Positions 1 to 64,000 of a stretch of DNA of 64,000 nt are shown here, piece by piece (positions within the stretch are counted from its first letter, which is position 1; each line of letters begins with the position of its first letter). This DNA comes from Fimbriimonadaceae bacterium (GTDB lineage: Bacteria > Armatimonadota > Fimbriimonadia > Fimbriimonadales > Fimbriimonadaceae), in contig JALHNM010000001.1 of the NCBI GenBank assembly GCA_022843485.1, forward strand, positions 186,001-250,000. The letters are read 5' to 3'. The notes below the pieces were generated by a model. It searched no databases. It saw only the letters and a list, made by a program, of their open reading frames with translations, and was not told the DNA's origin. The translations under genes and the position numbers were made by a program.

Positions 1-696
1 CTGGGTGAACTCCTCGGCCTGGCGGATGGCGTTCTGACCCGTGTTCGCGTCGAGGACGAGGAGCACCTCGTCCGGCCCCCGACCGTGCGCCTTCTCCGCC
101 ACCCGCGAGACCTTCTGGAGCTCGGCCATGAGGTTCCCCTTCGTGTGTTGGCGCCCGGCCGTGTCGGCGAGGACGTAGTCGCACCCCCGGGCCTTCGCCG
201 CCGTGATCGCGTCGAAGAGGACGCTCGCCGGGTCCGAACCCGGCTGGGCGCCGACGAACTCGGCGCCGGACCGCTCCGCCCAGAGCCCGAGCTGCTCGAT
301 CGCCGCCGCCCGAAAGGTGTCCCCCGCCGCCAAGAGCACCTTGCGCCCTTGCCCCGTGAGCCGCTTCGCGAGCTTACCGATCGTCGTGGTCTTCCCCACC
401 CCGTTCACCCCGACAAAGAGGTACACGGTCGGGCTGACCATGTGCCGGAACAGAGCGGACTCGGCCCGTTGGTCGAAGCGGGAGCGGATCGCCTCCTGGA
501 GCCTGGCCTTGATGCCCTCCGGCGTCGTCACCTTCTCCGTCCGGACCGCCTGCCGGAGCTCCTCGAGGATCTCTTGCGTGGTCTGCACGTTCGTGTCCGC
601 CTGGAGCAAGGCCTCTTCGAGCTCCTCATAGAGGCCCTCGTCGATCACGCCCCGGCCGAGCATCCGGTCGACCCGCTCCATCAGCTTCTTGAACAT
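1..696 (-). CDS. ftsY: Signal recognition particle receptor FtsY (3' end cut by window edge)
   Basis: FtsY is the GTPase receptor that docks SRP-ribosome complexes at the inner membrane. The visible 232 residues start at ATG 696 and have a short helical N domain (residues 1-80), then the NG GTPase core: P-loop GVNGVGKTT (96-104), DTFRAAA (127-133) and DTAGR (178-182). A DANTGQNA stretch follows, just before the cut. The C-terminal TKLDG region lies outside the window. There is no acidic A domain, so this is a short FtsY. It is transcribed away from the phosphodiesterase gene at 761. No Shine-Dalgarno is seen; a TAGACT hexamer sits 8 nt before the ATG. FtsY rather than Ffh: no M domain precedes the cut and the N-terminus is of FtsY type. 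Confidence 0.95.
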   Translation of the reverse strand, partial: MFKKLMERVDRMLGRGVIDEGLYEELEEALLQADTNVQTTQEILEELRQAVRTEKVTTPEGIKARLQEAIRSRFDQRAESALFRHMVSPTVYLFVGVNGVGKTTTIGKLAKRLTGQGRKVLLAAGDTFRAAAIEQLGLWAERSGAEFVGAQPGSDPASVLFDAITAAKARGCDYVLADTAGRQHTKGNLMAELQKVSRVAEKAHGRGPDEVLLVLDANTGQNAIRQAEEFTQ

Positions 697-704
697 CGTC
701 CGCG

Positions 705-710
705 AGTCTA
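705..710 (-). promoter_or_regulatory. -10-like hexamer TAGACT for ftsY, leaderless geometry
   Basis: The minus strand reads TAGACT, then 8 nt, then the ftsY ATG. A transcript starting about 7 nt after a -10 would begin at or next to the start codon. No purine-rich Shine-Dalgarno lies in between. No clear -35 was found. Confidence 0.5.
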
Positions 711-760
711 CGGGATCGAGCGTGACAGGGCCCGGTCCGCTGTGCCAAAGTCACGCTGCT

Positions 761-2260
761 ATGACCCGTGCCTTGCTCGCCTTGTGCTGCCTCTCGACGA
801 CGTCTTGGGCCCTCGCCCAACCGAGCCCCGTCGCGACCCCGACCCTCCAAACCCGCGTCCCGAAGGTGCTACTCCTCGGCATCGACGGGATACGGGCCGA
901 CGCGCTCTTCGCTAGCCGTGGCCAGAACCTGACGAACCTCGTCTCGACAAGCCGCTGGACGGATGTGGGCCAAGCCAGTCAGTACACGGTGAGCGGGCCG
1001 GGATGGTCGACGGTCCTGACCGGGGTCTGGCCGGACCGCCACGGCGTGGTCGATAACTCGTTCAACGGCCGCCGGTACGACCTCTACCCCCACTTCTTCC
1101 AGCGCCTGCGGCAGCTACGCCCCGGGATCAAGCTCGCGCACTACACGACCTGGGAACCCCTCGACACGATCATCCTCGGGTCGTTCTCGGTGGACTACCG
1201 CCTCTACGTGCCGTACACCCAGAACGGGGACGCGGTCATGATCAACTCGGCCGTGTCGGTCCTGCGCGACACGCCCGTGGACGTCGCCTTCGTCTACCTT
1301 TCGGACGTCGACGTCGCGGGCCACAACTTCGGGTTCCACCCCGGCTCGCCGGAGTACCTGACCGAGATCTTGGACAACGACCAGCAGGTCGGGCGGCTCA
1401 TCAACGCGATCCAAAGCCGGACCGGGTACGCGAACGAGGACTGGATGATCCTGCTCGTGACCGACCACGGGGGCACGATCGACGGGGCTCACGGTCGCGA
1501 CGAACCGGCCCACCGCGAGATCCTCTTCAGCGTGCAGACCGACCAAGGGAGCGCGGCCAAGATGGTCGAGACCGTCAACCAGGCCGACGTCGTCCCGACG
1601 GTCTTCGCCCACCTCGGCTTGAACCCGCCTCGCTCGTGGAACTGGGACGGCCTGCCGGTCGGGCTCGGGACGCCCCCACCGGCGAACGGCGTCAACCTCA
1701 TCCGCAACGGCGGGGCCGAGGCCGCTGACGGCTACTCGGGTTACACCCCGAACGCCGGGATCCCCGGCTGGACAGACCTCGGCGCCGCGACCGTCGTCCG
1801 GTACGGGTCGAGCGGCTTCCCTTCCGCCGGAAGCCCGGGCCCTGCAGATCGGGGCCAGTCGTTCTTCTGCGGCGGCTCGGCGGCCGCGGGGCGCACGACG
1901 ACGATCCGGCAGCGGATCGACCTTTCCGGCCGCCGGGCGGACATCCGGCGCGGCGTGGTCGGGTTCTCGTTCTCGGGCTGGCTCGGCGGGCGGGGCAGCG
2001 ACCGCGACCTCGCCACCGCCACCGTCCGGTTCCTCGACGTCAACGGGGGCGAGTTGGCCACCAGTCAGCTGGGCCCGGTCAACCGAGCGACCCGTGGCAA
2101 CGTCACCGGGCTCTGGCTCCGCGAATCCACCGGCGCCGTGCCCCAGCAGACGCACTCCGTCGAAGTCAAGGTCGTCTTCGAAGCCGGCTCGGGCGATAAC
2201 GACGGCTATGCCGACAGCCTGAGCTTCCGGCTCACCGACCTGACGCGAAACCCGCTCTAG
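761..2260 (+). CDS. Secreted alkaline-phosphatase-superfamily phosphodiesterase/nucleotide pyrophosphatase-like protein
   Basis: A 499-residue protein starting at ATG 761, chosen because a signal peptide follows at once (MTRALLALCC...SWALAQ). An upstream in-frame ATG at 689 would overlap ftsY and bury that signal. Residues 36-290 form an alkaline phosphatase superfamily fold: metal-binding D42 in LLGIDGIRAD, a probable nucleophile S78 in SGPGWSTVLTG, PDRHGV (91-96), a D-x-D-x-A-G-H segment near 182-188, TDHGG (234-238) and a further His region near 244-251. The nucleophile is Ser where nucleotide pyrophosphatases usually have Thr. Residues 310-499 look like a beta-sandwich carbohydrate-binding-like domain (NLIRNGGAE...IPGWTD opening). 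Substrate is unknown. It probably acts outside the cytoplasm. Confidence 0.8.
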   Translation: MTRALLALCCLSTTSWALAQPSPVATPTLQTRVPKVLLLGIDGIRADALFASRGQNLTNLVSTSRWTDVGQASQYTVSGPGWSTVLTGVWPDRHGVVDNSFNGRRYDLYPHFFQRLRQLRPGIKLAHYTTWEPLDTIILGSFSVDYRLYVPYTQNGDAVMINSAVSVLRDTPVDVAFVYLSDVDVAGHNFGFHPGSPEYLTEILDNDQQVGRLINAIQSRTGYANEDWMILLVTDHGGTIDGAHGRDEPAHREILFSVQTDQGSAAKMVETVNQADVVPTVFAHLGLNPPRSWNWDGLPVGLGTPPPANGVNLIRNGGAEAADGYSGYTPNAGIPGWTDLGAATVVRYGSSGFPSAGSPGPADRGQSFFCGGSAAAGRTTTIRQRIDLSGRRADIRRGVVGFSFSGWLGGRGSDRDLATATVRFLDVNGGELATSQLGPVNRATRGNVTGLWLRESTGAVPQQTHSVEVKVVFEAGSGDNDGYADSLSFRLTDLTRNPL

Positions 2261-2263
2261 GGG

Positions 2264-3064
2264 CTACCGGGCGGGCAGGCGGGCGGTCTCCTCGTCGCGA
2301 CCCTTGAACGTGAGGACCTGCCCGCCCGCCGCCCCGGCTTCGGCCGTGACGAGGCGGGTGCCGTCCTCACGCTGGACTGTGACCCGCCCGCTCGTCCCGG
2401 TCGGGTCGGTCGCGAGGAGGGCGCCCCGGTTGCCGTTGCGGGTGTGGGCGACGACTAGACCGTCCCCGGAATCGGAGACCCCGAGCGAGGTCAGGGCCCT
2501 GCCCGCCGGGTGAAGGGTCCGGACGATGCCGCCCTTGGCGTCCCCCGTGACTTCGACCGCGCGCTTCCCCCCGGGCCCGCCGACCTGGATCGACCCGGCC
2601 GTGCCGGACAAGAGCGCGACCAGGGTCTGGCCGTTGGCGTCGCTCAGCTCGACCGCAGCCCCACCCGAACGGGCGGCGAGCGTCACGACCGTCGTCCCGT
2701 TCGCGTCCTTCACAAGGACGGACTGGGCGGTGGCCCGAGTCAGAGCCGCCTCACGGGCGAGTAGGCCGTTCGTGCGCAGGGATTGGGACTCCAGCCGCTG
2801 GATCAAGCCGTCGGTGGCCCCGACGTACCCGGCGTTGAGGCGGTTGGTCCCCAACGTGTTCACCTGGCCCTGCGTCGCCGTGAGTTGCTGCACGATGATC
2901 GAGTCGGCGACGATGTTCCGCGGGAAAACGACCCTATCCTGCCCCTCCCCCGAGAACCCCGCGACCACCCCCACCCCGATCACCACCAGGGCCACCGTCA
3001 GCCCAGTCCGGTACACCCGGTTCTCCCGCTCCAGCTTGTCCAACCTCTGCTCGATGTCTCGCAT
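2264..3064 (-). CDS. Membrane-anchored protein with coiled coil and repetitive beta-rich extracytoplasmic region
   Basis: A 266-residue protein not assigned to a named family. Residues 1-18 (MRDIEQRLDKLERENRVYR) predict a short coiled coil, followed by one membrane segment (about 19-37) and a long segment outside. That segment is built of short strands with recurring phrases: LVKDANGTTVVTL, VELSDANGQTLVALL, IQVGGPGGKRAVEV and VTVQREDGTRLVTA. These look like a beta-solenoid or tail-fibre-like stack. Its stop lies 3 bp from the stop of the convergent phosphodiesterase gene. Function unknown; the layout suggests a trimeric or fibrous surface protein held by the N-terminal helix. Confidence 0.7.
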   Translation of the reverse strand: MRDIEQRLDKLERENRVYRTGLTVALVVIGVGVVAGFSGEGQDRVVFPRNIVADSIIVQQLTATQGQVNTLGTNRLNAGYVGATDGLIQRLESQSLRTNGLLAREAALTRATAQSVLVKDANGTTVVTLAARSGGAAVELSDANGQTLVALLSGTAGSIQVGGPGGKRAVEVTGDAKGGIVRTLHPAGRALTSLGVSDSGDGLVVAHTRNGNRGALLATDPTGTSGRVTVQREDGTRLVTAEAGAAGGQVLTFKGRDEETARLPAR

Positions 3065-3136
3065 GTCTCACGGTTCGGACGCCCGGGCCGTGCGATCGGT
3101 GTCGCGCGTCGGGGCGCACCCGTCGGGCGTCTCTAG

Positions 3137-4342
3137 GTGTCAGGGGGCGGCGCGCCCTCACTGGCCATGGGCGACCCGCGGTTCTTCAGCCTCTTCTCCG
3201 GAGCCCTCGGACTCGACCTCGGGTTCGAGGCGGCCGGGTGGGAGTGCCTTGGGGTGGCCGAGTTGGACCCCGTCGCGTGCGCCACCATCCGGGCCAACCG
3301 GCCGGGGCTACGGCTCTTCGAGGGGGACGTCCGCGGCTTGAGCGCGGACGGCCTCCGTCGGGAGCTTGGGCTTCGACGGGGAGGGCTGGACGCCCTCATC
3401 GGCGGGCCGCCCTGTCAGGCGTTCTCGACGGCGGGTCGTCGTCGATCCGTCCAAGACCCTCGCGGGGACGTCGTTTTCCACTTTCTTGAGCTTGCGAGGG
3501 CCTTGGAGCCGCACTGGGTCGTTGTCGAGAACGTCCGCGGCCTGCTATCAGCCCCTCTCCGGCACCGGCCCCACTCCGAGCGTGACGGCGCCCCGGCGCC
3601 CGAGGAGCGGCCGGGCGGGGCCCTCGCCCGGGTGGTCGCTACCCTGGAAGCAGCCGGATACGCCGTGTCGTTCCAGCTCTACGACGCTGTCCGGTTCGGG
3701 GTCCCGCAACGCAGAGAGCGCTTGCTCCTCGTCGCCGGGCGGGACGGCGAGCGGGCTCGCCCCCTGGTCCCAACCGTGCGGAACGGCGAGGGGCGCACTG
3801 TCCGGGGCGCGTTCGTGGCCCCGGGGATGGATCCGACCCACGCGGCCTTACGACCCCGTCAAGTGCCCTATCTCAGACTGTTGGGTCCTGGACAGAACTG
3901 GCGCGACCTCCCCGAGCACCTTCAGGAGGAAGCGATGGGAAGGGCGTTCCGATCGACCGGTGGCCGGGTTGGGTTCTTCCGTAGGGTCGCCTGGGACGAG
4001 CCGTCGCCCACGCTCGTCACCTCGCCCTCGATGCCGGCCACGCTGCTCGCCCACCCCGAGGAGCTGCGCACGCTCAGCGTCGGCGAGTACAAGCGTCTCC
4101 AAGGCTTCCCGGACTCGTGGGAAGTCGTCGGATCGCTCGCAGCCCAGTACCGCCAGCTCGGGAACGCCGTGCCGGTTGGCCTGGCCCAAGCCCTCGCGAC
4201 GCACCTGATCCGCCCTGAGCAGAGCCCTACCGAAGAGCCCACCAGCCGCTACCGGCGAACCGACGACCGCGCGTGGCGCGAGGACCACGAGGATGTCCTT
4301 CAGGATGCCTTCCGGGCCGCGCTCAGGCGCTCGTCGGCGTGA
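3137..4342 (+). CDS. DNA (cytosine-5-)-methyltransferase, orphan
   Basis: A 401-residue C5-cytosine methyltransferase with the classic motif order: motif I SAM site FSLFSGALGLDLGF (17-30), motif IV GGPPCQAFS with catalytic C93, motif VI ENVRGL (131-136), motif VIII QRRERLLLVA (191-200) and motif X RQLGNAVPVGLA (339-350). The target-recognition region (about 215-310) is short. The start shown is a GTG; ATG 3167, just before GDPRFFSLFSG, is equally possible. No restriction endonuclease or very-short-patch repair gene flanks it, so it may be a solitary methylase. The C-terminal tail after motif X is rich in charged residues, and its last 20 bp overlap the 3' end of lipA on the other strand. Confidence 0.92.
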   Translation: MSGGGAPSLAMGDPRFFSLFSGALGLDLGFEAAGWECLGVAELDPVACATIRANRPGLRLFEGDVRGLSADGLRRELGLRRGGLDALIGGPPCQAFSTAGRRRSVQDPRGDVVFHFLELARALEPHWVVVENVRGLLSAPLRHRPHSERDGAPAPEERPGGALARVVATLEAAGYAVSFQLYDAVRFGVPQRRERLLLVAGRDGERARPLVPTVRNGEGRTVRGAFVAPGMDPTHAALRPRQVPYLRLLGPGQNWRDLPEHLQEEAMGRAFRSTGGRVGFFRRVAWDEPSPTLVTSPSMPATLLAHPEELRTLSVGEYKRLQGFPDSWEVVGSLAAQYRQLGNAVPVGLAQALATHLIRPEQSPTEEPTSRYRRTDDRAWREDHEDVLQDAFRAALRRSSA

Positions 4343-5231
4343 GCGGGACGTGCCCGATCCGGGCTAGTCGTTCCCCCATTACCTTCTCGCTGAAGGCGAT
4401 GGCGTTATAGCTCGAGCGGATGAAGGGACCGCTGGCCACGAAGGCGAAGCCCAACTCGTCCCCGATCGCCTCGTACTCCTTGAACACGTCCGGATGGATG
4501 TACTCGACCACCGGCAGGTGCTTCATCGTCGGGCGCAGGTATTGGCCGATGGTCACGGCGTCGACCCCGATCGCCCGGAGGTCTTCAAGCGTCCTGACGA
4601 CCTCGTCCCTCGTCTCCCCAAGCCCGAGCATGATCCCGCTCTTCGTATAGATCGCCGGGTCGATCTCCTTAACCATCTCGAGCAGGCGCATGGTCCGGGC
4701 GTACTTCGCTTGGGGCCGGACGATGGTGTGGAGCCGTTCGACGGTCTCGATGTTGTGGTTGTAGATCTCGGGCTTGGCGTCGCAGACGGTGCGCACGCAC
4801 TCCTCGCGACCCTTGAAGTCCGGGGTGAGGACCTCGACGATCACGTCCGGGAGCTGCTTGTGGAGCTGCTCGATCGTCTTGGCGAACTGCCCGGCCCCTT
4901 GGTCGGCGAGGTCGTCCCGAGCCACGCTCGTCACCACTACGTGCTTCATACCCATGGTCCGGGCCGTCATCGCGACGTTGAGCGGCTCGAACGGGTCCAG
5001 CTCTTCGCCTCGACCGACGTTGATCGCGCAGAACCCGCAGCTCCGCGTGCAGGTGTTGCCGAGGATCATGAAGGTCGCCGTCTTCTTGCTCCAGCACTCG
5101 GGCAAATTGGGGCAGCGGGCGCTCTCGCAGACCGTGTGGAGGTTCTTCGAGCGCATCATGCCCTCGACCTCCTTGATCGTGTCGGGCCGTGGGAGCCGGA
5201 TCGTCAGCCACTCGGGAAGCCGCTGCGCCAT
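4323..5231 (-). CDS. lipA: Lipoyl synthase
   Basis: LipA is a radical-SAM enzyme that inserts two sulfurs into protein-bound octanoyl groups to make lipoyl cofactor for 2-oxoacid dehydrogenases and the glycine cleavage system. The 302-residue product has the auxiliary cluster motif C35-x4-C40-x5-C46 (CESARCPNLPEC) and the radical-SAM motif C61-x3-C65-x2-C68 (CTRSCGFC). It also has the C-terminal RSSYNA signature that supplies the conserved cluster-ligand serine. Start ATG 5231 follows a CATAAT hexamer by 6 nt with no Shine-Dalgarno. It lies downstream of the LptC-like gene with a 28-bp gap and probably has its own promoter. No lipB is in the window. Confidence 0.97.
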   Translation of the reverse strand: MAQRLPEWLTIRLPRPDTIKEVEGMMRSKNLHTVCESARCPNLPECWSKKTATFMILGNTCTRSCGFCAINVGRGEELDPFEPLNVAMTARTMGMKHVVVTSVARDDLADQGAGQFAKTIEQLHKQLPDVIVEVLTPDFKGREECVRTVCDAKPEIYNHNIETVERLHTIVRPQAKYARTMRLLEMVKEIDPAIYTKSGIMLGLGETRDEVVRTLEDLRAIGVDAVTIGQYLRPTMKHLPVVEYIHPDVFKEYEAIGDELGFAFVASGPFIRSSYNAIAFSEKVMGERLARIGHVPLTPTSA

Positions 5232-5237
5232 GCCCTC

Positions 5238-5243
5238 ATTATG
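5238..5243 (-). promoter_or_regulatory. -10-like hexamer CATAAT for lipA, leaderless geometry
   Basis: On the minus strand CATAAT is followed by GAGGGC and then the lipA ATG, a gap of only 6 nt. The same arrangement occurs before alaS (CATAAT, 8 nt). The GAGGGC directly abutting the ATG is too close to serve as a Shine-Dalgarno. Confidence 0.5.
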
Positions 5244-5259
5244 CGACCGGTCCGGACGG

Positions 5260-6699
5260 TCAGTTGAGTCCGGGCCCCGTACCGCCTGCCGACTGGCCCG
5301 AGGAGCGGCCGATGGGCCCTGAGATCGGCGGACGGGCGGGCGGGTCCGTCGGCTCGCTCCGTCTGCGGTCTGGGAGCTCGTCGTCCCGGATCTGGATCTC
5401 GCCCTTGACGTCCTCGGCGTCCATGACGTCCTCGCCCTCGCGGGTTGAGACCTGGACCCATGCCGCGGTCAGGTCGTCGCCGATCGAGTTGAGCATCCGC
5501 ACCCGGGAGCCTTGGCCCTCCATGCGGAGTGTCTCGGCCTCGCCGTCCCAGACCCCCCGGTCTGCCCACACCATCCTCCACTCCGCGGGCCCCAGATCTT
5601 GGCGCGCTTGCGGACTCCCGGTCGCGACGGCCCGAGTCGCCCCCCGGGCGTACCAGTACTCCACCCGGCTCGACGTGATGCGCAGGGGGTAGTCCCGGAG
5701 GTTGCGCCCGGTTCGCAGCCTCTCCTCTTGCTCCCGTCGGGCCGAATCGTCCGGTGGGGGCGCGGGACGGCCTTTCTTGATCTCCTCCGGCACGACCGGC
5801 TCCAGAGCAGGGATCTCGACCTCCTCGAGCTTCCGGCCCTCCTTGGGCTTCATCAGCATGACCACCCGGCCCGTGAGAACCGCCCGACGCTCTGCCCGGT
5901 AGACGACGACGTCGTCACAGGTCAGGTTCGCGTCCTCCGAAAAGTACCGGATGTTTCCCTTCGCCGTTAACACATCCTTCTCGCGATCATAGACCGCCGA
6001 GTCGGCCTTGACGATGACCTCCCCGTCGGTGGCGCGAACCTTGCCGAACGTGGTGACGTTCCCGCGGATGCTGGTGCGGCCCTTAGGGTCGAGCGCCTCG
6101 AAGCGCCACCGGCGTCGCTCGCCGTCCTGGTCCACCATCCCTTGCCAGGCCAGCGGCCCGACCTCGATCGAACGGTCTCGGACACGGTAGAGCAGCCCTT
6201 CGGTCTTGATGTCCCCCCCTTGGAGCTTGCCACGGACGAGGCCGGGGACGGTGAGCGTCTCGGAGCGCGCGTCGTAGGAGAACGACTCCGCGCCGAGCGC
6301 CATGTCGGTTGTCCAGACCCGAGCCCCGCCTTCTCCCGTGAGGGCACGGGTGTTCTCGAGGTAGACCGCTCGCGCGGCCTGGAACCCGAACGACTCGTCC
6401 CGGCTCGCCCAGTACCGCCCGTCGGTCACCGCGAACATCTCGACTCGCTCTCGGTCGCGCCCGACCGTCGCCCGCTCGACCCGAGCCTGGGCGACGATCC
6501 GGTCTTTGTCGTAGACCTTCCACTCAAAGTTGGTAACTTCGATGCCTGGTTGCTCGGCCTGGCTCGGGTCGGGACGGAACCGAGCGAGGGGGTCGGTCGC
6601 GAACAGCCTCGGCAAGCCCCACCAGGCAAGCCCAGTGATCCCAGCCGCAAGGAGCCCGACCGAGCCGTATACCCAGAGTCCCCTAAGGGAGCGTGACAT
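5260..6699 (-). CDS. LptC/OstA-like lipopolysaccharide-export family protein
   Basis: A 479-residue protein with one N-terminal membrane segment (about 10-28) and a long periplasmic part resembling LptC/LptA (OstA) beta-jellyroll repeats. Typical phrases are VTNFEWKVYDKDRIVAQARVE, then ADSAVYDREKDVLTAKGNIRY and LTCDDVVVYRAERRAVLTG. In characterised systems these proteins form a bridge carrying LPS from inner to outer membrane. At 479 residues it is more than twice the size of E. coli LptC, as if LptC and LptA modules were joined. The tail (about 445-479) is Pro/Gly/Arg-rich and probably disordered. The start overlaps the stop of the upstream lipoprotein gene by 17 bp, so the two are probably co-transcribed. 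No other lpt gene is in the window. Confidence 0.75.
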   Translation of the reverse strand: MSRSLRGLWVYGSVGLLAAGITGLAWWGLPRLFATDPLARFRPDPSQAEQPGIEVTNFEWKVYDKDRIVAQARVERATVGRDRERVEMFAVTDGRYWASRDESFGFQAARAVYLENTRALTGEGGARVWTTDMALGAESFSYDARSETLTVPGLVRGKLQGGDIKTEGLLYRVRDRSIEVGPLAWQGMVDQDGERRRWRFEALDPKGRTSIRGNVTTFGKVRATDGEVIVKADSAVYDREKDVLTAKGNIRYFSEDANLTCDDVVVYRAERRAVLTGRVVMLMKPKEGRKLEEVEIPALEPVVPEEIKKGRPAPPPDDSARREQEERLRTGRNLRDYPLRITSSRVEYWYARGATRAVATGSPQARQDLGPAEWRMVWADRGVWDGEAETLRMEGQGSRVRMLNSIGDDLTAAWVQVSTREGEDVMDAEDVKGEIQIRDDELPDRRRSEPTDPPARPPISGPIGRSSGQSAGGTGPGLN

Positions 6700-7561
6700 C
6701 GACGTTCTTTATGACGTTGGTCGCGTCGATCCGGAGCGGAGCCTCACCGACCGCCGCCCCTTTCTGGGCCCGGACGGTGTAGTCGCCGACCGCGAGCCAG
6801 AGCTGGAAGCGCCCGTCTGAGTCCGCCGTGGTCGACCGGACGACCGAGCCGAGCTGGAGGACAGTGACGGCCGCCCCCGCCCCTTGTGCAGCGGGCAGAA
6901 CCCGTCCTCGCACGTTGAACGGAGGCGGCGGAGGGTCGATCGCGCCTGAGGGGGAGAGAGCGACGGTGCCGACGTCGACGACCCCGGCCAACGGGCCCGC
7001 GGGCGGGTTGAAGCTGCGTGGGGTGTAGCCGGTCGCCGACGCCGTGCCCTGGAGCCCCAAGAACACCGTCTCGGAGTCGGGCGAGTACGCGACGTTGGCG
7101 ATGCTGAACCTCCCATCGACGGCGCTCGTCGCTCGCTGCCCGGCCAAGGTGACGGACGCCCCGGGGACAGGGTCGTCCGTCCCAGCATCGGCGACCCGTC
7201 CCTCGACTGTCACCGTTTGAGGGCCTATGTATAGGTCGCCTATGTCAGTGTTGGCACTAACAGCGGGGAACGAGAAGCTCCGCACCACCACGGCCTGGCC
7301 AGGCGGGGCGTAGGTCACGGACACCGACGATGTCCCGACCGGGACGGCGAGTTCGAAGAAGCCGTCGATGGGGTCGGTGGGGGTGGACGTCGCTCCGGCT
7401 CTCACCGTTGCGACCGGGTCCGGGGCCGTGCCCGTCACGATCCATAGCACCCGGCCCTGGAGCGCGACGGTCCCTCCGCCCCCAGTACCTCCGCCACCAC
7501 CCCCACCCCCGCAGCCGGCAAGAAGGAGGAGAAGGGCGAACCACGCGAGCACCGGCCTCAT
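6683..7561 (-). CDS. Lipoprotein with carboxypeptidase-regulatory-like domains
   Basis: A 292-residue protein starting at ATG 7561, which overlaps the upstream stop as ATGA and so suggests translational coupling. The N-terminus is a lipoprotein signal with lipobox LLAGC (Cys17), then a glycine run and a linker. The body has about three beta-sandwich modules of the carboxypeptidase-regulatory/CNA-B type, each opening with a G-R-V phrase: QGRVLWIVTG, EGRVADAGTDDPVPGASVT and RGRVLPAAQGAGAAVTV. Each ends with a phrase like DGRF. Such modules are common in anchored surface proteins and usually mediate assembly or binding rather than catalysis. An upstream extension to 7948 is open but has no signal-like start and runs through the neighbour's coding sequence. 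Specific role unknown. Confidence 0.75.
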   Translation of the reverse strand: MRPVLAWFALLLLLAGCGGGGGGGGTGGGGTVALQGRVLWIVTGTAPDPVATVRAGATSTPTDPIDGFFELAVPVGTSSVSVTYAPPGQAVVVRSFSFPAVSANTDIGDLYIGPQTVTVEGRVADAGTDDPVPGASVTLAGQRATSAVDGRFSIANVAYSPDSETVFLGLQGTASATGYTPRSFNPPAGPLAGVVDVGTVALSPSGAIDPPPPPFNVRGRVLPAAQGAGAAVTVLQLGSVVRSTTADSDGRFQLWLAVGDYTVRAQKGAAVGEAPLRIDATNVIKNVDVTLP

Positions 7562-10272
7562 TGAGACCCCCGAGCTTGGATTTGGAACGTCATCCGACGG
7601 GCGGTCGCTTGGAACGTGTGCCCGACCCGATCGGACAACCGGCGCCACCGAGTGCCGGTCCATACAGCCAGGTCGCGGCGACCGGCGATCGGTCGGAGCT
7701 TTAGTCCGTACCATTCTCCTGGTATCAAGCTGTCCATTACAACCGTGAACGTCTCGACCGGCGCGACCGGGCGGACGTCCCGGTAGAGCGGACTCGGGCC
7801 ACTCGACCAAACCCGGACTCCGGATGGAGACGGAGCCACGTCGAGCGTCAGGGCCGATCTGGAGAGGGCTCTTGAGTCGGGGCTTTGGCCAATACGAACC
7901 GATCCCAGCGTAGTCCGGCCACGGACAAGAGAGACGAGGCCCTCCCACTGCACCCTCGGCCGGGGTTCGCGGTCGCGCCCAGCGGGCCTGTTGCCGGTTC
8001 GCGGGAAGAACACGAGGGCGGCCCCCTCGGGTCGGTTGGCCCGGACGAACACGGCCTGCCCCGGCCGGAACTCGAGGGTTTCGACCAGGCTTCCGCTGTC
8101 AGGGTTGTTCGGGTCACCGGTCCAGCCGAACATGACGCTACCGATCCGCCCGGTCCCGACGGCGTCCGCGAACGTGGTCAAGGCTTCGGCCCCGACGGTG
8201 ACGAGCACGTCGGTTCGGACTGCCGTGGCGGCGAACGGGACCGTGACCATGTTCCATCCCGGCTCGAGAGCGACCGAGACCGGCGTTTGCGGGACGGAGC
8301 GCCCGGGGATGGAGACGTTCCCATTGCTCGCGGCCCGGAGCCAGAACCCCCGGCCCCCGCGCACCTGGCCTTCGTCGGGGAAGAGGTCGTAGCGAGCGGA
8401 GACCGGGTTCCACGCTCCCAGCAGTAAGGACAACGGGTCTGACCTGAGTGCATCGACCGGGTTGGGACGGTACGGATCGAGCGGCAAGCCGAGCAGCGCG
8501 AGCCGTCCCGGCAGCGCAAGGTCGTAAGCCGTCTCGGCCGACGCCGGGGTCAGATCGACGTACACTGGCCCGTTAGTCTTGTTCACCCTCCGCGAGATGA
8601 CCTCGACCGTCCCGCCGCCATCACGACGGAAGACCTGGACGGTGAGCGGGCCGGGGCGAAGGAACGAGGCGTCGGTCAAGCGGGCCCCGAACGCAAAGTT
8701 CGTCACGGGGATCCCGCCTTGCTGGCCCCCGTTCCAGGTCACGGCGATGACGTACTCGCCTTGCGCAAGCCGAGGGAGACCGATCAGAGTGCCCGCGAAG
8801 GTGCGTTCGGCGGGGTCGGCCCCAGACGCGATGGCCCCCGCCGGCAGGTTGACCCGCGTGACTCGGCTGCCGAACGGGACGTCGACCGTCATTCGGTACG
8901 GCTGTCCGTTAAAGTTATCAGCCGTGAAGTTAGGCACAACAGAGCCGTAGCCCCCTGCCACATCGATGCGGTCGTCTTGGGCCGTGAGGATGGTCCGCGT
9001 GAAGTCCGGGCGCCAGTAGATGGGGAATGAGGCCCCACCGAGGAGAGTCTCGTTCCCGTTCGCGGCGACACGGACCGCGTTGAGCTCGATGTTGAAGACG
9101 CCGAAATCGGACGACCCGGGGGTCGGGGGGAGCGGGACGACCTGGACGATCGCCCGGGTCGCACCCCCGCCAGCCGGGTCGAGGATCGCCTGCCGTGCCG
9201 CCCACGGAGCGAAGGGGAGGCCCTCGACCGTCGATCCCGCCGACCCCCGCACTGCGTCGAGGGCGATCTGCCCGAGGGCCTCGAGCTCCGTCACCGATTG
9301 GTACAGGTCAGGAGCCGCGTAATACCTACGGTTCAGCTCAGCGGCGAAGCCGGGGACTTCGGCAAGGAGTTTCGCCCATGCGGTTCCGGCCATCTGATAG
9401 CGCAGGAGGTAGGGCCCACCAGTCGAACCTCCGGGAGGCAAAGGGGAATCGAGCAGGTTCGGAGCTATGAACCGTCTTGCACCGAGTCCGGGCTGGTTCG
9501 CCCAGTCGTAGACCGGACCGACGTCGTAGAGCCCGCCAAGCACCCCTTCGACCTGGTCCGCGTCCGGGTTGTCGGGAAGACTGCCCGGCGTCCGCGCGAC
9601 GCCCATCGTCACCGCCCTTACGAGACCTTCGCTGTAGGCGTCGAACGGGTACGGCTTCGGCCCTTGGTAAGCCAGGAGCAGCGTGTGGACGTAGTTGATC
9701 GACGCGGCGACGGGGTTGTTGTAAACGGGGATCCGCACCTCCGGCCCGTCGGGGCCGTTCGGCACGAAGTAGCCGCCCGCGACGGCGAGCCGCGCTTGGA
9801 TGTCGGCGTCGTAGTTGCGCACGCGGACAGTGCCAGGCACGGCGGGCCGCCCGAAGAGCCCGTTCATGGCGGGGCGGGCCGCTACGAAGGTCCGCTCGAG
9901 GAGGCTTCGGTAGCTGGGCGGGAACGCCCGGTCCCCGCCCGTGTCGAACGTCGGGACGATGTCGTCCGGGTCTCGCCCCCGTTCGCCGAAGGTCATCGGG
10001 AGCGGCCGCCCGCCGCGGGTGAGAACGACGCGCATCGGAAGGAACGTCGAGCCCCGCGTGAGGCCCGCGCGTTCCCAGGTCGCCCGGGACCGGTCAGTCA
10101 GCGCCGCGATCCGAGACGCGTAGGCCCGGACGGCGGCGTCGGCCACCGGACGCCAGTCGGAGGGCGAGCGGGTCCCGATCTCCACGCGCAGTTCGGTGGC
10201 CGCCGCCAGGGTCGAGAACGAAAAGGCGAGGGCCAGAAGCAACGGCCCTCGCTTGAGGAAAGGACTCAGCAC
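7558..10272 (-). CDS. Large secreted protein of unknown function with a degenerate gluzincin-like segment
   Basis: A 904-residue protein beginning at GTG 10272 with a signal peptide (KRGPLLLALAFSFSTLAAA). I do not recognise the family. Residues 120-240 contain NYVHTLLLAYQG (H196) and, 19 residues on, YPFDAYSEGLVRA (E215). The spacing matches the HExxH-(~18)-E layout of gluzincin metallopeptidases, but Thr replaces the catalytic Glu and Leu the second His, so it is probably inactive if homologous. The middle has beta-rich modules. Near residue 650-680 a phrase of the type GFWLRA...SVALEPGWNMVTVPF resembles repeats seen in secreted proteins of this group. The C-terminus also looks beta-rich. 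It sits between two lipoprotein genes, 15 bp after one and overlapping the next by 4 bp. Confidence 0.7.
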   Translation of the reverse strand: MLSPFLKRGPLLLALAFSFSTLAAATELRVEIGTRSPSDWRPVADAAVRAYASRIAALTDRSRATWERAGLTRGSTFLPMRVVLTRGGRPLPMTFGERGRDPDDIVPTFDTGGDRAFPPSYRSLLERTFVAARPAMNGLFGRPAVPGTVRVRNYDADIQARLAVAGGYFVPNGPDGPEVRIPVYNNPVAASINYVHTLLLAYQGPKPYPFDAYSEGLVRAVTMGVARTPGSLPDNPDADQVEGVLGGLYDVGPVYDWANQPGLGARRFIAPNLLDSPLPPGGSTGGPYLLRYQMAGTAWAKLLAEVPGFAAELNRRYYAAPDLYQSVTELEALGQIALDAVRGSAGSTVEGLPFAPWAARQAILDPAGGGATRAIVQVVPLPPTPGSSDFGVFNIELNAVRVAANGNETLLGGASFPIYWRPDFTRTILTAQDDRIDVAGGYGSVVPNFTADNFNGQPYRMTVDVPFGSRVTRVNLPAGAIASGADPAERTFAGTLIGLPRLAQGEYVIAVTWNGGQQGGIPVTNFAFGARLTDASFLRPGPLTVQVFRRDGGGTVEVISRRVNKTNGPVYVDLTPASAETAYDLALPGRLALLGLPLDPYRPNPVDALRSDPLSLLLGAWNPVSARYDLFPDEGQVRGGRGFWLRAASNGNVSIPGRSVPQTPVSVALEPGWNMVTVPFAATAVRTDVLVTVGAEALTTFADAVGTGRIGSVMFGWTGDPNNPDSGSLVETLEFRPGQAVFVRANRPEGAALVFFPRTGNRPAGRDREPRPRVQWEGLVSLVRGRTTLGSVRIGQSPDSRALSRSALTLDVAPSPSGVRVWSSGPSPLYRDVRPVAPVETFTVVMDSLIPGEWYGLKLRPIAGRRDLAVWTGTRWRRLSDRVGHTFQATARRMTFQIQARGSQ

Positions 10273-10287
10273 TTGTTTTGAACCCCT

Positions 10288-11580
10288 CTATGGTAAGAGC
10301 GTCGCGACCCGGCTAATAGTTCGGCTTTCATCGCTATTCGCCAACCCGACGACGAGCCAGTAGTACGTCCGGCCCCTCGTCAGCAGCGGGCCATCGTACA
10401 CCACAGACGTACCGGTCGCGCGCGCCGAGTTCGACCAGAGGGCCTGCACGCCCACCCCAGGGAACTCGTCGAACAAGAACACGATGAACTCGCCCGCCCC
10501 CGAGCCCGGCTCCCACCGGAACGCGCCGTCGAACGGTCCCTCGACGGGCAGCAGCGGGTTCAGCGTCCTCGCGACCACTCGGTCGCTCAGCCGGCTCTCC
10601 GTCTGGTTCGGGAGGTCGGGGTAGAGCGTCCCGATGGTGCTCACGGCATAGGAGTACGTAGATGACGGCCGCAACGAAAGGTCAACGTAATAGGCGGCGA
10701 GGGGCTCGGGCAGGAAGTCGATCCCGTTGAGCACTCCGTCGGTGCCAGCAGCCCGGTAGACGCCCCACCCCAAGAGGTCTTCGAACCGTTGCTCGTTCCA
10801 CTGGAGGTTGGCCTCGACGAGCCACGGGTCAGTCGGCTGACGCGTGCCGTCGCGACGCCCATCGCGCACGGACCGCCGTGGGTCCATGAGCCGCTTGACC
10901 GCCTCGTAGGGGTCACCGTCCGGGCGGCGCGAGCCGGCGTTCGGCGAGACCCAAGTTACGACGCTGAGTCCGGTCGGCGGTTGGAGGAAAGGGAGGCCCC
11001 CGTCGTCCACGGTGAAGTCGAGCGACCGGCGCTCCCCAGCGCGTAGCCTCACGACGGTCTGGTCCGCGCTCAGGCCCGCGCCGCCCGCGCTGAGGGCGTA
11101 GTCCACGCCCGCCACGAGGTCGCGCAGCGTGTAGCGGCCGCGCTCGTCCGTGAACGTGCGCTGGCTGGACCCGGCCCCGAAGTAGGCGAACACGGAGGCG
11201 CGCTGGAGAGTGAACCCCTGTCGGTCCCGAACGACCCCGCTCAGGGTCGCGAGCTCGGACTCCGGCGCGACGACGATGTTGGCGCTGGCCGTCGTCTCGT
11301 TGACCGCGTTGAGCACGCTGGTCCGGCCCCGGTAGAGCACCCCGTTGCGCCGCACCTCCGCGACCAGCTCGACCTCCCCGTCTCCTTGGCGGGTCAGGAC
11401 GTATGCCCCTGTCGTCGACGTTTGCGCGCTGCCGAACCGGCTGCTCACGGTCGCCCCCCGCACGGGTTGGTTGTCGGCGTCGAGCACCGTGCCGGTCACA
11501 GTGGACGTCTTCTGCACGGTCTCGCCCCCACACCCGACCACGCCGAGCACGAGGAGGAGAAGGAGGGGCAAGGGCTTCAT
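10288..11580 (-). CDS. Lipoprotein with carboxypeptidase-regulatory-like and fibronectin-like domains
   Basis: A 430-residue protein from ATG 11580 (MKPLPLLLLLVLGVVGC, lipobox Cys17). An in-frame extension to 11886 runs back into the beta-barrel gene and lacks a signal. After the lipobox come two carboxypeptidase-regulatory-like modules (TVTGTVLDADNQPVRGATV and TLSGVVRDRQGFTLQRASV). A segment rich in aromatic residues follows, then a fibronectin-III-like or fibronectin-related domain at the C-terminus ending in a YYWLVVGLAN strand. It follows the beta-barrel gene by 41 bp and precedes the 904-residue secreted protein by 15 bp. Its likely place is the outer membrane or periplasm. Function is inferred only from this setting. 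Confidence 0.72.
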   Translation of the reverse strand: MKPLPLLLLLVLGVVGCGGETVQKTSTVTGTVLDADNQPVRGATVSSRFGSAQTSTTGAYVLTRQGDGEVELVAEVRRNGVLYRGRTSVLNAVNETTASANIVVAPESELATLSGVVRDRQGFTLQRASVFAYFGAGSSQRTFTDERGRYTLRDLVAGVDYALSAGGAGLSADQTVVRLRAGERRSLDFTVDDGGLPFLQPPTGLSVVTWVSPNAGSRRPDGDPYEAVKRLMDPRRSVRDGRRDGTRQPTDPWLVEANLQWNEQRFEDLLGWGVYRAAGTDGVLNGIDFLPEPLAAYYVDLSLRPSSTYSYAVSTIGTLYPDLPNQTESRLSDRVVARTLNPLLPVEGPFDGAFRWEPGSGAGEFIVFLFDEFPGVGVQALWSNSARATGTSVVYDGPLLTRGRTYYWLVVGLANSDESRTISRVATLLP

Positions 11581-11621
11581 CGTCAGGCAAGTAACGCTCG
11601 GGCGGGCTGGACGTTTCGCCG

Positions 11622-14210
11622 TCACCGACCAAAGTTGAACGCGAGTTCGAAGTCGAGCCCCCGTGAGGAATAGGATCCGCTCTGCACGAGGGGGTCGCGG
11701 CTCCGAACGTCGAGGAAACGGTAGCTCATGTTGAACGCCAAGCTCTGCCAGATGCGGTACTGGTAGCCGAACGACACGTCCGTCCGCTGCTGGGCCTGGT
11801 ACCCCGTGCCCAGCCCGGTGCTGAACGAGAACCCTAGGTTGTGCCGGTCGGCGAGCGCATAGCTGAGGTCGAACCGGGTGTCCCACGTGTCCTGCCTGAA
11901 CTCCCCGCTCCCTCCGGTCAGGAGCGAGCTGAACCCGAACTGATAGGTGAGCCTCCGGCTGAACCGACCCTCGGCGAGCAGGCTAAGGGTGGTCGCGTTC
12001 GCCCGGGAGGGCGAGTCGATGAAGCGGATCGTACTGTAGTCGATCCCCGCATCGAGCGTGAGCGCGTCGCCCGCCCGGTAGGTGCCGCCGATCGAGAGGC
12101 TGTCGGTCTCCGAGTTCGAACTGACCGGGCCCTGCGTGCGGAACCGCTGCGCCCGGGCCCGCATCCCCAGGCGGTCGGTCGGCGTGAACTCGAGGGAAAG
12201 CGCGAGGCTCTGGGCGTTCGTCGCGCCCACGAAGGCCTGCGACCCGGACCCTCCGCTGAATCCCCCGTCGCCAAAGCCGCTCCCCGACGTGGAATCGAAC
12301 CCGAGGGTGGCGAGCTTCCCGGCGTCGCTGTCGGCGTAGTCGGCGCGGAACGCGAACGTCTCGCCCCGACGGTAGACCGCCCCCAGCTGCACGTCCCGAC
12401 CGAGGCCCGACTCCTCCGCCGTCGCGACCCGGCTAAAGCCCAGGCTCCCGTCGAGGGACCACTCCCTCGAGGCCGCGTATCCACCGCGGAACCCGAGCGT
12501 CGCGAGGTCCACCCGGCGTCGGTCGGTTCGGCCGTTCACGGTGGTGGTCCCGTCCGCCGCCTGGCGCGAGAGGTCGAGCCGCCCGTTGAACTTGCCGACC
12601 CGGGTCGAGGTACCGAGCGCCGTCGTGTCGATCGTCGAAGGCCCCCTCGACGTCCGACCCTGGCTCCGGGTGTGGGAGAGCCGCCACGGCGACCCGCCCC
12701 CCGTCGGAGTGAAGCTCACCGAAGCCAGGGCCCGGGTCGAACGGACGCTCGACGGGGCCTCCTCGCTCCCGGCCTGGATGCTCGAGTTCGACCATCTCGC
12801 CTGGTACTCCCATTTCGACCCGGGCCGGTACGTCGCGCCGAGCTCGGCCGCGCGCTCGTTCCGGGAGAACCCGACCGTCTCGACGCTCACGTAGCCGCGC
12901 GGCACCTCCCGCAACGACCCGGTGAGCTCCAGCGCCCCCGTTCGGTAGCGCCCGTCGACGCCTTGGGCCGTCCCGCTCGTGCCCCCGATCTGACGGCCGA
13001 ACGCACGACTGTAGTCGATCGAACCCCGCACCCCGAGGGGGAGCCGGTAGGAGAGACCGAACACCTCGCGGTCGCTCGCCACCGTCTCCACGGCTTTAGG
13101 GGTGTAGAGCACGTCGATCTGGTCCGTCGCCGGCATGAACCGGTTGAAGTAGAAGATGGCCGCGTTGTCCGGGTCGAACCGGTAGTCGACGTCCTGCCTT
13201 TGGAACACCCCGTTCACTCGGATGACCACCGTGGCCGTGTCGGCGGGGGCGAACTGGAGGGTGTAGGGGATGGACGGCGGCCCGAAGCCGAAGAACTTCT
13301 CGAGCCGGGTCGAGTCACGGACGGAACCCCCGGCGTCCTGACGCATGACCGCCACCCCGAGCCGTCCGACGCGCCCGAGGTCGACGCCGACGGACGCCCC
13401 TTCGACCGACCCCCGTTGGCCGGTCACGCCGATGACCTCGTACGTCGCGACGATGGTGCTCGTAGGCGGGATGATCCGGCCCTGGAGGGTGGCCCGGTTC
13501 ACGAACGTCACCGACCCCACCTCGTAGTCGATCGTGTAGTCCTCGCCGAAGCGCTGGCGAACCCCGTCCACCTCGATCGACTCGGTCCCGCGAAGGATCT
13601 GGCTGCTCTGAAGGTAGTACGGGCCCGGGGAGTTCGCGCCTTGGAGGGTGACCGTCCGGGGCTGTCCCCGAACTTCGCTCCGAAGGGCCCGTGCCTCGAA
13701 GGTCTTGGTCCGGTAAGCCACCTGGACGCCGGTGAGCGCCTTGTCGAACCGGGCGAACCGGTTCTCGGGGGCCAGGCGCCCGCGTACGTCCCCCAGGTTC
13801 ACGGTCCACCCAGCCCGCTCGTAGTCCAGGCTCAGCCGTTCGGCTTGCGGGTCCTGGAACCGGCTGTCCTGGATGTTGAGGGCGAAGTTGGCGACCCCGA
13901 ACACCTTGGAGCCGTCGATGCGGACCTGCCCGAAGTCGGTGAACCGGTCGAGACCCCGCCCGCCGTACTCCCCCACTTCGAAGGCGTCCGTGTCTCCGCT
14001 GACCGTGCGGGTGTGGTAGGCGATGCGCCGGAACCCGGTCACCGTGACCCGGTCGGCCACGTTGCGGTCGAACCACTCGCCGAGTCCCGTCCGCGCGTTC
14101 GTCTGCGCCACGGCGGAAGCGGACAAGGCCGTCGCCAAAACGAGGGCGCTAGCTAGGTAGGGCGCTCGCAAGGGCCTCGACGTTGGTCTGAGCTTGGCGA
14201 CGGAGGTCAT
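11622..14210 (-). CDS. Outer-membrane beta-barrel protein with two SprA-like periplasmic modules
   Basis: An 862-residue protein with a signal peptide (about residues 15-36, ending ASAVAQ). Residues 55-190 are beta-rich. Two related modules follow at about 196-257 (GPYYLQSS...RGTESIEVDGVRQRFGEDYTIDYEVGSVTF, abridged) and 315-371 (VVIRVNGVFQRQDVDYRF...AIFYFNRF). They share the pattern V-x-V-[DN]-G-V-x-x-x-x-x-D-Y-x-x-D-x-x-x-[GA]-x-[IV]-x-F. That pattern resembles modules repeated in SprA/Sov, the type 9 secretion barrel. From about 380 to the end the sequence alternates polar and apolar residues in long hairpins, as in transmembrane barrels, closing with FELAFNFGR. ATG 14210 overlaps csaB by 62 bp; a TTG at 14171 would keep the signal and cut the overlap to 23 bp. 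Confidence 0.78.
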   Translation of the reverse strand: MTSVAKLRPTSRPLRAPYLASALVLATALSASAVAQTNARTGLGEWFDRNVADRVTVTGFRRIAYHTRTVSGDTDAFEVGEYGGRGLDRFTDFGQVRIDGSKVFGVANFALNIQDSRFQDPQAERLSLDYERAGWTVNLGDVRGRLAPENRFARFDKALTGVQVAYRTKTFEARALRSEVRGQPRTVTLQGANSPGPYYLQSSQILRGTESIEVDGVRQRFGEDYTIDYEVGSVTFVNRATLQGRIIPPTSTIVATYEVIGVTGQRGSVEGASVGVDLGRVGRLGVAVMRQDAGGSVRDSTRLEKFFGFGPPSIPYTLQFAPADTATVVIRVNGVFQRQDVDYRFDPDNAAIFYFNRFMPATDQIDVLYTPKAVETVASDREVFGLSYRLPLGVRGSIDYSRAFGRQIGGTSGTAQGVDGRYRTGALELTGSLREVPRGYVSVETVGFSRNERAAELGATYRPGSKWEYQARWSNSSIQAGSEEAPSSVRSTRALASVSFTPTGGGSPWRLSHTRSQGRTSRGPSTIDTTALGTSTRVGKFNGRLDLSRQAADGTTTVNGRTDRRRVDLATLGFRGGYAASREWSLDGSLGFSRVATAEESGLGRDVQLGAVYRRGETFAFRADYADSDAGKLATLGFDSTSGSGFGDGGFSGGSGSQAFVGATNAQSLALSLEFTPTDRLGMRARAQRFRTQGPVSSNSETDSLSIGGTYRAGDALTLDAGIDYSTIRFIDSPSRANATTLSLLAEGRFSRRLTYQFGFSSLLTGGSGEFRQDTWDTRFDLSYALADRHNLGFSFSTGLGTGYQAQQRTDVSFGYQYRIWQSLAFNMSYRFLDVRSRDPLVQSGSYSSRGLDFELAFNFGR

Positions 14211-15222
14211 CGGTGCGTTGGCGGAGGGCGGCGACGGCCCGGTCGCGATCTTTGAGATAGGCGACGAACCCGTCGAAGACCCGCTGGGCCGTCAGGCCTT
14301 GCATGGTAGGAGGGGCCGGTGAGCCGATCGCGTTCGCAAAGGCGGTCACCTTTGGGTCGTAACTCACCATATAGGCCGGTACGCCGACCGTCGCCGCGAG
14401 CACACCGGCGTGCAGCCGCATAGCGATCACCCCATGCATCCGGGCGATCCGCTCCTGCGCCGCGCGAGGACCCGCAAGGCCCCGCATGTCCGGGACTTTC
14501 CCCCCGAGTGTCTTCGCGATCTCGAGGATGAGCGGGCCGTCTTCGTCCCGGTCCATCTCGATGAAGGTGGGGATGAACCCGTTCGAGTTGAGAAGCCGGG
14601 CCAGCTCGGCGAAGATCTGCACGACCGAGCGGCCCTTGTCCTTGCCGAACGGACGGGCCGAGACGCCCACGCTCTTGCTGCCCCCAGCACCGAACGCCGT
14701 CGCCTCCCCTGTTACAGGCGGCTCAGGAAGGAGGAAGGCTGTATCGGCGGCCACGATGGGCCGTCCCCTATAGCCAAGCGCCTGCAGAGCCCCGACCGAG
14801 GCCTGATCCCGGACGACGACGAGATCGGCCGCGTTGAAAGCGGACCCTGCCCACCGCTTACCGAAGAACGACGTAAGCGGCCCCACCCCCTGCCCCAGCA
14901 ATACGACCCGCTTCCCCGCCTTCTTCGCCTCGCTGACGAGTCTCGAGTAGTACGCGACGCTGCGCACGCTCGTCGCGTCCTGGAACACGCTCCCGCCCGG
15001 GAAGACAAGGGCGTCGCACTGACGGATCGCGGTGGTGACCGCCCCGTAGTCCTTCCGGTGGATCCCCGGCAGGCCGTACCGGCGGGTGAGGTCCTCGACG
15101 TTGCCAGCCAATACCTGGACCTCGTGGGAAAGGCCCCCAATCCCGTTCATGAAGCCGAGCAGGATGGCGTCGTCGCCGAGGTTGCCACAGCCGAAGTAAC
15201 CGGCCAGAAGGAGTCGCGCCAT
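14149..15222 (-). CDS. csaB: Polysaccharide pyruvyl transferase CsaB
   Basis: CsaB adds pyruvate ketals to secondary cell-wall polysaccharide, the modification that SLH-domain surface proteins bind. The 357-residue product opens with LLAGYFGCGNLGDDAIL, the typical N-terminus of the family, and continues with VFPGGSVFQDATS, KRVVLLGQGVGPL and AMRLHAGVLAATVGVP, all conserved in pyruvyl transferases. It starts at ATG 15222, 12 bp after the DUF5693 membrane-protein gene, and overlaps the beta-barrel gene downstream. The context implies that this organism anchors SLH proteins to a pyruvylated polymer and that the barrel proteins encoded beside it belong to the same envelope. Confidence 0.92.
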   Translation of the reverse strand: MARLLLAGYFGCGNLGDDAILLGFMNGIGGLSHEVQVLAGNVEDLTRRYGLPGIHRKDYGAVTTAIRQCDALVFPGGSVFQDATSVRSVAYYSRLVSEAKKAGKRVVLLGQGVGPLTSFFGKRWAGSAFNAADLVVVRDQASVGALQALGYRGRPIVAADTAFLLPEPPVTGEATAFGAGGSKSVGVSARPFGKDKGRSVVQIFAELARLLNSNGFIPTFIEMDRDEDGPLILEIAKTLGGKVPDMRGLAGPRAAQERIARMHGVIAMRLHAGVLAATVGVPAYMVSYDPKVTAFANAIGSPAPPTMQGLTAQRVFDGFVAYLKDRDRAVAALRQRTDDLRRQAQTNVEALASALPS

Positions 15223-15234
15223 CAGTGAGGGGCC

Positions 15235-17055
15235 CTACAGCGCACGTTGGACGATCCTGCGTACGCCCCACCACGCCACGGCGCCGAGGATACCGCCCAA
15301 CACCCAACCGATGACGACGCGGGTCAGGCTCACGTCGAGCGGAGTGTGGAGGTGGCAGAGGGTGTTGACCACGCTCGTCTGACCGATCGCCCCCACCACC
15401 AACAGGATCGATGCCCATGGGCCGAGCGTCGGACGGGACCCGGCGAGCCGGCGGAGGGCCAACCCGACCACCAAAGCCGGGTGGCCGATGAGGAACTCTT
15501 TCGTCCGGGGCCGGGTGTGGAGGATGCGGTCGAGGACCGAACGAAAGCGGAGTTCGAGGTCCGACACCGCCGCTGGGTTCTCGTTCCCCGTCCGGGCGAG
15601 CATGAAGGCGAGGGCGGCGAGCCCGACGAGCCCCACCGCGGCCGTCCCCCAGAGGATCGGTTTCGCCCACAGCTCGGACGGGCGGACATGGTCGACGAGC
15701 AGGATCAGCCCCACGACCAGGAGTGGCACCCCGACCGAAGCCTTGACCCCGACGAACTGCTCGAGTTGCAGCATGTACGGGAGGCCGACCAGCATGCCCG
15801 CCACGCACAACCCTCCGACCAGGCTCAAGCCGGTGACGACCGCATAAGCGAGGGGCACCGGCGCCTCCGGCTTCGCCCGCAGCCAGAGGTAGCCGAGGAT
15901 CGGGAAGGCCACCGAGAGCCCGAACGCGGCGAGCGGTCGGGTGGGTTCCACGACCCCCAGCCCCGCCAACAGCCCGATCGCTAGCAACGCGGCCTGCCGC
16001 GCCCGACCCCGCGGAAACAGAGCCCCGACGCCCCACGCCAACGCAGGCAGGGCGGCGAGGGCTATGAGCGGCGCGACCCAGGGGGCAGGGACAGGGTCGT
16101 CGAACGGCCGAGGTGTGCGCACGACTCCGCCCTCCGCCACGACCGCCCGCTCGACGGCGAGCAGGGTCTGGGCCATCCCCCTTAGCGGTCCCGGCCCGCC
16201 GAGCGAGGGCGGGCGCACAAGGAGCCACCGGACGTTCCGCTCACGGTAGGCCTTGGCGTACCGCTCGACGATCGTGCTCAGGGCGGTGCGGTCCGCCTCG
16301 GCCTGCTGCATCGCGTGGAGGCGGGCTGTCCGTCCTATGGCCTCGGCCGACACGGTGCTGTCCCCGGCAAGGCGCACGAACTCGGGCGTCAGGTAGTCCA
16401 GCGGGATGTCGTTGAGGGCGAGGGCGGTGTCCTCGAGAGAGGTCCGGAACCCCAGCACCTGGTCCCCCGCGGGCAGGTACGCGGTGGCCCCGTTCTCACG
16501 AGACTCCTCCAGGACGTCGCGGATGTAGGCCGGGTCAGACCCGACGGCGTTGGCGTGGCGGGCGACGAGCACGAGGCCCAGGCGACGCACCGACTCCGCG
16601 GTCTCCGGGTCGATGCCGATAGAGGTCACGGACAGGGCGTCGAGGTCGCCTCGGAAGCTCAGCCCCAGCGCGGAATCGCTGGCGGACAGGGGCGGCCCAC
16701 CCAGGCCACCGCGCCGGGCGACGCCCCGCGCCACCCGCGCCAAGAGCGAAGGGGGGCCCTGCAGCGACGTCCCTCGATCCGTGGTGAAGAGCGAGAGGCG
16801 GCCGGTCGCCACGACGTCCGCCACCCTCTGTTCGGTGACGGCGACCCCGGTGAGCCCCCGGTCGGCGAGGTACCCCAAGGCCTCGTCGAAGGTCCGCCCC
16901 TCGACCGCCGCCGCCTCCCGGATGGCCCCGGCTTCCATCAGGAGACCGACCGCCCGGTTCCCTGCCTCGACCCGGTACCGGGCCGAAAGGGACACCGAGC
17001 AAAGCAGGACGGTCGCCACCACCGATGCGGCCGCCCACCAGGGCCACTTAGTCAT
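15235..17055 (-). CDS. DUF5693-type polytopic membrane protein
   Basis: A 606-residue protein from ATG 17055, which overlaps the rhomboid stop by 8 bp. A longer form from 17172 would run into the rhomboid gene. There is one N-terminal membrane segment (MTKWPWWAAASVVATVLLCSVSL), an extracytoplasmic domain of about 300 residues with an alpha/beta flavour (IREAAAVEGRTFDEALGYLADRG, then LLVRPPSLGG), and about eight membrane helices from residue 335 to the end. This is the architecture of DUF5693 proteins, which to my knowledge are often encoded beside csaB. No enzyme activity is established. It could help export or remodel the polymer that CsaB modifies. Confidence 0.75.
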   Translation of the reverse strand: MTKWPWWAAASVVATVLLCSVSLSARYRVEAGNRAVGLLMEAGAIREAAAVEGRTFDEALGYLADRGLTGVAVTEQRVADVVATGRLSLFTTDRGTSLQGPPSLLARVARGVARRGGLGGPPLSASDSALGLSFRGDLDALSVTSIGIDPETAESVRRLGLVLVARHANAVGSDPAYIRDVLEESRENGATAYLPAGDQVLGFRTSLEDTALALNDIPLDYLTPEFVRLAGDSTVSAEAIGRTARLHAMQQAEADRTALSTIVERYAKAYRERNVRWLLVRPPSLGGPGPLRGMAQTLLAVERAVVAEGGVVRTPRPFDDPVPAPWVAPLIALAALPALAWGVGALFPRGRARQAALLAIGLLAGLGVVEPTRPLAAFGLSVAFPILGYLWLRAKPEAPVPLAYAVVTGLSLVGGLCVAGMLVGLPYMLQLEQFVGVKASVGVPLLVVGLILLVDHVRPSELWAKPILWGTAAVGLVGLAALAFMLARTGNENPAAVSDLELRFRSVLDRILHTRPRTKEFLIGHPALVVGLALRRLAGSRPTLGPWASILLVVGAIGQTSVVNTLCHLHTPLDVSLTRVVIGWVLGGILGAVAWWGVRRIVQRAL

Positions 17056-17737
17056 CCTCGAACCCGGCCTCCTCCTCGAAGTGCTTGCGCGCAAGGACCT
17101 TGTCGCGCCCACCGAGGACGAGCACGGTGAGCATCCCCGCCACGAACCCACCAGCGTGGGCCCATGTCGCAACCCCGTCTTGCGGCACGACGACCTGGAT
17201 TAGGAACCACGCCCCAAGGAGCAACCAGGCGGCCACGTTGAAGGTCCACCACACGAACGGCAACACGACGATCTTGATCCGGTTCCCCGGGAAGAGGAGG
17301 AAGTAGGCCCCGAGCACGCCGCCGATGGCCCCGCTGGCGCCGAGGACAGGCACGGGGGAGCGAGGGTCGACGAAGATCTGGGCAGCGAACGCGGCCACGC
17401 CCCAGAACAGATAGAACAGGGCGAAGCGGTGGCTCGAGAGCGCCGCCTCGACGTTCGGCCCGAAGATCAGGAGGAAGATCACGTTGCCCGCGATGTGGGC
17501 CAGGCTCCCGTGGAGGAACGTCGCGGTGAAGATCTTCGCCACCTCGAACGGGTCGCCCTGCCCCATCAGGGCCTGGACGACGAGCCGAGGGGTCATGGCG
17601 AGGTCGGCGAACGCCATCGAGGGGCCGAACCAGCCTCCGCCCCGATCCCAAAAGTAGAGCGCGACGCAGAGCCCGATCAGCGTCCAGGTGACGATGGCCG
17701 GATCGCGCGAATACCGGCTGTCGCGGATCGGGATCAT
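17048..17737 (-). CDS. Rhomboid family intramembrane serine protease
   Basis: A 229-residue polytopic protein. The rhomboid hallmarks are FLHGSLAHIAGNVIFLLIFG (75-93), with the conserved His-x-x-x-N, the catalytic Ser in GASGAIGG (S135), and the catalytic His in WAHAGGFVAG (H194). Six hydrophobic segments fit the core rhomboid fold. It cleaves substrates within or next to the membrane. The C-terminal tail is acidic and cytoplasmic (RKHFEEEAGFEDD). It heads the overlapped run rhomboid, DUF5693, CsaB, beta-barrel, which suggests a role in the same envelope programme, although rhomboids are also common as lone genes. A TAAACT hexamer lies 12 nt before the ATG. Confidence 0.93.
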   Translation of the reverse strand: MIPIRDSRYSRDPAIVTWTLIGLCVALYFWDRGGGWFGPSMAFADLAMTPRLVVQALMGQGDPFEVAKIFTATFLHGSLAHIAGNVIFLLIFGPNVEAALSSHRFALFYLFWGVAAFAAQIFVDPRSPVPVLGASGAIGGVLGAYFLLFPGNRIKIVVLPFVWWTFNVAAWLLLGAWFLIQVVVPQDGVATWAHAGGFVAGMLTVLVLGGRDKVLARKHFEEEAGFEDD

Positions 17738-17749
17738 GCTGAGCCGCGC

Positions 17750-17755
17750 AGTTTA
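17750..17755 (-). promoter_or_regulatory. -10-like hexamer TAAACT for the rhomboid operon
   Basis: The minus strand reads GGTAAACT, then 12 nt to ATG 17737. It overlaps the TAA stop of the upstream repeat-protein gene. If real, it would be the head promoter of the rhomboid to LptC-like run. No Shine-Dalgarno is seen. Confidence 0.35.
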
Positions 17756-19735
17756 CCGGTCCCAGAAGACCCCGACCTGGCTCTCGCCGGGCACGGGGTT
17801 CTGGGTGGCCCAGTTCACGGCCCGGCCCCCGTTCCGAGCCCACGGCACGCCTTCGGGGTAGGTGTCCTGCCCCTGGAGGTCGAGGTAGAGGCCCAGCCCG
17901 AACGAGAACTCGCGGAGGGACCCTTTCGTGGCCGCGTTGGAGCTCCCGAGCGTCGTGCCCCGGGCACTGACGGTGTCATCGCCCAAGAGGTCGAGGTAGA
18001 CCCCGATCCCGTTCTCGTTCCCAGCCCCTAGGCTGAGGTTCGGCGCCTGGCGTGTGTCGTTCCCCGCCCGGTCGAGGAAAAACCCGGTCCCGAAGTCGTG
18101 TCCAGCCCCCTGGGCCATGTTCATCGTCGCGACGGTGAGATCGTTGCCGCCCCCGTCCTCGTAGTAGCCGACCCCGAAGTGCGCGGAGGCGCCCTGGACG
18201 TACCAAACCCCGTCCGACCGGTCGTCCCCGGCGTCGTCCCAGAGGAACCCGACCCCGCCCCAATAGCCGACCCCCTGGCCGAACACCCCGCACGAGTACT
18301 GGTCGTCGCCCGCCAGGTCGTGGAGCAGCCCGACGCCGCCCATGACGCTGTTCCCGTACAAGAAGTCCCCGCGGATCCCATACCCCGCCCCCTGGGCCAG
18401 GCTCACGTTGTGATCGGCCGACTGCGGCGACGGGAAGTCCAGGGTCTTGTCGTCGGCCGTGTACGAGTCGCGCCCGGCCCGGTCGATGAGGGCCCCGAAC
18501 CCGGACGGCAGCCCGCACCCCTGGGAGGTGGTGAAGCATCGGTAGCGGTCGTCGCCCTGCTTGTCCTCGAGTACCCCAACCCCGTGCCGGGCGTACCCCT
18601 GGGCGTCTGCGTACGAATCGTACACGTCGTCGCCCGCCTGGTCTCGCAGATAGGCCACCCCGAACGTGGCCGAACCGAACGAGGCGAGGTGGCTCCGGTA
18701 GAGGTCGTTCCCATCAGCGTCGAAGAGCGCGACGATCCCGAGAGCGGCTGCCCCTGGTCCAGGACGACCCCGACCCACCCGGCGCCCCGCGAACTGGTCC
18801 ACCCGGCTGGCACCGAGTGCGGGGTCGCTCAGATAGCGGTCGTTGCCCGCCGTGTCGAGCACGACGCTCAGCCAGTTCGCGCTGGACTGGTTGGCCGGGG
18901 TGTTCAGGTAGGTGTCGTCCCCGCCGGTGTCGATCACGAGCAGCGTGGCGACGCCGTCGTGGGTACTCGCCCCGCCCCCCGTCAGTACGATCCGGCCCCA
19001 CGCCGTCTCGATTCGGGCGTCGTACCGCACGGTCGAAGAGACTGACCGCAGGCTCGTCTCCGCCACCTCGCACGCGGCGAGGACGTCCTGGGCCGCGGCG
19101 ATGAGGTAACGGACGTCGATCCGAGCCGACGCCTCACGGGCTGTACGCTCTTGAACCGCGGTCGGCCGCTCCGGGATCGAGGTGGTCGCAAGGCGGTACA
19201 CGGTCGCCGGGTCGCACCCGAGCAACGCCGCCCGCCGGACCTCGACCGCGGACTCCGCGACGAGCAAGAGGAGGGCCGCGGCCTTCTGCACCTCGGCGGG
19301 GACGGGCGCCAGATCCGGGAGCGGGCCGGTCACAAGGCCCCGGTCGCGCATCCCTTCCAGCACGCGGCGAAGCGAGCCGTCGGCCCGGGCCGCAACGGAC
19401 TGCTCGGCGATCGGGTCGCCGAGCAACGAGCGACGAGAACCTAGGCCGATCGCCCTGCCTCCCGCCTCGACAGCGGCCTGGGGTCTCCCGACCGCTGTGT
19501 TGAGCTGTCGCCGCAGCATGTCTGCGAAGAACGGGTTGCGCCACGGGTTGCCGTGGAGGGCGGCGAACGTCGGCGTGGTCCCGTCGCCCTGGCGATAGAA
19601 TGGCGTGGTGTCGAGGTCGTACCGCGCGGTCTGCGTCGTCAACCCAGCGATCCCCAATGCGGTCTGGAAGTCGGCCGCGAACGTGGTCGGCTGCTGCGCG
19701 ATGAGGGCGGCGAGGACGGCGGCGGTCAAGCTCAT
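17753..19735 (-). CDS. Secreted protein with 12 D-x-x-G-[DN]-D-x-Y repeats
   Basis: A 660-residue protein from ATG 19735 with a short signal-like start (MSLTAAVLAALIA). Residues about 20-265 are mainly helical and not recognised. From about 266 the protein is a tandem array of roughly 25-45-residue units, each with a core like LxDxxGDDxY: VIDTGGDDTY, VLDTAGNDRY, LFDADGNDLY, LEDKQGDDRY, LIDRAGRDSY, LHDLAGDDQY, YLDLQGQDTY and five more. Glycine- and glutamine-rich stretches (AQGAG, GQGVGYWGG) join the cores. The Asp/Gly spacing recalls RTX calcium-binding nonapeptides but with a longer period, so a calcium-stabilised beta-roll or solenoid is plausible. Its start overlaps the start region of the divergent hydrolase gene. 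Confidence 0.75.
   Translation of the reverse strand: MSLTAAVLAALIAQQPTTFAADFQTALGIAGLTTQTARYDLDTTPFYRQGDGTTPTFAALHGNPWRNPFFADMLRRQLNTAVGRPQAAVEAGGRAIGLGSRRSLLGDPIAEQSVAARADGSLRRVLEGMRDRGLVTGPLPDLAPVPAEVQKAAALLLLVAESAVEVRRAALLGCDPATVYRLATTSIPERPTAVQERTAREASARIDVRYLIAAAQDVLAACEVAETSLRSVSSTVRYDARIETAWGRIVLTGGGASTHDGVATLLVIDTGGDDTYLNTPANQSSANWLSVVLDTAGNDRYLSDPALGASRVDQFAGRRVGRGRPGPGAAALGIVALFDADGNDLYRSHLASFGSATFGVAYLRDQAGDDVYDSYADAQGYARHGVGVLEDKQGDDRYRCFTTSQGCGLPSGFGALIDRAGRDSYTADDKTLDFPSPQSADHNVSLAQGAGYGIRGDFLYGNSVMGGVGLLHDLAGDDQYSCGVFGQGVGYWGGVGFLWDDAGDDRSDGVWYVQGASAHFGVGYYEDGGGNDLTVATMNMAQGAGHDFGTGFFLDRAGNDTRQAPNLSLGAGNENGIGVYLDLLGDDTVSARGTTLGSSNAATKGSLREFSFGLGLYLDLQGQDTYPEGVPWARNGGRAVNWATQNPVPGESQVGVFWDR
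17858..18943 (-). repeat. Coding tandem repeat: 12 Asp/Gly-rich units
   Basis: Twelve units in the C-terminal part of the secreted protein share a core of hydrophobic, x, D, x, x, G, [DNRQ], D, x, [YST]. Spacing between cores varies from about 25 to 60 residues. The DNA copies are diverged, so this is an old protein repeat and not a recent DNA-level expansion. Confidence 0.75.
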
Positions 19736-20936
19736 GCTCGTGGTCGGGGCGGGGGCCTTGGCCCTCCCGATACTAGCCCAGACCGAGGGCCCCGCCGCAC
19801 GCCCGGCCGCCCTCGACGCCCCCAGCCGGATCGACTTCGCCGCCTGGAGACCGGTCCGCCGCGACTCGCAAACAGCCGAGTTCGAGGCGGAGTTCCCGAG
19901 CGCGGCCCCAAGCGGGGTGCCCGAGAACGACGTCGTCCCCCTTCGCATCTTCATCCCCGGCCAGGCGACCGGGCCGGTCCCCGTCGTCGTCGTGCTCCAT
20001 TACTGGGGCGCGACGGACCTCAACCTCGAGATCGATCAGGCGAGGGAACTGAACAAGGTGGGCGTGGCGGCCGTGCTCTTGGCACTGCCCTACCATTTGG
20101 CCCGCGCCCCAAAGGGCACGAGGTCGGGTGAGTTGGCCCTGCGACCGGACGTCCCCTCGCTCATCGCGACGATGACCCAGAGCGTGCTCGACGTCCGCCG
20201 GACCGTGGACTGGGTCGAGGGTCGGCCAGAGTTCGCCCCGGGCCGGGTCGGACTGGTCGGCACGAGCCTGGGCGCCATCGTCGGGGCGCTCGTCCACGCT
20301 GTCGAGCCTCGGGTCAAGGCCACCGCGTTCGTACTCGGCGGCGCAGACCTGGCCCGGATCCTGTGGTCAAGCTCGGTCGTCGGGCGGCAGCGGTCCGCGC
20401 TCCGGCAGCAAGGCTACACCGAAGAGCGCCTCCGCGACGAACTCCGCTCGGTCGAGCCGTTGTCGCGCCTGCGCCCCGACGACCCGCGGCCCGCCCTCCT
20501 CATCGACGCTCGGTACGACACGGTCGTCCCTCCAGCGTCAGCGGACGCCCTCGCCGGGGCCCTCCCCCGAATGGCCCGCGTCCGCATCGACACCGGGCAC
20601 TACGGCGGGGCCCTCGTCCACTCGCGGCTCGTGCGGTTGACGTCCCGGTTCTTCGCGGCCACGTTGAACGACCTGCCGTTCGACGCCCCTCGAGCGTTCT
20701 ACGCCCCGACCGTCCGACTCATGGTCACCTACAACCCCGAGACGGAGCTGCAGTTCGGCGCTGGGCTCGACGTCTGGCGGGGAGACGCCCGAGGCGACCT
20801 GTTCGCGACCGCACTGGTCACAGCGCAGGGCCTGCAAGGCTACGTGGGGCGGAAGTTGGGCCGGGGGTTCTCGGCCGGGGTCATGATCACGCGGAGGCGG
20901 ACGACGTGGGGGGTGGCATGGACAGTCGTGTTGTAG
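19701..20936 (+). CDS. Secreted alpha/beta hydrolase
   Basis: A hydrolase of about 411 residues. ATG 19701 gives a good signal peptide (MRAARTAAVKLMLVVGAGAL...ILAQ) with basic N-terminal residues; ATG 19734 would give 400 residues and a weaker signal. The core has an oxyanion-side strand PVVVVLHYWGATD, the nucleophile elbow GTSLGAIVG (G-x-S-x-G), an acid in LIDARYDTVVPP and the catalytic His in DTGHYGG. This is the full triad of a dienelactone-hydrolase or acyl-peptidase-like fold. After the His, about 95 residues form a beta-rich tail (ELQFGAGLDVWRGDARGDLFATALV) that may be membrane- or barrel-associated. Natural substrate unknown. The 5' end overlaps that of the divergent repeat-protein gene. 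Confidence 0.82.
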   Translation: MRAARTAAVKLMLVVGAGALALPILAQTEGPAARPAALDAPSRIDFAAWRPVRRDSQTAEFEAEFPSAAPSGVPENDVVPLRIFIPGQATGPVPVVVVLHYWGATDLNLEIDQARELNKVGVAAVLLALPYHLARAPKGTRSGELALRPDVPSLIATMTQSVLDVRRTVDWVEGRPEFAPGRVGLVGTSLGAIVGALVHAVEPRVKATAFVLGGADLARILWSSSVVGRQRSALRQQGYTEERLRDELRSVEPLSRLRPDDPRPALLIDARYDTVVPPASADALAGALPRMARVRIDTGHYGGALVHSRLVRLTSRFFAATLNDLPFDAPRAFYAPTVRLMVTYNPETELQFGAGLDVWRGDARGDLFATALVTAQGLQGYVGRKLGRGFSAGVMITRRRTTWGVAWTVVL

Positions 20937-21685
20937 AAGGGCTCGCGGGCGCCGCCCGGCGCAACGTCGTCGAGGCCTACGTCGGGCTCGTCCGACAGCT
21001 TCCGGGGGCCCGGGTCGAACCGCGCCACGGGTTCCTCCTCGCCCTCTCGGACGCCGACGTCTCTTTCAGCAACTTCGCCGCCGGGTTCGAGCGGACGGAC
21101 GACGTCCACCGGACGATCCAGGATCTCGTCCTCGCCGCTCGCTGGAGGCGACCGTTCTGGGCGTTCCTGGGCTCGGACGACGGACCGCCCGAGTTGCCGC
21201 CCGCCATCGAAGCCGCCGGGTTCGTCCCGAAGCAGACCCACTTCCAGATGGCGGCGGAAGGGCCCCCCATGGACCCGGGCGTGGAACTCGAGGAGTGCCG
21301 GACCCCTTCTGAACGGAGAGAGGCGGCCTCGTTCATGTGCGAGCAGTTCTTTTGGCAGGCACCTCCGCGGACGAAGCGGACGGTCGAGCAGGCGGTGGCC
21401 GGGTCACCGCACACGATCCTCGTCCACCGAGACCGAAGGCGGACGCTCGCGGCGGCGATGGTCACCCACCACGCCGAGAGCGACGGGCTCTACAACCTGT
21501 GCGTCCTGGACGGTTGGCGGGGACGGGGCATGGGGTCCGGCCTGGTCGCCACGGTCCGCCAACGGGCGGCCGAGCGGGGCGTGCCGGTGCTCCTACACTG
21601 TGAGGATCACCTGACCGCCTGGTATCGATCGCGGGGTTTCAAGAGTTTTGGCCGGTTGCGTGCGTTCTCTTGGCTTGACAAGTAG
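20918..21685 (+). CDS. GNAT family N-acetyltransferase
   Basis: A 255-residue protein from ATG 20918, overlapping the hydrolase stop by 19 bp; the longer open frame to 20363 is antisense-quality sequence inside the hydrolase. The N-terminal half (1-140) is a less conserved domain. The C-terminal half has the GNAT acetyl-CoA motif A: LYNLCVLDGWRGRGMGSGLVATV, abridged here to the R-G-R-G-M-G-S-G core, followed by the closing strand and FYR-like segment AWYRSRGFKSFGRLR. It transfers an acetyl group from acetyl-CoA to an amine, acceptor unknown. It is likely co-transcribed with the hydrolase. Confidence 0.85.
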   Translation: MDSRVVEGLAGAARRNVVEAYVGLVRQLPGARVEPRHGFLLALSDADVSFSNFAAGFERTDDVHRTIQDLVLAARWRRPFWAFLGSDDGPPELPPAIEAAGFVPKQTHFQMAAEGPPMDPGVELEECRTPSERREAASFMCEQFFWQAPPRTKRTVEQAVAGSPHTILVHRDRRRTLAAAMVTHHAESDGLYNLCVLDGWRGRGMGSGLVATVRQRAAERGVPVLLHCEDHLTAWYRSRGFKSFGRLRAFSWLDK

Positions 21686-21704
21686 TTCGGTGTTATACTA
21701 AGAT
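21675..21704 (+). promoter_or_regulatory. Sigma-70-like promoter TTGACA-N18-TAAGAT for the pseudopilin gene
   Basis: TTGACA (21675-21680) lies inside the last codons of the GNAT gene, and TAAGAT (21699-21704) follows after 18 bp. An alternative -10, TATACT, starts at 21694 with short spacing. It is the only site in the window where I see a consensus -35 with an acceptable -10. Confidence 0.55.
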
Positions 21705-21722
21705 TAGGTCGAAGGACGGATC

Positions 21723-22589
21723 GTGGGACGACGGGCAGGCTTTACCCTAGTGGAAATCCTCGTGGCCATCGCCATTGTGGCGGTTTTGGCCGCGATCCTT
21801 GTGCCTGTCTTCGCCGCTGCCAAAGAAGGGGCACACCGGACGGTCTGTAGCACGAACTTCCGCCAGACCCACACCGCGACGACCCTCTACTCGCAGGACT
21901 ACGACGACTACTTCCCGGTCGCTCGCTACACCGCCGACCAGCGCCTGGTCGCGGCAGGCCTCGACCGGACCTGGGTGCAGCTCACGCTCCCCTACATCCG
22001 CGAGTTCTCGGTCTTCACCTGTCCCGCCGACCACACCAGGCCCTCGCTGGGCGGCACGATCTTCGACCCCGACCTCGTCCTCGGCGACGCCTGGGAGAAG
22101 TACTACGAAGCGTCCAAGCGGGCGAACTCCGGGTTCAACTTCGTCTACCTCTCCCCACTGATCCGGCTCGAGGACGGCTCCTGGCGCGCCCTACCGCGGA
22201 ACATGAACGATGTCCGGGAGCCCTCGGACACCCTCCTCTTCGCCGACTCCGCTTGGCGGATCAGCCCGGACGGCAAGCCCGAGGGCGGAGGGAGCTACCT
22301 CATCGTGCCCCCCTGTCGGTATGACCGGGGAGGGCTCGACTCCTTCGGCCTCAACGGCCTCGGCGGCCAGTTCATCTTCACGCCCTTCGTGCTCTGGGAG
22401 AAGCCCGGGCCCAAGGCGGCGCACTTCGGTGGGCTGTGGGCCTGGCACGGGGACAAGTTGACGACCATCTCCGTCGGCGGCAACGTCGCGCCGCGCACGA
22501 TCGCCCGGATGACGGAGGGGTGCGACGTCCGCGGAGGTTGGGGCGGGTCGATCTTCGACGCCGGCAAGTATCTCTGGGACCTGCGCTGA
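21723..22589 (+). CDS. Type II/IV pseudopilin-like protein with DUF1559-type body
   Basis: A 288-residue protein from GTG 21723. The N-terminus is a prepilin signal: basic leader MGRRAG, then FTLVEILVAIAIVAVLAAILVPV with the processing Gly and Glu5 of the mature form. It is cleaved and methylated by prepilin peptidase and assembled by a type II secretion or type IV pilus machine. The body has Cys pairs and ends with HFGGLWAWHGDKLTTISVGGNV, reminiscent of the H-x9-DG motif of the large DUF1559 pilin families of Armatimonadetes and Planctomycetes. No pilus machinery is adjacent. A clear promoter precedes it, so it is probably transcribed alone. Confidence 0.87.
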   Translation: MGRRAGFTLVEILVAIAIVAVLAAILVPVFAAAKEGAHRTVCSTNFRQTHTATTLYSQDYDDYFPVARYTADQRLVAAGLDRTWVQLTLPYIREFSVFTCPADHTRPSLGGTIFDPDLVLGDAWEKYYEASKRANSGFNFVYLSPLIRLEDGSWRALPRNMNDVREPSDTLLFADSAWRISPDGKPEGGGSYLIVPPCRYDRGGLDSFGLNGLGGQFIFTPFVLWEKPGPKAAHFGGLWAWHGDKLTTISVGGNVAPRTIARMTEGCDVRGGWGGSIFDAGKYLWDLR

Positions 22590-22667
22590 CCGCCCGACTC
22601 AGGGCCGCAGGCCCGTGCCCGGCATAATCCACCAGGCCCCGAGTCGGGGTCTCGGAGAGTTTCAACG

Positions 22668-23594
22668 ATGAAGGTCAGCATTATCGGTGGCGGTGGTCGG
22701 GTCGGGTCGGACGCAGCGTTCGCGCTGCAGCTCGGAGGGATCGTGCGGGAGATCGCGCTCGTCGACGCGAACGCGGACCTCGCGGCGGGCGAAGCGCTCG
22801 ATCTCCGTCATGGAGCGGCCCTGGTCGGGGGCCAAACGTTCCTGGCCGGAGACTACGGCGTCGTCGAGGGCAGCGACTGTGTCGTGATTACCGCCGGCCT
22901 GCGCCGCAAGCCGGACGAGAGCCGCCTCGACCTCGTCAACCGCAACATGGGGCTCTTCAACGGGATCATCGACGAGCTCAAGAAGGTCAAGCTCCCCAGC
23001 CATGCGACCCTCGTCGTCGTGAGCAACCCGGTCGATATCCTCACCTACGCCGCGATCAAGTCCGGGCTCCTGCCCGAGAGGCAAGTGCTCGGCCTGGGCA
23101 CCGTCCTCGACACTGCCCGCTTCCGCTCGCTCCTTTCCGACCACTTCAAGGTCAACGCCCTCGACGTCAAGGCCCTTGTGCTCGGCGAGCACGGCGACAC
23201 GATGGTGCCGGTCTGGTCGTCCGCTACGATCGGGGGCGTCCCGATGGCCTCGATCCCGGGCTGGACGGACGAGCAGGGCCACGCCGTCTTCGCGGCCACG
23301 AAGACGAGCGGCGCCGAGGTCATCCGCCAGAAGGGCGGGGCCGGACGGGCCGTCGGTGTCTCCATCATGGAGGTCGTCCACGCCATCGCCCTCGACAGCC
23401 GGAACGTCCTACCCGTGTCCGCCCTCCAATCGGGCGTGCTCGGCGTCAGCGACGTCTCCTACTCGATGCCCACCGTCGTCGGCCGCCTCGGGGCGGTCTC
23501 GATCTTCGAACCGGCTGTGTCCGATTCCGAGCGCGAAGGCCTCCACAAGAGCGCCCAAGCCCTCAAGGACATGTGGGCCCAGGTTCAAGCCTGA
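22668..23594 (+). CDS. mdh: Malate dehydrogenase (LDH/MDH family)
   Basis: A 308-residue NAD-dependent 2-hydroxyacid dehydrogenase interconverting malate and oxaloacetate in the TCA cycle. The N-terminal NAD fold has IIGGGGRVG (5-13) and acidic D33 (LVDAN). In the active-site loop AGLRRKPDESR, Arg80 stands where lactate dehydrogenases have Gln and malate dehydrogenases Arg; Arg86 follows. D148 and R151 (DTAR) and catalytic His175 (GEHGDTMVP) are present. The key Arg is why I call malate rather than lactate dehydrogenase. An ATAAT-like element (CATAAT 22623-22628) and GGAG (22654) precede ATG 22668, so this gene has a conventional leader. Its end overlaps the convergent glycosyltransferase by 10 bp. 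Confidence 0.9.
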   Translation: MKVSIIGGGGRVGSDAAFALQLGGIVREIALVDANADLAAGEALDLRHGAALVGGQTFLAGDYGVVEGSDCVVITAGLRRKPDESRLDLVNRNMGLFNGIIDELKKVKLPSHATLVVVSNPVDILTYAAIKSGLLPERQVLGLGTVLDTARFRSLLSDHFKVNALDVKALVLGEHGDTMVPVWSSATIGGVPMASIPGWTDEQGHAVFAATKTSGAEVIRQKGGAGRAVGVSIMEVVHAIALDSRNVLPVSALQSGVLGVSDVSYSMPTVVGRLGAVSIFEPAVSDSEREGLHKSAQALKDMWAQVQA

Positions 23595-24682
23595 GGAAGG
23601 GCGTCTAGCGCAGCCCACCACGCTTCGACCTGCGCCGCAGGCCCGAGAGGGCCCGCGGCGCGGGTTCGGGCGGCCTCGCTGAGACCGGATCGCCGGGAGG
23701 GGTCAGCGGCGAGAGCGAGGAGGGTGTCCGCGAGGGGTTCGGGGTCGAACCTCTCGACGACCATGCCCGCCTCGCCGATGACCTCGGGAACACCGCCCTG
23801 GCCCTTAACCCCAATGGGAACCGCCCCGTGGGCCATGGCCTCCAGCGTCGCGAGGCCGAACGACTCTTCCCACGAGGTACAGAGAAAGGCGTCGAGCCGG
23901 GCGAACTGGGGCCGCGGGTCGGTCAGCGAGCCCAGGAGCTCCACCCGCCCCTCGAGCCCCAACTGGCGCACTGTGTGCCGGGCCTGAGCCAGAGCCTGGT
24001 CCGACTCGACGCCGAACCACACGAACCGCGCGTCGGGCCGGGCGTCGGCAACGCGCCGGGCTACCATCAGCCACAGGGCCCCGCCCTTGTTGGACTCCCA
24101 CCGGCCACACCCGCCGACCGTGAACGCACCGGGCTCGACGGCGCAGGGCAGTGGCCCGTCCGCGAAGGGATGGGCGAGCCGCACCTTCTCGCCGGGCCAG
24201 CCGAATCTTTCCTGGAGCGAGCGTACGGTCGCCCGGGAGTTGGCCACGGCAAGATCGAACCCGGCAGAAGCCCTTCGCAGCCGATCGCCCGCCACCGCCT
24301 CGGCCAACGCACCGAGTTCGTGTACCGCAAGGATCCTCGGTACAGCAGGGAGCCTAAGCTCCTCGAGGTAGGGGAGGGCCGCCGCGCTGTTGACGACGAC
24401 GACCCTCACCGAAAGCCCGGGTAGGGACCGGCGCACGGGGTCGGGCCAAGCTTCCTGCACCCGCCGCCGCACGGAGCGAACCCTGGAATCCGGCACCACC
24501 CAGCGCGGGGCTACCCGAACCGTCGCGAACTGCTCGAACTCCCCCCGCAGCGGGCCGTCGGTCGGCGAGAGCACCGTGGCCTCGACCCGGTCGGCCAGGG
24601 CCCGGAACGTCCGCATAGCCGCGATCGGGGCGCCGGTACGACTCAGCTCGTGGACGACCAGCAGGACGGGCAGGCGGGCCAT
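23585..24682 (-). CDS. Glycosyltransferase family 4 (GT-B) protein
   Basis: A 365-residue GT-B glycosyltransferase. It opens with LLVVHELSRTGAPIAAM, the typical donor-free N-domain loop. The C-domain has GGCGRWESNKGG, then LDAFLCTSWEESFGLATLEAMAHGAVPIG, the E-x7-E nucleotide-sugar motif of GT4 enzymes, followed by GGVPEVIGEAG. Sugar and acceptor are unknown. It starts at ATG 24682, back to back with a GT2 gene 31 bp away, so the two may act on the same glycan. A TATCCT hexamer stands 7 nt before the ATG. Confidence 0.88.
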   Translation of the reverse strand: MARLPVLLVVHELSRTGAPIAAMRTFRALADRVEATVLSPTDGPLRGEFEQFATVRVAPRWVVPDSRVRSVRRRVQEAWPDPVRRSLPGLSVRVVVVNSAAALPYLEELRLPAVPRILAVHELGALAEAVAGDRLRRASAGFDLAVANSRATVRSLQERFGWPGEKVRLAHPFADGPLPCAVEPGAFTVGGCGRWESNKGGALWLMVARRVADARPDARFVWFGVESDQALAQARHTVRQLGLEGRVELLGSLTDPRPQFARLDAFLCTSWEESFGLATLEAMAHGAVPIGVKGQGGVPEVIGEAGMVVERFDPEPLADTLLALAADPSRRSGLSEAARTRAAGPLGPAAQVEAWWAALDALPQA

Positions 24683-24689
24683 CGGCCGT

Positions 24690-24695
24690 AGGATA
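24690..24695 (-). promoter_or_regulatory. -10-like hexamer TATCCT for the GT4 gene, leaderless geometry
   Basis: The minus strand reads TATCCT, then 7 nt, then ATG 24682. It lies 6 bp from the TAGAAC element of the divergent GT2 gene, making a compact two-way promoter. Confidence 0.45.
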
Positions 24696-24701
24696 GCCGG
24701 G

Positions 24702-24707
24702 TAGAAC
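24702..24707 (+). promoter_or_regulatory. -10-like hexamer TAGAAC for the GT2 gene, leaderless geometry
   Basis: TAGAAC precedes GTG 24714 by 6 nt. The last base departs from TAnnnT, so the call is weaker than its divergent partner. Confidence 0.35.
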
Positions 24708-24713
24708 GCGGCC

Positions 24714-25682
24714 GTGCCGCGCGTCTCCGTCCTCGTCCCGAGCTACGGCCACGCCCGGTTCCTGCCTGCGTGCCTGTCGAGCCTCCAAGGGCAGACCTTC
24801 GAGGACTGGGAGGCGGTCGTGCTGGACGACCAGAGCCCGGACGACAGCCTCGAGGTCGCCCGGAGGTTCGCCGCGGACGACCCTCGATTCACAGTGGGGC
24901 TGAACCCAAGGAATCTCGGGACGTACGGGAGCTTGGCCCGCGCCCTCGGGCTCGCGACGGGGGGCCTGATCGCGGTACTCAACTCGGACGACGTCTGGCA
25001 CCCGGAGAAGCTCTGGCGCCAGGTCTCGCTGCTGGATCGGCAAGGGGACGCGCCGCTCGTTTACGCGCTCGGGCGGCAGATCGACGAGGAGGGGCGGGAC
25101 CTCCCTGCGGACGTCCACACCGATTGGCCGTCAGGCGAGCGGCACGACCTCTTGCCGAGGCTCCTGGAGGAGAACCGCGTCCTGGCGAGCGGCGTCGTCT
25201 TCCGGCGAGAGGCCGCCCGGTTCGACGGGGCTCTGCGGACGTCCGGCGACTGGGTCGCCCTGCTGGAAGCGGCCTGGAGAGGACCGGTCGCCTGCGTCGC
25301 CGAGCCGCTCGTCGGATGGCGCCAGCACGGCTCGAACTCGTACCGCCTCAGCCCCCGCCAGGCGGACGAAGAGGCAAAGGTACGGGAGGCGATCCTAGCC
25401 CAGGAGGCGGCATGGCGAAGGCGCGTGCCCGGCCCGGAAACGCCGTTTCGCCTCGGGGCGTGCTCGATGCACCTGCTCGCCTTGCGGGTCTACTTCGGGG
25501 ACGTTCGGGCGGCCCGCCTCGAGGCCCGACGGCTCCTCGGGCTGAGGCGGGACCGTGCGGCCCTACGGCGGGCACTCGCAGCCTGGCTCCCCCTCGGCCG
25601 AACCCGGCCCCGGATGTGGCCCGGGGCCGACGACGCTACATATCCTGAAGGCCGAACCCAGGTCTCCCTCCGGTTGTCCTAG
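24714..25682 (+). CDS. Glycosyltransferase family 2 protein
   Basis: A 322-residue GT-A enzyme from GTG 24714. It begins VSVLVPSYGHARFLPACLSSL, continues with VVLDDQSPDDS and has the metal-binding D-x-D-like motif VLNSDDVWHP near residue 85, then LASGVVFRREAARFDG (acceptor side). The C-terminal 90 residues are Arg/Leu-rich, perhaps a membrane-associated helix pair. It transfers a sugar from a nucleotide donor to an unknown acceptor. It is divergent from the GT4 gene. Confidence 0.9.
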   Translation: MPRVSVLVPSYGHARFLPACLSSLQGQTFEDWEAVVLDDQSPDDSLEVARRFAADDPRFTVGLNPRNLGTYGSLARALGLATGGLIAVLNSDDVWHPEKLWRQVSLLDRQGDAPLVYALGRQIDEEGRDLPADVHTDWPSGERHDLLPRLLEENRVLASGVVFRREAARFDGALRTSGDWVALLEAAWRGPVACVAEPLVGWRQHGSNSYRLSPRQADEEAKVREAILAQEAAWRRRVPGPETPFRLGACSMHLLALRVYFGDVRAARLEARRLLGLRRDRAALRRALAAWLPLGRTRPRMWPGADDATYPEGRTQVSLRLS

Positions 25683-25689
25683 GCCCCGC

Positions 25690-25704
25690 TTTCAGGTCCT
25701 GAAA
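25690..25704. repeat. Perfect inverted repeat TTTCAG-gtc-CTGAAA
   Basis: Six-base arms with a 3-base loop lie 8 bp after the GT2 stop. There is no T tract, so it is a weak terminator at best; it could equally be an operator for the small gene at 25760. Confidence 0.3.
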
Positions 25705-25759
25705 CTTCGGACGTGCCTCTGTGAGTAGTCGTCCTCAGAGCCAGTCACTGGAGAGCGCG

Positions 25760-25951
25760 ATGAAGATGACCGACTTCGAGACCCGTCGAGACCTCAAGGA
25801 CGTCGAGATCGAACTGACCCGCGAAGAGGCGGAAGAGATGCTCGACTACCTTCGGTGCCTCCTCTCGTCGCGGGGGGTGCCGCGGATCTACCTCACGCAG
25901 CTCCACGGCCAGGCGGTCGAGCGCGAGCTCTCGGTGGTGTTGGCCCCCTGA
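25760..25951 (+). CDS. Small acidic protein of unknown function
   Basis: A 63-residue protein from ATG 25760, chosen because GGAG (25750-25753) precedes it by 6 nt. A GTG at 25721 gives 76 residues without such a site. The sequence is MKMTDFETRRDLKDVEIELT, then helical EEAEEMLDYLRCLLSSRG and a short strand region with YLTQLHGQAVERELSVVLAP. It looks like a compact alpha/beta protein. No family is recognised. It sits alone between the glycosyltransferase and the NfeD-flotillin operon. Confidence 0.6.
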   Translation: MKMTDFETRRDLKDVEIELTREEAEEMLDYLRCLLSSRGVPRIYLTQLHGQAVERELSVVLAP

Positions 25952-25986
25952 GCCCGATCCCCGCAACCTTTCTGACCCGATCCGGA

Positions 25987-25992
25987 TAGAAT
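25987..25992 (+). promoter_or_regulatory. -10-like hexamer TAGAAT for the NfeD-flotillin operon
   Basis: TAGAAT is followed by 8 nt and ATG 26001, with no Shine-Dalgarno sequence. This is the same geometry as at 38836. Confidence 0.5.
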
Positions 25993-26000
25993 CGAGCGGA

Positions 26001-26645
26001 ATGCTCGCCCTTTACGCGTTCACCTTGATCGTTGGTGGGGGTCTCGTGCTCTTCTCCGCGTTGGGCGGCGCGATGGGGCACGGGGACGTCTCGGCGGCCG
26101 GGGACGTTCCCCACGACCTCGGGGGGCACGACGGGCCCGGCCACAGCGAGGCGGCGATGCACAACACGGACGCCCAAGGGCCAGGGCACGACCTTCGGGA
26201 GGGCCTCTCGGGGGCAGGCACGCTATGGCTCCCGTTCCTCTCGTTCCGGTTCTGGACGTACGCCCTTGCCACCTTCGGGGCGATCGGGCTCGCCTTGACG
26301 CTGCTCAAGGCGGCCGCCGAGCCGATGGCCGGGCTGATCGCGGCCGGTGCTGGGCTCGGTCTCGGGTGGGTCGCCGCCTACGCAGTCCAGGCCCTCAGCC
26401 GACCGGACTCGAACAGCGCCGCCGCCCAGGAGGACTTCTTGGGGGCGCTCGGACGGATGACGGTCGCGACCCGGGCGGGTGCCCCAGGGAAGGTGCGCAC
26501 GACCGTGAAGGGCGACGTCATCGACATGGTGGCCCAAAGCGAGGATGGAACCGACATCGCGGCGGGCGACGAAGTCCTGATCGTCGGGTTCGAAGGGGAT
26601 CGGGTGCGCGTGGCCCGGAAGGATCAGTTTCTCGGTTTGGAATAA
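26001..26645 (+). CDS. NfeD-like membrane protein with C-terminal OB fold
   Basis: A 214-residue protein. The first membrane segment (1-23) is followed by a His/Asp/Gly-rich loop (about 26-66), then three further hydrophobic segments (72-135). A C-terminal OB-fold domain (about 145-214) has the NfeD phrases LGALGRMTVATRAGAPGKV and AAGDEVLIVGFEGDRVRVA. NfeD proteins work with SPFH/flotillin partners in membrane-domain organisation and stress resistance, and two SPFH genes follow after 3 bp. The His-rich loop is unusual and may bind a metal. Confidence 0.85.
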   Translation: MLALYAFTLIVGGGLVLFSALGGAMGHGDVSAAGDVPHDLGGHDGPGHSEAAMHNTDAQGPGHDLREGLSGAGTLWLPFLSFRFWTYALATFGAIGLALTLLKAAAEPMAGLIAAGAGLGLGWVAAYAVQALSRPDSNSAAAQEDFLGALGRMTVATRAGAPGKVRTTVKGDVIDMVAQSEDGTDIAAGDEVLIVGFEGDRVRVARKDQFLGLE

Positions 26646-26648
26646 GAC

Positions 26649-27944
26649 ATGGATATTGCACAGATACTAGAAGGCCTTGGCCTCATGGGGCTCGCGATCA
26701 TCGGGGGCGTCGCGCTCCTCGGGTTCGTCGTCCTCGCGTTCGTCGTCGTGAACACGTTCCGGCGCATCTGCGGGCCGAACGAGGCGCTCATCGTCTCCGG
26801 CCTCTTGAGCGGCAGCAAGATGGACGGGAAACGGCGCGGCTTCCGAGCCATCGTCGGCGGGCCGTGCTGGTCGATCCCCGGCTTCACGAAGGTGGAGCGG
26901 CTCGCGCTGACCCTGATGGAAGTACCGATCACCGTCCGCAACGCCTACTCGAAAGGGGGCATCCCAATGAATGTCGAGGCCATCGCCAACGTCAAGGTCT
27001 CGAGCGACCAACGGGTGATCTCGAACGCGGTCGAGCGGTTCCTCGGGCGCGACGTGAACGAGATCCGGCGGGTCGCGAAGGAGACGCTCGAGGGGCACCT
27101 CCGTGGGGTCGTGGCGACACTGACCCCGGAACAGGTGAACGAGGACCGCCTGGTCTTTGCCGAGGCCCTCACACGGGAGACTGAGGAGGACCTCGTCAAG
27201 CTGGGACTCCACCTCGACACGCTCAAGATCCTCCACGTGAGCGACGAGAGCGGCTACCTGGACGCCACGGGCCGTAAGGCGATCGCCAACGTAGTCCGCG
27301 AGGCGACGATCGCGGAATCGGACGCCAAGCGGGCGGCGGAACAGGCCGAATCGGCGGCCCTCGGTCGGGCCAGCGTCGTCGCCGCCGAGTGCGAGGCCAA
27401 GGCCCTGCGGCTCCGGAACGAACTGCGCCGGATCCAGGCCGACCTCCTCGCCACCGTCAACTCCGAGGAAGAACGGACCACCGCAGCCGCCCGGGAAGCC
27501 CGGGCCACGGCAGAGCAGCGCTTACAGGAGGTTCGCGCCAGGCTCGAAACGCTTCGACTCCAGGCCGAACAGGTGCTCCCGGCCGAGGCGAACCGCCAGG
27601 CCGACGAGCTTCGGGCCCGTGGGCGCGCCGCGATCATCCGGGAGCGTGGCCGGGCTGTGAGCGAGACGCTGAACCTACTCCACGCGTCCTGGCAAAAGGC
27701 CGGGCCGAGCGCCATGCAGATCGCCCTCATCGAGGACATCGAGAAGATCCTCGCCGCCGCGGCCGAAGGCGTGGCGAAGGTCAAGGTCGACGCGATCAGC
27801 GTGATCGACTCGGGCGACGGGCAGGCCCTTTCGAACACGATGAACTCCTACCCACTGATGCTCGACAAGGTCTTCGACGCGGTCCACCGGGCGACCGGGA
27901 TCGACGTCCCCGGCACGGTCAGCAAGCGGGAGGGGCGCTCGTGA
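26649..27944 (+). CDS. Flotillin-like SPFH protein, copy 1
   Basis: A 431-residue protein: one N-terminal membrane segment (12-38), an SPFH domain (about 40-215: CGPNEALIVSG, then VEAIANVKVSSD and TLEGHLRGVVATLTPEQVNEDR), and a long Ala/Glu/Arg coiled coil (about 225-345) ending in the C-terminal scaffold region. Flotillins oligomerise in the membrane and organise lipid microdomains. It overlaps the second SPFH gene as GTGA and follows nfeD by 3 bp, so the three are one operon. It is about 35-40% like the next gene by eye in the SPFH domain, consistent with an old duplication. Confidence 0.9.
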   Translation: MDIAQILEGLGLMGLAIIGGVALLGFVVLAFVVVNTFRRICGPNEALIVSGLLSGSKMDGKRRGFRAIVGGPCWSIPGFTKVERLALTLMEVPITVRNAYSKGGIPMNVEAIANVKVSSDQRVISNAVERFLGRDVNEIRRVAKETLEGHLRGVVATLTPEQVNEDRLVFAEALTRETEEDLVKLGLHLDTLKILHVSDESGYLDATGRKAIANVVREATIAESDAKRAAEQAESAALGRASVVAAECEAKALRLRNELRRIQADLLATVNSEEERTTAAAREARATAEQRLQEVRARLETLRLQAEQVLPAEANRQADELRARGRAAIIRERGRAVSETLNLLHASWQKAGPSAMQIALIEDIEKILAAAAEGVAKVKVDAISVIDSGDGQALSNTMNSYPLMLDKVFDAVHRATGIDVPGTVSKREGRS

Positions 27945-29239
27945 ACCTCCCCGCCATCCTCGCGGTCGTCGGCGGGGTCGTCGCCACCGGCATCGGGTTG
28001 CTCCTCTTGAGCCTGAGAGCCCTGTTCTACGTCTGCGGCCCGAACCAGGTGCTGATCTTCAGCGGCACGAACCGGCGGGCGGGCGACCGGGTCGTCGGCT
28101 ACCGGATCCTGAAGGGCGGCAACACGTTCCGCAAGCCGTTCATCGAACGGGTCGACGGGCTCGACCTGACGAACATGATCATCGAGCTCAACGCGACCGG
28201 GGCGTACGGCAAGGGCGGCGTGCCGCTCAACGTGCAGGGCGTCGCGAACGTCAAGATCGCCGGGCACGAACCGGTCCTGAACAACGCGATCGAGCGGTTC
28301 CTCGGTAAGCCTCGCACCGAGATCATGGCCATCGCCAAGGCCACGCTCGAAGGCTCGCTTCGGGGCGTGCTCGCGACCCTCACCCCCGAGCAGATCAACG
28401 AGGACCGCAACCTGTTCGCCGAGCGGCTCGTCGCCGAGGTCGAGCAGGACATGACCTCGCTCGGCCTCGTCGTCGATACGCTCAAGATCCAGAACATCAC
28501 GGACGACGTCAAGTACCTCGACTCGATCGGGCGTATCCGGAACGCCGAACTCCTGAGCTCGGCGCGGGTCGCGGAGGCCAACTCCCGGTCCGAGTCTGCC
28601 ATCCGCAGCGCCGAGAACGGCCTCCAGGAAGTGCAAGCCCAGATCGAAGCCCAGATCTCGGTCGCCAAGGCCGAGGCCGATCGGCGCCTCGCCGACGCCC
28701 TCTCTCGTCGGGAGGCGGTCGTCGCGGAAGAGAACGCCGCCGTCGCCGCCCTCATGGCCAAGGCCGAAGCCGAGATCGAGGTCCAGAAGGCCAGGATCGA
28801 GCAGGCCCGCCGCCAGCTCGAGGCGGACGTGATCGCCCCCGCCCAAGCCGAGTGCGAGGCCCTCGAACAGCGGGCCCGGGCGGACGTCGCGCCCATCATC
28901 GAGGACGGACGGGCCCGCGCCGCCGCCCTCGACCAGCTCGCCGCCTCCTGGGCCCTCGCCGGTGACCGGGCCCGCGAGATCTTCCTGCTCCAAAAGCTCG
29001 AGCCGATCGTGAGGCAGCTCACCGCGACGATCGCCGAGACCCACGTCGATAAGCTGACCGTCATCGGCGGCGGGGGCGGCGGGAACGGGATCGACGCCGG
29101 GAGGCTGATCTCCCTCAACACGCAGTTCAAAGAGGTCTTCGGGATCGACGTCGCCGAGAAGCTCGCCCGGCTGGGCGAGCCGAAGCCGGAACCAACCCCG
29201 TCCCTCCCCCCGAAGCTCAGAGAGGACGACGAGGGGTAG
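27941..29239 (+). CDS. Flotillin-like SPFH protein, copy 2
   Basis: A 432-residue protein from GTG 27941, which overlaps the copy-1 stop (GTGA). The upstream open frame to 27389 is a shadow inside copy 1. It has one N-terminal membrane segment (5-28), the SPFH domain (CGPNQVLIFSG, VQGVANVKIAGHE, TLEGSLRGVLATLTPEQINEDR), a coiled coil with repeated EAQ/KAEAE phrases, and a C-terminal region ending in a charged tail (EPKPEPTPSLPPKLREDDEG). It probably forms hetero-oligomers with copy 1. Confidence 0.9.
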   Translation: MNLPAILAVVGGVVATGIGLLLLSLRALFYVCGPNQVLIFSGTNRRAGDRVVGYRILKGGNTFRKPFIERVDGLDLTNMIIELNATGAYGKGGVPLNVQGVANVKIAGHEPVLNNAIERFLGKPRTEIMAIAKATLEGSLRGVLATLTPEQINEDRNLFAERLVAEVEQDMTSLGLVVDTLKIQNITDDVKYLDSIGRIRNAELLSSARVAEANSRSESAIRSAENGLQEVQAQIEAQISVAKAEADRRLADALSRREAVVAEENAAVAALMAKAEAEIEVQKARIEQARRQLEADVIAPAQAECEALEQRARADVAPIIEDGRARAAALDQLAASWALAGDRAREIFLLQKLEPIVRQLTATIAETHVDKLTVIGGGGGGNGIDAGRLISLNTQFKEVFGIDVAEKLARLGEPKPEPTPSLPPKLREDDEG

Positions 29240-29290
29240 GTCTGAAGACCCCACTTTGAACGGGCGGGCACCCGGCTTAGCGAACACCCG

Positions 29291-29312
29291 GGGCCGGACG
29301 GTTGGTCGGCCC
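29291..29312. terminator. Hairpin GGGCCG...CGGCCC in convergent spacer
   Basis: Perfect 6-base arms lie 51 bp after the flotillin stop, extended by an AC/GT pair with one bulged G. A second short hairpin, GGTGG-ac-CCACC, is at 29346-29357. Neither has a T tract. They could end transcription from either side of this 128-bp spacer only with help. Confidence 0.3.
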
Positions 29313-29367
29313 AGACCCGGCTACCGGTCGCCGCCGGGCTCTGGTGGTGGACCCACCGAGCCCGACG

Positions 29368-31038
<1,671 letters not shown>

Positions 31039-31109
31039 CCCCGGGCCGGTCTGTACCGGGTGGCCCTACCGGATTAAGGAACGTTAACGCGGGAATCCCA
31101 GTTCCGAGC

Positions 31110-32276
31110 TCAGTCCATCCGGGGCGCCTCGTCCATCGCGAAGCTGAGCGTCCGCTCCCGGCCCGCCTGCCAGACCCGAACCCGAACCTGGTCTCCCGGG
31201 CGCGCCGGGGAGACGATCGCGAAGAATTCGGCCGGGCCGGCCACCGTCCTCCCGTTGATCTCGAGGATCACGTCCCAGTCCCGCATCCCGGCCCTGGCCG
31301 CCGCCGTGTTCGGGAGGATCGTCTGGACGAGCACCCCCCTTTCTGGCGGGTCGCTGGGAGCCTGGACGAGCTCACGGAGCTGCCGTCGGGCCTCCGGGAT
31401 CGAGAGCACGCTTTGGTCTCGCCAAATCTTTACGCCTAAAGTTCCATATTTCGCGTACCCGTTCTTCAGGATGTCGTCCACAACTTGGCGCACCCGGTTC
31501 ACCGGGATCGCGAAGCCGATGCCGATCGAGCCCCCACCGATGCTGGCGATCGCCGTGTTGATCCCGACGAGCTGGCCCGCCGAGTTGCACAGGGCCCCAC
31601 CAGAGTTGCCCTGGTTGATCGCGGCGTCGGTCTGGATGCCGTCGATGAACAGCGAGTTCCCCTCGCTCGGCAGCGGCCGCCCGACCGAGCTCACGACACC
31701 CACGCTGAGCGTGTTCTCGTAGCCGAGGGGGTTGCCGACCGCCAACACCCACTCCCCGACCTCGAGCTTACTGCTATCGCCAAGTTCAGCAGGCTTCAGG
31801 CCTAATTTTTCGACTTTGAGGACGGCCAGGTCCGAGCGGGGGTCGGAGCCGACGATCCGGGCCTTGGCGCTTTGGCCGTTCGAGAACGTGACGGTCACCC
31901 CGTCGACGAGCCGCCTTCGGAACCCCATTGAGGCTCGGATGACATGGTTGTTGGTGACGATGTAACCGTCCGGGCTGATGACCACGCCCGACCCCGAGCC
32001 GGCGTCCCTCGTCACCCGCTCCCCGAACCAGGTCTCTCCCTGCACCTGGGTGTCGATACTCACGACACTCGGGAGGATCTTCTTCGCCGTTGCCCGGAAG
32101 TCGGCCTCCGAGGCGGTCTCGAGCGAGGCCTGGCGTACCGTCGCCGGGGGCCTTGTCATCACCGTCGACAGGCTCCTCGCCTCCAGCCAGCGGGTGAGCT
32201 GGATCGCCCCGAACGATCCTGCGAACACGGCGACGCCCACGCCGAGGCTCAAGCCGATCAGTGTCCCTTTCCTCAT
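31110..32276 (-). CDS. HtrA/DegP-type trypsin-like serine protease with PDZ domain
   Basis: A 388-residue protease from ATG 32276; upstream in-frame sequence to 32882 is non-coding in character. One N-terminal membrane segment (about 5-29) anchors it. The trypsin-like domain has the full triad: H111 (TNNHVI), D149 (DPRSDLAVLKV) and S225 (QGNSGGAL). A PDZ domain fills residues about 290-388 (GVLVQTILPNTAAARAGMRDWDVILEINGR, abridged). Proteases of this type degrade or refold misfolded periplasmic proteins, or act in stress signalling. It is about 70 bp from the R3H ATPase start and 47 bp from the M50-like gene, both on the same strand. Confidence 0.93.
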   Translation of the reverse strand: MRKGTLIGLSLGVGVAVFAGSFGAIQLTRWLEARSLSTVMTRPPATVRQASLETASEADFRATAKKILPSVVSIDTQVQGETWFGERVTRDAGSGSGVVISPDGYIVTNNHVIRASMGFRRRLVDGVTVTFSNGQSAKARIVGSDPRSDLAVLKVEKLGLKPAELGDSSKLEVGEWVLAVGNPLGYENTLSVGVVSSVGRPLPSEGNSLFIDGIQTDAAINQGNSGGALCNSAGQLVGINTAIASIGGGSIGIGFAIPVNRVRQVVDDILKNGYAKYGTLGVKIWRDQSVLSIPEARRQLRELVQAPSDPPERGVLVQTILPNTAAARAGMRDWDVILEINGRTVAGPAEFFAIVSPARPGDQVRVRVWQAGRERTLSFAMDEAPRMD

Positions 32277-32288
32277 CGTCCCACCCGG

Positions 32289-32294
32289 GATATA
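32289..32294 (-). promoter_or_regulatory. -10-like hexamer TATATC for the HtrA-type gene
   Basis: The minus strand reads GGTATATC then 12 nt to ATG 32276. The adjacent GTGGGACG could also act as a weak ribosome-binding region. The -10 call rests on the TATA core. Confidence 0.35.
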
Positions 32295-32323
32295 CCGGGC
32301 GGCCGGGCGGTGCGTTCCGGGCC

Positions 32324-33010
32324 TCAGGGACGGGGGCTCGCCGGGGCCCACGCCCGCTTCAACGAAGTCCCCACACAAAGGATCGAGACAACGAGCCAGC
32401 CGCTCGCCCAGGCGATGGCCGGGACCCCGCTCAAGCCCTCGAGGATCCTCGCGTCGCTCTGGACCTCCGTCGTGGCCGTGAGTGTGAACAGGGCGAGGAA
32501 CGCCTGGAGGCTCGTGAGGCACTGTTGAAGTCCGAGGAACTGGGCGGCGAAGGTGAGTTGGACGCCTCGGAGCCACCACGCCGCTGCGGCCAAGGCGGCG
32601 AGCCAGAAGAGGCCGCTCATGATTCCGATCAAGTCTCCCCTTACAAAGAACACCATACTGAAGAGCAAGAACCCGAACGTGAGCCACAGCATGCGTCGGG
32701 CCGTCTCGGGGGTGCGAGCACCCGCGATGAGGAGCCCGCCTATGATCGCCGCCCCCGTGTACCCGGCCGAGGCGACCAAGAGGATCGAGCCGCCCCGCAC
32801 GGGCGCAAGGCCCGACCCGTCCGCAAACACGAGGATCCTCTGAGCCTCGCCCCCAGTGAGCACCGCCGTGAGGGCGTGGCAAAGCTCGTGGATGTGGGTG
32901 TTGAGGTAGACGAGCGGCAAGACGACGGGCCGGAGATGGGGCACGGACCAGAGGAGGATCGATGCCCCAGTCGCCGCAAGTAGTGCCTGTTGATCGCGTC
33001 GGAGCTTCAC
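32324..33010 (-). CDS. M50B-like membrane metalloprotease
   Basis: A 228-residue polytopic protein from GTG 33010. The zinc motif HELCH (H41, E42, H45) follows the first hydrophobic segment, as in M50 family (peptidase_M50B-like) proteins. Later segments include AGYTGAAIIGGLLIAGA and further membrane helices up to the C-terminus. The third metal ligand is not certain; an Asp in a later helix would be expected (the RGDLIG segment is a candidate). Members are intramembrane or membrane-associated metalloproteases or inactive relatives. Substrate unknown. It is just upstream of the HtrA-type gene on the same strand. Confidence 0.75.
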   Translation of the reverse strand: MKLRRDQQALLAATGASILLWSVPHLRPVVLPLVYLNTHIHELCHALTAVLTGGEAQRILVFADGSGLAPVRGGSILLVASAGYTGAAIIGGLLIAGARTPETARRMLWLTFGFLLFSMVFFVRGDLIGIMSGLFWLAALAAAAWWLRGVQLTFAAQFLGLQQCLTSLQAFLALFTLTATTEVQSDARILEGLSGVPAIAWASGWLVVSILCVGTSLKRAWAPASPRP

Positions 33011-33056
33011 CTTCTAAGCTCTACTGGCCTTGCGGGCCTTGAGATGCGGGTGAGGT

Positions 33057-35879
33057 TCAAGCTGGGGCCACAGCCGCGAGCGCCTCTCTGGCCGCGGAGA
33101 GCGAGTCCTCGAGCTTGGCCGCGTCGCGGCCGCCTGCAGTCGCGAACTCGGCCTTCCCTCCGCCGCCCCCGCCAGCTGCAGCGGCTGCGGCCTTGACGAT
33201 GTTGCCCGCATGGGCCCCTTTTGCCAAGGCGTCTTTACCGACCTTGCACACAAAGAAAAGCTTGCCCTCGGAAGCGTTGGTGACAAGCGAGACTCGGTTC
33301 GGGCGGTTGTCCGCGAGGCGGTCGGCGACGAGTTGGGCGTCCTTGGGGTCGGCATCGTTTAAGTTTTCGACGGCAAACTCTACGGCACCGATCGTTTCGA
33401 CGACGGCCTGGGCGGCACCTCCCTGTTGGGCGAGTCGCTCGCGCTTCTTGCGCTCGTCCTTCAGTTGGTCGATGAGTCGCTCGATGCCTTGGATGACCTC
33501 TTTAGGCTGAGACTTGAGCATAACGGACGCTTCATGGAGCGTCGCTTGCTGGTCGAGCACCCACTGGTATGCCCCGAGCCCGGTGACCGCCTCGATGCGC
33601 CGCACCCCGCTCGCCGCACTGGCCTCGTGGACAACCTTGATCAGGCCGATCTCGCCCGTGTTGCGCACGTGAACCCCGCCACAGAGTTCCCGGCTAAAGG
33701 ACGGCTCCGAGGGTGACATCTCACCGATTTGAACAACCCTGACGCGATCTGAGTACTTCTCACCGAACAGGGCCATCGCCCCCATCGCCCGGGCATCGTC
33801 GATGGGGACGTCCGTGTACACCACGACCTTTTCCGCTCCGAGCGCGTGCTCGTTCACAATCCGTTCGACGTCTCGCACCTCGTCCGGGGTCATAGCTTTG
33901 CCGTGGGTGAAGTCGAACCGCAAGTGCCCCGGAGCAACGAGAGACCCGGCCTGGGTGACGTGCTTGCCCAGAACCTTGCGGAGGGCAGCATGGATAAGGT
34001 GCGTGGCCGTGTGGTTGCGAACGATGTCCGCGCGCCGGCGTTCGTCGACCTGAGCATCGACGGCTTGGCGGAACAGGCCGTCCGTTAGGGCCTTCTGCGC
34101 CTCTTCGATCGACCTCCCCTCGAAGTCGATCGCGATGAGCTCCGGCTCTACGATATGCACGAATACGCCGTCTTGCTTGACGACGTCCTTGACCCGGAGC
34201 GTAAAGGTCGGGCCGGAGAGCATGCCGGTGTCCGACATCTGCCCGCCCGATTCAGCGTAAAACGGGGTCTGGTCTAAGGCAAGGGCGAACTCACGCGTTG
34301 CGAGCCCGTCATCGCCGGGCCGTGGTACGGCCCCGACGATCAGCGCTCGACTCTTCGTTTCCCCATAACCGGTAAAGGTCGTCGGCGTAGGCCCATCGTC
34401 TTCGGCGACGTCGAAGACGAACCCCACGACGACACCTCCGTAGACGCTCTCTCGCTGGTCGGCCCCTCGGCTGCGCTCTTGAGCCTCGATCAGAGCAGAC
34501 CTGAAGCCTTGCTCATCGACGGACAGACCCTCTTCCTCGCAGATCTCCTTGGTGACTTCGAGGGGAAACCCGTAGGTGTCGTAAAGCATGAAAGCGGACG
34601 TGCCAGGGAGAACCTTTGGCGTAGAAGCCTCTCCACCCGCCCAGGATGCCATCAAGTCAACGATTTCTCGGGTCAGGACTTGGCTGCCTTGCTCGAGTGT
34701 TCGCCGGAACTGCGCTTCTTCGTTCCGGAGAGTCTCGACGATCACGTCGCGGCGAAAGTGCAATTCTTGGTAGTGGTCGCCCAGCGCCTCGGCTAAGCCG
34801 TCTAGGACTCGAAACGCGAAAAGATCGTTGAATCCAAGGACTCTTTGCCCCTTAAGGATCGCACGGCGGATAAGCCGCCTGAGGACGTAGCCACGGCCAG
34901 TGTTGGAGGGCAAGATCCCATCTCCGATGCAGAAACAAGCGGCCCGTATGTGGTCGGCCACGATGCGCAAGGCCCGATCTGTCTGTTCGTCCTCGCCGTA
35001 CCGGAACCTATGCCCCCCGACAGCCTCGATCGTCCTGAAGACGGGTTGGAACGCATCGGTGTCGTAGACCGAAGAATAGCCGCCGAGCACCGCGCACGTA
35101 CGTTCGATACCCATGCCGGTATCGATCGAACGGAACGGCAACTCTGGCATCCCTGTCTTCGTGTACCCGCCCTCCGCCTTGGCCTCACCCTTCCACTCGT
35201 ATTGGATAAAGACATCGTTCCAGATCTCCAGCCAACGGCCCTCGGCCTCGTCGCGAAGGTAGTCGTCAACCGAGTACGAAGCGCTGGTGCTAAGCGGCGG
35301 ACGGTCGTCTTCGACCCAATAGAACATTTCGCTGTTCGGCCCACATGGGCCGGGAGGGCCGTTCGAGAACGCACCGGCCGGCCAGTAGTTCGTCTCTTCG
35401 CCGAGACGAAAGACGCGGCAAGCCGGATCGATCCCGACTGAAGCCAGGTGTTGCGACCACCGATCGAACGCCTCGTCGTCCTCTCGAAAGACTGTAAAGG
35501 CCAGGCGCTTGGGGTCGAGGCCCAGCCACTGTCGCGATGTGAGGAACTCCCACGAGTAGTCGATCGTTTCGACCTTAAAGTAGTCACCGAACGAGAAGTT
35601 CCCAAGCATCTCGAAGAACGTCAAGTGGCTACTGTCGCCGACGCTCTCAATATCACCGGTCCTTAGGCACTTCTGGGCGGTCGCAAGCCGTCGGCTTGGT
35701 GGCTCGGCCACACCACGGAAGAAAGGCTTGAACTGGACCATCCCCGCACCGTTGAACAATAGCGACTCGTCCAACCTTCCTGTCACATCGATCGGCACGA
35801 GCGACCCTGAGGGGTGGGGCAAGTGCCCCTTCGACTCGAAGAAGGCGAGGTACTTCTGGCGCAGTTCCCGGACGGTCAT
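33057..35879 (-). CDS. alaS: Alanyl-tRNA synthetase
   Basis: AlaRS charges tRNA-Ala in the cytoplasm. The 940-residue product is full length: the class II aminoacylation domain begins with ELRQKYLAFFESKGH, followed by the tRNA-recognition domain. The editing domain has the zinc ligands H-x3-H (NHTATHLIH) and C-x3-H (CGGVHVRNTGEIG). A C-terminal C-Ala domain ends with a Gly-rich GGGGGGKAEFATAGG stretch, the usual signature. It starts at ATG 35879, and a CATAAT hexamer lies 8 nt upstream. It diverges from prfA. Confidence 0.98.
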   Translation of the reverse strand: MTVRELRQKYLAFFESKGHLPHPSGSLVPIDVTGRLDESLLFNGAGMVQFKPFFRGVAEPPSRRLATAQKCLRTGDIESVGDSSHLTFFEMLGNFSFGDYFKVETIDYSWEFLTSRQWLGLDPKRLAFTVFREDDEAFDRWSQHLASVGIDPACRVFRLGEETNYWPAGAFSNGPPGPCGPNSEMFYWVEDDRPPLSTSASYSVDDYLRDEAEGRWLEIWNDVFIQYEWKGEAKAEGGYTKTGMPELPFRSIDTGMGIERTCAVLGGYSSVYDTDAFQPVFRTIEAVGGHRFRYGEDEQTDRALRIVADHIRAACFCIGDGILPSNTGRGYVLRRLIRRAILKGQRVLGFNDLFAFRVLDGLAEALGDHYQELHFRRDVIVETLRNEEAQFRRTLEQGSQVLTREIVDLMASWAGGEASTPKVLPGTSAFMLYDTYGFPLEVTKEICEEEGLSVDEQGFRSALIEAQERSRGADQRESVYGGVVVGFVFDVAEDDGPTPTTFTGYGETKSRALIVGAVPRPGDDGLATREFALALDQTPFYAESGGQMSDTGMLSGPTFTLRVKDVVKQDGVFVHIVEPELIAIDFEGRSIEEAQKALTDGLFRQAVDAQVDERRRADIVRNHTATHLIHAALRKVLGKHVTQAGSLVAPGHLRFDFTHGKAMTPDEVRDVERIVNEHALGAEKVVVYTDVPIDDARAMGAMALFGEKYSDRVRVVQIGEMSPSEPSFSRELCGGVHVRNTGEIGLIKVVHEASAASGVRRIEAVTGLGAYQWVLDQQATLHEASVMLKSQPKEVIQGIERLIDQLKDERKKRERLAQQGGAAQAVVETIGAVEFAVENLNDADPKDAQLVADRLADNRPNRVSLVTNASEGKLFFVCKVGKDALAKGAHAGNIVKAAAAAAGGGGGGKAEFATAGGRDAAKLEDSLSAAREALAAVAPA

Positions 35880-35887
35880 GCCCCCTG

Positions 35888-35893
35888 ATTATG
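35888..35893 (-). promoter_or_regulatory. -10-like hexamer CATAAT for alaS, leaderless geometry
   Basis: CATAAT on the minus strand is followed by 8 nt (CAGGGGGC) and ATG 35879. The G-rich gap could base-pair with 16S rRNA, but it sits directly against the ATG. Confidence 0.5.
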
Positions 35894-35922
35894 CCGCCCG
35901 GCACGACCAGCCTGCGCGAGTT

Positions 35923-35941
35923 GGGAGGGCCCTTCCCTCCC
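35923..35941. repeat. Inverted repeat GGGAGGG-ccctt-CCCTCCC between alaS and prfA
   Basis: Seven-base perfect arms with a 5-base loop lie between the two divergent -10-like elements. The position fits a regulator site controlling either gene. It lies upstream of the predicted start points, so it is unlikely to be a terminator. Confidence 0.4.
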
Positions 35942-35949
35942 CAGGCCGG

Positions 35950-35955
35950 TACACT
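35950..35955 (+). promoter_or_regulatory. -10-like hexamer TACACT for prfA
   Basis: GGTACACT is followed by 11 nt and the prfA ATG at 35967. The same GGTACACT string precedes the tRNA-Arg gene at 43004. Confidence 0.45.
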
Positions 35956-35966
35956 GGGCGGCCCCG

Positions 35967-37043
35967 ATGCTAGAGAAGCTGGACGAGATCGAGCGGAGGT
36001 TCGAGGAGATCGAACTCCAGCTGCAAGACCCACAGATCGCGACGCGCCCCACCGAGCTGCACCGCCTCGGCAAGGCCCGCGCCGAGATAGAGGATTTGGT
36101 CACTGGCATCCGTGAGTACAAGAAGGCTCGAAAGGACCTCGTCGAAACAGAAGGCCTCCTTGAGGATCCCGAGATGCGGGACCTCGCTCAGGCCGAGATC
36201 GAGCCGCTCCGCGCCCGGATCGTCGGGCTCGAGTCTCAGCTCAAGACGATGCTCCTGCCGAAGGACCCGAACGACTCCAAGTCGGTGATCATCGAGATCC
36301 GGCCCGCGGCCGGGGGCGACGAGGCTGGGCTGTTCGCGAACGAGCTCTACCGGATGTATGCCCGTTATGCTGAGCGTCGCCGGTGGAAATATGAAGTGAT
36401 CGATCACGAGGAGTCGGGCATAGGTGGCGTGTCCCGAGTCGTGTTCTCCATCGACGCCACCGGCGCCTACAGCCAGCTTAAGCACGAGAGTGGCGTCCAC
36501 CGGGTGCAGCGAGTGCCGAAGACTGAGAGCCAGGGCCGGATCCACACATCGACGGTGACCGTGGCCGTGCTCCCTGAGGCCGAAGAGGCTGAGATCGAGG
36601 TTAACGAGAAGGACTTGGAGATTTCGACGTTCCGAGCCTCGAGCGCGGGCGGCCAGCACGTCCAGAAGAACGAGACGGCCATCCGCATCATCCATAAGCC
36701 GAGCGGGATCGTGGTGACCTGCCAGGACGAGCGGAGCCAGCAACAGAACCGGCTACGGGCCATGTCCGTCCTTCGTGCAAAGCTGTACGAAGCCGAGCAG
36801 GAAAGGGTGGCGAAGGAGCGAGGCGACCTCCGGCGGGGCCAGATCGGGAGCGGCGATCGAAGTGAGAAGGTTCGTACCTATAACTTTCCACAAGACCGAG
36901 TCACCGACCACCGGATCGGGATGACGAAGAACAGTGTCGCCCTCTTCATGGACGGCGACATCCAGGATATGGTCGACGCTCTCGTCCAAGCCGAGCAGGC
37001 CGCAAAGCTCGCCAACGAGCTGGCCGCCGCGAGTTCGGGCTAG
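35967..37043 (+). CDS. prfA: Peptide chain release factor 1
   Basis: RF1 terminates translation at UAA and UAG. The 358-residue product has the catalytic GGQ motif (228-230, in ASSAGGQHVQKNETAIR) and the P-x-T anticodon-mimic tripeptide as PKT (184-186, GVHRVQRVPKTESQGRIHTS), which identifies RF1 rather than RF2 (SPF). It has a normal N-terminal coiled-coil domain. No prmC methyltransferase gene follows; the end shares a CTAG tetranucleotide with the convergent oxidoreductase gene. Confidence 0.97.
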   Translation: MLEKLDEIERRFEEIELQLQDPQIATRPTELHRLGKARAEIEDLVTGIREYKKARKDLVETEGLLEDPEMRDLAQAEIEPLRARIVGLESQLKTMLLPKDPNDSKSVIIEIRPAAGGDEAGLFANELYRMYARYAERRRWKYEVIDHEESGIGGVSRVVFSIDATGAYSQLKHESGVHRVQRVPKTESQGRIHTSTVTVAVLPEAEEAEIEVNEKDLEISTFRASSAGGQHVQKNETAIRIIHKPSGIVVTCQDERSQQQNRLRAMSVLRAKLYEAEQERVAKERGDLRRGQIGSGDRSEKVRTYNFPQDRVTDHRIGMTKNSVALFMDGDIQDMVDALVQAEQAAKLANELAAASSG

Positions 37044-38023
37044 GCGACGATCACGGGCACGCCGCCCTGCGCCCCAGATCGCCAGGCCGCTTCGGTGAGC
37101 TCGATCGTACGAAGCCCGCATTCGAACGGCGCCATGACGGGGTCGCCTCGGCGGATCGCGTCGATGAAGTTGCGGTCCGGCGACACCGACCCGGGCCAGG
37201 CCTGCGATTGGAACCGTCGGCCCTGGTCGTCGATCACGGTGACCTCCTCACCTTCGACGAGGATCGCTCCCTTCTCGAGCCAAACCTGGTGGCGCTCATG
37301 CCAGAGAGTCGCATCTCCGACGATCGTGATCGACCCGTAGGCACCGCCTTCGAACGCGACCGTTACGAGAGACGTGATGTCCACCGGCGTCCCGCGGTGG
37401 TCGACCATCGCCGTGACCCGCTCAGCCCGCAGGCCCGTCATCCAAAGCAGGACGTCGATCATGTGCGAGCCGCTGTCGTTCAGCTGGCCCCCGCCTGAAA
37501 GGGCCGGATCCTGTCGCCACGACCCGACGGTCAGCTGCTTCCAGTTCTGAGTGAGGTGAGAGTTGAAGGCCAAAACCTTCCCATAACGACCGGACAGCAC
37601 TTGCTCTCGGACCCAGGCGAAGGGCGCGAGGCCGTGGCGCTGATACGACACCGCCCCCACCTTGCCCGATCGGTCACGGGCTGCGATCAGCTCCTTCGTG
37701 TCCTCGACTGTGGTCGCAAGCGGTTTGTCCACAAGCACGTGCAGGCCAGCCGAAAAACCGTCAAGCGCCTGCCGTTTGTGCTGAGTGTGTGGGCTTGCGA
37801 TTAACAGAGCATCCAGACCCCCGGCCGCCAGGGCTTCCTCATGGCTCGCAAACCTCGTCGCCGAGGCCAAGGAAGGGAACTGGGCCACAGCAAGGTCGAT
37901 CTGGCCCGAATCCGGATCCACTAATGCCCGGACGTCGACGTCTGGCATCGAGGAAAGAAGGCTGAGGTGGTGGCGGGCCCACCCGCCACAGCCAAGGCAC
38001 GCGATTCGAACGGCCGGACCCAT
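37040..38023 (-). CDS. Gfo/Idh/MocA family oxidoreductase
   Basis: A 327-residue NAD(P)-dependent oxidoreductase from ATG 38023, where the Rossmann fold opens directly with VRIACLGCGGWARHH. An extension to 38101 has no support. Typical family phrases follow: DALLIASPHTQHKRQALDGF and HVLVDKPLA (EKP-type motif), with the C-terminal GGQLNDSGSHMIDVLLWM sheet (the D-x-G-x-H metal-free motif). Members oxidise or dehydrate sugars and inositols. The substrate cannot be told from sequence. It ends in the same CTAG as prfA on the other strand. Confidence 0.88.
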   Translation of the reverse strand: MGPAVRIACLGCGGWARHHLSLLSSMPDVDVRALVDPDSGQIDLAVAQFPSLASATRFASHEEALAAGGLDALLIASPHTQHKRQALDGFSAGLHVLVDKPLATTVEDTKELIAARDRSGKVGAVSYQRHGLAPFAWVREQVLSGRYGKVLAFNSHLTQNWKQLTVGSWRQDPALSGGGQLNDSGSHMIDVLLWMTGLRAERVTAMVDHRGTPVDITSLVTVAFEGGAYGSITIVGDATLWHERHQVWLEKGAILVEGEEVTVIDDQGRRFQSQAWPGSVSPDRNFIDAIRRGDPVMAPFECGLRTIELTEAAWRSGAQGGVPVIVA

Positions 38024-38033
38024 GGTCCCACCG

Positions 38034-38039
38034 ATTCTG
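38034..38039 (-). promoter_or_regulatory. -10-like hexamer CAGAAT for the Gfo/Idh/MocA gene
   Basis: On the minus strand CAGAAT precedes ATG 38023 by 10 nt. The first base differs from the usual T, so confidence is low, but spacing matches the other sites. Confidence 0.3.
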
Positions 38040-38115
38040 ACAGTCTTCTCGAGCCCGGTACTCGACCCGGGTCCCTGGCGGGGGCTCGAGTCTTGGGCCA
38101 ACCGACGATTCCCCT

Positions 38116-38838
38116 ATGGGACTCGCGACCCGGCCCCTGCTCTGCCTCTGCCTCCTGGGGGCCCTGACGCTGCCCGCTGCCAGCGAGTGGCGCACGAAGA
38201 TCCAGCGATCAGCCCTCGAGCACGTCAAGTCGGCTCAGCGCGACCTCGCGGAGGGGCTCGTCCCTCGGGCGCTGGCCCACGCCCGAACGATCCTCCTCCC
38301 CCGGGACATTCGAATCGCAATCGATGCTGGACCGGCCGACCCGATCGCGGCAGAGGCCCTTCGTCGGGCCGCTATCTCGGCTGCGGACCAGTGGGAGCGG
38401 GCGTTAGGCCGGGAGGTCAGGTTCTTCTGGACCGATCCATCGAGCGCCGAGGTCAGGGTCACCTTCGCGCCTTCCGTCCGGCTGGGCGGCGCCGAGGTGG
38501 CGGGAAAGGCCGTCTGGCGCAGGGGCATCCTCGATTGGGGGCACGGGCAGGCCGACTACACGCTCTCGGCCACGATTCACGTCCGAACGGAGCTCGATGG
38601 GCGAGCGTTCCCTGAACCGGCGATCCGGCAGACCCTCCTCCACGAACTCGGGCACGTGCTCGGGCTCGACGATTCGCCCGTCCTCGGTCACGTAATGGGG
38701 CCTGTCGATCCGAGCCGTCCCGTGAGCGAACCGGCCCTCAGCGAACTCGAGAGCCTCCTCGCCCTCCGGGACGCCGCCCGCCAGGTCGAGGCCGCCTCCT
38801 TCCTGTCGCTGCACGACCGGCCGGGCGCGGTCAGATAG
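38116..38838 (+). CDS. Secreted matrixin-like zinc metalloprotease (metzincin)
   Basis: A 240-residue protein with a signal peptide (MGLATRPLLCLCLLGALTLPAAS) and a C-terminal metzincin core: HELGHVLGLDD (H176, E177, H180, G183) and a Met-turn at GHVMGP (M194). The third zinc ligand position is D186 rather than the usual His, as in some snapalysin-like enzymes. The preceding propeptide-like helical segment (about 25-65) has no obvious cysteine switch. It would cleave extracellular or periplasmic proteins. It starts at ATG 38116, 92 bp from the divergent oxidoreductase. Confidence 0.85.
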   Translation: MGLATRPLLCLCLLGALTLPAASEWRTKIQRSALEHVKSAQRDLAEGLVPRALAHARTILLPRDIRIAIDAGPADPIAAEALRRAAISAADQWERALGREVRFFWTDPSSAEVRVTFAPSVRLGGAEVAGKAVWRRGILDWGHGQADYTLSATIHVRTELDGRAFPEPAIRQTLLHELGHVLGLDDSPVLGHVMGPVDPSRPVSEPALSELESLLALRDAARQVEAASFLSLHDRPGAVR

Positions 38839-38841
38839 AAT
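38836..38841 (+). promoter_or_regulatory. -10-like hexamer TAGAAT for the metallophosphoesterase gene
   Basis: TAGAAT overlaps the stop codon of the metalloprotease gene and is followed by 8 nt and GTG 38850. No Shine-Dalgarno is seen. Confidence 0.5.
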
Positions 38842-38849
38842 CGGAGCCT

Positions 38850-39659
38850 GTGCGGTTCGACCGATTGATCGCGGGGGCGGCGGCCCTGGGGGCGGGGGCG
38901 TTGCTCTACGGGGCGCTCGTCGAGGCCTACCGGCTCCGAACCGAGCGGCGCACTCTCCGGTTGCCGAGGTGGCCCGCCCGGTTGGACGGGTACCGGGTCG
39001 CCGTGATCGCCGACGCCCACATCCGGGACCGGGCTTCGATCGAGATGACCCAGGAGGCAGTCGCCCTGGCCCTCGCCGAGGATCCCGATCTGGTGCTCAT
39101 CCCGGGGGATACGATCGCCTACTGGAAGCGGGGCCTGCTGGACATGGTCGAGGAGGCCTACGCCGGGCTCGCCTCGATGAGCGGCCGGATACTTGCCGTG
39201 CCCGGGAACCACGACTACTTTGGCGGCGACGCCGCTTGGCTCGAGCCTGTGTTCAATCGTCTAGGCATCAGACTGCTCCAAAACTCCTGCCACCGCCAGG
39301 ACGGGGTGAACTGGGTCGGCGTGGACTCCGAGGTGGCCGGGCGAGCGGACCCGTATGGGGCGATCATGCAGTCCGACCCCGCCGACCCGATCGTGGTTCT
39401 CTGGCACGAGCCCGATATGGTAGACCGCCTGCCTCGTGGCCCTGAACTTATGGTGAGCGGCCACTCGCACGGCGGCCAGTTCACGACGCCTTGGGGGTGG
39501 GCGCCCGCGACCTCGCACCTGGGCTCGCGGTACCTGCGGGGCTTCTACCGACGGACGCCGGTGCCGCTCTACGTCTCGAAGGGCGTGGGGACGACCGGGC
39601 CGCCCGCCCGGCTCTTCTGCCCGGCCGAGGTCTCGATTCTCACCTTGCGCCCAGCCTAG
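38850..39659 (+). CDS. Membrane-anchored metallophosphoesterase (YkuE/YaeI-like)
   Basis: A 269-residue calcineurin-like phosphoesterase from GTG 38850. It has one N-terminal membrane segment (about 7-23) and all motifs of the fold: D-x-H in IADAHIRD, GDTI (about 91), GNHDYF, a WHEP segment and the C-terminal GHSHGGQ. Two metals are bound by these residues. YkuE-type proteins act on UDP-sugar lipid A precursors or other phosphodiesters; the exact substrate here is unknown. Confidence 0.9.
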   Translation: MRFDRLIAGAAALGAGALLYGALVEAYRLRTERRTLRLPRWPARLDGYRVAVIADAHIRDRASIEMTQEAVALALAEDPDLVLIPGDTIAYWKRGLLDMVEEAYAGLASMSGRILAVPGNHDYFGGDAAWLEPVFNRLGIRLLQNSCHRQDGVNWVGVDSEVAGRADPYGAIMQSDPADPIVVLWHEPDMVDRLPRGPELMVSGHSHGGQFTTPWGWAPATSHLGSRYLRGFYRRTPVPLYVSKGVGTTGPPARLFCPAEVSILTLRPA

Positions 39660-39666
39660 CTTCGCG

Positions 39667-39672
39667 CATACT
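39667..39672 (+). promoter_or_regulatory. -10-like hexamer CATACT for the ECF sigma gene
   Basis: CATACT precedes GTG 39682 by 9 nt without a Shine-Dalgarno. This would head the possible sulfur operon. Confidence 0.4.
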
Positions 39673-39681
39673 CAGAGCCGG

Positions 39682-40191
39682 GTGAAAGACTACGAACGCC
39701 TCGTCCGCGAGCACAAGGACGCCGTCTATCGCCAGATGCTTCGGGTCTGCGGCAACCATGACGACGCCGAAGATGTGCTCGTGGAGGCGCTCACCGCCGC
39801 CTTCCGAAGGTCGGAGCAGCTCCGCGACGAGGGGGCGTTTCGAAGTTGGGTGACGACGATCGGCCGCCGCGTGTGCGCGCACATGAGGCGCAAGGATCGG
39901 CTCGTCGAGATCGTCCCCGCCGAAGACCTCGAGCGGCTCTCGGGAGCGGACGAGGACCCCACGGCGGCGATCGAAAGGGAGCGCCTCCACGAGTGCGTGA
40001 GCAGCGCGATGGAACGACTCGGCCCCCTCGACCGAGAGGTCTACCGGTTGCGTGAACTCGAAGGCCTATCCGCGGAGGAGACGGCGGCCCGGACGGGGCT
40101 CAGCATCCCCGGCGTCAAGTCGCGGCTCTTCCGGGCTAGGGTCCAGGTTCGAAACGCACTGGACGGCCTGCTCGACGGTGGGACCGCGTGA
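39682..40191 (+). CDS. ECF-type sigma-70 family RNA polymerase sigma factor
   Basis: A 169-residue sigma factor from GTG 39682. Region 2 is DAVYRQMLRVCGNHDDAEDVLVEALTAAFRR, abridged here, with the -10-melting helix. Region 4 is LDREVYRLRELEGLSAEETAARTGLSIPGVKSRL, a helix-turn-helix that binds -35 sequences. It is typical of ECF subgroups. No anti-sigma factor gene is next to it. The following gene is a TauE/SafE exporter 31 bp away, so this sigma factor may control the sulfur-handling genes. There are no transmembrane segments. Confidence 0.9.
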   Translation: MKDYERLVREHKDAVYRQMLRVCGNHDDAEDVLVEALTAAFRRSEQLRDEGAFRSWVTTIGRRVCAHMRRKDRLVEIVPAEDLERLSGADEDPTAAIERERLHECVSSAMERLGPLDREVYRLRELEGLSAEETAARTGLSIPGVKSRLFRARVQVRNALDGLLDGGTA

Positions 40192-40222
40192 GCCGCGGGC
40201 CAAGGCCGCAGGCTCCCACTCA

Positions 40223-41011
40223 ATGATGCCGCCCCTTGAAGTCGCCGGCTGGCTCGCGACGCTGTTCGTCGGGCTCACGATGGGCCTCCTCGGTGGGGGT
40301 GGCTCGATCCTCACTGTGCCCGTTCTGGTCTACTTCTTCGGGCTCCAAGCGACCACCGCCACCGGCGATTCGCTCTTCATCGTGGGGGCCACGGCCCTTG
40401 TCGGGGCGTGGTTCGCGGCTCGTAGGGGGGAGGTCGACCTGCGTCGCGCCCTTGCCTTCGCCCTGCCGTCGATGGCTGCCGTTTTCGCCGTGCGCCGCTG
40501 GGCGGTCCCCTCGATTCCGGCAGAAGTCGTCGGCATCAGTAAGGATCGGTTCCTCATCCTTCTCTTTGCCGGCCTCATGGTCACGGCGGCCGTCCACATG
40601 TTGCGGTCACGGGAGCCCACCCCAGGGGAAAATCGCACCACTCCGGCGCTGCTCCCCTTTCTCGGCCTAGGGGTCGGCGGGCTGGCTGGGCTTGTGGGGG
40701 CCGGGGGCGGGTTCATGATCGTGCCCGCCCTTGCGCTCTTCGCTGGTCTGCGCATGAAGGAGGCCGTCGCGACCTCGCTCGCCGTGATCGCCGCCCAGTC
40801 CTTGGTCGGCTTCCTCGGCGAACTCGGGCGCCCGGCAGCCCTCGATTGGACATTGCTCCTGGGCGTGACGGGCGTGAGCCTGGTTGGACTGGCCGTCGGG
40901 CGCTCACTGGCGGGCCGGGTCGAAAGCCACCGGCTGCGCCCCACCTTCGCCTGGTTCGTCCTGGCTATGGCCTTGGTCCTGGTCGCCAAGGAGACTTTGC
41001 ACCCTTCTTAG
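40223..41011 (+). CDS. TauE/SafE sulfite exporter family permease, copy 1
   Basis: A 262-residue membrane protein from ATG 40223 (a second ATG follows at once). About eight hydrophobic segments include the family phrases LFVGLTMGLLGGGGSILTVPVL and, in the second half, GVGGLAGLVGAGGGFMIVPALALF, the paired Gly-rich repeats of TauE/SafE. Members export sulfite, taurine or related sulfur compounds. It is followed after 26 bp by a rhodanese-DUF2892 gene and then a persulfide-dioxygenase-like gene, which supports sulfite or thiosulfate export. Confidence 0.9.
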   Translation: MMPPLEVAGWLATLFVGLTMGLLGGGGSILTVPVLVYFFGLQATTATGDSLFIVGATALVGAWFAARRGEVDLRRALAFALPSMAAVFAVRRWAVPSIPAEVVGISKDRFLILLFAGLMVTAAVHMLRSREPTPGENRTTPALLPFLGLGVGGLAGLVGAGGGFMIVPALALFAGLRMKEAVATSLAVIAAQSLVGFLGELGRPAALDWTLLLGVTGVSLVGLAVGRSLAGRVESHRLRPTFAWFVLAMALVLVAKETLHPS

Positions 41012-41037
41012 CCTGGCCGGCCCCTGACCGATCAGAG

Positions 41038-41583
41038 ATGGTCACAATCACTCCTCAAGACTTGGATCGACGCCTGAAGGCCGGCGAGCGACTCCAGCTC
41101 CTCGACGTTCGATCCCCGGGCGAGTTCGCCGCCGGCCACGTACCCGGCGCCGTCAACGTCCCCCTCGAAGAGCTCGAAGCGCGCACGAGCGACCTCCGAC
41201 CCGGCGAGCCCCTCGTGCTCGTCTGCCAGAGTGGCCGCCGAGCCTGCATGGGGCACGAGCGGCTCGAGTCAGGCCGGTCAGACCTGCTCGTCCTGGAAGG
41301 AGGGACGTCCGGCTGGGTCGATCGAGGGCTCCCTGTCGTCCGAACCACCAGAAGCGCTTGGTCCCTCGAGCGACAGGTGCGGCTCGCCGCCGGACTGCTC
41401 GTCCTTACCGGCACCGTCTTGGCGGTGACGGTCACGCCCGCATGGGTCTATCTAGCCATGTTCGTAGGCGCAGGGCTTACGTTTGCTGGTCTGACGAACG
41501 TCTGCGGGATGGCTATGGTATTCGCCGCTCTCCCATGGAACAAGCCCCGCTCGGCGACCGGGGGCTCCGGGGTGGCGGCGTGA
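41038..41583 (+). CDS. Rhodanese domain fused to DUF2892 membrane hairpin (YgaP-like)
   Basis: A 181-residue protein from ATG 41038. The rhodanese domain has the active-site Cys63 in VCQSGRRA and the CH2 signatures LLDVRSPGEFAAGHVPGAVNVP, abridged. Residues about 115-165 form two membrane helices ending with GLTNVCGMAMVFAALPW, as in DUF2892/YgaP. It moves sulfane sulfur at the membrane. It overlaps the next gene as GTGA, suggesting translational coupling. Confidence 0.9.
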   Translation: MVTITPQDLDRRLKAGERLQLLDVRSPGEFAAGHVPGAVNVPLEELEARTSDLRPGEPLVLVCQSGRRACMGHERLESGRSDLLVLEGGTSGWVDRGLPVVRTTRSAWSLERQVRLAAGLLVLTGTVLAVTVTPAWVYLAMFVGAGLTFAGLTNVCGMAMVFAALPWNKPRSATGGSGVAA

Positions 41584-42986
41584 TTCTGCAACGCTTCTAC
41601 CATGAGGGGCTCGCCCACGCGAGCTACCTCGTCGGGTGCCCTGGTGCGGGCGAAGCGGTCGTGATCGACCCGAACCGCGACATCGAGCCCTACATCGCCG
41701 CCGCAGCCAAGGAGGGTATGCGGATCGTTGCGGCCGCCGACACGCACATCCACGCCGACTACATCTCGGGGGTACGGGAGCTCAGCCATGCGACGGGCGC
41801 CACAATGATCCTCTCGGACGAAGGGGGCACCGACTGGAAGTACGCCTTCGCCGATGACCCGCTCGCCCGACTCGTAAGGGACGGCGACACATTCCGAGTG
41901 GGCCGGGTGCGCTTTGATGTGGTCAAGACCGAGGGCCACACACCAGAACATATCGCGTTCGTCGTCACAGACGAGGCGGCTTCCTGCGAACCCCTCGGCG
42001 CCTTCACCGGCGACTTCCTGTTCGTAGGCGACGTGGGCCGCCCGGACCTCCTGGAGCAGGCGGCCGGAGTCGTCGGCACTCAGGAGCCAGGGGCCCGGGC
42101 ACTGTTCCGATCGCTTAACCTTTGGAGGTCCTATCCTGACCATCTCCTGATCTGGCCCGCCCACGGTGCCGGCTCGGCGTGTGGCAAGAGCCTCGGCGGC
42201 GTACCCGTGAGTTCGCTCGGCTACGAGCGTGCCACGAACTGGGGGCTTCGCACCGACGATGAAGAAATGTTCGTGGCGGAAGTCTTGTCCGGACAACCCG
42301 AGCCCCCGGTCTACTTCAAGGAGATGAAGCGGCTGAACAAGCTCGGAGCACCCATCCTCGGGTCGATGCCGCACCCGTCCCGCCTCCAGGACCCGGAGCG
42401 CCTCCGCGAATCGATCGGGGGCGGGGCACTCGTAATCGACGTCAGGCCCGCCTCCGAATTCATACTAGGTTTGCTAGCTGGAAGCATAAACATACCTACC
42501 GGTCGGACGTTCGTCAACTGGGCTGGGTGGTTCACCCCTTACGACAAAGACGTGATGATCGTGGCGCCGGACGAAGAGGCCGCCGCGTTCGCGGCCCGCG
42601 AAATGGCGATGATCGGCCTTGACAACGTGATCGGATGGGTGGGCCCGGAGGACTTGGCCCTGGTCGGCCCGCTGGAATCGATCGAAGCCGGCTCGCCGAC
42701 CGAGGCGGGGCCCTCCGCCTTAGTGCTCGACGTTCGCGGCCGGTCGGAGCGGGAGGGCCGTAACCTTCCGTGGGCAATGCATATGCCCCTTGGTTTCCTA
42801 CCTCGCCATATCGACGAGATCCCTCGCGACCGGACTGTGCTCATCCACTGCGAGAGCGGCGGCCGAGCGGTCATCGCTGCCTCATTGCTCAGGCGGGCGG
42901 GGGTGAAGGACGTAAGGCCGATCAGGGCATCCTTTGCCGAGATCCAAGCGATCCAGTTGGCAGGCACCGGGACGCCCGGTCGCTGA
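41580..42986 (+). CDS. Metallo-beta-lactamase persulfide-dioxygenase-like protein with two rhodanese domains
   Basis: A 468-residue protein from GTG 41580 (ILQRFYHEGLAHASYLVG is the conserved N-terminus). The MBL domain keeps the three iron ligands of ETHE1-type dioxygenases: H56 (in THIHADYISG), H120 (TEGHTPEH) and D151 (FVGDVGRPD). H-x-H-x-D-Y replaces the usual H-x-H-x-D-H. Then come two rhodanese domains: the first (about 283-362) lacks the catalytic Cys (APDEEAA at the loop), the second has Cys424 (HCESGGRA). It probably oxidises persulfide to sulfite, which the upstream exporter could remove. Confidence 0.9.
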   Translation: MILQRFYHEGLAHASYLVGCPGAGEAVVIDPNRDIEPYIAAAAKEGMRIVAAADTHIHADYISGVRELSHATGATMILSDEGGTDWKYAFADDPLARLVRDGDTFRVGRVRFDVVKTEGHTPEHIAFVVTDEAASCEPLGAFTGDFLFVGDVGRPDLLEQAAGVVGTQEPGARALFRSLNLWRSYPDHLLIWPAHGAGSACGKSLGGVPVSSLGYERATNWGLRTDDEEMFVAEVLSGQPEPPVYFKEMKRLNKLGAPILGSMPHPSRLQDPERLRESIGGGALVIDVRPASEFILGLLAGSINIPTGRTFVNWAGWFTPYDKDVMIVAPDEEAAAFAAREMAMIGLDNVIGWVGPEDLALVGPLESIEAGSPTEAGPSALVLDVRGRSEREGRNLPWAMHMPLGFLPRHIDEIPRDRTVLIHCESGGRAVIAASLLRRAGVKDVRPIRASFAEIQAIQLAGTGTPGR

Positions 42987-43005
42987 GGGCCCGGCGGGGC
43001 GTCGG

Positions 43006-43011
43006 TACACT
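43006..43011 (+). promoter_or_regulatory. -10-like hexamer TACACT for tRNA-Arg
   Basis: GGTACACT ends 10 nt before the tRNA 5' end, a good distance for a tRNA promoter. No clear -35 is seen. Confidence 0.45.
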
Positions 43012-43021
43012 CCGTACCAAC

Positions 43022-43097
43022 GCCCCGGTAGCTCAGTGGATAGAGCAGCGGCCTTCTAAGCCGTTGGTCGGAGGTTCGAGTCCTCTCCGGGGCGCCA
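43022..43097 (+). tRNA. tRNA-Arg(UCU)
   Basis: A 76-nt cloverleaf: acceptor stem GCCCCGG/CCGGGGC, D arm with AGCTCAGTGGATAGAGCA-type sequence, a five-pair anticodon stem and loop with anticodon TCT at 43055-43057, a T arm with GGTTCGAGTCC, discriminator G and an encoded CCA end. It reads AGA and AGG, rare codons in this GC-rich genome. Confidence 0.97.
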
Positions 43098-43137
43098 AAA
43101 ACCGAAAGGCCCCCGCCCGGCGGGCAGAGGCCTTCGG
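43097..43137 (-). terminator. Intrinsic terminator for the PEP-CTERM gene
   Basis: On the minus strand the arms of GGCCTTCGG/CCGAAAGGCC (43129-43137 and 43102-43111, one bulge) with an inner GCCCG/CGGGC pairing are followed by a T run (plus-strand AAAAA 43097-43101). The T run touches the 3' end of the tRNA gene. Confidence 0.65.
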
Positions 43138-43154
43138 GTCAGCGGCGAACCGCC

Positions 43155-44009
43155 TTACTTGCGGCGCCGAGCGGCAAGGGCGGCGAGGCCCGCTCCGAGC
43201 GCCAGCATCGTGGCCGGCTCCGGCACCGACTTCAGCGCGACGCCGTTGAGGCCCGCGGCGTAGATCTCGGCTGCCTCTTGCGCTGTGACGACCCGGTTCC
43301 AGATACCGAGGTCGTCGATGAGCATCCCGTCGCGCCAGCCGACGTTGCCGCCGTCCGTGTAGGCCCCCGTACCGTCCTGGCCGATGTTGGTCTCGAGGCC
43401 CGCGTCCATCGTCGCGATCCCGCCCTGGGCGGCGGTGGAGTTGACCTGAGTGCCGTTGATGAACGTCACGATCTGACCGTCGCGGTCGAACGTCACGACG
43501 ACATGGGCGAAGTTGCCCGTGCTCATCGTGCCGGCCGGCCCGTCGTAGTCGCGCCGGGTGCGGCCCGCTTCGCGATAGTTCCACTGGAAGCGACCATCGC
43601 CGTCCGTCGCGAGCACATAACCGGTGTTGCTACCGCTGCTCCAGTTCTTGTTGCTGATGAATGCGGGGTCGCCGTCCCAGCTGCCGGCGCCGAACTTCGT
43701 CCAGAAGCTGAACGAGAAGTCGGTCGTGGCGCCGAAGTTGAAGTCAGCGGCCTTCCCGAGGCTGATGTAGTTGTTGTAGGTGAGGCCCTTGTCGTAGCTC
43801 ACCTTGGCGGCCATGCCGATCTGGCCCATGTCATAGGCCTCGGTGCCGCGCCACGTGCCGTTGTTCCCGCGACCCGAGCCGTCGAGGACGTTCTGGTCGA
43901 AGTCGTAGCAGCCGACGAGACCCTGAAGGCCCGACCACTGGGCCGAGACGCCGGTGAAGAGGCCGGTCGCCAGAGCGGCGACGGCCAGGATGCGAGTGCT
44001 GTTCTTCAT
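43155..44009 (-). CDS. LamG-domain PEP-CTERM sorted exoprotein
   Basis: A 284-residue secreted protein with a signal peptide (MKNSTRILAVAALATGLFTGVSA), a single LamG/concanavalin-like beta-sandwich (about 30-255; GCYDFDQNVLDGSGRGNNGTW start, NFAHVVVTFDRDGQ and IDDLGIWNRV near the end) and a classic PEP-CTERM tail SVPEPATMLALGAGLAAL plus RRRK. PEP-CTERM tails are sorted by an exosortase to the envelope, often into exopolysaccharide. No exosortase is in the window. The leader has a good Shine-Dalgarno (GGGAAAGG) 3-4 nt before the ATG, and three inverted repeats lie further upstream. Confidence 0.92.
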   Translation of the reverse strand: MKNSTRILAVAALATGLFTGVSAQWSGLQGLVGCYDFDQNVLDGSGRGNNGTWRGTEAYDMGQIGMAAKVSYDKGLTYNNYISLGKAADFNFGATTDFSFSFWTKFGAGSWDGDPAFISNKNWSSGSNTGYVLATDGDGRFQWNYREAGRTRRDYDGPAGTMSTGNFAHVVVTFDRDGQIVTFINGTQVNSTAAQGGIATMDAGLETNIGQDGTGAYTDGGNVGWRDGMLIDDLGIWNRVVTAQEAAEIYAAGLNGVALKSVPEPATMLALGAGLAALAARRRK

Positions 44010-44035
44010 GTACCTTTCCCTCTGAATCCATGAGC

Positions 44036-44052
44036 GGAACCCAACTGGTTCC
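44036..44052. repeat. Inverted repeat GGAACC-caact-GGTTCC
   Basis: Perfect 6-base arms with a 5-base spacer lie 26 bp upstream of the PEP-CTERM start. It lies in the predicted 5' leader. Confidence 0.45.
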
Positions 44053-44057
44053 GACCG

Positions 44058-44075
44058 GGCGCACGAGACTGCGCC
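44058..44075. repeat. Inverted repeat GGCGCA-cgagac-TGCGCC
   Basis: Perfect 6-base arms with a 6-base spacer, the second of three inverted repeats in the 172-bp spacer between the PEP-CTERM and TauE/SafE genes. Confidence 0.45.
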
Positions 44076-44094
44076 TCCCCGAATCGTGAAACGG

Positions 44095-44108
44095 GCAGGT
44101 TAACCTGC
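44095..44108. promoter_or_regulatory. Perfect 14-bp palindrome GCAGGTTAACCTGC
   Basis: An uninterrupted palindrome of 14 bp, too tight for an RNA hairpin and so more likely a binding site for a dimeric regulator. It sits in the middle of the divergent spacer and could control either gene. Confidence 0.5.
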
Positions 44109-44181
44109 GGTTAAGTCTTGGGGAAATGTACAAGAACCCCTATTCTTACTGGGCGAGGCGCTCCCGGGGTAAACCCCCGTC

Positions 44182-44952
44182 GTGGCCCCTGCGTTCGAAT
44201 CCCCGACCGGCTTGGCCGCCCTCTTCCTTGCGGGGGCCGTCGCCTCGGCCGTGAACGCGATCGCGGGCGGGGGGTCGCTCGTGTCGTTCCCGGCGCTGAT
44301 CGGTCTCGGCATGCCCGAGCTCCCCGCCAACGCGACGAACTCGGTCGCCCTCTGGCCGGGGTCGATGGCGAGCGCGATCGGCTTCCTCGGCCTGTTCGAC
44401 CGCGTGAAGGGCCACCTGAAGACCCTCATCGCCCCCACCATCGCCGGTTCCGTCCTCGGGGCATGGCTCTTGGTCACGACCCCGGGAGCCGTGTTTCGAC
44501 TCCTGGTGCCCTGGCTTGTCTTGGGGGCCGTACTCCTCTTGCTGGCTCAGCCCTGGATAAGGGCTAAGGCTACGGCGGGATCGCGTCGCGGGACGGTCTG
44601 GGGCGGAGCAGTCCTTCAGTTCTTCGTAAGCGTCTACGGTGGTTACTTCGGCGCAGGCATGGGGATCATGATGCTAGCAGTGATCGGACTGATTGGCGAC
44701 CATGACTTGCACGAGATGAACGCCCTTAAGAACTGGCTTGCTGTGATCATAAACGTGGCCGCCTCGTCGATGTTCATCGTCCAGGGCCTGGTGGTCTGGG
44801 GGCCGTGCCTCGCGCTACTTGCCGGCGCCGTTCTTGGGGGGTACGCCTCCGCTCGGCTGAGTCAGAAGGTCGCCTCCGACACCTTGCGCAGATGGGTTGT
44901 AGGATATGGGTTTCTGATGGCGGGTTGGTTCTTCTGGCGAGCCTACGCTTAA
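44182..44952 (+). CDS. TauE/SafE sulfite exporter family permease, copy 2
   Basis: A 256-residue membrane protein from GTG 44182 with about eight hydrophobic segments. Family repeats are seen: AVASAVNAIAGGGSLVSFPALI in the first half and VSVYGGYFGAGMGIMMLAVIGLIG in the second. It differs from copy 1 at 40223 throughout, so it is not a recent duplicate. Substrate is not known. No sulfur gene is beside it. The stop is 3 bp from the stop of the convergent ABC fusion gene. Confidence 0.87.
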   Translation: MAPAFESPTGLAALFLAGAVASAVNAIAGGGSLVSFPALIGLGMPELPANATNSVALWPGSMASAIGFLGLFDRVKGHLKTLIAPTIAGSVLGAWLLVTTPGAVFRLLVPWLVLGAVLLLLAQPWIRAKATAGSRRGTVWGGAVLQFFVSVYGGYFGAGMGIMMLAVIGLIGDHDLHEMNALKNWLAVIINVAASSMFIVQGLVVWGPCLALLAGAVLGGYASARLSQKVASDTLRRWVVGYGFLMAGWFFWRAYA

Positions 44953-44955
44953 CGG

Positions 44956-47385
44956 TCACACCTTCGCGGTCGTGAACGTCATACCCATGAGCGAACGGAT
45001 TTGGATGACCGTGAACCCGATGAGGATCGCTCCCATGACCCATGCCGCGGCGGTCGCATACCCAAACTTGAGGAACATAAATGCGTTCTGCCAGACTTCG
45101 AGGCCGATCGTGTGCGTCGCGTAGAGCGGGCCGCCACCGGTCAGGACGAACACGTTCTCCATCGCCTTGAAGCCTCCGATGAACACTCCGAGAAGGTTGA
45201 TGAGCATGAGTGGCCTGAGGCCAGGGAGCGTTATCTTGGTGACCTTTCGCCACCAGCCGGCCCCGTCGAGGTCAGCCGCCTCGTAGCGCTCTTCCGGGAT
45301 GTTCTTTAGGGCCGCAAGATAGAGGATAGAACCAGGGCCCGCCCCCGCCCAAACCCCAGGTAACACGACGGCGAGAAGCGCCAACCTTGGGTCTCCGAGC
45401 CAATCGTTGGCCGCCGTCAGTTGCGGCCCCTGGAACACTTTAAAGATCGGGTTGATCACGCCGACCAGGGGTGCGACCAGTGTATTGAGGACACCTTCTT
45501 CAGACTTATCGTAGAACTGTCTCCACATGAACGCGATCACGATCGGCGATGTCATCGCCGGAAGGTAGAACAAGGTGCGGAAGAGGAGCTTCCAGCGCGG
45601 GATTTCGTTGAGGGCGAGCGCTAGAGCGATAGGGATCAAGAAACCGATAAGGATCGAGAGCCCGACGTACAAGAACGAGTTGGCGAGGGCTTTATAGAAC
45701 ACCGGTTGGGTGAACACGGCGATGAAGTTATCGAACTCCACCCACTGCGGGGGCTGCATGATTCGGTAGTCCTGAAACGCGATCTGCAATCCTTTGCCCA
45801 AGGGGTAGTAAGCCCACACGAGGATGCTCGCCACGGCTGGCACGAGGCACGCAAGTCCGAACCAGGGCAGAAGACCTCGCCTCCGGTTCACACCGGATGC
45901 CTCGCGCCGTTTACGCCACACCTTGCGAGTCGCGGAGGCACAGACCCCGAGGACCACCGCGACCAGCCCAGAGAAAACCCATACGGCGACAGCCCGTTTC
46001 TGGCGTTTCTCTTCGGCGGGGATAAAGCCGAGGAGCTTCTGGTTCATCTCGGCCTCTACGTCTCTTAGTATCTCGATCGAAGGCGTGTCTTCGAGCCGCG
46101 CTCGGTCGAGGGCGCTGTCCAGGACGACGTAGACCTGCTGAGAGTTCCGCCCGTAAGGCTCGGGACGGCCGCGCTCGAACAGCCTCTCGCTCGCTCGAAC
46201 GTAGTTCGGATCGACCGACGCGGCAAGATCGGCGTAGCCGTATCGCTTAAGGAGGACAGGGTTCACGAGGCCCGCCAAGCCTAGGTCGACGAGCCGTTCG
46301 GTCTGGACGCGGGCCGCTTCTTGGCTCACGAAGAACGTGATAAACCTCCAGCACGCCTCGAGCTTCCTCGGGTCGGTGACTTGGCTATTCACTGCCCACA
46401 TGCCCGCGTTTATCTCGTTCGCCGAACCACCTGGCCCGGCCGGCATTGCCGCGATACCGATGACGCTCGGGTTGAGGTCAGAGATACTCAGCATCACATC
46501 GTTCGTGTAGGAGAACCACATGCTGACGCGGCCCTCAGCGACGTCGCGGTTCCACTGGGCGCTGATCCCGGCGATGGGTCCGTACCGCTTCCCATCCGCG
46601 CCCGTCCAGGTCTCTCGTGTCAACCTTCGAAAGAAATCGAGGGCTTGAGCCGCTTCGGACGAAGCCACGACCGAACGTGCGTAGCCGCCATCGGCGGGTA
46701 CCAGCACCTCGCCCCCGGCTTGCCAAACGAAGTTCGTCCACCAGTAGGCCTTACTCCCGAGCCCCGCACCGAAGACAAAGCCGTTCCGACCGGGACTGGA
46801 CTCAACGAGACGCTGCCCATAGCGATAGAACTCCTCCCAGGTGCGCGGTGGTCGGTTAGGATCTAGACCCGCCTCCTGAAAGTGGTCTTTTCGATAGTAA
46901 AGGGCCTGGGCGACTTGATAGAACGGGAGAGCATAAAGGTTCCCATCAAACGTTCGCAAAACACGAAGGATCTCTGGGTGTACGCGCTCCAACGATTCTG
47001 GATGCCGGGCGACGAAGTCGTCCAATGGGCGACAAAACCCCTGTTCGATGTAGCTAAAGTACTGGCGAAAGTTGACGTAGAAGACGTCCGGTGCCGTATC
47101 GCCGGCCATCGACATGAGGAAGTTAGCCTCGGCCTGGTCGCCGCGTAGCTCCAAACCGCCTGCGTTAACGACCTGGACATCCGGGTTCGCCCGGTGGAAG
47201 GCGTCGAACACGGCCCGGCGAGTGAGGTCCCGCGGGCTCGTCGCCTCCTTCGCTGGGATGCCCTGCGCGGGGCCCGCCATCATGCGGATCACGACCGGCT
47301 CCGTCGCCCCGGCCCATGACCCGAAGAGCCCCAGCAGAAAGACCAGGAACAGCTTCGCCGCGCGGCTCACCACGCCTCGCATCAT
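44956..47385 (-). CDS. Fused ABC-transporter solute-binding protein and MalF-type permease
   Basis: An 809-residue single polypeptide from ATG 47385 (ATG 47382 also possible). After a signal segment (about 6-26), residues about 30-445 form a sugar-type extracellular solute-binding protein (family 1: [28 protein letters not shown], then [19 protein letters not shown]). A membrane helix at 465-485 and a basic linker lead to a MalF-type permease domain (about 505-809) with the EAA loop starting at residue 702 ([21 protein letters not shown]). It has no MalG or ATPase partner nearby. It would capture a carbohydrate and pass it through a hetero-oligomeric pore. The upstream open frame to 47658 runs into recA and is not coding. 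Confidence 0.9.
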
Positions 47386-47426
47386 ACTTCTTGCCGGGGG
47401 ACTAGCAGAACCCGCGGTGAATTGTG

Positions 47427-47432
47427 TATACT
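47427..47432 (+). promoter_or_regulatory. -10 element TATACT for recA
   Basis: TGTGTATACT (extended -10 style TG-n-TATACT) lies 26 nt before ATG 47459. A purine-rich GAGAAGGG (47443-47450) gives a normal Shine-Dalgarno, so recA is not leaderless. No LexA-type box is seen. Confidence 0.55.
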
Positions 47433-47458
47433 CCTGTCCACCGAGAAGGGACACGACG

Positions 47459-48502
47459 ATGGCACACGAACGAGGGGGATCGGCCGAACGGGACAGGGCG
47501 CTTGAACTCGCGCTCCAACAGATCGAGAAGAGCTTTGGCAAGGGCTCGGTGATGCGCCTGGGCGAGGGAAGCTCGGAGGTCATCGAAGCGATCCCGACCG
47601 GCTCCCTGGCCCTAGACGTCGCCCTCGGGGCCGGCGGGGTTCCCAGGGGCAAAATCACCGAGATCTACGGCTCCGAGTCCAGCGGCAAGACGACGATTGC
47701 ACTGCACTGCGTCGCCGAGGCGCAGAAGTCGGGCGGTCTCGCCCTCTACGTCGATGCGGAGCACGCACTCGACACCGAGTACGCCAAAGCCTTGGGCGTG
47801 GACGTCGACCGGCTCTACGTCTCCCAGCCGACCACCGGCGAAGAGGCCCTCGAGATCATGGACAGCATGATCCGGAGCGGGGCGATGGACATCGTCGTGC
47901 TCGACTCGGTCGCGGCGCTCGTACCGAAGAGCGAAATCGACGGGGACATGGGCGACGCCCACGTCGGCCTGCAGGCCCGGATGATGTCCCAGGCCCTACG
48001 CAAGCTCGGCGGCTCGCTGAACAAGACCAAGACCGCCGCGATCTTCATCAACCAGATCCGCGAGAAGATCGGCGTCATGTTCGGCAACCCAGAGACCACC
48101 CCCGGCGGCCGGGCGCTGAAGTTCTGGGCGAGCGTACGGCTGGAAGTCCGCCGCGGCGAGCTTCTCAAGGACGGCGCAGACACGTTCGGGGCTCGGACGA
48201 AGGTCAAGGTCGTCAAGAACAAGACGGCCCCGCCCTTCAAGCAGGCCGAGTTCGACATGATCTTCGGCAAGGGGATCAGCCGCCCGGGCGAGATTCTCGA
48301 TATCGCGGTCGAAAAGAGCATCGTCTCGAAGGCTGGAACCTACTATAACTACGGGGACACCCGGCTCGGACAGGGTCGCGACAACGCCAAGGGGTTCCTT
48401 GAGGCGAATCCCGAGGTGATGGCCGAGATCGATGCCAAGCTGCGCGAACTGATGTCGCCGCCCAAGGCCAACCCGGTCGCCTTGGCCGCCGTCGAGGGCT
48501 AG
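47459..48502 (+). CDS. recA: Recombinase RecA
   Basis: RecA forms the strand-exchange filament for homologous recombination and cleaves LexA-type repressors. The 347-residue product has Walker [10 protein letters not shown] (66-74), the family hallmark [14 protein letters not shown] and the usual L2-region [20 protein letters not shown]. It starts at ATG 47459 behind a good Shine-Dalgarno. The C-terminus is short and only weakly acidic. recX follows after 13 bp. Confidence 0.99.
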
Positions 48503-48515
48503 GGGGCCAAGCCGC

Positions 48516-48992
48516 ATGGCGGCCCCCCCGCCCCCGCCGAGAGAGCCGCGGACCGTCGCGATGGGGTACGCGCTGGACTACCTGCGCCGGGCCGAGCGGA
48601 CGGAGGCCGAGCTCCGCCGCCACCTGGCTCGCAAGGGTGTGGCGGACGATACGGCCGAGTCCGTGGTCGCCGACCTCAAGTTCCAGCGCTACCTCGACGA
48701 CTCCCGACTCGCCGAGCGCGAGACTGAGCTCGCCCAGACGCTCCGGCTGGAGGGGCGCCTCAAGGCCCAGGCCCGCCTCGAGCGGCGGGGCGCCGAAGAC
48801 GCCGCCGTCGAGTCCGCCCTGACCCAGTACACCGAGGCCGACGAACGGGGCCTCGCTGAGGGCCTCCTCCGCAAGCGCTTCTCCTCCGACGACGACCCAG
48901 CGAAGGCGGCCCGCTACCTCGTCGCGAAGGGGTTCGGCGAGGAGGCCGTTCGGGGGGCGCTCGACGCCGTCTTCCCCGGGTGGGACGGTTGA
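48516..48992 (+). CDS. recX: RecA regulatory protein RecX
   Basis: RecX binds the RecA filament and modulates its activity. The 158-residue all-helical protein has the three-helix RecX repeats: LDYLRRAERTEAELRRHLARKG, then VVADLKFQRYLDDSRLAER and AARYLVAKGFGEEAVRGAL. Position directly after recA, on a shared transcript, supports the call. AGGGGG (48501-48506) gives a Shine-Dalgarno 9 nt before ATG 48516. Confidence 0.93.
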   Translation: MAAPPPPPREPRTVAMGYALDYLRRAERTEAELRRHLARKGVADDTAESVVADLKFQRYLDDSRLAERETELAQTLRLEGRLKAQARLERRGAEDAAVESALTQYTEADERGLAEGLLRKRFSSDDDPAKAARYLVAKGFGEEAVRGALDAVFPGWDG

Positions 48993-49043
48993 CCGCCTCG
49001 GCCCCAGCGACCGGTACCCTGCGATCGATGCGGGGACGGCACG

Positions 49044-49829
49044 ATGGCGCCCTATAGGCTGGTCTTTTTGGGCGACATCGTCGGTCGCCCCGGCCGGGAC
49101 GCGGTCACAGCCGCCCTCCCGTGGATCCGGAGGGAGTTCGACCCCCTCTTCGTCGTCGCGAACGCCGAGAACTCAGCCGCCGGAGTCGGGGTGACACCCG
49201 AGATCGCCGACGCCCTCTACGACCAGGGTGTGGACGCGATCACGCTCGGCAACCATGCATTCAACAAACGGGAGGTCTACCGTTACCTCGAAGCGGGGCG
49301 ACCCATCGTCCGCCCTGCGAACATGGCCCCCGGCGTCCCCGGCAAGGGCATCGCCACCGTCGAGAAGGACGGCGTCCGCCTCGCCGTCCTGAACCTCTGT
49401 GGCCGGGTCTTCATGGACGGCTACGACGATCCCTTCGCCGCGGCGGACCGGATCGTCGCCCACCTCGACACGCCCCACGTCCTCATCGACTTCCACGCCG
49501 AAGCGACGAGCGAGAAAGTCGCGTTCGGCTACCACATGGACGGGCGGGCGACGGCCGTGCTGGGCACCCACACGCACGTGACGACCGCGGACGAGACAGT
49601 ACTCCCAGAGGGCACGGCGTACATCACGGACGTGGGTATGTGCGGCCCTGTGCCGAGCGTGATCGGGGTTGACAAAGATATCGTGCTTCACCGGTTCCGA
49701 ACGTCCCTTCCGGCCCGGTTCGAGGTTGCCGACGAACCTGGAGTAATCTCCGGAGTCGTCATAGACGTCGATAGAGTGACGGGGCGTGCGTCCGCCATCC
49801 AGCGGATCCGGACGCCCGCCAAGAGTTGA
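49044..49829 (+). CDS. ymdB: YmdB-type metallophosphoesterase (TIGR00282)
   Basis: A 261-residue phosphodiesterase of the YmdB group, known in Bacillus to hydrolyse 2',3'-cyclic nucleotides and affect biofilm choice. Metal ligands are visible: D11 (FLGDIVGRPG), E42/N43 (ANAENSAAG), N70/H71 (LGNHAFN), and later DFHAEATSEK and GTHTHVTTAD. It begins at ATG 49044. A TACCCT hexamer at 49015-49020 is the candidate -10. It lies between recX (51 bp) and a PKD protein (3 bp). Confidence 0.93.
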   Translation: MAPYRLVFLGDIVGRPGRDAVTAALPWIRREFDPLFVVANAENSAAGVGVTPEIADALYDQGVDAITLGNHAFNKREVYRYLEAGRPIVRPANMAPGVPGKGIATVEKDGVRLAVLNLCGRVFMDGYDDPFAAADRIVAHLDTPHVLIDFHAEATSEKVAFGYHMDGRATAVLGTHTHVTTADETVLPEGTAYITDVGMCGPVPSVIGVDKDIVLHRFRTSLPARFEVADEPGVISGVVIDVDRVTGRASAIQRIRTPAKS

Positions 49830-49832
49830 CCC

Positions 49833-50765
49833 ATGAGAGCGCGCCATCTGACCCTCGCCTTCGCCGCGGCCTTCGCCGTCGGCGCTTCCGCCCAAGTCGT
49901 CTACACCCCCGTCCGCACGGCCGCCGATCAGGGCATCACCCTCCGAGGTTGGGGCAGCGGCACGATCCGTGAGACCGACGAGGCCGCCCTCGAGGGCAGT
50001 GCCTCGATCCGTGTCTCCTCCCGGAACATCTTCCAGGGCGGGATCATGGAGTTCGCCACTCCGATCGACCTCACCACCGCATTTGGCGACAAGAACAGTC
50101 TCCTCCAGTTCGCGATCCTGCTCCCCGGGGCGGCCACAGGGGCGACCTCCGGGGCAGGTGGCGGCGGACGGCCTGGGGGTGTCTCCGGCATTTCCGGGGC
50201 CAGCCCGGGCCAGGAGCAAGAGAACCGGCCCGGCCAGGGCGCGGCGACCGCGGCCGACGCCCCCGCCCTCGAGAACGTCCGCGTCGTCATCACGACCTCG
50301 GACGGCAAGAAGTCCGAGACGTTCCTGAACGTGGCCGGACGGACCTCAGAGTCCGGTTGGATTCGGGCCGCCGTGCCGCTCGCCGCTATTCGCGGGTTTG
50401 CGGCCAGCGACAAGAAGGTGAAGTCGATCGCCCTGTCCGGTGACGCCGTGGCCTCCTTCTTCATCGGCGAGGCCTCGATCGTCACCGACTCCACCCCGCT
50501 CTACGCCGAGCCGAACGTGCGAGAGCTAAACCTGGGCCTCGGTGAGGAGTACACCTTCAGCGCCTTCGGCTCCGGCGGTTCGTCCGAACTCGTCTTCAGC
50601 TGGGACTTCGACTCGGCCGACGGTGTCCAAGCCGATGCCGAGGGTGTGGCCGTCTCCCGCCGGTTCCGCAAGCCCGGCAAGTTCACGGTGACCCTCACCG
50701 TCCGCGACGCCTTCGGCCTGAAGCAGCCCTACTCGACGACCCTCGTCGTCGAAGTCAACCCGTGA
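49833..50765 (+). CDS. Secreted PKD-domain protein
   Basis: A 310-residue protein with a signal peptide (LTLAFAAAFAVGASAQ). The first part (about 25-215) is a beta-rich unit with a Gly/Pro-rich insert at about 105-145 (GAGGGGRPGGVSGISG). The C-terminal 90 residues are a PKD-like domain: LGLGEEYTFSAFGSGGSSELVFSWDFDSADG, abridged, and FRKPGKFTVTLTVRDAFG. PKD domains mediate surface protein interactions. No catalytic residue is recognised. It follows ymdB by 3 bp. Confidence 0.8.
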   Translation: MRARHLTLAFAAAFAVGASAQVVYTPVRTAADQGITLRGWGSGTIRETDEAALEGSASIRVSSRNIFQGGIMEFATPIDLTTAFGDKNSLLQFAILLPGAATGATSGAGGGGRPGGVSGISGASPGQEQENRPGQGAATAADAPALENVRVVITTSDGKKSETFLNVAGRTSESGWIRAAVPLAAIRGFAASDKKVKSIALSGDAVASFFIGEASIVTDSTPLYAEPNVRELNLGLGEEYTFSAFGSGGSSELVFSWDFDSADGVQADAEGVAVSRRFRKPGKFTVTLTVRDAFGLKQPYSTTLVVEVNP

Positions 50766-50846
50766 CGCTCGACCCAGGGGCCCGGCGGCGCGGATGGCGC
50801 GGCCGACGGGCCCCCGGGTAAGGTTCGGCCCGACGAGGAGGTCGGG

Positions 50847-51665
50847 ATGAGGAAGCGTTTGGTGACCGGGCTCGTCGCATTCGGCATCACCCTCTACGTC
50901 CTCTTCTCGACCAGCCCGATCCCGATCGGCGTACTCTGCCTCCTCATCCTCGCCGCCGGCTTTCGCGAGCTCGCCCGCATCACCTCGGTCGAGGATCGGC
51001 CGCTCCCGACCTTGGGCTGGCTCCTCCTCAGCTTTTCTGCCCCCCTCGTGCCGGTCCTTCTCGGCGCAGCAAAGCCGTGGGCCCTCGTCGCGGCCTGGGC
51101 GTTCCTGGTGGCGGGCGTCGCCGGGGTGTTCGTGGCCTTGCGCCGAGGATGGGCCTCGCCGATGTCAGCCGCCTGGTTCGGGGCGCCGTTGGGGGCGGCC
51201 CTCGCGATCCATGGCCTCACGAGCGGTAGCGGGACTCCCCTGATGACGGCACTGTTCCTCTTGCTCGCACCGGTCTGGGCCGGGGACATCGGGGCGATGG
51301 TCGTGGGGCGGGCCTTCGGGCGGCACCGGCTCGCCCCCCGGCTCTCGCCCGGCAAGACTTGGGAGGGGGCCTTTGGCGGGTTCGCGGCGGCCGTGGGCGT
51401 CGGAGTCGCGGCCGGGACGCTCCTCGGCGCGGCCCCCGTCGTCGGAGTCGGGGTCGGGGCGACCGCCGGGCTTTTCGGCCAACTCGGCGACCTGCTCGAG
51501 AGCGGCCTCAAGCGCGCCTCTGGGATCAAGGACAGCGGCTTCCTGCTCCCCGGGCATGGAGGCATCCTCGATCGCTTGGACAGCTTCCTCCTGGCCTTCA
51601 TCCCATCGGCCACCCTCCTCTGGCTCCTGGCCCCGCAGTTCTTCCATCCCCGTCCCTGGCCCTGA
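50847..51665 (+). CDS. cdsA: Phosphatidate cytidylyltransferase
   Basis: CdsA makes CDP-diacylglycerol from phosphatidate and CTP, the branch point of phospholipid synthesis. The 272-residue polytopic protein keeps the C-terminal signature: SPGKTWEGAFGGF then GDLLESGLKRASGIKDSG and LLPGHGGILDRLDS. There are about seven membrane helices. ATG 50847 follows a Shine-Dalgarno (GAGGAGG) and a TAAGGT -10-like hexamer (50819-50824). No uppS or dxr gene is adjacent, unlike the usual cluster. Confidence 0.95.
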   Translation: MRKRLVTGLVAFGITLYVLFSTSPIPIGVLCLLILAAGFRELARITSVEDRPLPTLGWLLLSFSAPLVPVLLGAAKPWALVAAWAFLVAGVAGVFVALRRGWASPMSAAWFGAPLGAALAIHGLTSGSGTPLMTALFLLLAPVWAGDIGAMVVGRAFGRHRLAPRLSPGKTWEGAFGGFAAAVGVGVAAGTLLGAAPVVGVGVGATAGLFGQLGDLLESGLKRASGIKDSGFLLPGHGGILDRLDSFLLAFIPSATLLWLLAPQFFHPRPWP

Positions 51666-51674
51666 GCGAGCCGG

Positions 51675-51680
51675 TAACCT
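51675..51680 (+). promoter_or_regulatory. -10-like hexamer TAACCT for the ABC ATPase gene
   Basis: GGTAACCT is followed by 8 nt and ATG 51689 with no Shine-Dalgarno, giving leaderless geometry. Confidence 0.45.
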
Positions 51681-51688
51681 GGCCCCAT

Positions 51689-52663
51689 ATGGCGGCGATC
51701 GAGGTGCGCGACCTGCGCAAGGTCTATACGAGCGTCAAGAAGCAGCCGGGGGTCGTCGGCGCCCTGAAGGGGCTCTTCAGCCGGGAGGTGACCGAGGTCG
51801 AGGCCGTGAAGGGGATTAGCTTCGAAGTCGCCGAGGGCGAGGTCGTAGGCTTCCTCGGCCCAAACGGCGCCGGGAAGACGACCACCCTCAAGATGCTCAC
51901 CGGCATCATGGTGCCGACCTCGGGGGTGGCGAAGGTGCTCGGCTACACCCCCTTCGACCGGCGCAGCGAGATGCTCCGGCAGATCGCCCTCGTCATGGGG
52001 AACCGCCAGCAACTTTGGTGGGACCTGCCAGCCTGGGACAGCTTCGTCGTCCTCCGTGAGCTCTACGACGTCCCCAAGGCCGACTTTGACCGCCGGGTCG
52101 AGTTCCTGCTCGAATCGCTCCAACTCAAGGACAAAGTCCACACGCAGGTCCGCAAGCTCAGCCTCGGGGAGCGGATGAAGTGCGAGATGGTCGCCGCCCT
52201 GCTCCACGGCCCGCGGGTGCTCTTCCTCGACGAACCGACGATCGGCCTCGACGTCGTGAGCCAGAAGCGCATCCGCGACTTCCTGAAGGAGGTCAACCTG
52301 AAGGAGCGCTGCACCATCGTCCTGACGAGCCACTACATGCAGGACGTCCAGGAACTCTGCGAACGGGTCGTCGTGATCGACCACGGCGCCCTCGTCTTCG
52401 AGGGCTCGCTCGGGGCGCTTACCGAAGGGTACTCGGAGACGAGGCGGCTCCGGCTCACGTTCGAGGAGAGCTCGGCCGTCCCCGACCTCACGGCCTACGG
52501 TGAGGTCGCCGAGACCGGTGAGAACACCGTCGTGCTCGCCGTGCCCCGGCGAGACATCGCCCGAGCGACGGGCGAGATCCTCCAGGCTCACCGAGTGGTG
52601 GACGTCTCGGTCGAGGACGTCTCCGTCGAAGAGGTCGTGCGAGACCTCTTCTCGCGGCCCTGA
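51689..52663 (+). CDS. ABC transporter ATP-binding protein (ABC-2 export type)
   Basis: A 324-residue ATPase from ATG 51689. Walker A GPNGAGKTTT (about 56-65), Q-loop VMGNRQQLWWDLPAWDS, signature LSLGERMK and Walker B VLFLDEPTIGLD are intact, followed by a C-terminal accessory domain of about 90 residues typical of ABC-2 export ATPases (DUF4162-like). No membrane partner gene is next to it; the neighbours are cdsA and a LAGLIDADG-like small gene. It may pair with permeases encoded elsewhere. Substrate unknown. Confidence 0.92.
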   Translation: MAAIEVRDLRKVYTSVKKQPGVVGALKGLFSREVTEVEAVKGISFEVAEGEVVGFLGPNGAGKTTTLKMLTGIMVPTSGVAKVLGYTPFDRRSEMLRQIALVMGNRQQLWWDLPAWDSFVVLRELYDVPKADFDRRVEFLLESLQLKDKVHTQVRKLSLGERMKCEMVAALLHGPRVLFLDEPTIGLDVVSQKRIRDFLKEVNLKERCTIVLTSHYMQDVQELCERVVVIDHGALVFEGSLGALTEGYSETRRLRLTFEESSAVPDLTAYGEVAETGENTVVLAVPRRDIARATGEILQAHRVVDVSVEDVSVEEVVRDLFSRP

Positions 52664-52681
52664 CCACCCCGGCGTTCCACG

Positions 52682-52701
52682 TGTTACACTACGGTGTAAC
52701 A
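52682..52701. promoter_or_regulatory. Operator-like palindrome TGTTACAC-tacg-GTGTAACA over a -10 hexamer
   Basis: Perfect 8-base arms with a 4-base spacer. The left arm contains the -10-like TACACT (52685-52690), 14 nt before ATG 52705. A dimeric repressor binding here would block the promoter, so the site fits autoregulation of the small gene. Confidence 0.6.
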
Positions 52702-52704
52702 ACG

Positions 52705-53025
52705 ATGGGCGACTTCGACGAAGGGTTCTTGGTCGGGATCCTGGTAGGCGAGGGGAGCTTCGGCGGTGACGGTCGGCAACCCCAGGTGACGCTCCGCATG
52801 CACACCGACCACGAGGCGCTGTTCCACTGGCTCGTGGAGCGGTTCCCTAAGAGCCGGCTCTACGGCCCCTACGATCAGAGTGGCCGCCGGTTCTATCAGT
52901 GGATGTGCCGCGGCGAGTCCCTCCGGGAGGAGCTGCTCCCGATCCTCGAGCGCCGCATGTCCCCCGCCCTCAGTGCCCGGGCGTGGGATCGGTACCAGGC
53001 CATGCGCCGGACCTACCGCCTCTGA
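52705..53025 (+). CDS. Small LAGLIDADG-like protein
   Basis: A 106-residue protein from ATG 52705 (GTG 52681 would add eight residues through the palindrome). The opening FLVGILVGEGSFGGDG matches the LAGLIDADG helix-plus-strand motif (L-x-G-[IL]-[LIV]-x-G-[ED]-G-[SC]-[FI]). The rest (VTLRMHTDHEALFHWLVERFP, LYGPYDQSGRRFYQWMCRG) fits a one-motif homing-endonuclease-like fold. At this size it would work as a homodimer. No intron or intein surrounds it, so it may be a domesticated DNA-binding protein rather than an active homing endonuclease. Confidence 0.7.
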   Translation: MGDFDEGFLVGILVGEGSFGGDGRQPQVTLRMHTDHEALFHWLVERFPKSRLYGPYDQSGRRFYQWMCRGESLREELLPILERRMSPALSARAWDRYQAMRRTYRL

Positions 53026-53034
53026 CCCGCTCGG

Positions 53035-53040
53035 TAGACT
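53035..53040 (+). promoter_or_regulatory. -10-like hexamer TAGACT for valS
   Basis: GGTAGACT precedes ATG 53070 by 29 nt, with an AGGAAAAG ribosome-binding sequence between, so valS has a leader. Confidence 0.45.
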
Positions 53041-53069
53041 CGGCCTCGCCTTTCGAGACAGGAAAAGCG

Positions 53070-55688
53070 ATGAGTCTAGAGACCCCGAACCCGGAAATCC
53101 CCACGAAGTACGACGCCACCGTCGTCGAGTCCGCGTGGTACCTGCGATGGGAGCAAGCCGGCCTCTTTCAGCCCTCCGGCGACCCGGCCAAGCCCGTCTA
53201 CTCAGTCACGATCCCGCCCCCGAACGTGACCGGTTCCCTCCACATGGGCCACGCCCTCTGCTACCCGCTCCAAGACCTCCTCGGCCGGTACAAGCGGATG
53301 CAGGGCTACGACGTCCTCGTCCTCCCCGGCACCGACCACGCCGGGATCGCCACCCAAGGCGTCGTCACCAAGCTCCTTAAGAAGGAAGGCAGCTCCCCTT
53401 CCCATCTCGGGCGGGAGGCCTTCGTCGAACGGGTCAAGGAGTGGAAGGAGGAGAGCGGCGGCACCATCCTGCGCCAGTTCCGGGCCCTTGGCTGCGCCTT
53501 CGATTGGAGCAGGGAGCGCTACACCCTCGACGACCACTACCACGACGCCGTGCTCAAAGTCTTTGTGGAGTGGTTCGAACGCGGTGTGATCTACCGGGGC
53601 CTCCGGGTGGTGAACTGGGATCCGGTCCTCAAGACCACCGTCAGCGACATCGAGACCGAGCGAAGGGTGACCAAGGGCAAGCTCTACCACGTCCGATACC
53701 CGTTCACTGACGGCACCGGCGAGGTCGTGGTCGCCACGACCCGGCCCGAGACCATGCTCGCCGACGTCGCCGTGGCCGTCCACCCCTCGGACGACCGCTA
53801 CAAGGGCCTCGTGGGCAAGACCCTGACCCTCCCCCTCGTCGGCCGCGAGATCCCGCTCCTCGCCGACACCTATCCCGACCCCGAGTTCGGGACCGGGGCG
53901 GTCAAGATCACGCCCGGCCACGACCCCAACGACTTCGAAGTGGGACAGCGTCACGGTCTCGAGGTACTGATCGTCATGGACGACTCGGCCCGGATCAACG
54001 ACCTCGGCGGCCCCTACGCCGGCCTCGACCGCTACGAGGCTCGCAAGCGGGTCGTGGCGGACCTTGAAGAGCAAGGCTTCCTGGTGAAGGTCGAGGACCA
54101 CGAGATCGCCCTGATTGTGAGCGAGCGGAGCGGTGAGGTCATCGAGCCCGTCGCCAGCGAACAGTGGTTCGCCAAGATGGCCCCCCTCGCCGGCCCCGTG
54201 ATCGAGGCGGTCGAGTCTGGCCGGGTCAAGTTCTTCCCCGAGCGCTACACCGAGATCTTCCTCGAATGGATGCGCAACGTCCGCGACTGGAACGTGAGCC
54301 GCCAGCTCTGGTGGGGCCACCGCGTCCCGGTGTACTACGACGAGCAGGATCGCCCGTACGCCGCCATGAGCTGGGACGAGGCACAGCAGAAGGCAGGGAC
54401 GGCCAAGATCGTCCGCCAAGACCCCGACGTCCTCGACACCTGGTTCAGCAGCGGGATGTGGCCGTTCGTCACCCTCGGCTGGCCCGATTCGACCCCCGAC
54501 CTGGATCGCTACTACCCAACGAGCGTGCTCGTCACCAGTCGCGAGATCATCTACCTCTGGGTCGCCCGGATGATGATGATGGGGCTCGACTTCAAGGGCG
54601 ACATCCCCTTCCACGAGGTGTACATCTACGCCACCGTGCTCACCGAGGACGGGAAGCGCATGAGCAAGAGCCTCGGAACCGGCGTGGACCCCCTCGACAT
54701 CATCGAGACCAAGGGGGCGGACGCCCTTCGCTTCACGCTTTTCAGCCAGACTGGACTCAACCAGGACATCCGCTACAGCGAGCGGCGCACGACCGACGCC
54801 CGCAACTTCTGCAACAAGATCTGGAACGCCTCCCGGTTCGTCATGCTCAACCTCGAGGGCTACCGGCCCGAGCGCCCCGAGGGCCTCGAAGCGGTCGACC
54901 GATGGCTCCTCAGCCGGCTCGCCGCCACCGAAGTCGCCGTCCGAGAAGGCTACGAGGGCTACGACGTCCAAGCCTCTGTACAGGCTCTGTACAAGTTCTT
55001 CTGGTCTGAGCTGTGTGATTGGTACATCGAGATCGCCAAGTCCCGGCTCACCGACCCCGCCCGACGGGCCGCGCCGCAATGGCTCCTCGTCGAGTGCCTC
55101 TCCGCGTTCTTGCGCATGCTGCACCCAGTGATGCCCCACATCACCGAGGAGGTCTACACCCATCTCCCGATCCAGGACAAGGCCCCGTTCGTCATGGCCT
55201 CGAGCTGGCCTGAAATCGGGGGTGATTGGCGCGACCTCGCCGTCGAGGGCCAGGTCGATGGGTGGCTCGAGGCGACCCGGGCCGTGCGAGCCCTCCGAGC
55301 GGAGCTCGGCCTCGATCCGGGCCGTGCGATCGCCGAGGCCTTCTACGAGGGCGACCTCCATGGCGGGGACGACGTCGTCCGCGGTCAAGCCTGGCTCGAG
55401 CGACTCACCCCCGGGCGACCGGATGGAAAGGCCATCTCGCAAAGCGTAGGAAGTGTGACCGTCTACCTCCCCACCCAGGGCCTCGTCGACGAAGCCGAGT
55501 ACCGGGCCAAGCTGGACAAGGACATTGCCGCGCGCCAGGCCGAGCTCAGCAAGCTCCAGAGTCGGCTGGACGACCCGGTCTTCGTCGAACGGGCCAAGCC
55601 CGAGATCGTAGCCGAACTCCGGGAACAAGTCGCGGAAAAGACCCTCGCCCTCTCCCGGCAAGAAGACGTGCGAAGCATGTTCGCCTGA
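53070..55688 (+). CDS. valS: Valyl-tRNA synthetase
   Basis: ValRS charges tRNA-Val and edits threonine. The 872-residue class I synthetase starts at ATG 53070; an extension to 52899 overlaps the previous gene. HIGH motif is HMGH (PPPNVTGSLHMGHA), KMSKS is KRMSKSLGTGVDPLD, the CP1 editing domain lies between, and a C-terminal coiled coil (about 810-872) ends in EDVRSMFA. It is full length. Its stop lies 3 bp from that of the convergent comEC. Confidence 0.98.
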   Translation: MSLETPNPEIPTKYDATVVESAWYLRWEQAGLFQPSGDPAKPVYSVTIPPPNVTGSLHMGHALCYPLQDLLGRYKRMQGYDVLVLPGTDHAGIATQGVVTKLLKKEGSSPSHLGREAFVERVKEWKEESGGTILRQFRALGCAFDWSRERYTLDDHYHDAVLKVFVEWFERGVIYRGLRVVNWDPVLKTTVSDIETERRVTKGKLYHVRYPFTDGTGEVVVATTRPETMLADVAVAVHPSDDRYKGLVGKTLTLPLVGREIPLLADTYPDPEFGTGAVKITPGHDPNDFEVGQRHGLEVLIVMDDSARINDLGGPYAGLDRYEARKRVVADLEEQGFLVKVEDHEIALIVSERSGEVIEPVASEQWFAKMAPLAGPVIEAVESGRVKFFPERYTEIFLEWMRNVRDWNVSRQLWWGHRVPVYYDEQDRPYAAMSWDEAQQKAGTAKIVRQDPDVLDTWFSSGMWPFVTLGWPDSTPDLDRYYPTSVLVTSREIIYLWVARMMMMGLDFKGDIPFHEVYIYATVLTEDGKRMSKSLGTGVDPLDIIETKGADALRFTLFSQTGLNQDIRYSERRTTDARNFCNKIWNASRFVMLNLEGYRPERPEGLEAVDRWLLSRLAATEVAVREGYEGYDVQASVQALYKFFWSELCDWYIEIAKSRLTDPARRAAPQWLLVECLSAFLRMLHPVMPHITEEVYTHLPIQDKAPFVMASSWPEIGGDWRDLAVEGQVDGWLEATRAVRALRAELGLDPGRAIAEAFYEGDLHGGDDVVRGQAWLERLTPGRPDGKAISQSVGSVTVYLPTQGLVDEAEYRAKLDKDIAARQAELSKLQSRLDDPVFVERAKPEIVAELREQVAEKTLALSRQEDVRSMFA

Positions 55689-55691
55689 GCC

Positions 55692-57161
55692 TCACCAATC
55701 GGTCAGGGGCCTGCGTTCATGCGGGCCCCTGACCCGGTGTTGCCACAAAAGGATCGCGGATCCGTAGAACAGGATCAACCAGAAGGTCGAAGGCGCCGGC
55801 GTCGCAACGGTCGCGAACGGGAGCCGACCCGTGAACTCGACCGCCGCGAGAATCCAACCTGCAAGCGGTTCCACCAGCACCTTGTAGAGCCCTACGGCTA
55901 ACGGGAGCGAGACTCCGGCCAACCCCCAAGCCACAAGTGACCCGACGACGACAGGCAACAAGACTGGGATCACCAGAAGGTTAGCGAGCGGCGACACGAC
56001 CGAAACCTCGCCGAAGTAGAGCGCGACCAGGGGTGAAGCCGCCACGCTGGCGATCAAGCTCGTCAGGATCAAGGTCTTCCCTGCCCCGACGACCCTCGCC
56101 CCCAGCGATGCCCCCGCCTCTGTCCGCTCGACGGGTCCGAACAACATCAAGCCCCCCACCGTGACGAAGGAGAGCTGCAGCCCTGGGTCGACCACCGCCT
56201 CGGGGCTCCACAGCAGCGTCGCCAGAGCCGCCACTCCGAGCGCGGACAGCCCGTCCTTCTCCCGCTGGAACAGGTACGCGGACAGCGCGACCATAACCAT
56301 CACGACCGAACGCACGATCGGCGGCCGGAACCCCGCCGCTCCCGCATAGACGACCAAGAGCGCACCTAAGAGCAGGAGCTGGGCCCATCGAGGCACCGGC
56401 AGTACCGCGAGAAGGACCGCCGTCCACACCGCGATGATGACGACGTGTAACCCCGACGCCGACACGATGTGCACCGTCCCACTCCGGCGCAGGTCTGTCC
56501 AGAGCTGATCACCGACCTCCGCCGTGGCGTTGAAGCAGAGGGCCTGGACCACCCCGACCACCACCGGATCGCCGTGGCGCTCTATGAAGCCTGTGAACGA
56601 CCGCCGAGCCGTCGTCCCCCACGCCCAGTGCGGCGAAGCCCTCGACAGCACCTCGATCCGCCCGACTGGCCGCAGCATCGCACGCTCGGGACGCCCGAAA
56701 GGAGACCCCGGACGGGCCGGAACGATCTCGGCCCGCAGGTTGAGCACGTCCCCCGGCCCGGCCACGAACCCCGGGGGCAGTAGCGCCCGGTACCGTCCGT
56801 CCCGACCCCGCACCGTCGCCGTCGTCCCCGACCGCGTGTCGGTGACCGCCGACGTGACTTCGACAAGGCCCTGGTACACCCCACCCCTGACGACCACCGG
56901 CGTCGGCAGCTCAGGCGCGAGCAGGACCCCGACGATGAGCGCCACGATCGCGAAGAACGCCGAACGGTGCCGACCGCACAAGCCAGCGACGACGAGCCCA
57001 AAGCACGCGTTCCAAGGCGAGAGGCACACGGACAAGCCCGCAAAAAGGCCCGCGGCGCAGACCACCGCCGGCCGAGTCCGGAGCTCCGTCTGCAGCGAGC
57101 TAAAGGAGGCTTGAACGGCGCGGAGGCCGCTGACTGACCTTGAGGTCGATGAAGAGCCCAC
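55692..57161 (-). CDS. comEC: ComEC/Rec2-type DNA-uptake channel without C-terminal nuclease domain
   Basis: A 489-residue polytopic protein. The N-terminal OB-like region (about 65-185: GLVEVTSAVTDTRSGTTATVRGRDG) is followed by the ComEC competence domain with GTVHIVSASGLHVVIIAVW, AGFRPPIVRSVVMV and QLSFVTVGGLMLFGP. The C-terminal metallo-beta-lactamase domain found in many ComEC proteins is missing. It moves single-stranded DNA across the inner membrane in transformation. The GTG start 57161 overlaps dciA by 62 bp. Confidence 0.9.
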   Translation of the reverse strand: MGSSSTSRSVSGLRAVQASFSSLQTELRTRPAVVCAAGLFAGLSVCLSPWNACFGLVVAGLCGRHRSAFFAIVALIVGVLLAPELPTPVVVRGGVYQGLVEVTSAVTDTRSGTTATVRGRDGRYRALLPPGFVAGPGDVLNLRAEIVPARPGSPFGRPERAMLRPVGRIEVLSRASPHWAWGTTARRSFTGFIERHGDPVVVGVVQALCFNATAEVGDQLWTDLRRSGTVHIVSASGLHVVIIAVWTAVLLAVLPVPRWAQLLLLGALLVVYAGAAGFRPPIVRSVVMVMVALSAYLFQREKDGLSALGVAALATLLWSPEAVVDPGLQLSFVTVGGLMLFGPVERTEAGASLGARVVGAGKTLILTSLIASVAASPLVALYFGEVSVVSPLANLLVIPVLLPVVVGSLVAWGLAGVSLPLAVGLYKVLVEPLAGWILAAVEFTGRLPFATVATPAPSTFWLILFYGSAILLWQHRVRGPHERRPLTDW

Positions 57162-57408
57162 GTTCCCCCGCGATGGCGTTCAGCCGCTCGACGATCTGCT
57201 CAGCCCGAAGCGCGGTCTCGACGGCCCATGCCGAACCCGACGCACTGACCCAGAGCGTCCCCCGTTCATATCGGTCGGGCAACGTCTTGTCGGCAAGGAT
57301 CGGCCCGACCGCTCCGGCCCATGCCCGCAAAGCTACTTGGGCCCGTGCGGCCCGCAAGACCTCGCTCTGGTCCAACGCCCCCGGCAAAAGCTCCGAAAGC
57401 CGTTTCAC
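57100..57408 (-). CDS. dciA: DciA-like helicase operator (DUF721)
   Basis: A 102-residue protein of the DciA/DUF721 family, the ancestral factor that loads or activates the replicative helicase DnaB. The KH-like core is VALRAWAGAVGPILADKTLPDRYERGTLWVSASGSAWAVE, abridged here, followed by EQIVERLNAI. A basic C-terminal tail (SQRPPRRSSLL) is present. It overlaps recF as ATGA and comEC by 62 bp, so the three genes are one operon. Confidence 0.85.
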   Translation of the reverse strand: MKRLSELLPGALDQSEVLRAARAQVALRAWAGAVGPILADKTLPDRYERGTLWVSASGSAWAVETALRAEQIVERLNAIAGERGLFIDLKVSQRPPRRSSLL

Positions 57409-58496
57409 TCCGCCCTCACCGTTCCCGACTGTACCCGGAACACAGCCGCGCGACTCAACACGCTCGGTCCGGCGAGCGAGGACTCGGTCGCCGTCAAGAA
57501 GACCTGCCCTTCCGCCGCGAGGGCCAGCTCGGTGAGTCGCGACCGCCGTTCGCCGTCAAGGTCGGAGAACACATCGTCCAGCAACAGGACGGGCGGCTGG
57601 CCTAACGTCTCACGCACCGAGGCCATCGTCGCCGCCATCAGCGCGAGCACCGCCGTCCGCTGTTGCCCCTGGGAACCGTAGGCCCGCGCGTCCCTGCCGT
57701 CCACGGTCACCGCCAAGTCGTCACGGTGCGGACCCACCGATGTCGCCCCGCGCCGGACGTCGACACTGCGGGCGTCCCGGAGCCCTTGTGCCAGCCGCTC
57801 TGGCTCCACGCCGTCGTCCGCCAGCACGTAGTCCAACCCCATCGTCTCCCCTCCCCCCAAAAACTGGTACGCCTCCTGCGCCGGCCCCGCCGCGGCCGCC
57901 ACCCACTCGCGCCTGGAGAGCCGCATACCGGCCCCGTGCTGCCCCAATGCCTCCTCCCAAGCCTCGAACGCCTCGTCCGGCACGTAGCCGATCTGGGCGG
58001 CCTTCAGGAGGGCGTTACGCTGCTCCAGCGCCCGTTTGTAGACGCTGAGGTGGCGCAGGTAAGCGGGCCAGAGCTGGGCGAGCTCGGCGTCCAAGAACGC
58101 CCGTCGGTCAGACGGGTCACCGGTGACGACCCGCAAGTCGACCGTCGAGAACGACACCGACGGCAACCGACCAAGGATGTCGGACGCACGCGCTAACGCG
58201 AGCCCGTTGAGCAAGACCCGCTTCCGCTGCCCGTGCGCGATCAAGACCGCGACCTCCGTCCCTTGGTCGCCGAGCTCCGCCTTGACCTCCCCCGAAGGCT
58301 GACCAAGCCGGATCGCCTGGGTGTCCCTCGACCCGCGGAGCAGTCGCCCCGTCGAGACAAGGGCCACTGCCTCGAGAAGGCTCGTCTTGCCCTGTCCGTT
58401 CCGGCCGACGACCAGGTTCAGCCCCGAAGAAGGGGTCACCTCCCCGCACTCGTAGTTCCGAAAGTCGCGGACGGCCAGACGGGCGACGAACCCCAT
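57405..58496 (-). CDS. recF: DNA recombination and replication protein RecF
   Basis: RecF helps load RecA at single-strand gaps. The 363-residue protein has Walker A GRNGQGKTS (31-39), the ABC-like signature GSQGQQRTAVLAL and Walker B VLLLDDVFSDLD, with RecF-type N-terminal phrase LAVRDFRNYE. It is the first gene of recF-dciA-comEC. It is not linked to dnaA or dnaN here, unlike many bacteria. Confidence 0.96.
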   Translation of the reverse strand: MGFVARLAVRDFRNYECGEVTPSSGLNLVVGRNGQGKTSLLEAVALVSTGRLLRGSRDTQAIRLGQPSGEVKAELGDQGTEVAVLIAHGQRKRVLLNGLALARASDILGRLPSVSFSTVDLRVVTGDPSDRRAFLDAELAQLWPAYLRHLSVYKRALEQRNALLKAAQIGYVPDEAFEAWEEALGQHGAGMRLSRREWVAAAAGPAQEAYQFLGGGETMGLDYVLADDGVEPERLAQGLRDARSVDVRRGATSVGPHRDDLAVTVDGRDARAYGSQGQQRTAVLALMAATMASVRETLGQPPVLLLDDVFSDLDGERRSRLTELALAAEGQVFLTATESSLAGPSVLSRAAVFRVQSGTVRAE

Positions 58497-58749
58497 CTAT
58501 CCACCGACCCCTCTCATCAGGGAGGAGTGTCTATGAATAGAGACTGATGATGATGAGCGATGGTGACGTGGGGAAAACCATCGAGCGAGACCGCGAACCT
58601 TGTTAACGGCGAACCTTCTAGACCCCCCGAACCGCGTTAACATGACCGGTTCCTGGCCGGGGAAAACCCAGTGGGAAACCACCCACGTTCTCCCCCGTGA
58701 CCACCCCTTCGAGTTGCCCCCACGGGACCCCCCTCGTTTCCCCCTTGGT
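58497..58749. other. 253-bp spacer upstream of recF
   Basis: No gene is supported. It is locally more AT-rich than its surroundings, with GTTAAC at two places (58610 and 58635 regions), two GGGGAAAAC strings (58569 and 58680 regions) and a short CTAT-ga-ATAG inverted repeat near 58531. It probably holds the recF promoter. DnaA-box-like strings are only 7/9 matches and do not cluster. Confidence 0.5.
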
Positions 58750-59496
58750 TTACACAAGGTTGTGCATCCGCCCGAACTTCATGACGACCGCCTCCATCTG
58801 GTAGACCGGGTGCACCCCGGGCAGGTCGGCGATGCGGTGCCGCTCGGCGAACGGGCGCCAGATCTCCCCGATGCTCTGCACCTGGGTCTCCGCCGGAAGG
58901 GCAGGGAACCGGTCGCACAGCCGCTTGATCGCGTGGTACTCCGCCATCGTCATCCGCTCGAGCCCAGGCACGGTCTCCTCCAAGGGGTGCAGCCCCACCC
59001 GGTGCGGTGCCGGGGTGAAGGACGCGTCGAACTTCGGCTCGACCACGACGATCGTGCCCGCCCCCAGGTCCCCGAGCCGCTGCGACCGAGGGTTCGTGAA
59101 GATCACGATGAACCCAAGGACATAGAGCGCCGGCAAAAAGTCGGCGAGACGCAACAGGTTCCGGTAGAGCGCGGCGGCGAACGTGATCGGCGTCCCGTCC
59201 GCCATCGTCACCCGGAGCCCCACCGCCCGCTTCCCAAGCGTCAGGCCCCGCCACAGGCCCTCCAGCAAGACGAAGTAACTGAGGATGACGACGAACGTGC
59301 CCAGCGTACCGATCCCTTGAACCGCCTCTGGCCCGATCACCGGCGCGAGGAGCCCCAGCCCGGTGTTGAACAGCATGGCCAACGTGATCACCGCGAGAAG
59401 GTCGATCGCGTGCGCCGAGACCCTCGTGCCCAGCCCCCCGAGCCGGTAGGCGAGCACCGTCTTCTCCGGGGTCAGAACAAGGTGCTGGTCGGTCAT
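58750..59496 (-). CDS. RDD-family membrane protein
   Basis: A 248-residue protein with two to three membrane helices in the RDD fold: the R-x-x-D-D-like first segment (YRLGGLGTRVSAHAIDLLAVITLAML, abridged), then EGLWRGLTLGKRAVGLRV and RLADFLPALYVLGFIV. About 80 residues follow as a cytoplasmic C-terminal domain not seen in most RDD proteins. Some RDD proteins act as ion antiporters, but function here is unknown. It diverges from the DUF58 gene. Confidence 0.85.
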   Translation of the reverse strand: MTDQHLVLTPEKTVLAYRLGGLGTRVSAHAIDLLAVITLAMLFNTGLGLLAPVIGPEAVQGIGTLGTFVVILSYFVLLEGLWRGLTLGKRAVGLRVTMADGTPITFAAALYRNLLRLADFLPALYVLGFIVIFTNPRSQRLGDLGAGTIVVVEPKFDASFTPAPHRVGLHPLEETVPGLERMTMAEYHAIKRLCDRFPALPAETQVQSIGEIWRPFAERHRIADLPGVHPVYQMEAVVMKFGRMHNLV

Positions 59497-59501
59497 CCGA
59501 G

Positions 59502-59508
59502 TATCCTA
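59502..59508. promoter_or_regulatory. Divergent overlapping -10-like elements TATCCT (+) and TAGGAT (-)
   Basis: The string GTATCCTAC holds TATCCT on the plus strand (9 nt before GTG 59517 of the DUF58 gene) and TAGGAT on the minus strand (6 nt before ATG 59496 of the RDD gene). Only one of the two could be occupied at a time. Confidence 0.5.
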
Positions 59509-59516
59509 CGGGGCCA

Positions 59517-60833
59517 GTGGGACGGCTCATCCCAACGCCTCGCCTCTGGATTCTAGTCGCTGCGGGCCTCCTTCTGGCGCTGGGCGGGGCGGTCGTGCCT
59601 GGGCTGGAGCGCCTGCTCTGGCCCTACAACATCGCGTTGGCCGTTCTCTACTTCGCCTCCGGGGCCCGGGCTCGGCGCACGCCCGTCGTCGCCGTAAGCC
59701 GGAGGATGGACCCGGTTCTCTCCGTCCGGATCCCGAACCAGGTCACGCTCAAAATCGAGAACCTCACCGACGCGCCCCTCACCGTCCGACTTAGAGACGA
59801 GGCTCCCGAGGATGTGACCCCCCAGGGGAACGAGTTCGAGGTCCGCCTGAAGCCGAGCGGCGAGACGGAGCGATCCTACGCCCTTCGCCCTGCCTTTCGC
59901 GGCGAGTACCGGCTGCCCGGCACCTTCGTCAGGTACGCCGCCCCGTTCGGCCTGGCCTGGGTCGACGTCCATCTGGACAACGCCGAGACGATCGACGTCT
60001 ACCCGAACGTCAAGGCCGTCCGCGACTTCGAGCTCCTGAAGCAGAAGGGCTTCCTCAGATCCATCGGCGCCCGCCAGACGCGACTCCGCGGCCTCGGCAC
60101 CGAGTTCGAGAGCCTGCGCGACTACAACGAGGACGACTTCCGCTTCATCGACTGGAAGTCCACCGCCCGCCGGGGCCGACTCGTGGTCAAGAACTTCGAG
60201 CAAGAACGGAACCAGTCCGTGATCGTCTGCCTCGACGTCGGCCGGCTGATGCTCGCCGAGGTGGAGGGAGTCCGCAAGCTCGACCACGCCGTCGACGCTG
60301 CCCTCATGCTCCTCCACGCCGCGGAGAGCTCGGGCGACCAGGTCGGCCTGTTCGTCTTCAGCGACGTCGTTCACAACTGGGTCGCGCCCAAGCGGGGCCG
60401 CACCCAGGTCGCCGCCCTCCTGCGGGCCCTCTTTGCCGTCCAGTCCGAGGCCGTCCAGGCGAACTACAACGCCGCCTTCGCCTACCTAGCCAGCCGGTGG
60501 AAGCGCCGCTCGCTGGTCGTGGTGTTCACCGACGCCGAGAACGAAGACCAGGCCGCCGACCTCGCCGCCGCGCTCGGCCCGATCCGCCGCCGCCACTTGC
60601 TCTACATCGTCCGGGTCGCTGACCCCCGCCTCAAGGAGCTGCTCGCACTTCCCGTCGAGGGCTCCAGCGCCTTGTACCGCCGGGCCGCCGCCACCTGGTA
60701 CGCCGCCGACCGTCGCCAGGCCGACAGCCGGCTCCGGGCCAGCAACCTCCAGTCCCTCGAGGCCGAGCCCCAAGACCTCGCCGCCGCCCTCGTCAACGCC
60801 TACCTCACCGTCAAGCGCAAGGCCCTCATCTAG
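59517..60833 (+). CDS. DUF58/von Willebrand factor A-like protein
   Basis: A 438-residue protein from GTG 59517 with one N-terminal membrane region (about 8-50), a beta-sandwich domain (about 60-145) and the DUF58 core: LRDYNEDDFRFIDWKSTARRGRLVVK, abridged, followed by a vWA-like domain with VCLDVGRLML and VVVFTDAEN. DUF58 proteins often pair with MoxR ATPases, but no moxR gene is in the window. It is expected at the membrane. Confidence 0.88.
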   Translation: MGRLIPTPRLWILVAAGLLLALGGAVVPGLERLLWPYNIALAVLYFASGARARRTPVVAVSRRMDPVLSVRIPNQVTLKIENLTDAPLTVRLRDEAPEDVTPQGNEFEVRLKPSGETERSYALRPAFRGEYRLPGTFVRYAAPFGLAWVDVHLDNAETIDVYPNVKAVRDFELLKQKGFLRSIGARQTRLRGLGTEFESLRDYNEDDFRFIDWKSTARRGRLVVKNFEQERNQSVIVCLDVGRLMLAEVEGVRKLDHAVDAALMLLHAAESSGDQVGLFVFSDVVHNWVAPKRGRTQVAALLRALFAVQSEAVQANYNAAFAYLASRWKRRSLVVVFTDAENEDQAADLAAALGPIRRRHLLYIVRVADPRLKELLALPVEGSSALYRRAAATWYAADRRQADSRLRASNLQSLEAEPQDLAAALVNAYLTVKRKALI

Positions 60834-60840
60834 CCCGCCC

Positions 60841-60861
60841 CCGAACCCCGAACCCCGAACC
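60841..60861. repeat. Three tandem copies of CCGAACC between convergent genes
   Basis: A perfect heptanucleotide repeat of three units fills almost the whole 29-bp gap between two convergent stop codons. It is a short simple-sequence repeat that could vary in copy number without damage to either gene. Confidence 0.7.
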
Positions 60862-60862
60862 C

Positions 60863-61741
60863 CTAGCTGCCCTGGCCAAGCTGTTGGTCGAGCTCGGTCT
60901 CGGCCTGCTTGATCGCCCGGAGCTCGCCGAGCACCGCGTCGATCGACTGCGTCGCCTCTGGCGTCGCGGGGAGGAAGACCTGGCTCGACCCGACCTCGAC
61001 CGCGGCCCGCTCGACCTCGTCCGCCAGGCTCTGGAGCCGCTCCGCGATCGGCCGCGCCTGCATGAACACCGTCCGTGCTTGCGGGCTCTGGTGGGCGCTC
61101 GCCGTCCAATCCTGCTTCGAGAGCGTCTTGAGGCCCTGGAGCGCCTCGGCGATGTCGAGGTCGGCGAAGTCTTCGAACACCTCCTTCACCATCTCCTCCT
61201 TATCCTTCGCCGGGGGGCCCATGCACGACCGGGCCAGGATGATGACGTCCGCCATCGCGTCCTGGGCCGCCTGGGCCGCCTGGTCGCGCACCGACGCCCA
61301 GTGACCCGGGAGGTTCGGCGACGCCCAGGCCGGGCCCGCGAGCGAGTTGTGGACCCTCGTCCAGTGATAGGCCGCCGCTTCGAGCAGTTGCAGGATCGAG
61401 GGGTCGACCCACTTGTGCAGCTTCCGCCCGGATCGGAGCCGCCGCATCTCGTCTGCCACTGCCCACGCCTGCTGCACGCGGCTCGACGGCATCCTCTTCT
61501 TTTGCCCCGCCGACACCATCCGGCCGACCACCACCCCGACGAGTGTTCCGACCGCCAGGGCCACCGGCACCGTCAAGAACCCCAGGAACCGGGCCCCCAC
61601 GAAACCCGCGACCATCGTGGCCAGCGCCGTCGCGAGGCACCCATAGCCGATGGCCACGCCACCCGAGTACTGCTCCTGCTCCTCATGAGCCTTCTGCAGG
61701 TACCCGTTCAGATAAGGGAACCGCTTCTTCGACGCCGACAT
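60863..61741 (-). CDS. Membrane protein with long helical C-terminal domain, unknown function
   Basis: A 292-residue protein. Two membrane helices (about 31-50 and 55-74) form a hairpin, flanked by basic residues, and residues 90-292 are mostly helical with phrases such as DQAAQAAQDAMADVIILARSC and AETELDQQLGQ. The architecture suggests a cytoplasmic domain on a membrane hairpin. Family not recognised. The gene is divergent from tatD and convergent with the DUF58 gene; a TATCGT hexamer lies 11 nt before the ATG. Confidence 0.65.
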   Translation of the reverse strand: MSASKKRFPYLNGYLQKAHEEQEQYSGGVAIGYGCLATALATMVAGFVGARFLGFLTVPVALAVGTLVGVVVGRMVSAGQKKRMPSSRVQQAWAVADEMRRLRSGRKLHKWVDPSILQLLEAAAYHWTRVHNSLAGPAWASPNLPGHWASVRDQAAQAAQDAMADVIILARSCMGPPAKDKEEMVKEVFEDFADLDIAEALQGLKTLSKQDWTASAHQSPQARTVFMQARPIAERLQSLADEVERAAVEVGSSQVFLPATPEATQSIDAVLGELRAIKQAETELDQQLGQGS

Positions 61742-61791
61742 CGCCCGACGTAACGATACGCTATCAGGCGCCTGGGGATGCGCCGTCCGGG

Positions 61792-61797
61792 TACACC
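61792..61797 (+). promoter_or_regulatory. -10-like hexamer TACACC for tatD
   Basis: GGTACACC precedes ATG 61807 by 9 nt without a Shine-Dalgarno. The last base departs from TAnnnT. Confidence 0.3.
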
Positions 61798-61806
61798 CTC
61801 GGACGG

Positions 61807-62583
61807 ATGCGGCTCGTCGATACCCACTGCCACCTCAACGACCGGCAGGCCTTCCCCGACCCCGCCCCTGCGGTCGACGAGGCCCTGGCCGCCGGCGTCG
61901 TCCGGCTCGTCGTCGTCGGGGTCGATACGGACTCGAGCCGATACGCCGTCGAGCTCGCCGAACGCTTCGAAGAGGTGTACGCCGTCGTCGGCTGGCACCC
62001 GACCTCGACCGCCACGTTCAGCCCCGCCGAACTCCCTGCCCTCCGCGAGATGCTGGCCCACCCGAAGGTCGTCGCCCTCGGCGAGATCGGGCTCGACTAC
62101 CACTGGGACTACGCCACCCCGGAGCAGCAGGCCGTCGCCCTCCGCGCCCAACTCGACCTCGCCGCCGAGCTCGAGGAGCCCGTCGTCTTCCACTGCCGAG
62201 AGGCCTATCCCGACCTGCTCGACGTCCTCGAGCGGGAGCCTGGCCCCCGCAGACTGTTCCACTGCTTCGCCGGCGACGCGACCGACGCCTCCCGCGCCGT
62301 GGCTCTGGGTGCATGGTTCGGCGTCGACGGCCCCGTCACATACCGTAAGGCCGATGCCCTGCGTGAGGTGCTCGCCGGGCTGCCGCGCGACCGGGTCGTC
62401 GTCGAGACCGACGCCCCCTGGATGGCCCCGCACCCCTTCCGGGGAAAGCCGAACCGCCCGGCTTGGGTGACCTACGTCAACGAGGGCCTCGCGTCAGTCT
62501 GGGGCGTGACGCCCGAGGTCTGCGCCGGGCTCACGACGGCCGCCGCCCAAGCCTTCTTCGGCCCCCTCGGCCTGTCCGACTAG
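61807..62583 (+). CDS. tatD: TatD family metal-dependent deoxyribonuclease
   Basis: A 258-residue TIM-barrel hydrolase from ATG 61807. Metal ligands: H7 and H9 (DTHCHLND), a Glu in ALGEIGLDYHW, His in VFHCREA and HCFAG, and a final Asp in ETDAPWMAP. It acts as a 3'-5' DNA exonuclease in repair or DNA turnover. Its stop shares a CTAG tetranucleotide with the convergent small membrane-protein gene. Confidence 0.95.
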   Translation: MRLVDTHCHLNDRQAFPDPAPAVDEALAAGVVRLVVVGVDTDSSRYAVELAERFEEVYAVVGWHPTSTATFSPAELPALREMLAHPKVVALGEIGLDYHWDYATPEQQAVALRAQLDLAAELEEPVVFHCREAYPDLLDVLEREPGPRRLFHCFAGDATDASRAVALGAWFGVDGPVTYRKADALREVLAGLPRDRVVVETDAPWMAPHPFRGKPNRPAWVTYVNEGLASVWGVTPEVCAGLTTAAAQAFFGPLGLSD

Positions 62584-63083
62584 CCGCCGGTGCCGCCGTC
62601 CGTCGTCCCGCCACCGGCCCCGGCCGGGTCGGCCGGCGGCTGTTCCGGCGCGGCCACCGCTTCCGGTTCGGCCCCTGCCGCACTCGCCGGGTCCTGGTCT
62701 GGAGGGGCGGCTTGCTCGGCTCGCCGGGTCGGCCTTCGCTCGTCCCGTGCCCGGGGCTCCTCAGCGCGGTCGGCTCGGGCCCGGCGGGTTCGTGGGCGCT
62801 CCTGGCTCGGCTCGACGGTGATCGTCATGATCGGCTTGTTCGCCTCTTGCCCGGTCGCCTCGGGCTCTTTCGTCGCCCGCGAGGACTCCGCGACCATCTG
62901 CGAGACCCGGTCCGCCCCGGCCCGGAGCGCGGGGACCTGGCCGATCCGCGGGCCGACGATCGCATAGCCGATGGCGAACAGCGCCCCGGGCACGACCAGC
63001 CACTGGAACACGCCGACGAACACCCTCGCCGCCGGAGAGGGACCTCGCGAGACCGGCTTCTTGGCCCGGGACCGCTTCGCCAC
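62580..63083 (-). CDS. Small membrane protein with low-complexity C-terminal tail
   Basis: A 167-residue protein from GTG 63083. A basic N-terminus (MAKRSRAKKPVSRG) precedes one membrane segment (about 22-46). Residues 85-167 are low-complexity: RTRRARADRAEEPRARDERR, then a Pro/Ala/Gly run ending GGGTTDGGTGG. It looks like a single-pass protein with a disordered tail on one side of the membrane. Function unknown. A TAGAAT hexamer lies 6 nt before the start. Confidence 0.6.
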   Translation of the reverse strand: MAKRSRAKKPVSRGPSPAARVFVGVFQWLVVPGALFAIGYAIVGPRIGQVPALRAGADRVSQMVAESSRATKEPEATGQEANKPIMTITVEPSQERPRTRRARADRAEEPRARDERRPTRRAEQAAPPDQDPASAAGAEPEAVAAPEQPPADPAGAGGGTTDGGTGG

Positions 63084-63086
63084 GTC

Positions 63087-63097
63087 GCTATTCTAGC
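63087..63097. promoter_or_regulatory. Divergent overlapping -10-like elements in GCTATTCTAGC
   Basis: The 11-bp near-palindrome contains TATTCT on the plus strand (25 nt before ATG 63120) and TAGAAT on the minus strand (6 nt before GTG 63083). It mirrors the arrangement at 59501-59509. Confidence 0.5.
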
Positions 63098-63119
63098 AGA
63101 CACGCGACGGGGAGACAGG

Positions 63120-64000
63120 ATGGCAGTCCAGATATACGAAGACACCTGGGACGTCGAAACGGAGACCCTTCAGCCCGTTGCGTTCAACGAATCGCCCTTC
63201 GGCCCGTCCAGCTACCCGCTCCCGCCCCTCCGCCCGACAGGACGGCGCAGCGTGGTGACGCTCCGCACCGTCGTGCTCGAGAACCGGCAGGTCAAGGTCG
63301 TCGTCGTGCCCGACTTAGGTGGGCGAATCGTCCAAGTCACTAGTAAAGCGACAGGAACGGAACCGCTCGCCCTGCCGACGTCGCTCGAGGTGGTCGAGGC
63401 TCCGCCACGGGGGGCGGGGATCGCTCATGGCATCCAGGTCCAAGTCCTACCCGGCCCCCGGCCCAACGCCATGGGCGTCGTCGACCGACTCCTTCGCGAG
63501 CCCGCCGAAGATACCCAGTCTGGTGCGGTCTTCCTGTACGAAACAGTCGTGGGAACCCCACTTTCCTGGCACGCCGCCGTGACTCTCGCCCCCGACGCCG
63601 CGAACGTCCTCATCGAACTCAAGGTGTTCAACCGCTCGCTCCATGCCGCCACCGCGCTGCCCGGACTGAGCCTTGGGCCCTCTGGCCCGGGGAGCCTGAT
63701 CTACGACCCGACCGCCGACGCCGGCCTCGCGCTCGTGCCGGGTCCCGCCGTGGGCGAGTTCATGGATGACGAAGGCCTCCTCCGGCTGAGCTTCGGCCGG
63801 GCTGTGCTCGCCCCGCGCGAGACCCGGCACTACCGCGCCTGGGTCTGCCCGTTCAGCGGCATCGGGCTCCCGACCCAGGTCACCCCCGCCCTGGCGTGGT
63901 CTGGCGAGGGCACATCGAGGATCGCGATCTCGACCGCCAGCCCCCGCCCCGCCCATCAGGCCTTTGTTGGTCTGTCCGACGGCCAGACCCTCCAAGCACC
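63120..64000 (+). CDS. DUF5107-like beta-sandwich protein (3' end cut by window edge)
   Basis: The reading frame stays open from ATG 63120 to the window end (293 codons plus two bases), by direct translation. GGGGAGACAGG before the ATG is a Shine-Dalgarno. The N-terminal phrase TVVLENRQVKVVVVPDLGGRIVQVTSKATGTEPL, abridged, matches DUF5107 proteins, which carry a galactose-mutarotase-like sandwich and often TPR repeats after it. The TPR part, if present, lies outside the window. It may bind or act on carbohydrates. Confidence 0.75.
   Translation, partial: MAVQIYEDTWDVETETLQPVAFNESPFGPSSYPLPPLRPTGRRSVVTLRTVVLENRQVKVVVVPDLGGRIVQVTSKATGTEPLALPTSLEVVEAPPRGAGIAHGIQVQVLPGPRPNAMGVVDRLLREPAEDTQSGAVFLYETVVGTPLSWHAAVTLAPDAANVLIELKVFNRSLHAATALPGLSLGPSGPGSLIYDPTADAGLALVPGPAVGEFMDDEGLLRLSFGRAVLAPRETRHYRAWVCPFSGIGLPTQVTPALAWSGEGTSRIAISTASPRPAHQAFVGLSDGQTLQA

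Follow-up and report, generated by a model that had tools for sequence, protein, structure and literature searches.

Among the described systems that come closest to the locus analyzed here are the T9SS, the CsaB/SLH outer-membrane tether, and the Lpt bridge. The CsaB/SLH tether is considered ancestral for this region of the bacterial tree, and to our knowledge the envelope of Armatimonadota is almost unstudied. SprA, the translocon of the T9SS, is a barrel of 36 strands. The T9SS has been reported from Bacteroidetes only (PMC4793230). In the organisms in which it has been studied, CsaB acts on a lipid-linked wall polymer to yield the pyruvylated ligand of SLH domains (PMC6801904), and OmpM-like tethers have been reported in Armatimonadetes (PMC9388160). 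Our literature search on DUF5693, CsaB in Armatimonadota, and SprA in Armatimonadota found no paper.

We analyzed a window of 64,000 nucleotides (positions 186,001 to 250,000 of contig JALHNM010000001.1) from the 2.96-Mb genome of a Fimbriimonadaceae bacterium (GCA_022843485.1). Open reading frames and profile matches place eight minus-strand genes from position 17737 down to 5260: a rhomboid-family intramembrane protease, a DUF5693 membrane protein, CsaB, a giant outer-membrane β-barrel (Bar), a lipoprotein (Lp1), a secreted protein (Sec), a second lipoprotein (Lp2), and an Lpt-like periplasmic protein (LpC), with successive gaps of −8, +12, −62, +41, +15, −4, and −17 bp. An earlier note, made from the sequence alone, had described these same-strand genes, their order, and their tight spacing, all of which are present as stated; its family assignments also hold, the profile matches being Rhomboid, DUF5693, CsaB, CarboxypepD_reg on both lipoproteins, and LptD_N/LptA. 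It had treated the eight as a bounded run, and there the internal gaps hold and the edges are blurrier. A gene for a 733-aa repeat protein with a predicted signal peptide (17753 to 19954, minus strand) lies 15 bp upstream of the rhomboid gene, and the lipoyl synthase gene lipA (4323 to 5231, minus strand) follows LpC after 28 bp. Because these neighbors are equally close, spacing alone does not fix the limits of the operon, and promoter-like and terminator-like signals in a scan of the locus were at chance level.

Our best reading is that the operon consists of two coupled but separable units, one formed by the rhomboid, DUF5693, and CsaB and the other by Bar, Sec, Lp1, and Lp2. We tentatively propose that the second exports surface proteins in the manner of SprA and is joined to a unit for polymer pyruvylation, the mechanism outlined below being inferred.

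Gene order within Fimbriimonadaceae and across the phylum

We surveyed 151 genomes of the phylum, labeling families f (f1 is Fimbriimonadaceae), genomes G, and loci L, and read gene order in 40 loci of ≤20 kb. The complete run, rhomboid-DUF5693-CsaB-Bar-Lp1-Sec-Lp2-LpC, occurs in many members of the source organism's own family. In most loci read, the conserved unit starts with the rhomboid; CsaB immediately follows DUF5693 in 38 of the 39 loci with DUF5693, and Lp2 follows Sec in nearly all loci that carry Sec. In a separate collection of 14 named loci, seven have all eight genes and the upstream gene in the order of the window (one with its barrel split over frames), and two more lack only Lp1. 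The 733-aa protein, which has no match in Pfam or NCBIfam, is encoded at the same upstream position in many f1 loci; it is an associated gene in Fimbriimonadaceae, outside the phylum-wide unit. lipA adjoins the cluster in none of the 40 loci and so provides a natural control for background synteny.

DUF5693 is present in 147 of the 151 genomes and the barrel in 110. Locus L087, from a distant family, has the same order, with an extra small lipoprotein after Lp2 and with LptC and LptA unfused. The run takes the form Bar-(Lp1)-Sec-Lp2-...-LptC/LptA-like in f20, f21, f26, f36, and f37; in f4, f24, and f8, DUF5693-CsaB-Bar lies at one site and (Lp1)-Sec-Lp2 at another, which in f4 includes LpC. 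DUF5693 lies ahead of Bar as its neighbor in 49/97 genomes (9/23 families), as does Bar ahead of Sec in 40/94 (16/24 families); roughly half of the genomes carry Bar and Sec on different contigs or in different regions. Such family-by-family break points are the pattern expected of an old operon that fragmented differently in each lineage. The cluster is a phylum-wide ancestral envelope operon, a broader finding than the one first stated. The check proposed in the earlier note, conservation of order beyond this strain, found the full run in Fimbriimonadaceae and differently broken versions across the phylum. The note's view of a single envelope operon spanning all compartments is supported, and we likewise found no characterized system with this gene set.

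The same break points bear on the hypothesis that these are envelope housekeeping genes cotranscribed by ancestry, with a functional link between Bar and Sec only. Their variation by family is consistent with it, as are the retention of Bar-Sec in f14, where DUF5693 is missing, and the presence of lipA and the 733-aa gene as other genes that joined the same run. However, the same eight genes are associated across distant families, and CsaB adjoins Bar in f14 (L143) and is close to it in f21 (L149), two families in which DUF5693 is absent or elsewhere. We consider this explanation quite unlikely.

Polymer pyruvylation and the Lpt-like protein

The rhomboid (17048 to 17737; 229 aa) scored 100.7 bits against PF01694 (cut-off, 22.6) and is probably active as a protease, since its GASG and His motifs are present. 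Assignment as a rhombosortase was rejected (TIGR03902, 22.4 bits against a cut-off of 84). The DUF5693 protein (15235 to 17055; 606 aa) matched PF18949 at 373.1 bits (cut-off, 29); hydropathy predicts one N-terminal transmembrane segment, a periplasmic domain, and about eight C-terminal segments, and the alignment shows conserved RPRTKEFLIGHPAL and HxH motifs. CsaB (14149 to 15222; 357 aa), a polysaccharide pyruvyl transferase, matched PF04230 as well as TIGR03609, the latter at 215.3 bits, barely above the cut-off of 213.1.

SLH proteins were found in 11 of 12 genomes. The source genome encodes one away from the cluster; this protein combines a single SLH domain with a coiled coil and an extended region at the C terminus, which is the layout of OmpM. 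Given this protein and the action of CsaB in the organisms studied, CsaB and DUF5693 likely have a role that is independent of Bar and Sec. They do persist without them, and they probably serve SLH tethering. We propose that the rhomboid-DUF5693-CsaB unit, which is nearly universal, most likely makes and pyruvylates a wall- or lipid-linked polymer that would be bound by the SLH domain of an OmpM/SlpA-like outer-membrane tether.

LpC (5260 to 6699; 479 aa) scored 25.4 bits against PF03968 (LptD_N/LptA; cut-off, 20.4), and its profile matched LptA (2r19) with an E value of 1e-4. PF06835 (LptC) had no match in the LpC of the window; the unfused LptC relative at L087:2062-2640 is above the PF06835 cut-off, and LptA is also a separate gene in that locus. 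LptF and LptG are present in the source genome, and a separate run, LptC-LptA-LptB-LptF-DUF3084-RuvC-like, lies to the left of the window (L113). A 753-aa protein encoded beside LptG, not recognized by Pfam and with homologues in three genomes, is a candidate LptD that appears LptD-like by eye. Because this core set and the divergent LptD-like gene are found elsewhere, LpC is a second, fused LptC-LptA; that it might be the sole LptC/LptA of the genome is ruled out by the core LptC-LptA-LptB-LptF operon. Nor is LpC strictly tied to Bar and Sec, since G123, an f1 genome assembled as a single 5.23-Mb contig, keeps LpC and rhomboid-DUF5693-CsaB and is without Bar and full-length Sec. LpC would act as a second bridge of the LptC-LptA type that probably supplies glycolipid to the same outer-membrane sites.

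These genes could instead export a glycan or glycolipid, with CsaB and DUF5693 building a pyruvylated polymer, LpC crossing the periplasm with it, Bar providing the outer-membrane passage, and Sec and the lipoproteins serving as assembly factors. In keeping with such a route, Bar comes directly after CsaB and DUF5693 in nine families, LptC/LptA homologues follow Sec-Lp2 in f2, f12, f20, f21, f26, f36, and f37, and LptD and similar large barrels are among the Foldseek matches of Bar. We nevertheless regard it as unlikely: CsaB-DUF5693 and LpC are kept in genomes without Bar and Sec, the tightest tie of Bar is to the protein Sec rather than to the enzymes, Pfam recognizes no LptD domain in Bar, and a separate core is made up of LptF/LptG, LptB, LptA, LptC, and the divergent LptD-like gene. 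The dedicated glycan-export system envisaged in the earlier note is not specifically supported, the Lpt-like gene of the cluster being a second copy. Its suggestion that all eight genes form one dedicated system gives way to at least two separable units, because genomes that lack the barrel and Sec still keep the rhomboid, DUF5693, CsaB, and the Lpt-like protein.

The barrel and its secreted partner

Bar (11622 to 14210; 862 aa) was modeled with AlphaFold2 from 29 sequences (pLDDT, 78.9; pTM, 0.57). By our own count, the predicted fold has 36 long strands (8 + 3 + 25), with two SprA-motif domains inserted at residues 190 to 260 and 302 to 370. VIA-align ranked SprA first among structures matching the model (6h3i, Z 19.0, rmsd 6.0, 535 residues aligned; 8gl6, Z 18.6, 644 aligned), followed by porins (Z 16.5, 234 to 306 aligned), so the aligned length with SprA, whose match extends over the whole barrel, is about twice that with any porin listed. 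Foldseek alone placed SprA at rank 40, with large barrels such as LptD also among the matches. PDB profile searches with Bar retrieved no SprA, and sequence searches against solved structures were uninformative for Bar, Sec, and DUF5693 alike.

Pfam and NCBIfam profiles match Bar weakly, SprA among them. TIGR04189 was matched by 24 of the 29 Bar homologues (best E value, 2e-21; best score, 75.1 bits), mostly over about 90 residues corresponding to SprA 587 to 691; the Bar of the window scored 15.7 bits, under the 200-bit equivalog cut-off. Short motifs like those of Bar were also found weakly in phage-tail families, and conserved short stretches are lacking among the Bar homologues. The proposal in the earlier note of a SprA-like outer-membrane barrel is borne out by the fold match and by the motif in its homologues. 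We call Bar SprA-like rather than SprA because the match is mostly this short region, lies under the equivalog cut-off, and has weak counterparts in phage-tail families.

Two other identities for Bar were rejected. Against LptD, Pfam detected no PF04453, PF19838, or other LptD domain in it, and the divergent LptD-like gene adjoins LptG. PF04453 and PF19838 matched nothing in 12 genomes, although PF04453 also misses cyanobacterial and Deinococcus controls, which makes that absence weak evidence. Against OmpM, Pfam detected no SLH domain in Bar. Turning to T9SS components, the cargo tail TIGR04183 has no match in the source genome and one or two matches in 3 of the 14 genomes searched, and TIGR03517, used to search for the GldL/GldM motor, matched nothing anywhere, its controls being silent as well.

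Sec (7558 to 10272; 904 aa) has a predicted signal peptide and no Pfam or NCBIfam match. Its model (pLDDT, 80.5; pTM, 0.74) indicates an M1-like gluzincin domain at residues ~100 to 400 followed by β-sandwich domains. Residues 100 to 565 of the model superpose on M1, M61, and M60 zinc peptidases with Z from 9.6 to 7 (PfA-M1, Z 9.6, 230 residues aligned; an M61 peptidase, Z 8.4). None of 34 Sec homologues has the HExxH zinc site, but most retain the “EG” motif that belongs to the third zinc ligand. Because HExxH is missing in all 34 sequences, peptidase activity is not expected, and assignment as an active peptidase was rejected; the description that fits Sec best is a pseudopeptidase with β-sandwich domains toward the C terminus. 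Four distant homologues end in a FlgD-type Ig domain at the C terminus, and T9SS cargo tails are described as Ig-like β-sandwiches as well (PMC11285876). That the C-terminal module of Sec is a Bar-specific sorting signal is unsupported, since other large proteins carry this module too, including some in genomes that lack Bar.

Full-length Bar and Sec occur together in 98 genomes, Bar alone in 3, Sec alone in 7, and neither in 43; by family, both are found in 24, neither in 11, and a mixture in 2. The co-occurrence has a P value of 1e-26 by a statistic that ignores phylogeny. The Bar-Sec pair, newly found here, is the tightest and most specific link within the operon.

Flanking Sec are the lipoproteins Lp1 (10288 to 11580; 430 aa; two CarboxypepD_reg domains; lipobox LVLGVVGC; PF13620, 53.5 bits) and Lp2 (6683 to 7561; 292 aa; CarboxypepD_reg domains; lipobox LLLLAGC; PF13620, 56.6 bits). 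In a layout comparable to SusC/SusD-type uptake, Bar might be a large pore for nutrients or a gated complex, in which the lid or plug at the surface would be formed by Sec together with the lipoproteins. CarboxypepD_reg also begins SusC-type barrels (weak TIGR04056 matches), Sec, modeled with a fold like that of peptidases, could bind peptides, and the next-best fold matches of Bar include porins. However, no TonB box or plug domain was recognized in Bar by Pfam or NCBIfam, genomes usually encode a single full-length Bar and not a large set of paralogues for different substrates, and SprA fits better and over a greater length than any porin listed. Uptake seems to us rather unlikely.

We tentatively favor surface-protein export and assembly, and of the two roles suggested in the earlier note, the barrel-Sec data lean toward a possible surface-layer system. 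The signal peptide would take Sec across the inner membrane, and Sec would next be carried through Bar, a short SprA-like giant pore; Sec, as a coat component, and the lipoproteins would then be retained on the cell surface. Against this model we count the general resemblance of barrels to each other, the Foldseek rank, the pTM of the Bar model, the failure to reach the SprA cut-off, the restriction of sequence likeness to about 90 residues, the PDB profile searches that retrieved no SprA, the lack of TIGR04183 matches in the source genome, the separation of Bar and Sec in about half of the genomes, and a co-occurrence P value that ignores phylogeny.

Comparison with described systems

The near-constant co-inheritance of a barrel with a secreted protein resembling a dead enzyme suggests an unstudied route of cell-surface building. 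The pair is also a sharply testable unit, and one sequenced relative, G123, is a natural strain without it. If Bar is a SprA-type translocon, a pore that ranks with the largest single-chain protein pores known would occur outside Bacteroidetes, to which the T9SS has been reported to be confined (PMC4793230), and surface-protein export would be tied to the CsaB/SLH outer-membrane tether. We speculate, doubtful as the full scheme is, that this is a minimal T9SS-like protein exporter outside that phylum: a pared-down pore of the SprA type serving a single dedicated cargo, the co-inherited pseudopeptidase, without T9SS sorting tails. The same operon would also hold the unit for polymer pyruvylation and a second Lpt bridge, which anchors this cargo at the surface. 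If true, a short version restricted to one cargo would reveal the minimum requirement and bear on whether the T9SS grew from a simple two-part exporter.

LpC shares LptA/LptD_N sequence with the Lpt bridge (LptC, LptA), and its unfused relatives are above the LptC and LptA cut-offs; it differs in being a fused protein and a second copy, without its own LptB/F/G nearby. The OmpM/SlpA tether, with its CsaB-pyruvylated polymer, has its counterpart in CsaB and the one-SLH coiled-coil protein of the same genome, whereas Bar and Sec, with no SLH domain in Bar, fall outside the known tether. Sec has the fold and, mostly, the “EG” motif in common with M1/M61 gluzincin aminopeptidases and lacks their HExxH. 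T9SS cargo carries a C-terminal sorting domain, for which TIGR04183 has no match in this genome. Bar, in turn, is predicted to have about as many strands as SprA/Sov by the count on our model, in 862 aa compared with more than 2,000 aa in SprA.

Distribution of the barrel and the secreted protein

The C-terminal part of the secreted pseudopeptidase-like protein Sec (profile about 583-908) also recurs outside Sec, in further large proteins of which a genome encodes several (for example, at G080:C2:912138-913124 and G044:C1:1437649-1438638, given as genome, contig, and positions), and such proteins are also encoded by genomes that lack the SprA-like barrel. In G123, a 5.23-Mb single-contig relative (loci L080 and L170), rhomboid-DUF5693-CsaB and the LptC-LptA-like gene are retained, and the barrel and full-length Sec are apparently missing from the genome, making it an apparent natural loss strain for both. 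In locus L158 (positions 5884-8587; CP021423.1), the barrel gene is broken up over three frames, reflecting a sequencing error or a pseudogene; the rest of the operon is intact.

Flanking genes

Upstream of the operon lies a gene for a 733-aa secreted protein (window 17753-19954) with many G-(D/N)-D-x-Y-like repeats, to which no family was assigned; its position beside rhomboid is kept in Fimbriimonadaceae. The lipoyl synthase gene lipA (window 4323-5231) lies 28 bp behind the operon in the window's genome; none of the first 40 loci read showed it next to the operon.

Core Lpt genes

Single clusters in L117 (G081) and L121 (G062) hold core Lpt genes, a DUF3084-like gene, and an SLH porin (OmpM-like), an arrangement that ties LPS export to the outer-membrane tether.

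Mutually homologous proteins of 753 to 831 aa adjoin LptG at L112:6961-9219 (contig C9 of the window's genome), L116:10276-12768, and L119:9850-12132. They matched no Pfam family and have LptD-like sequence features, by which they are probably the divergent LptD of the phylum.
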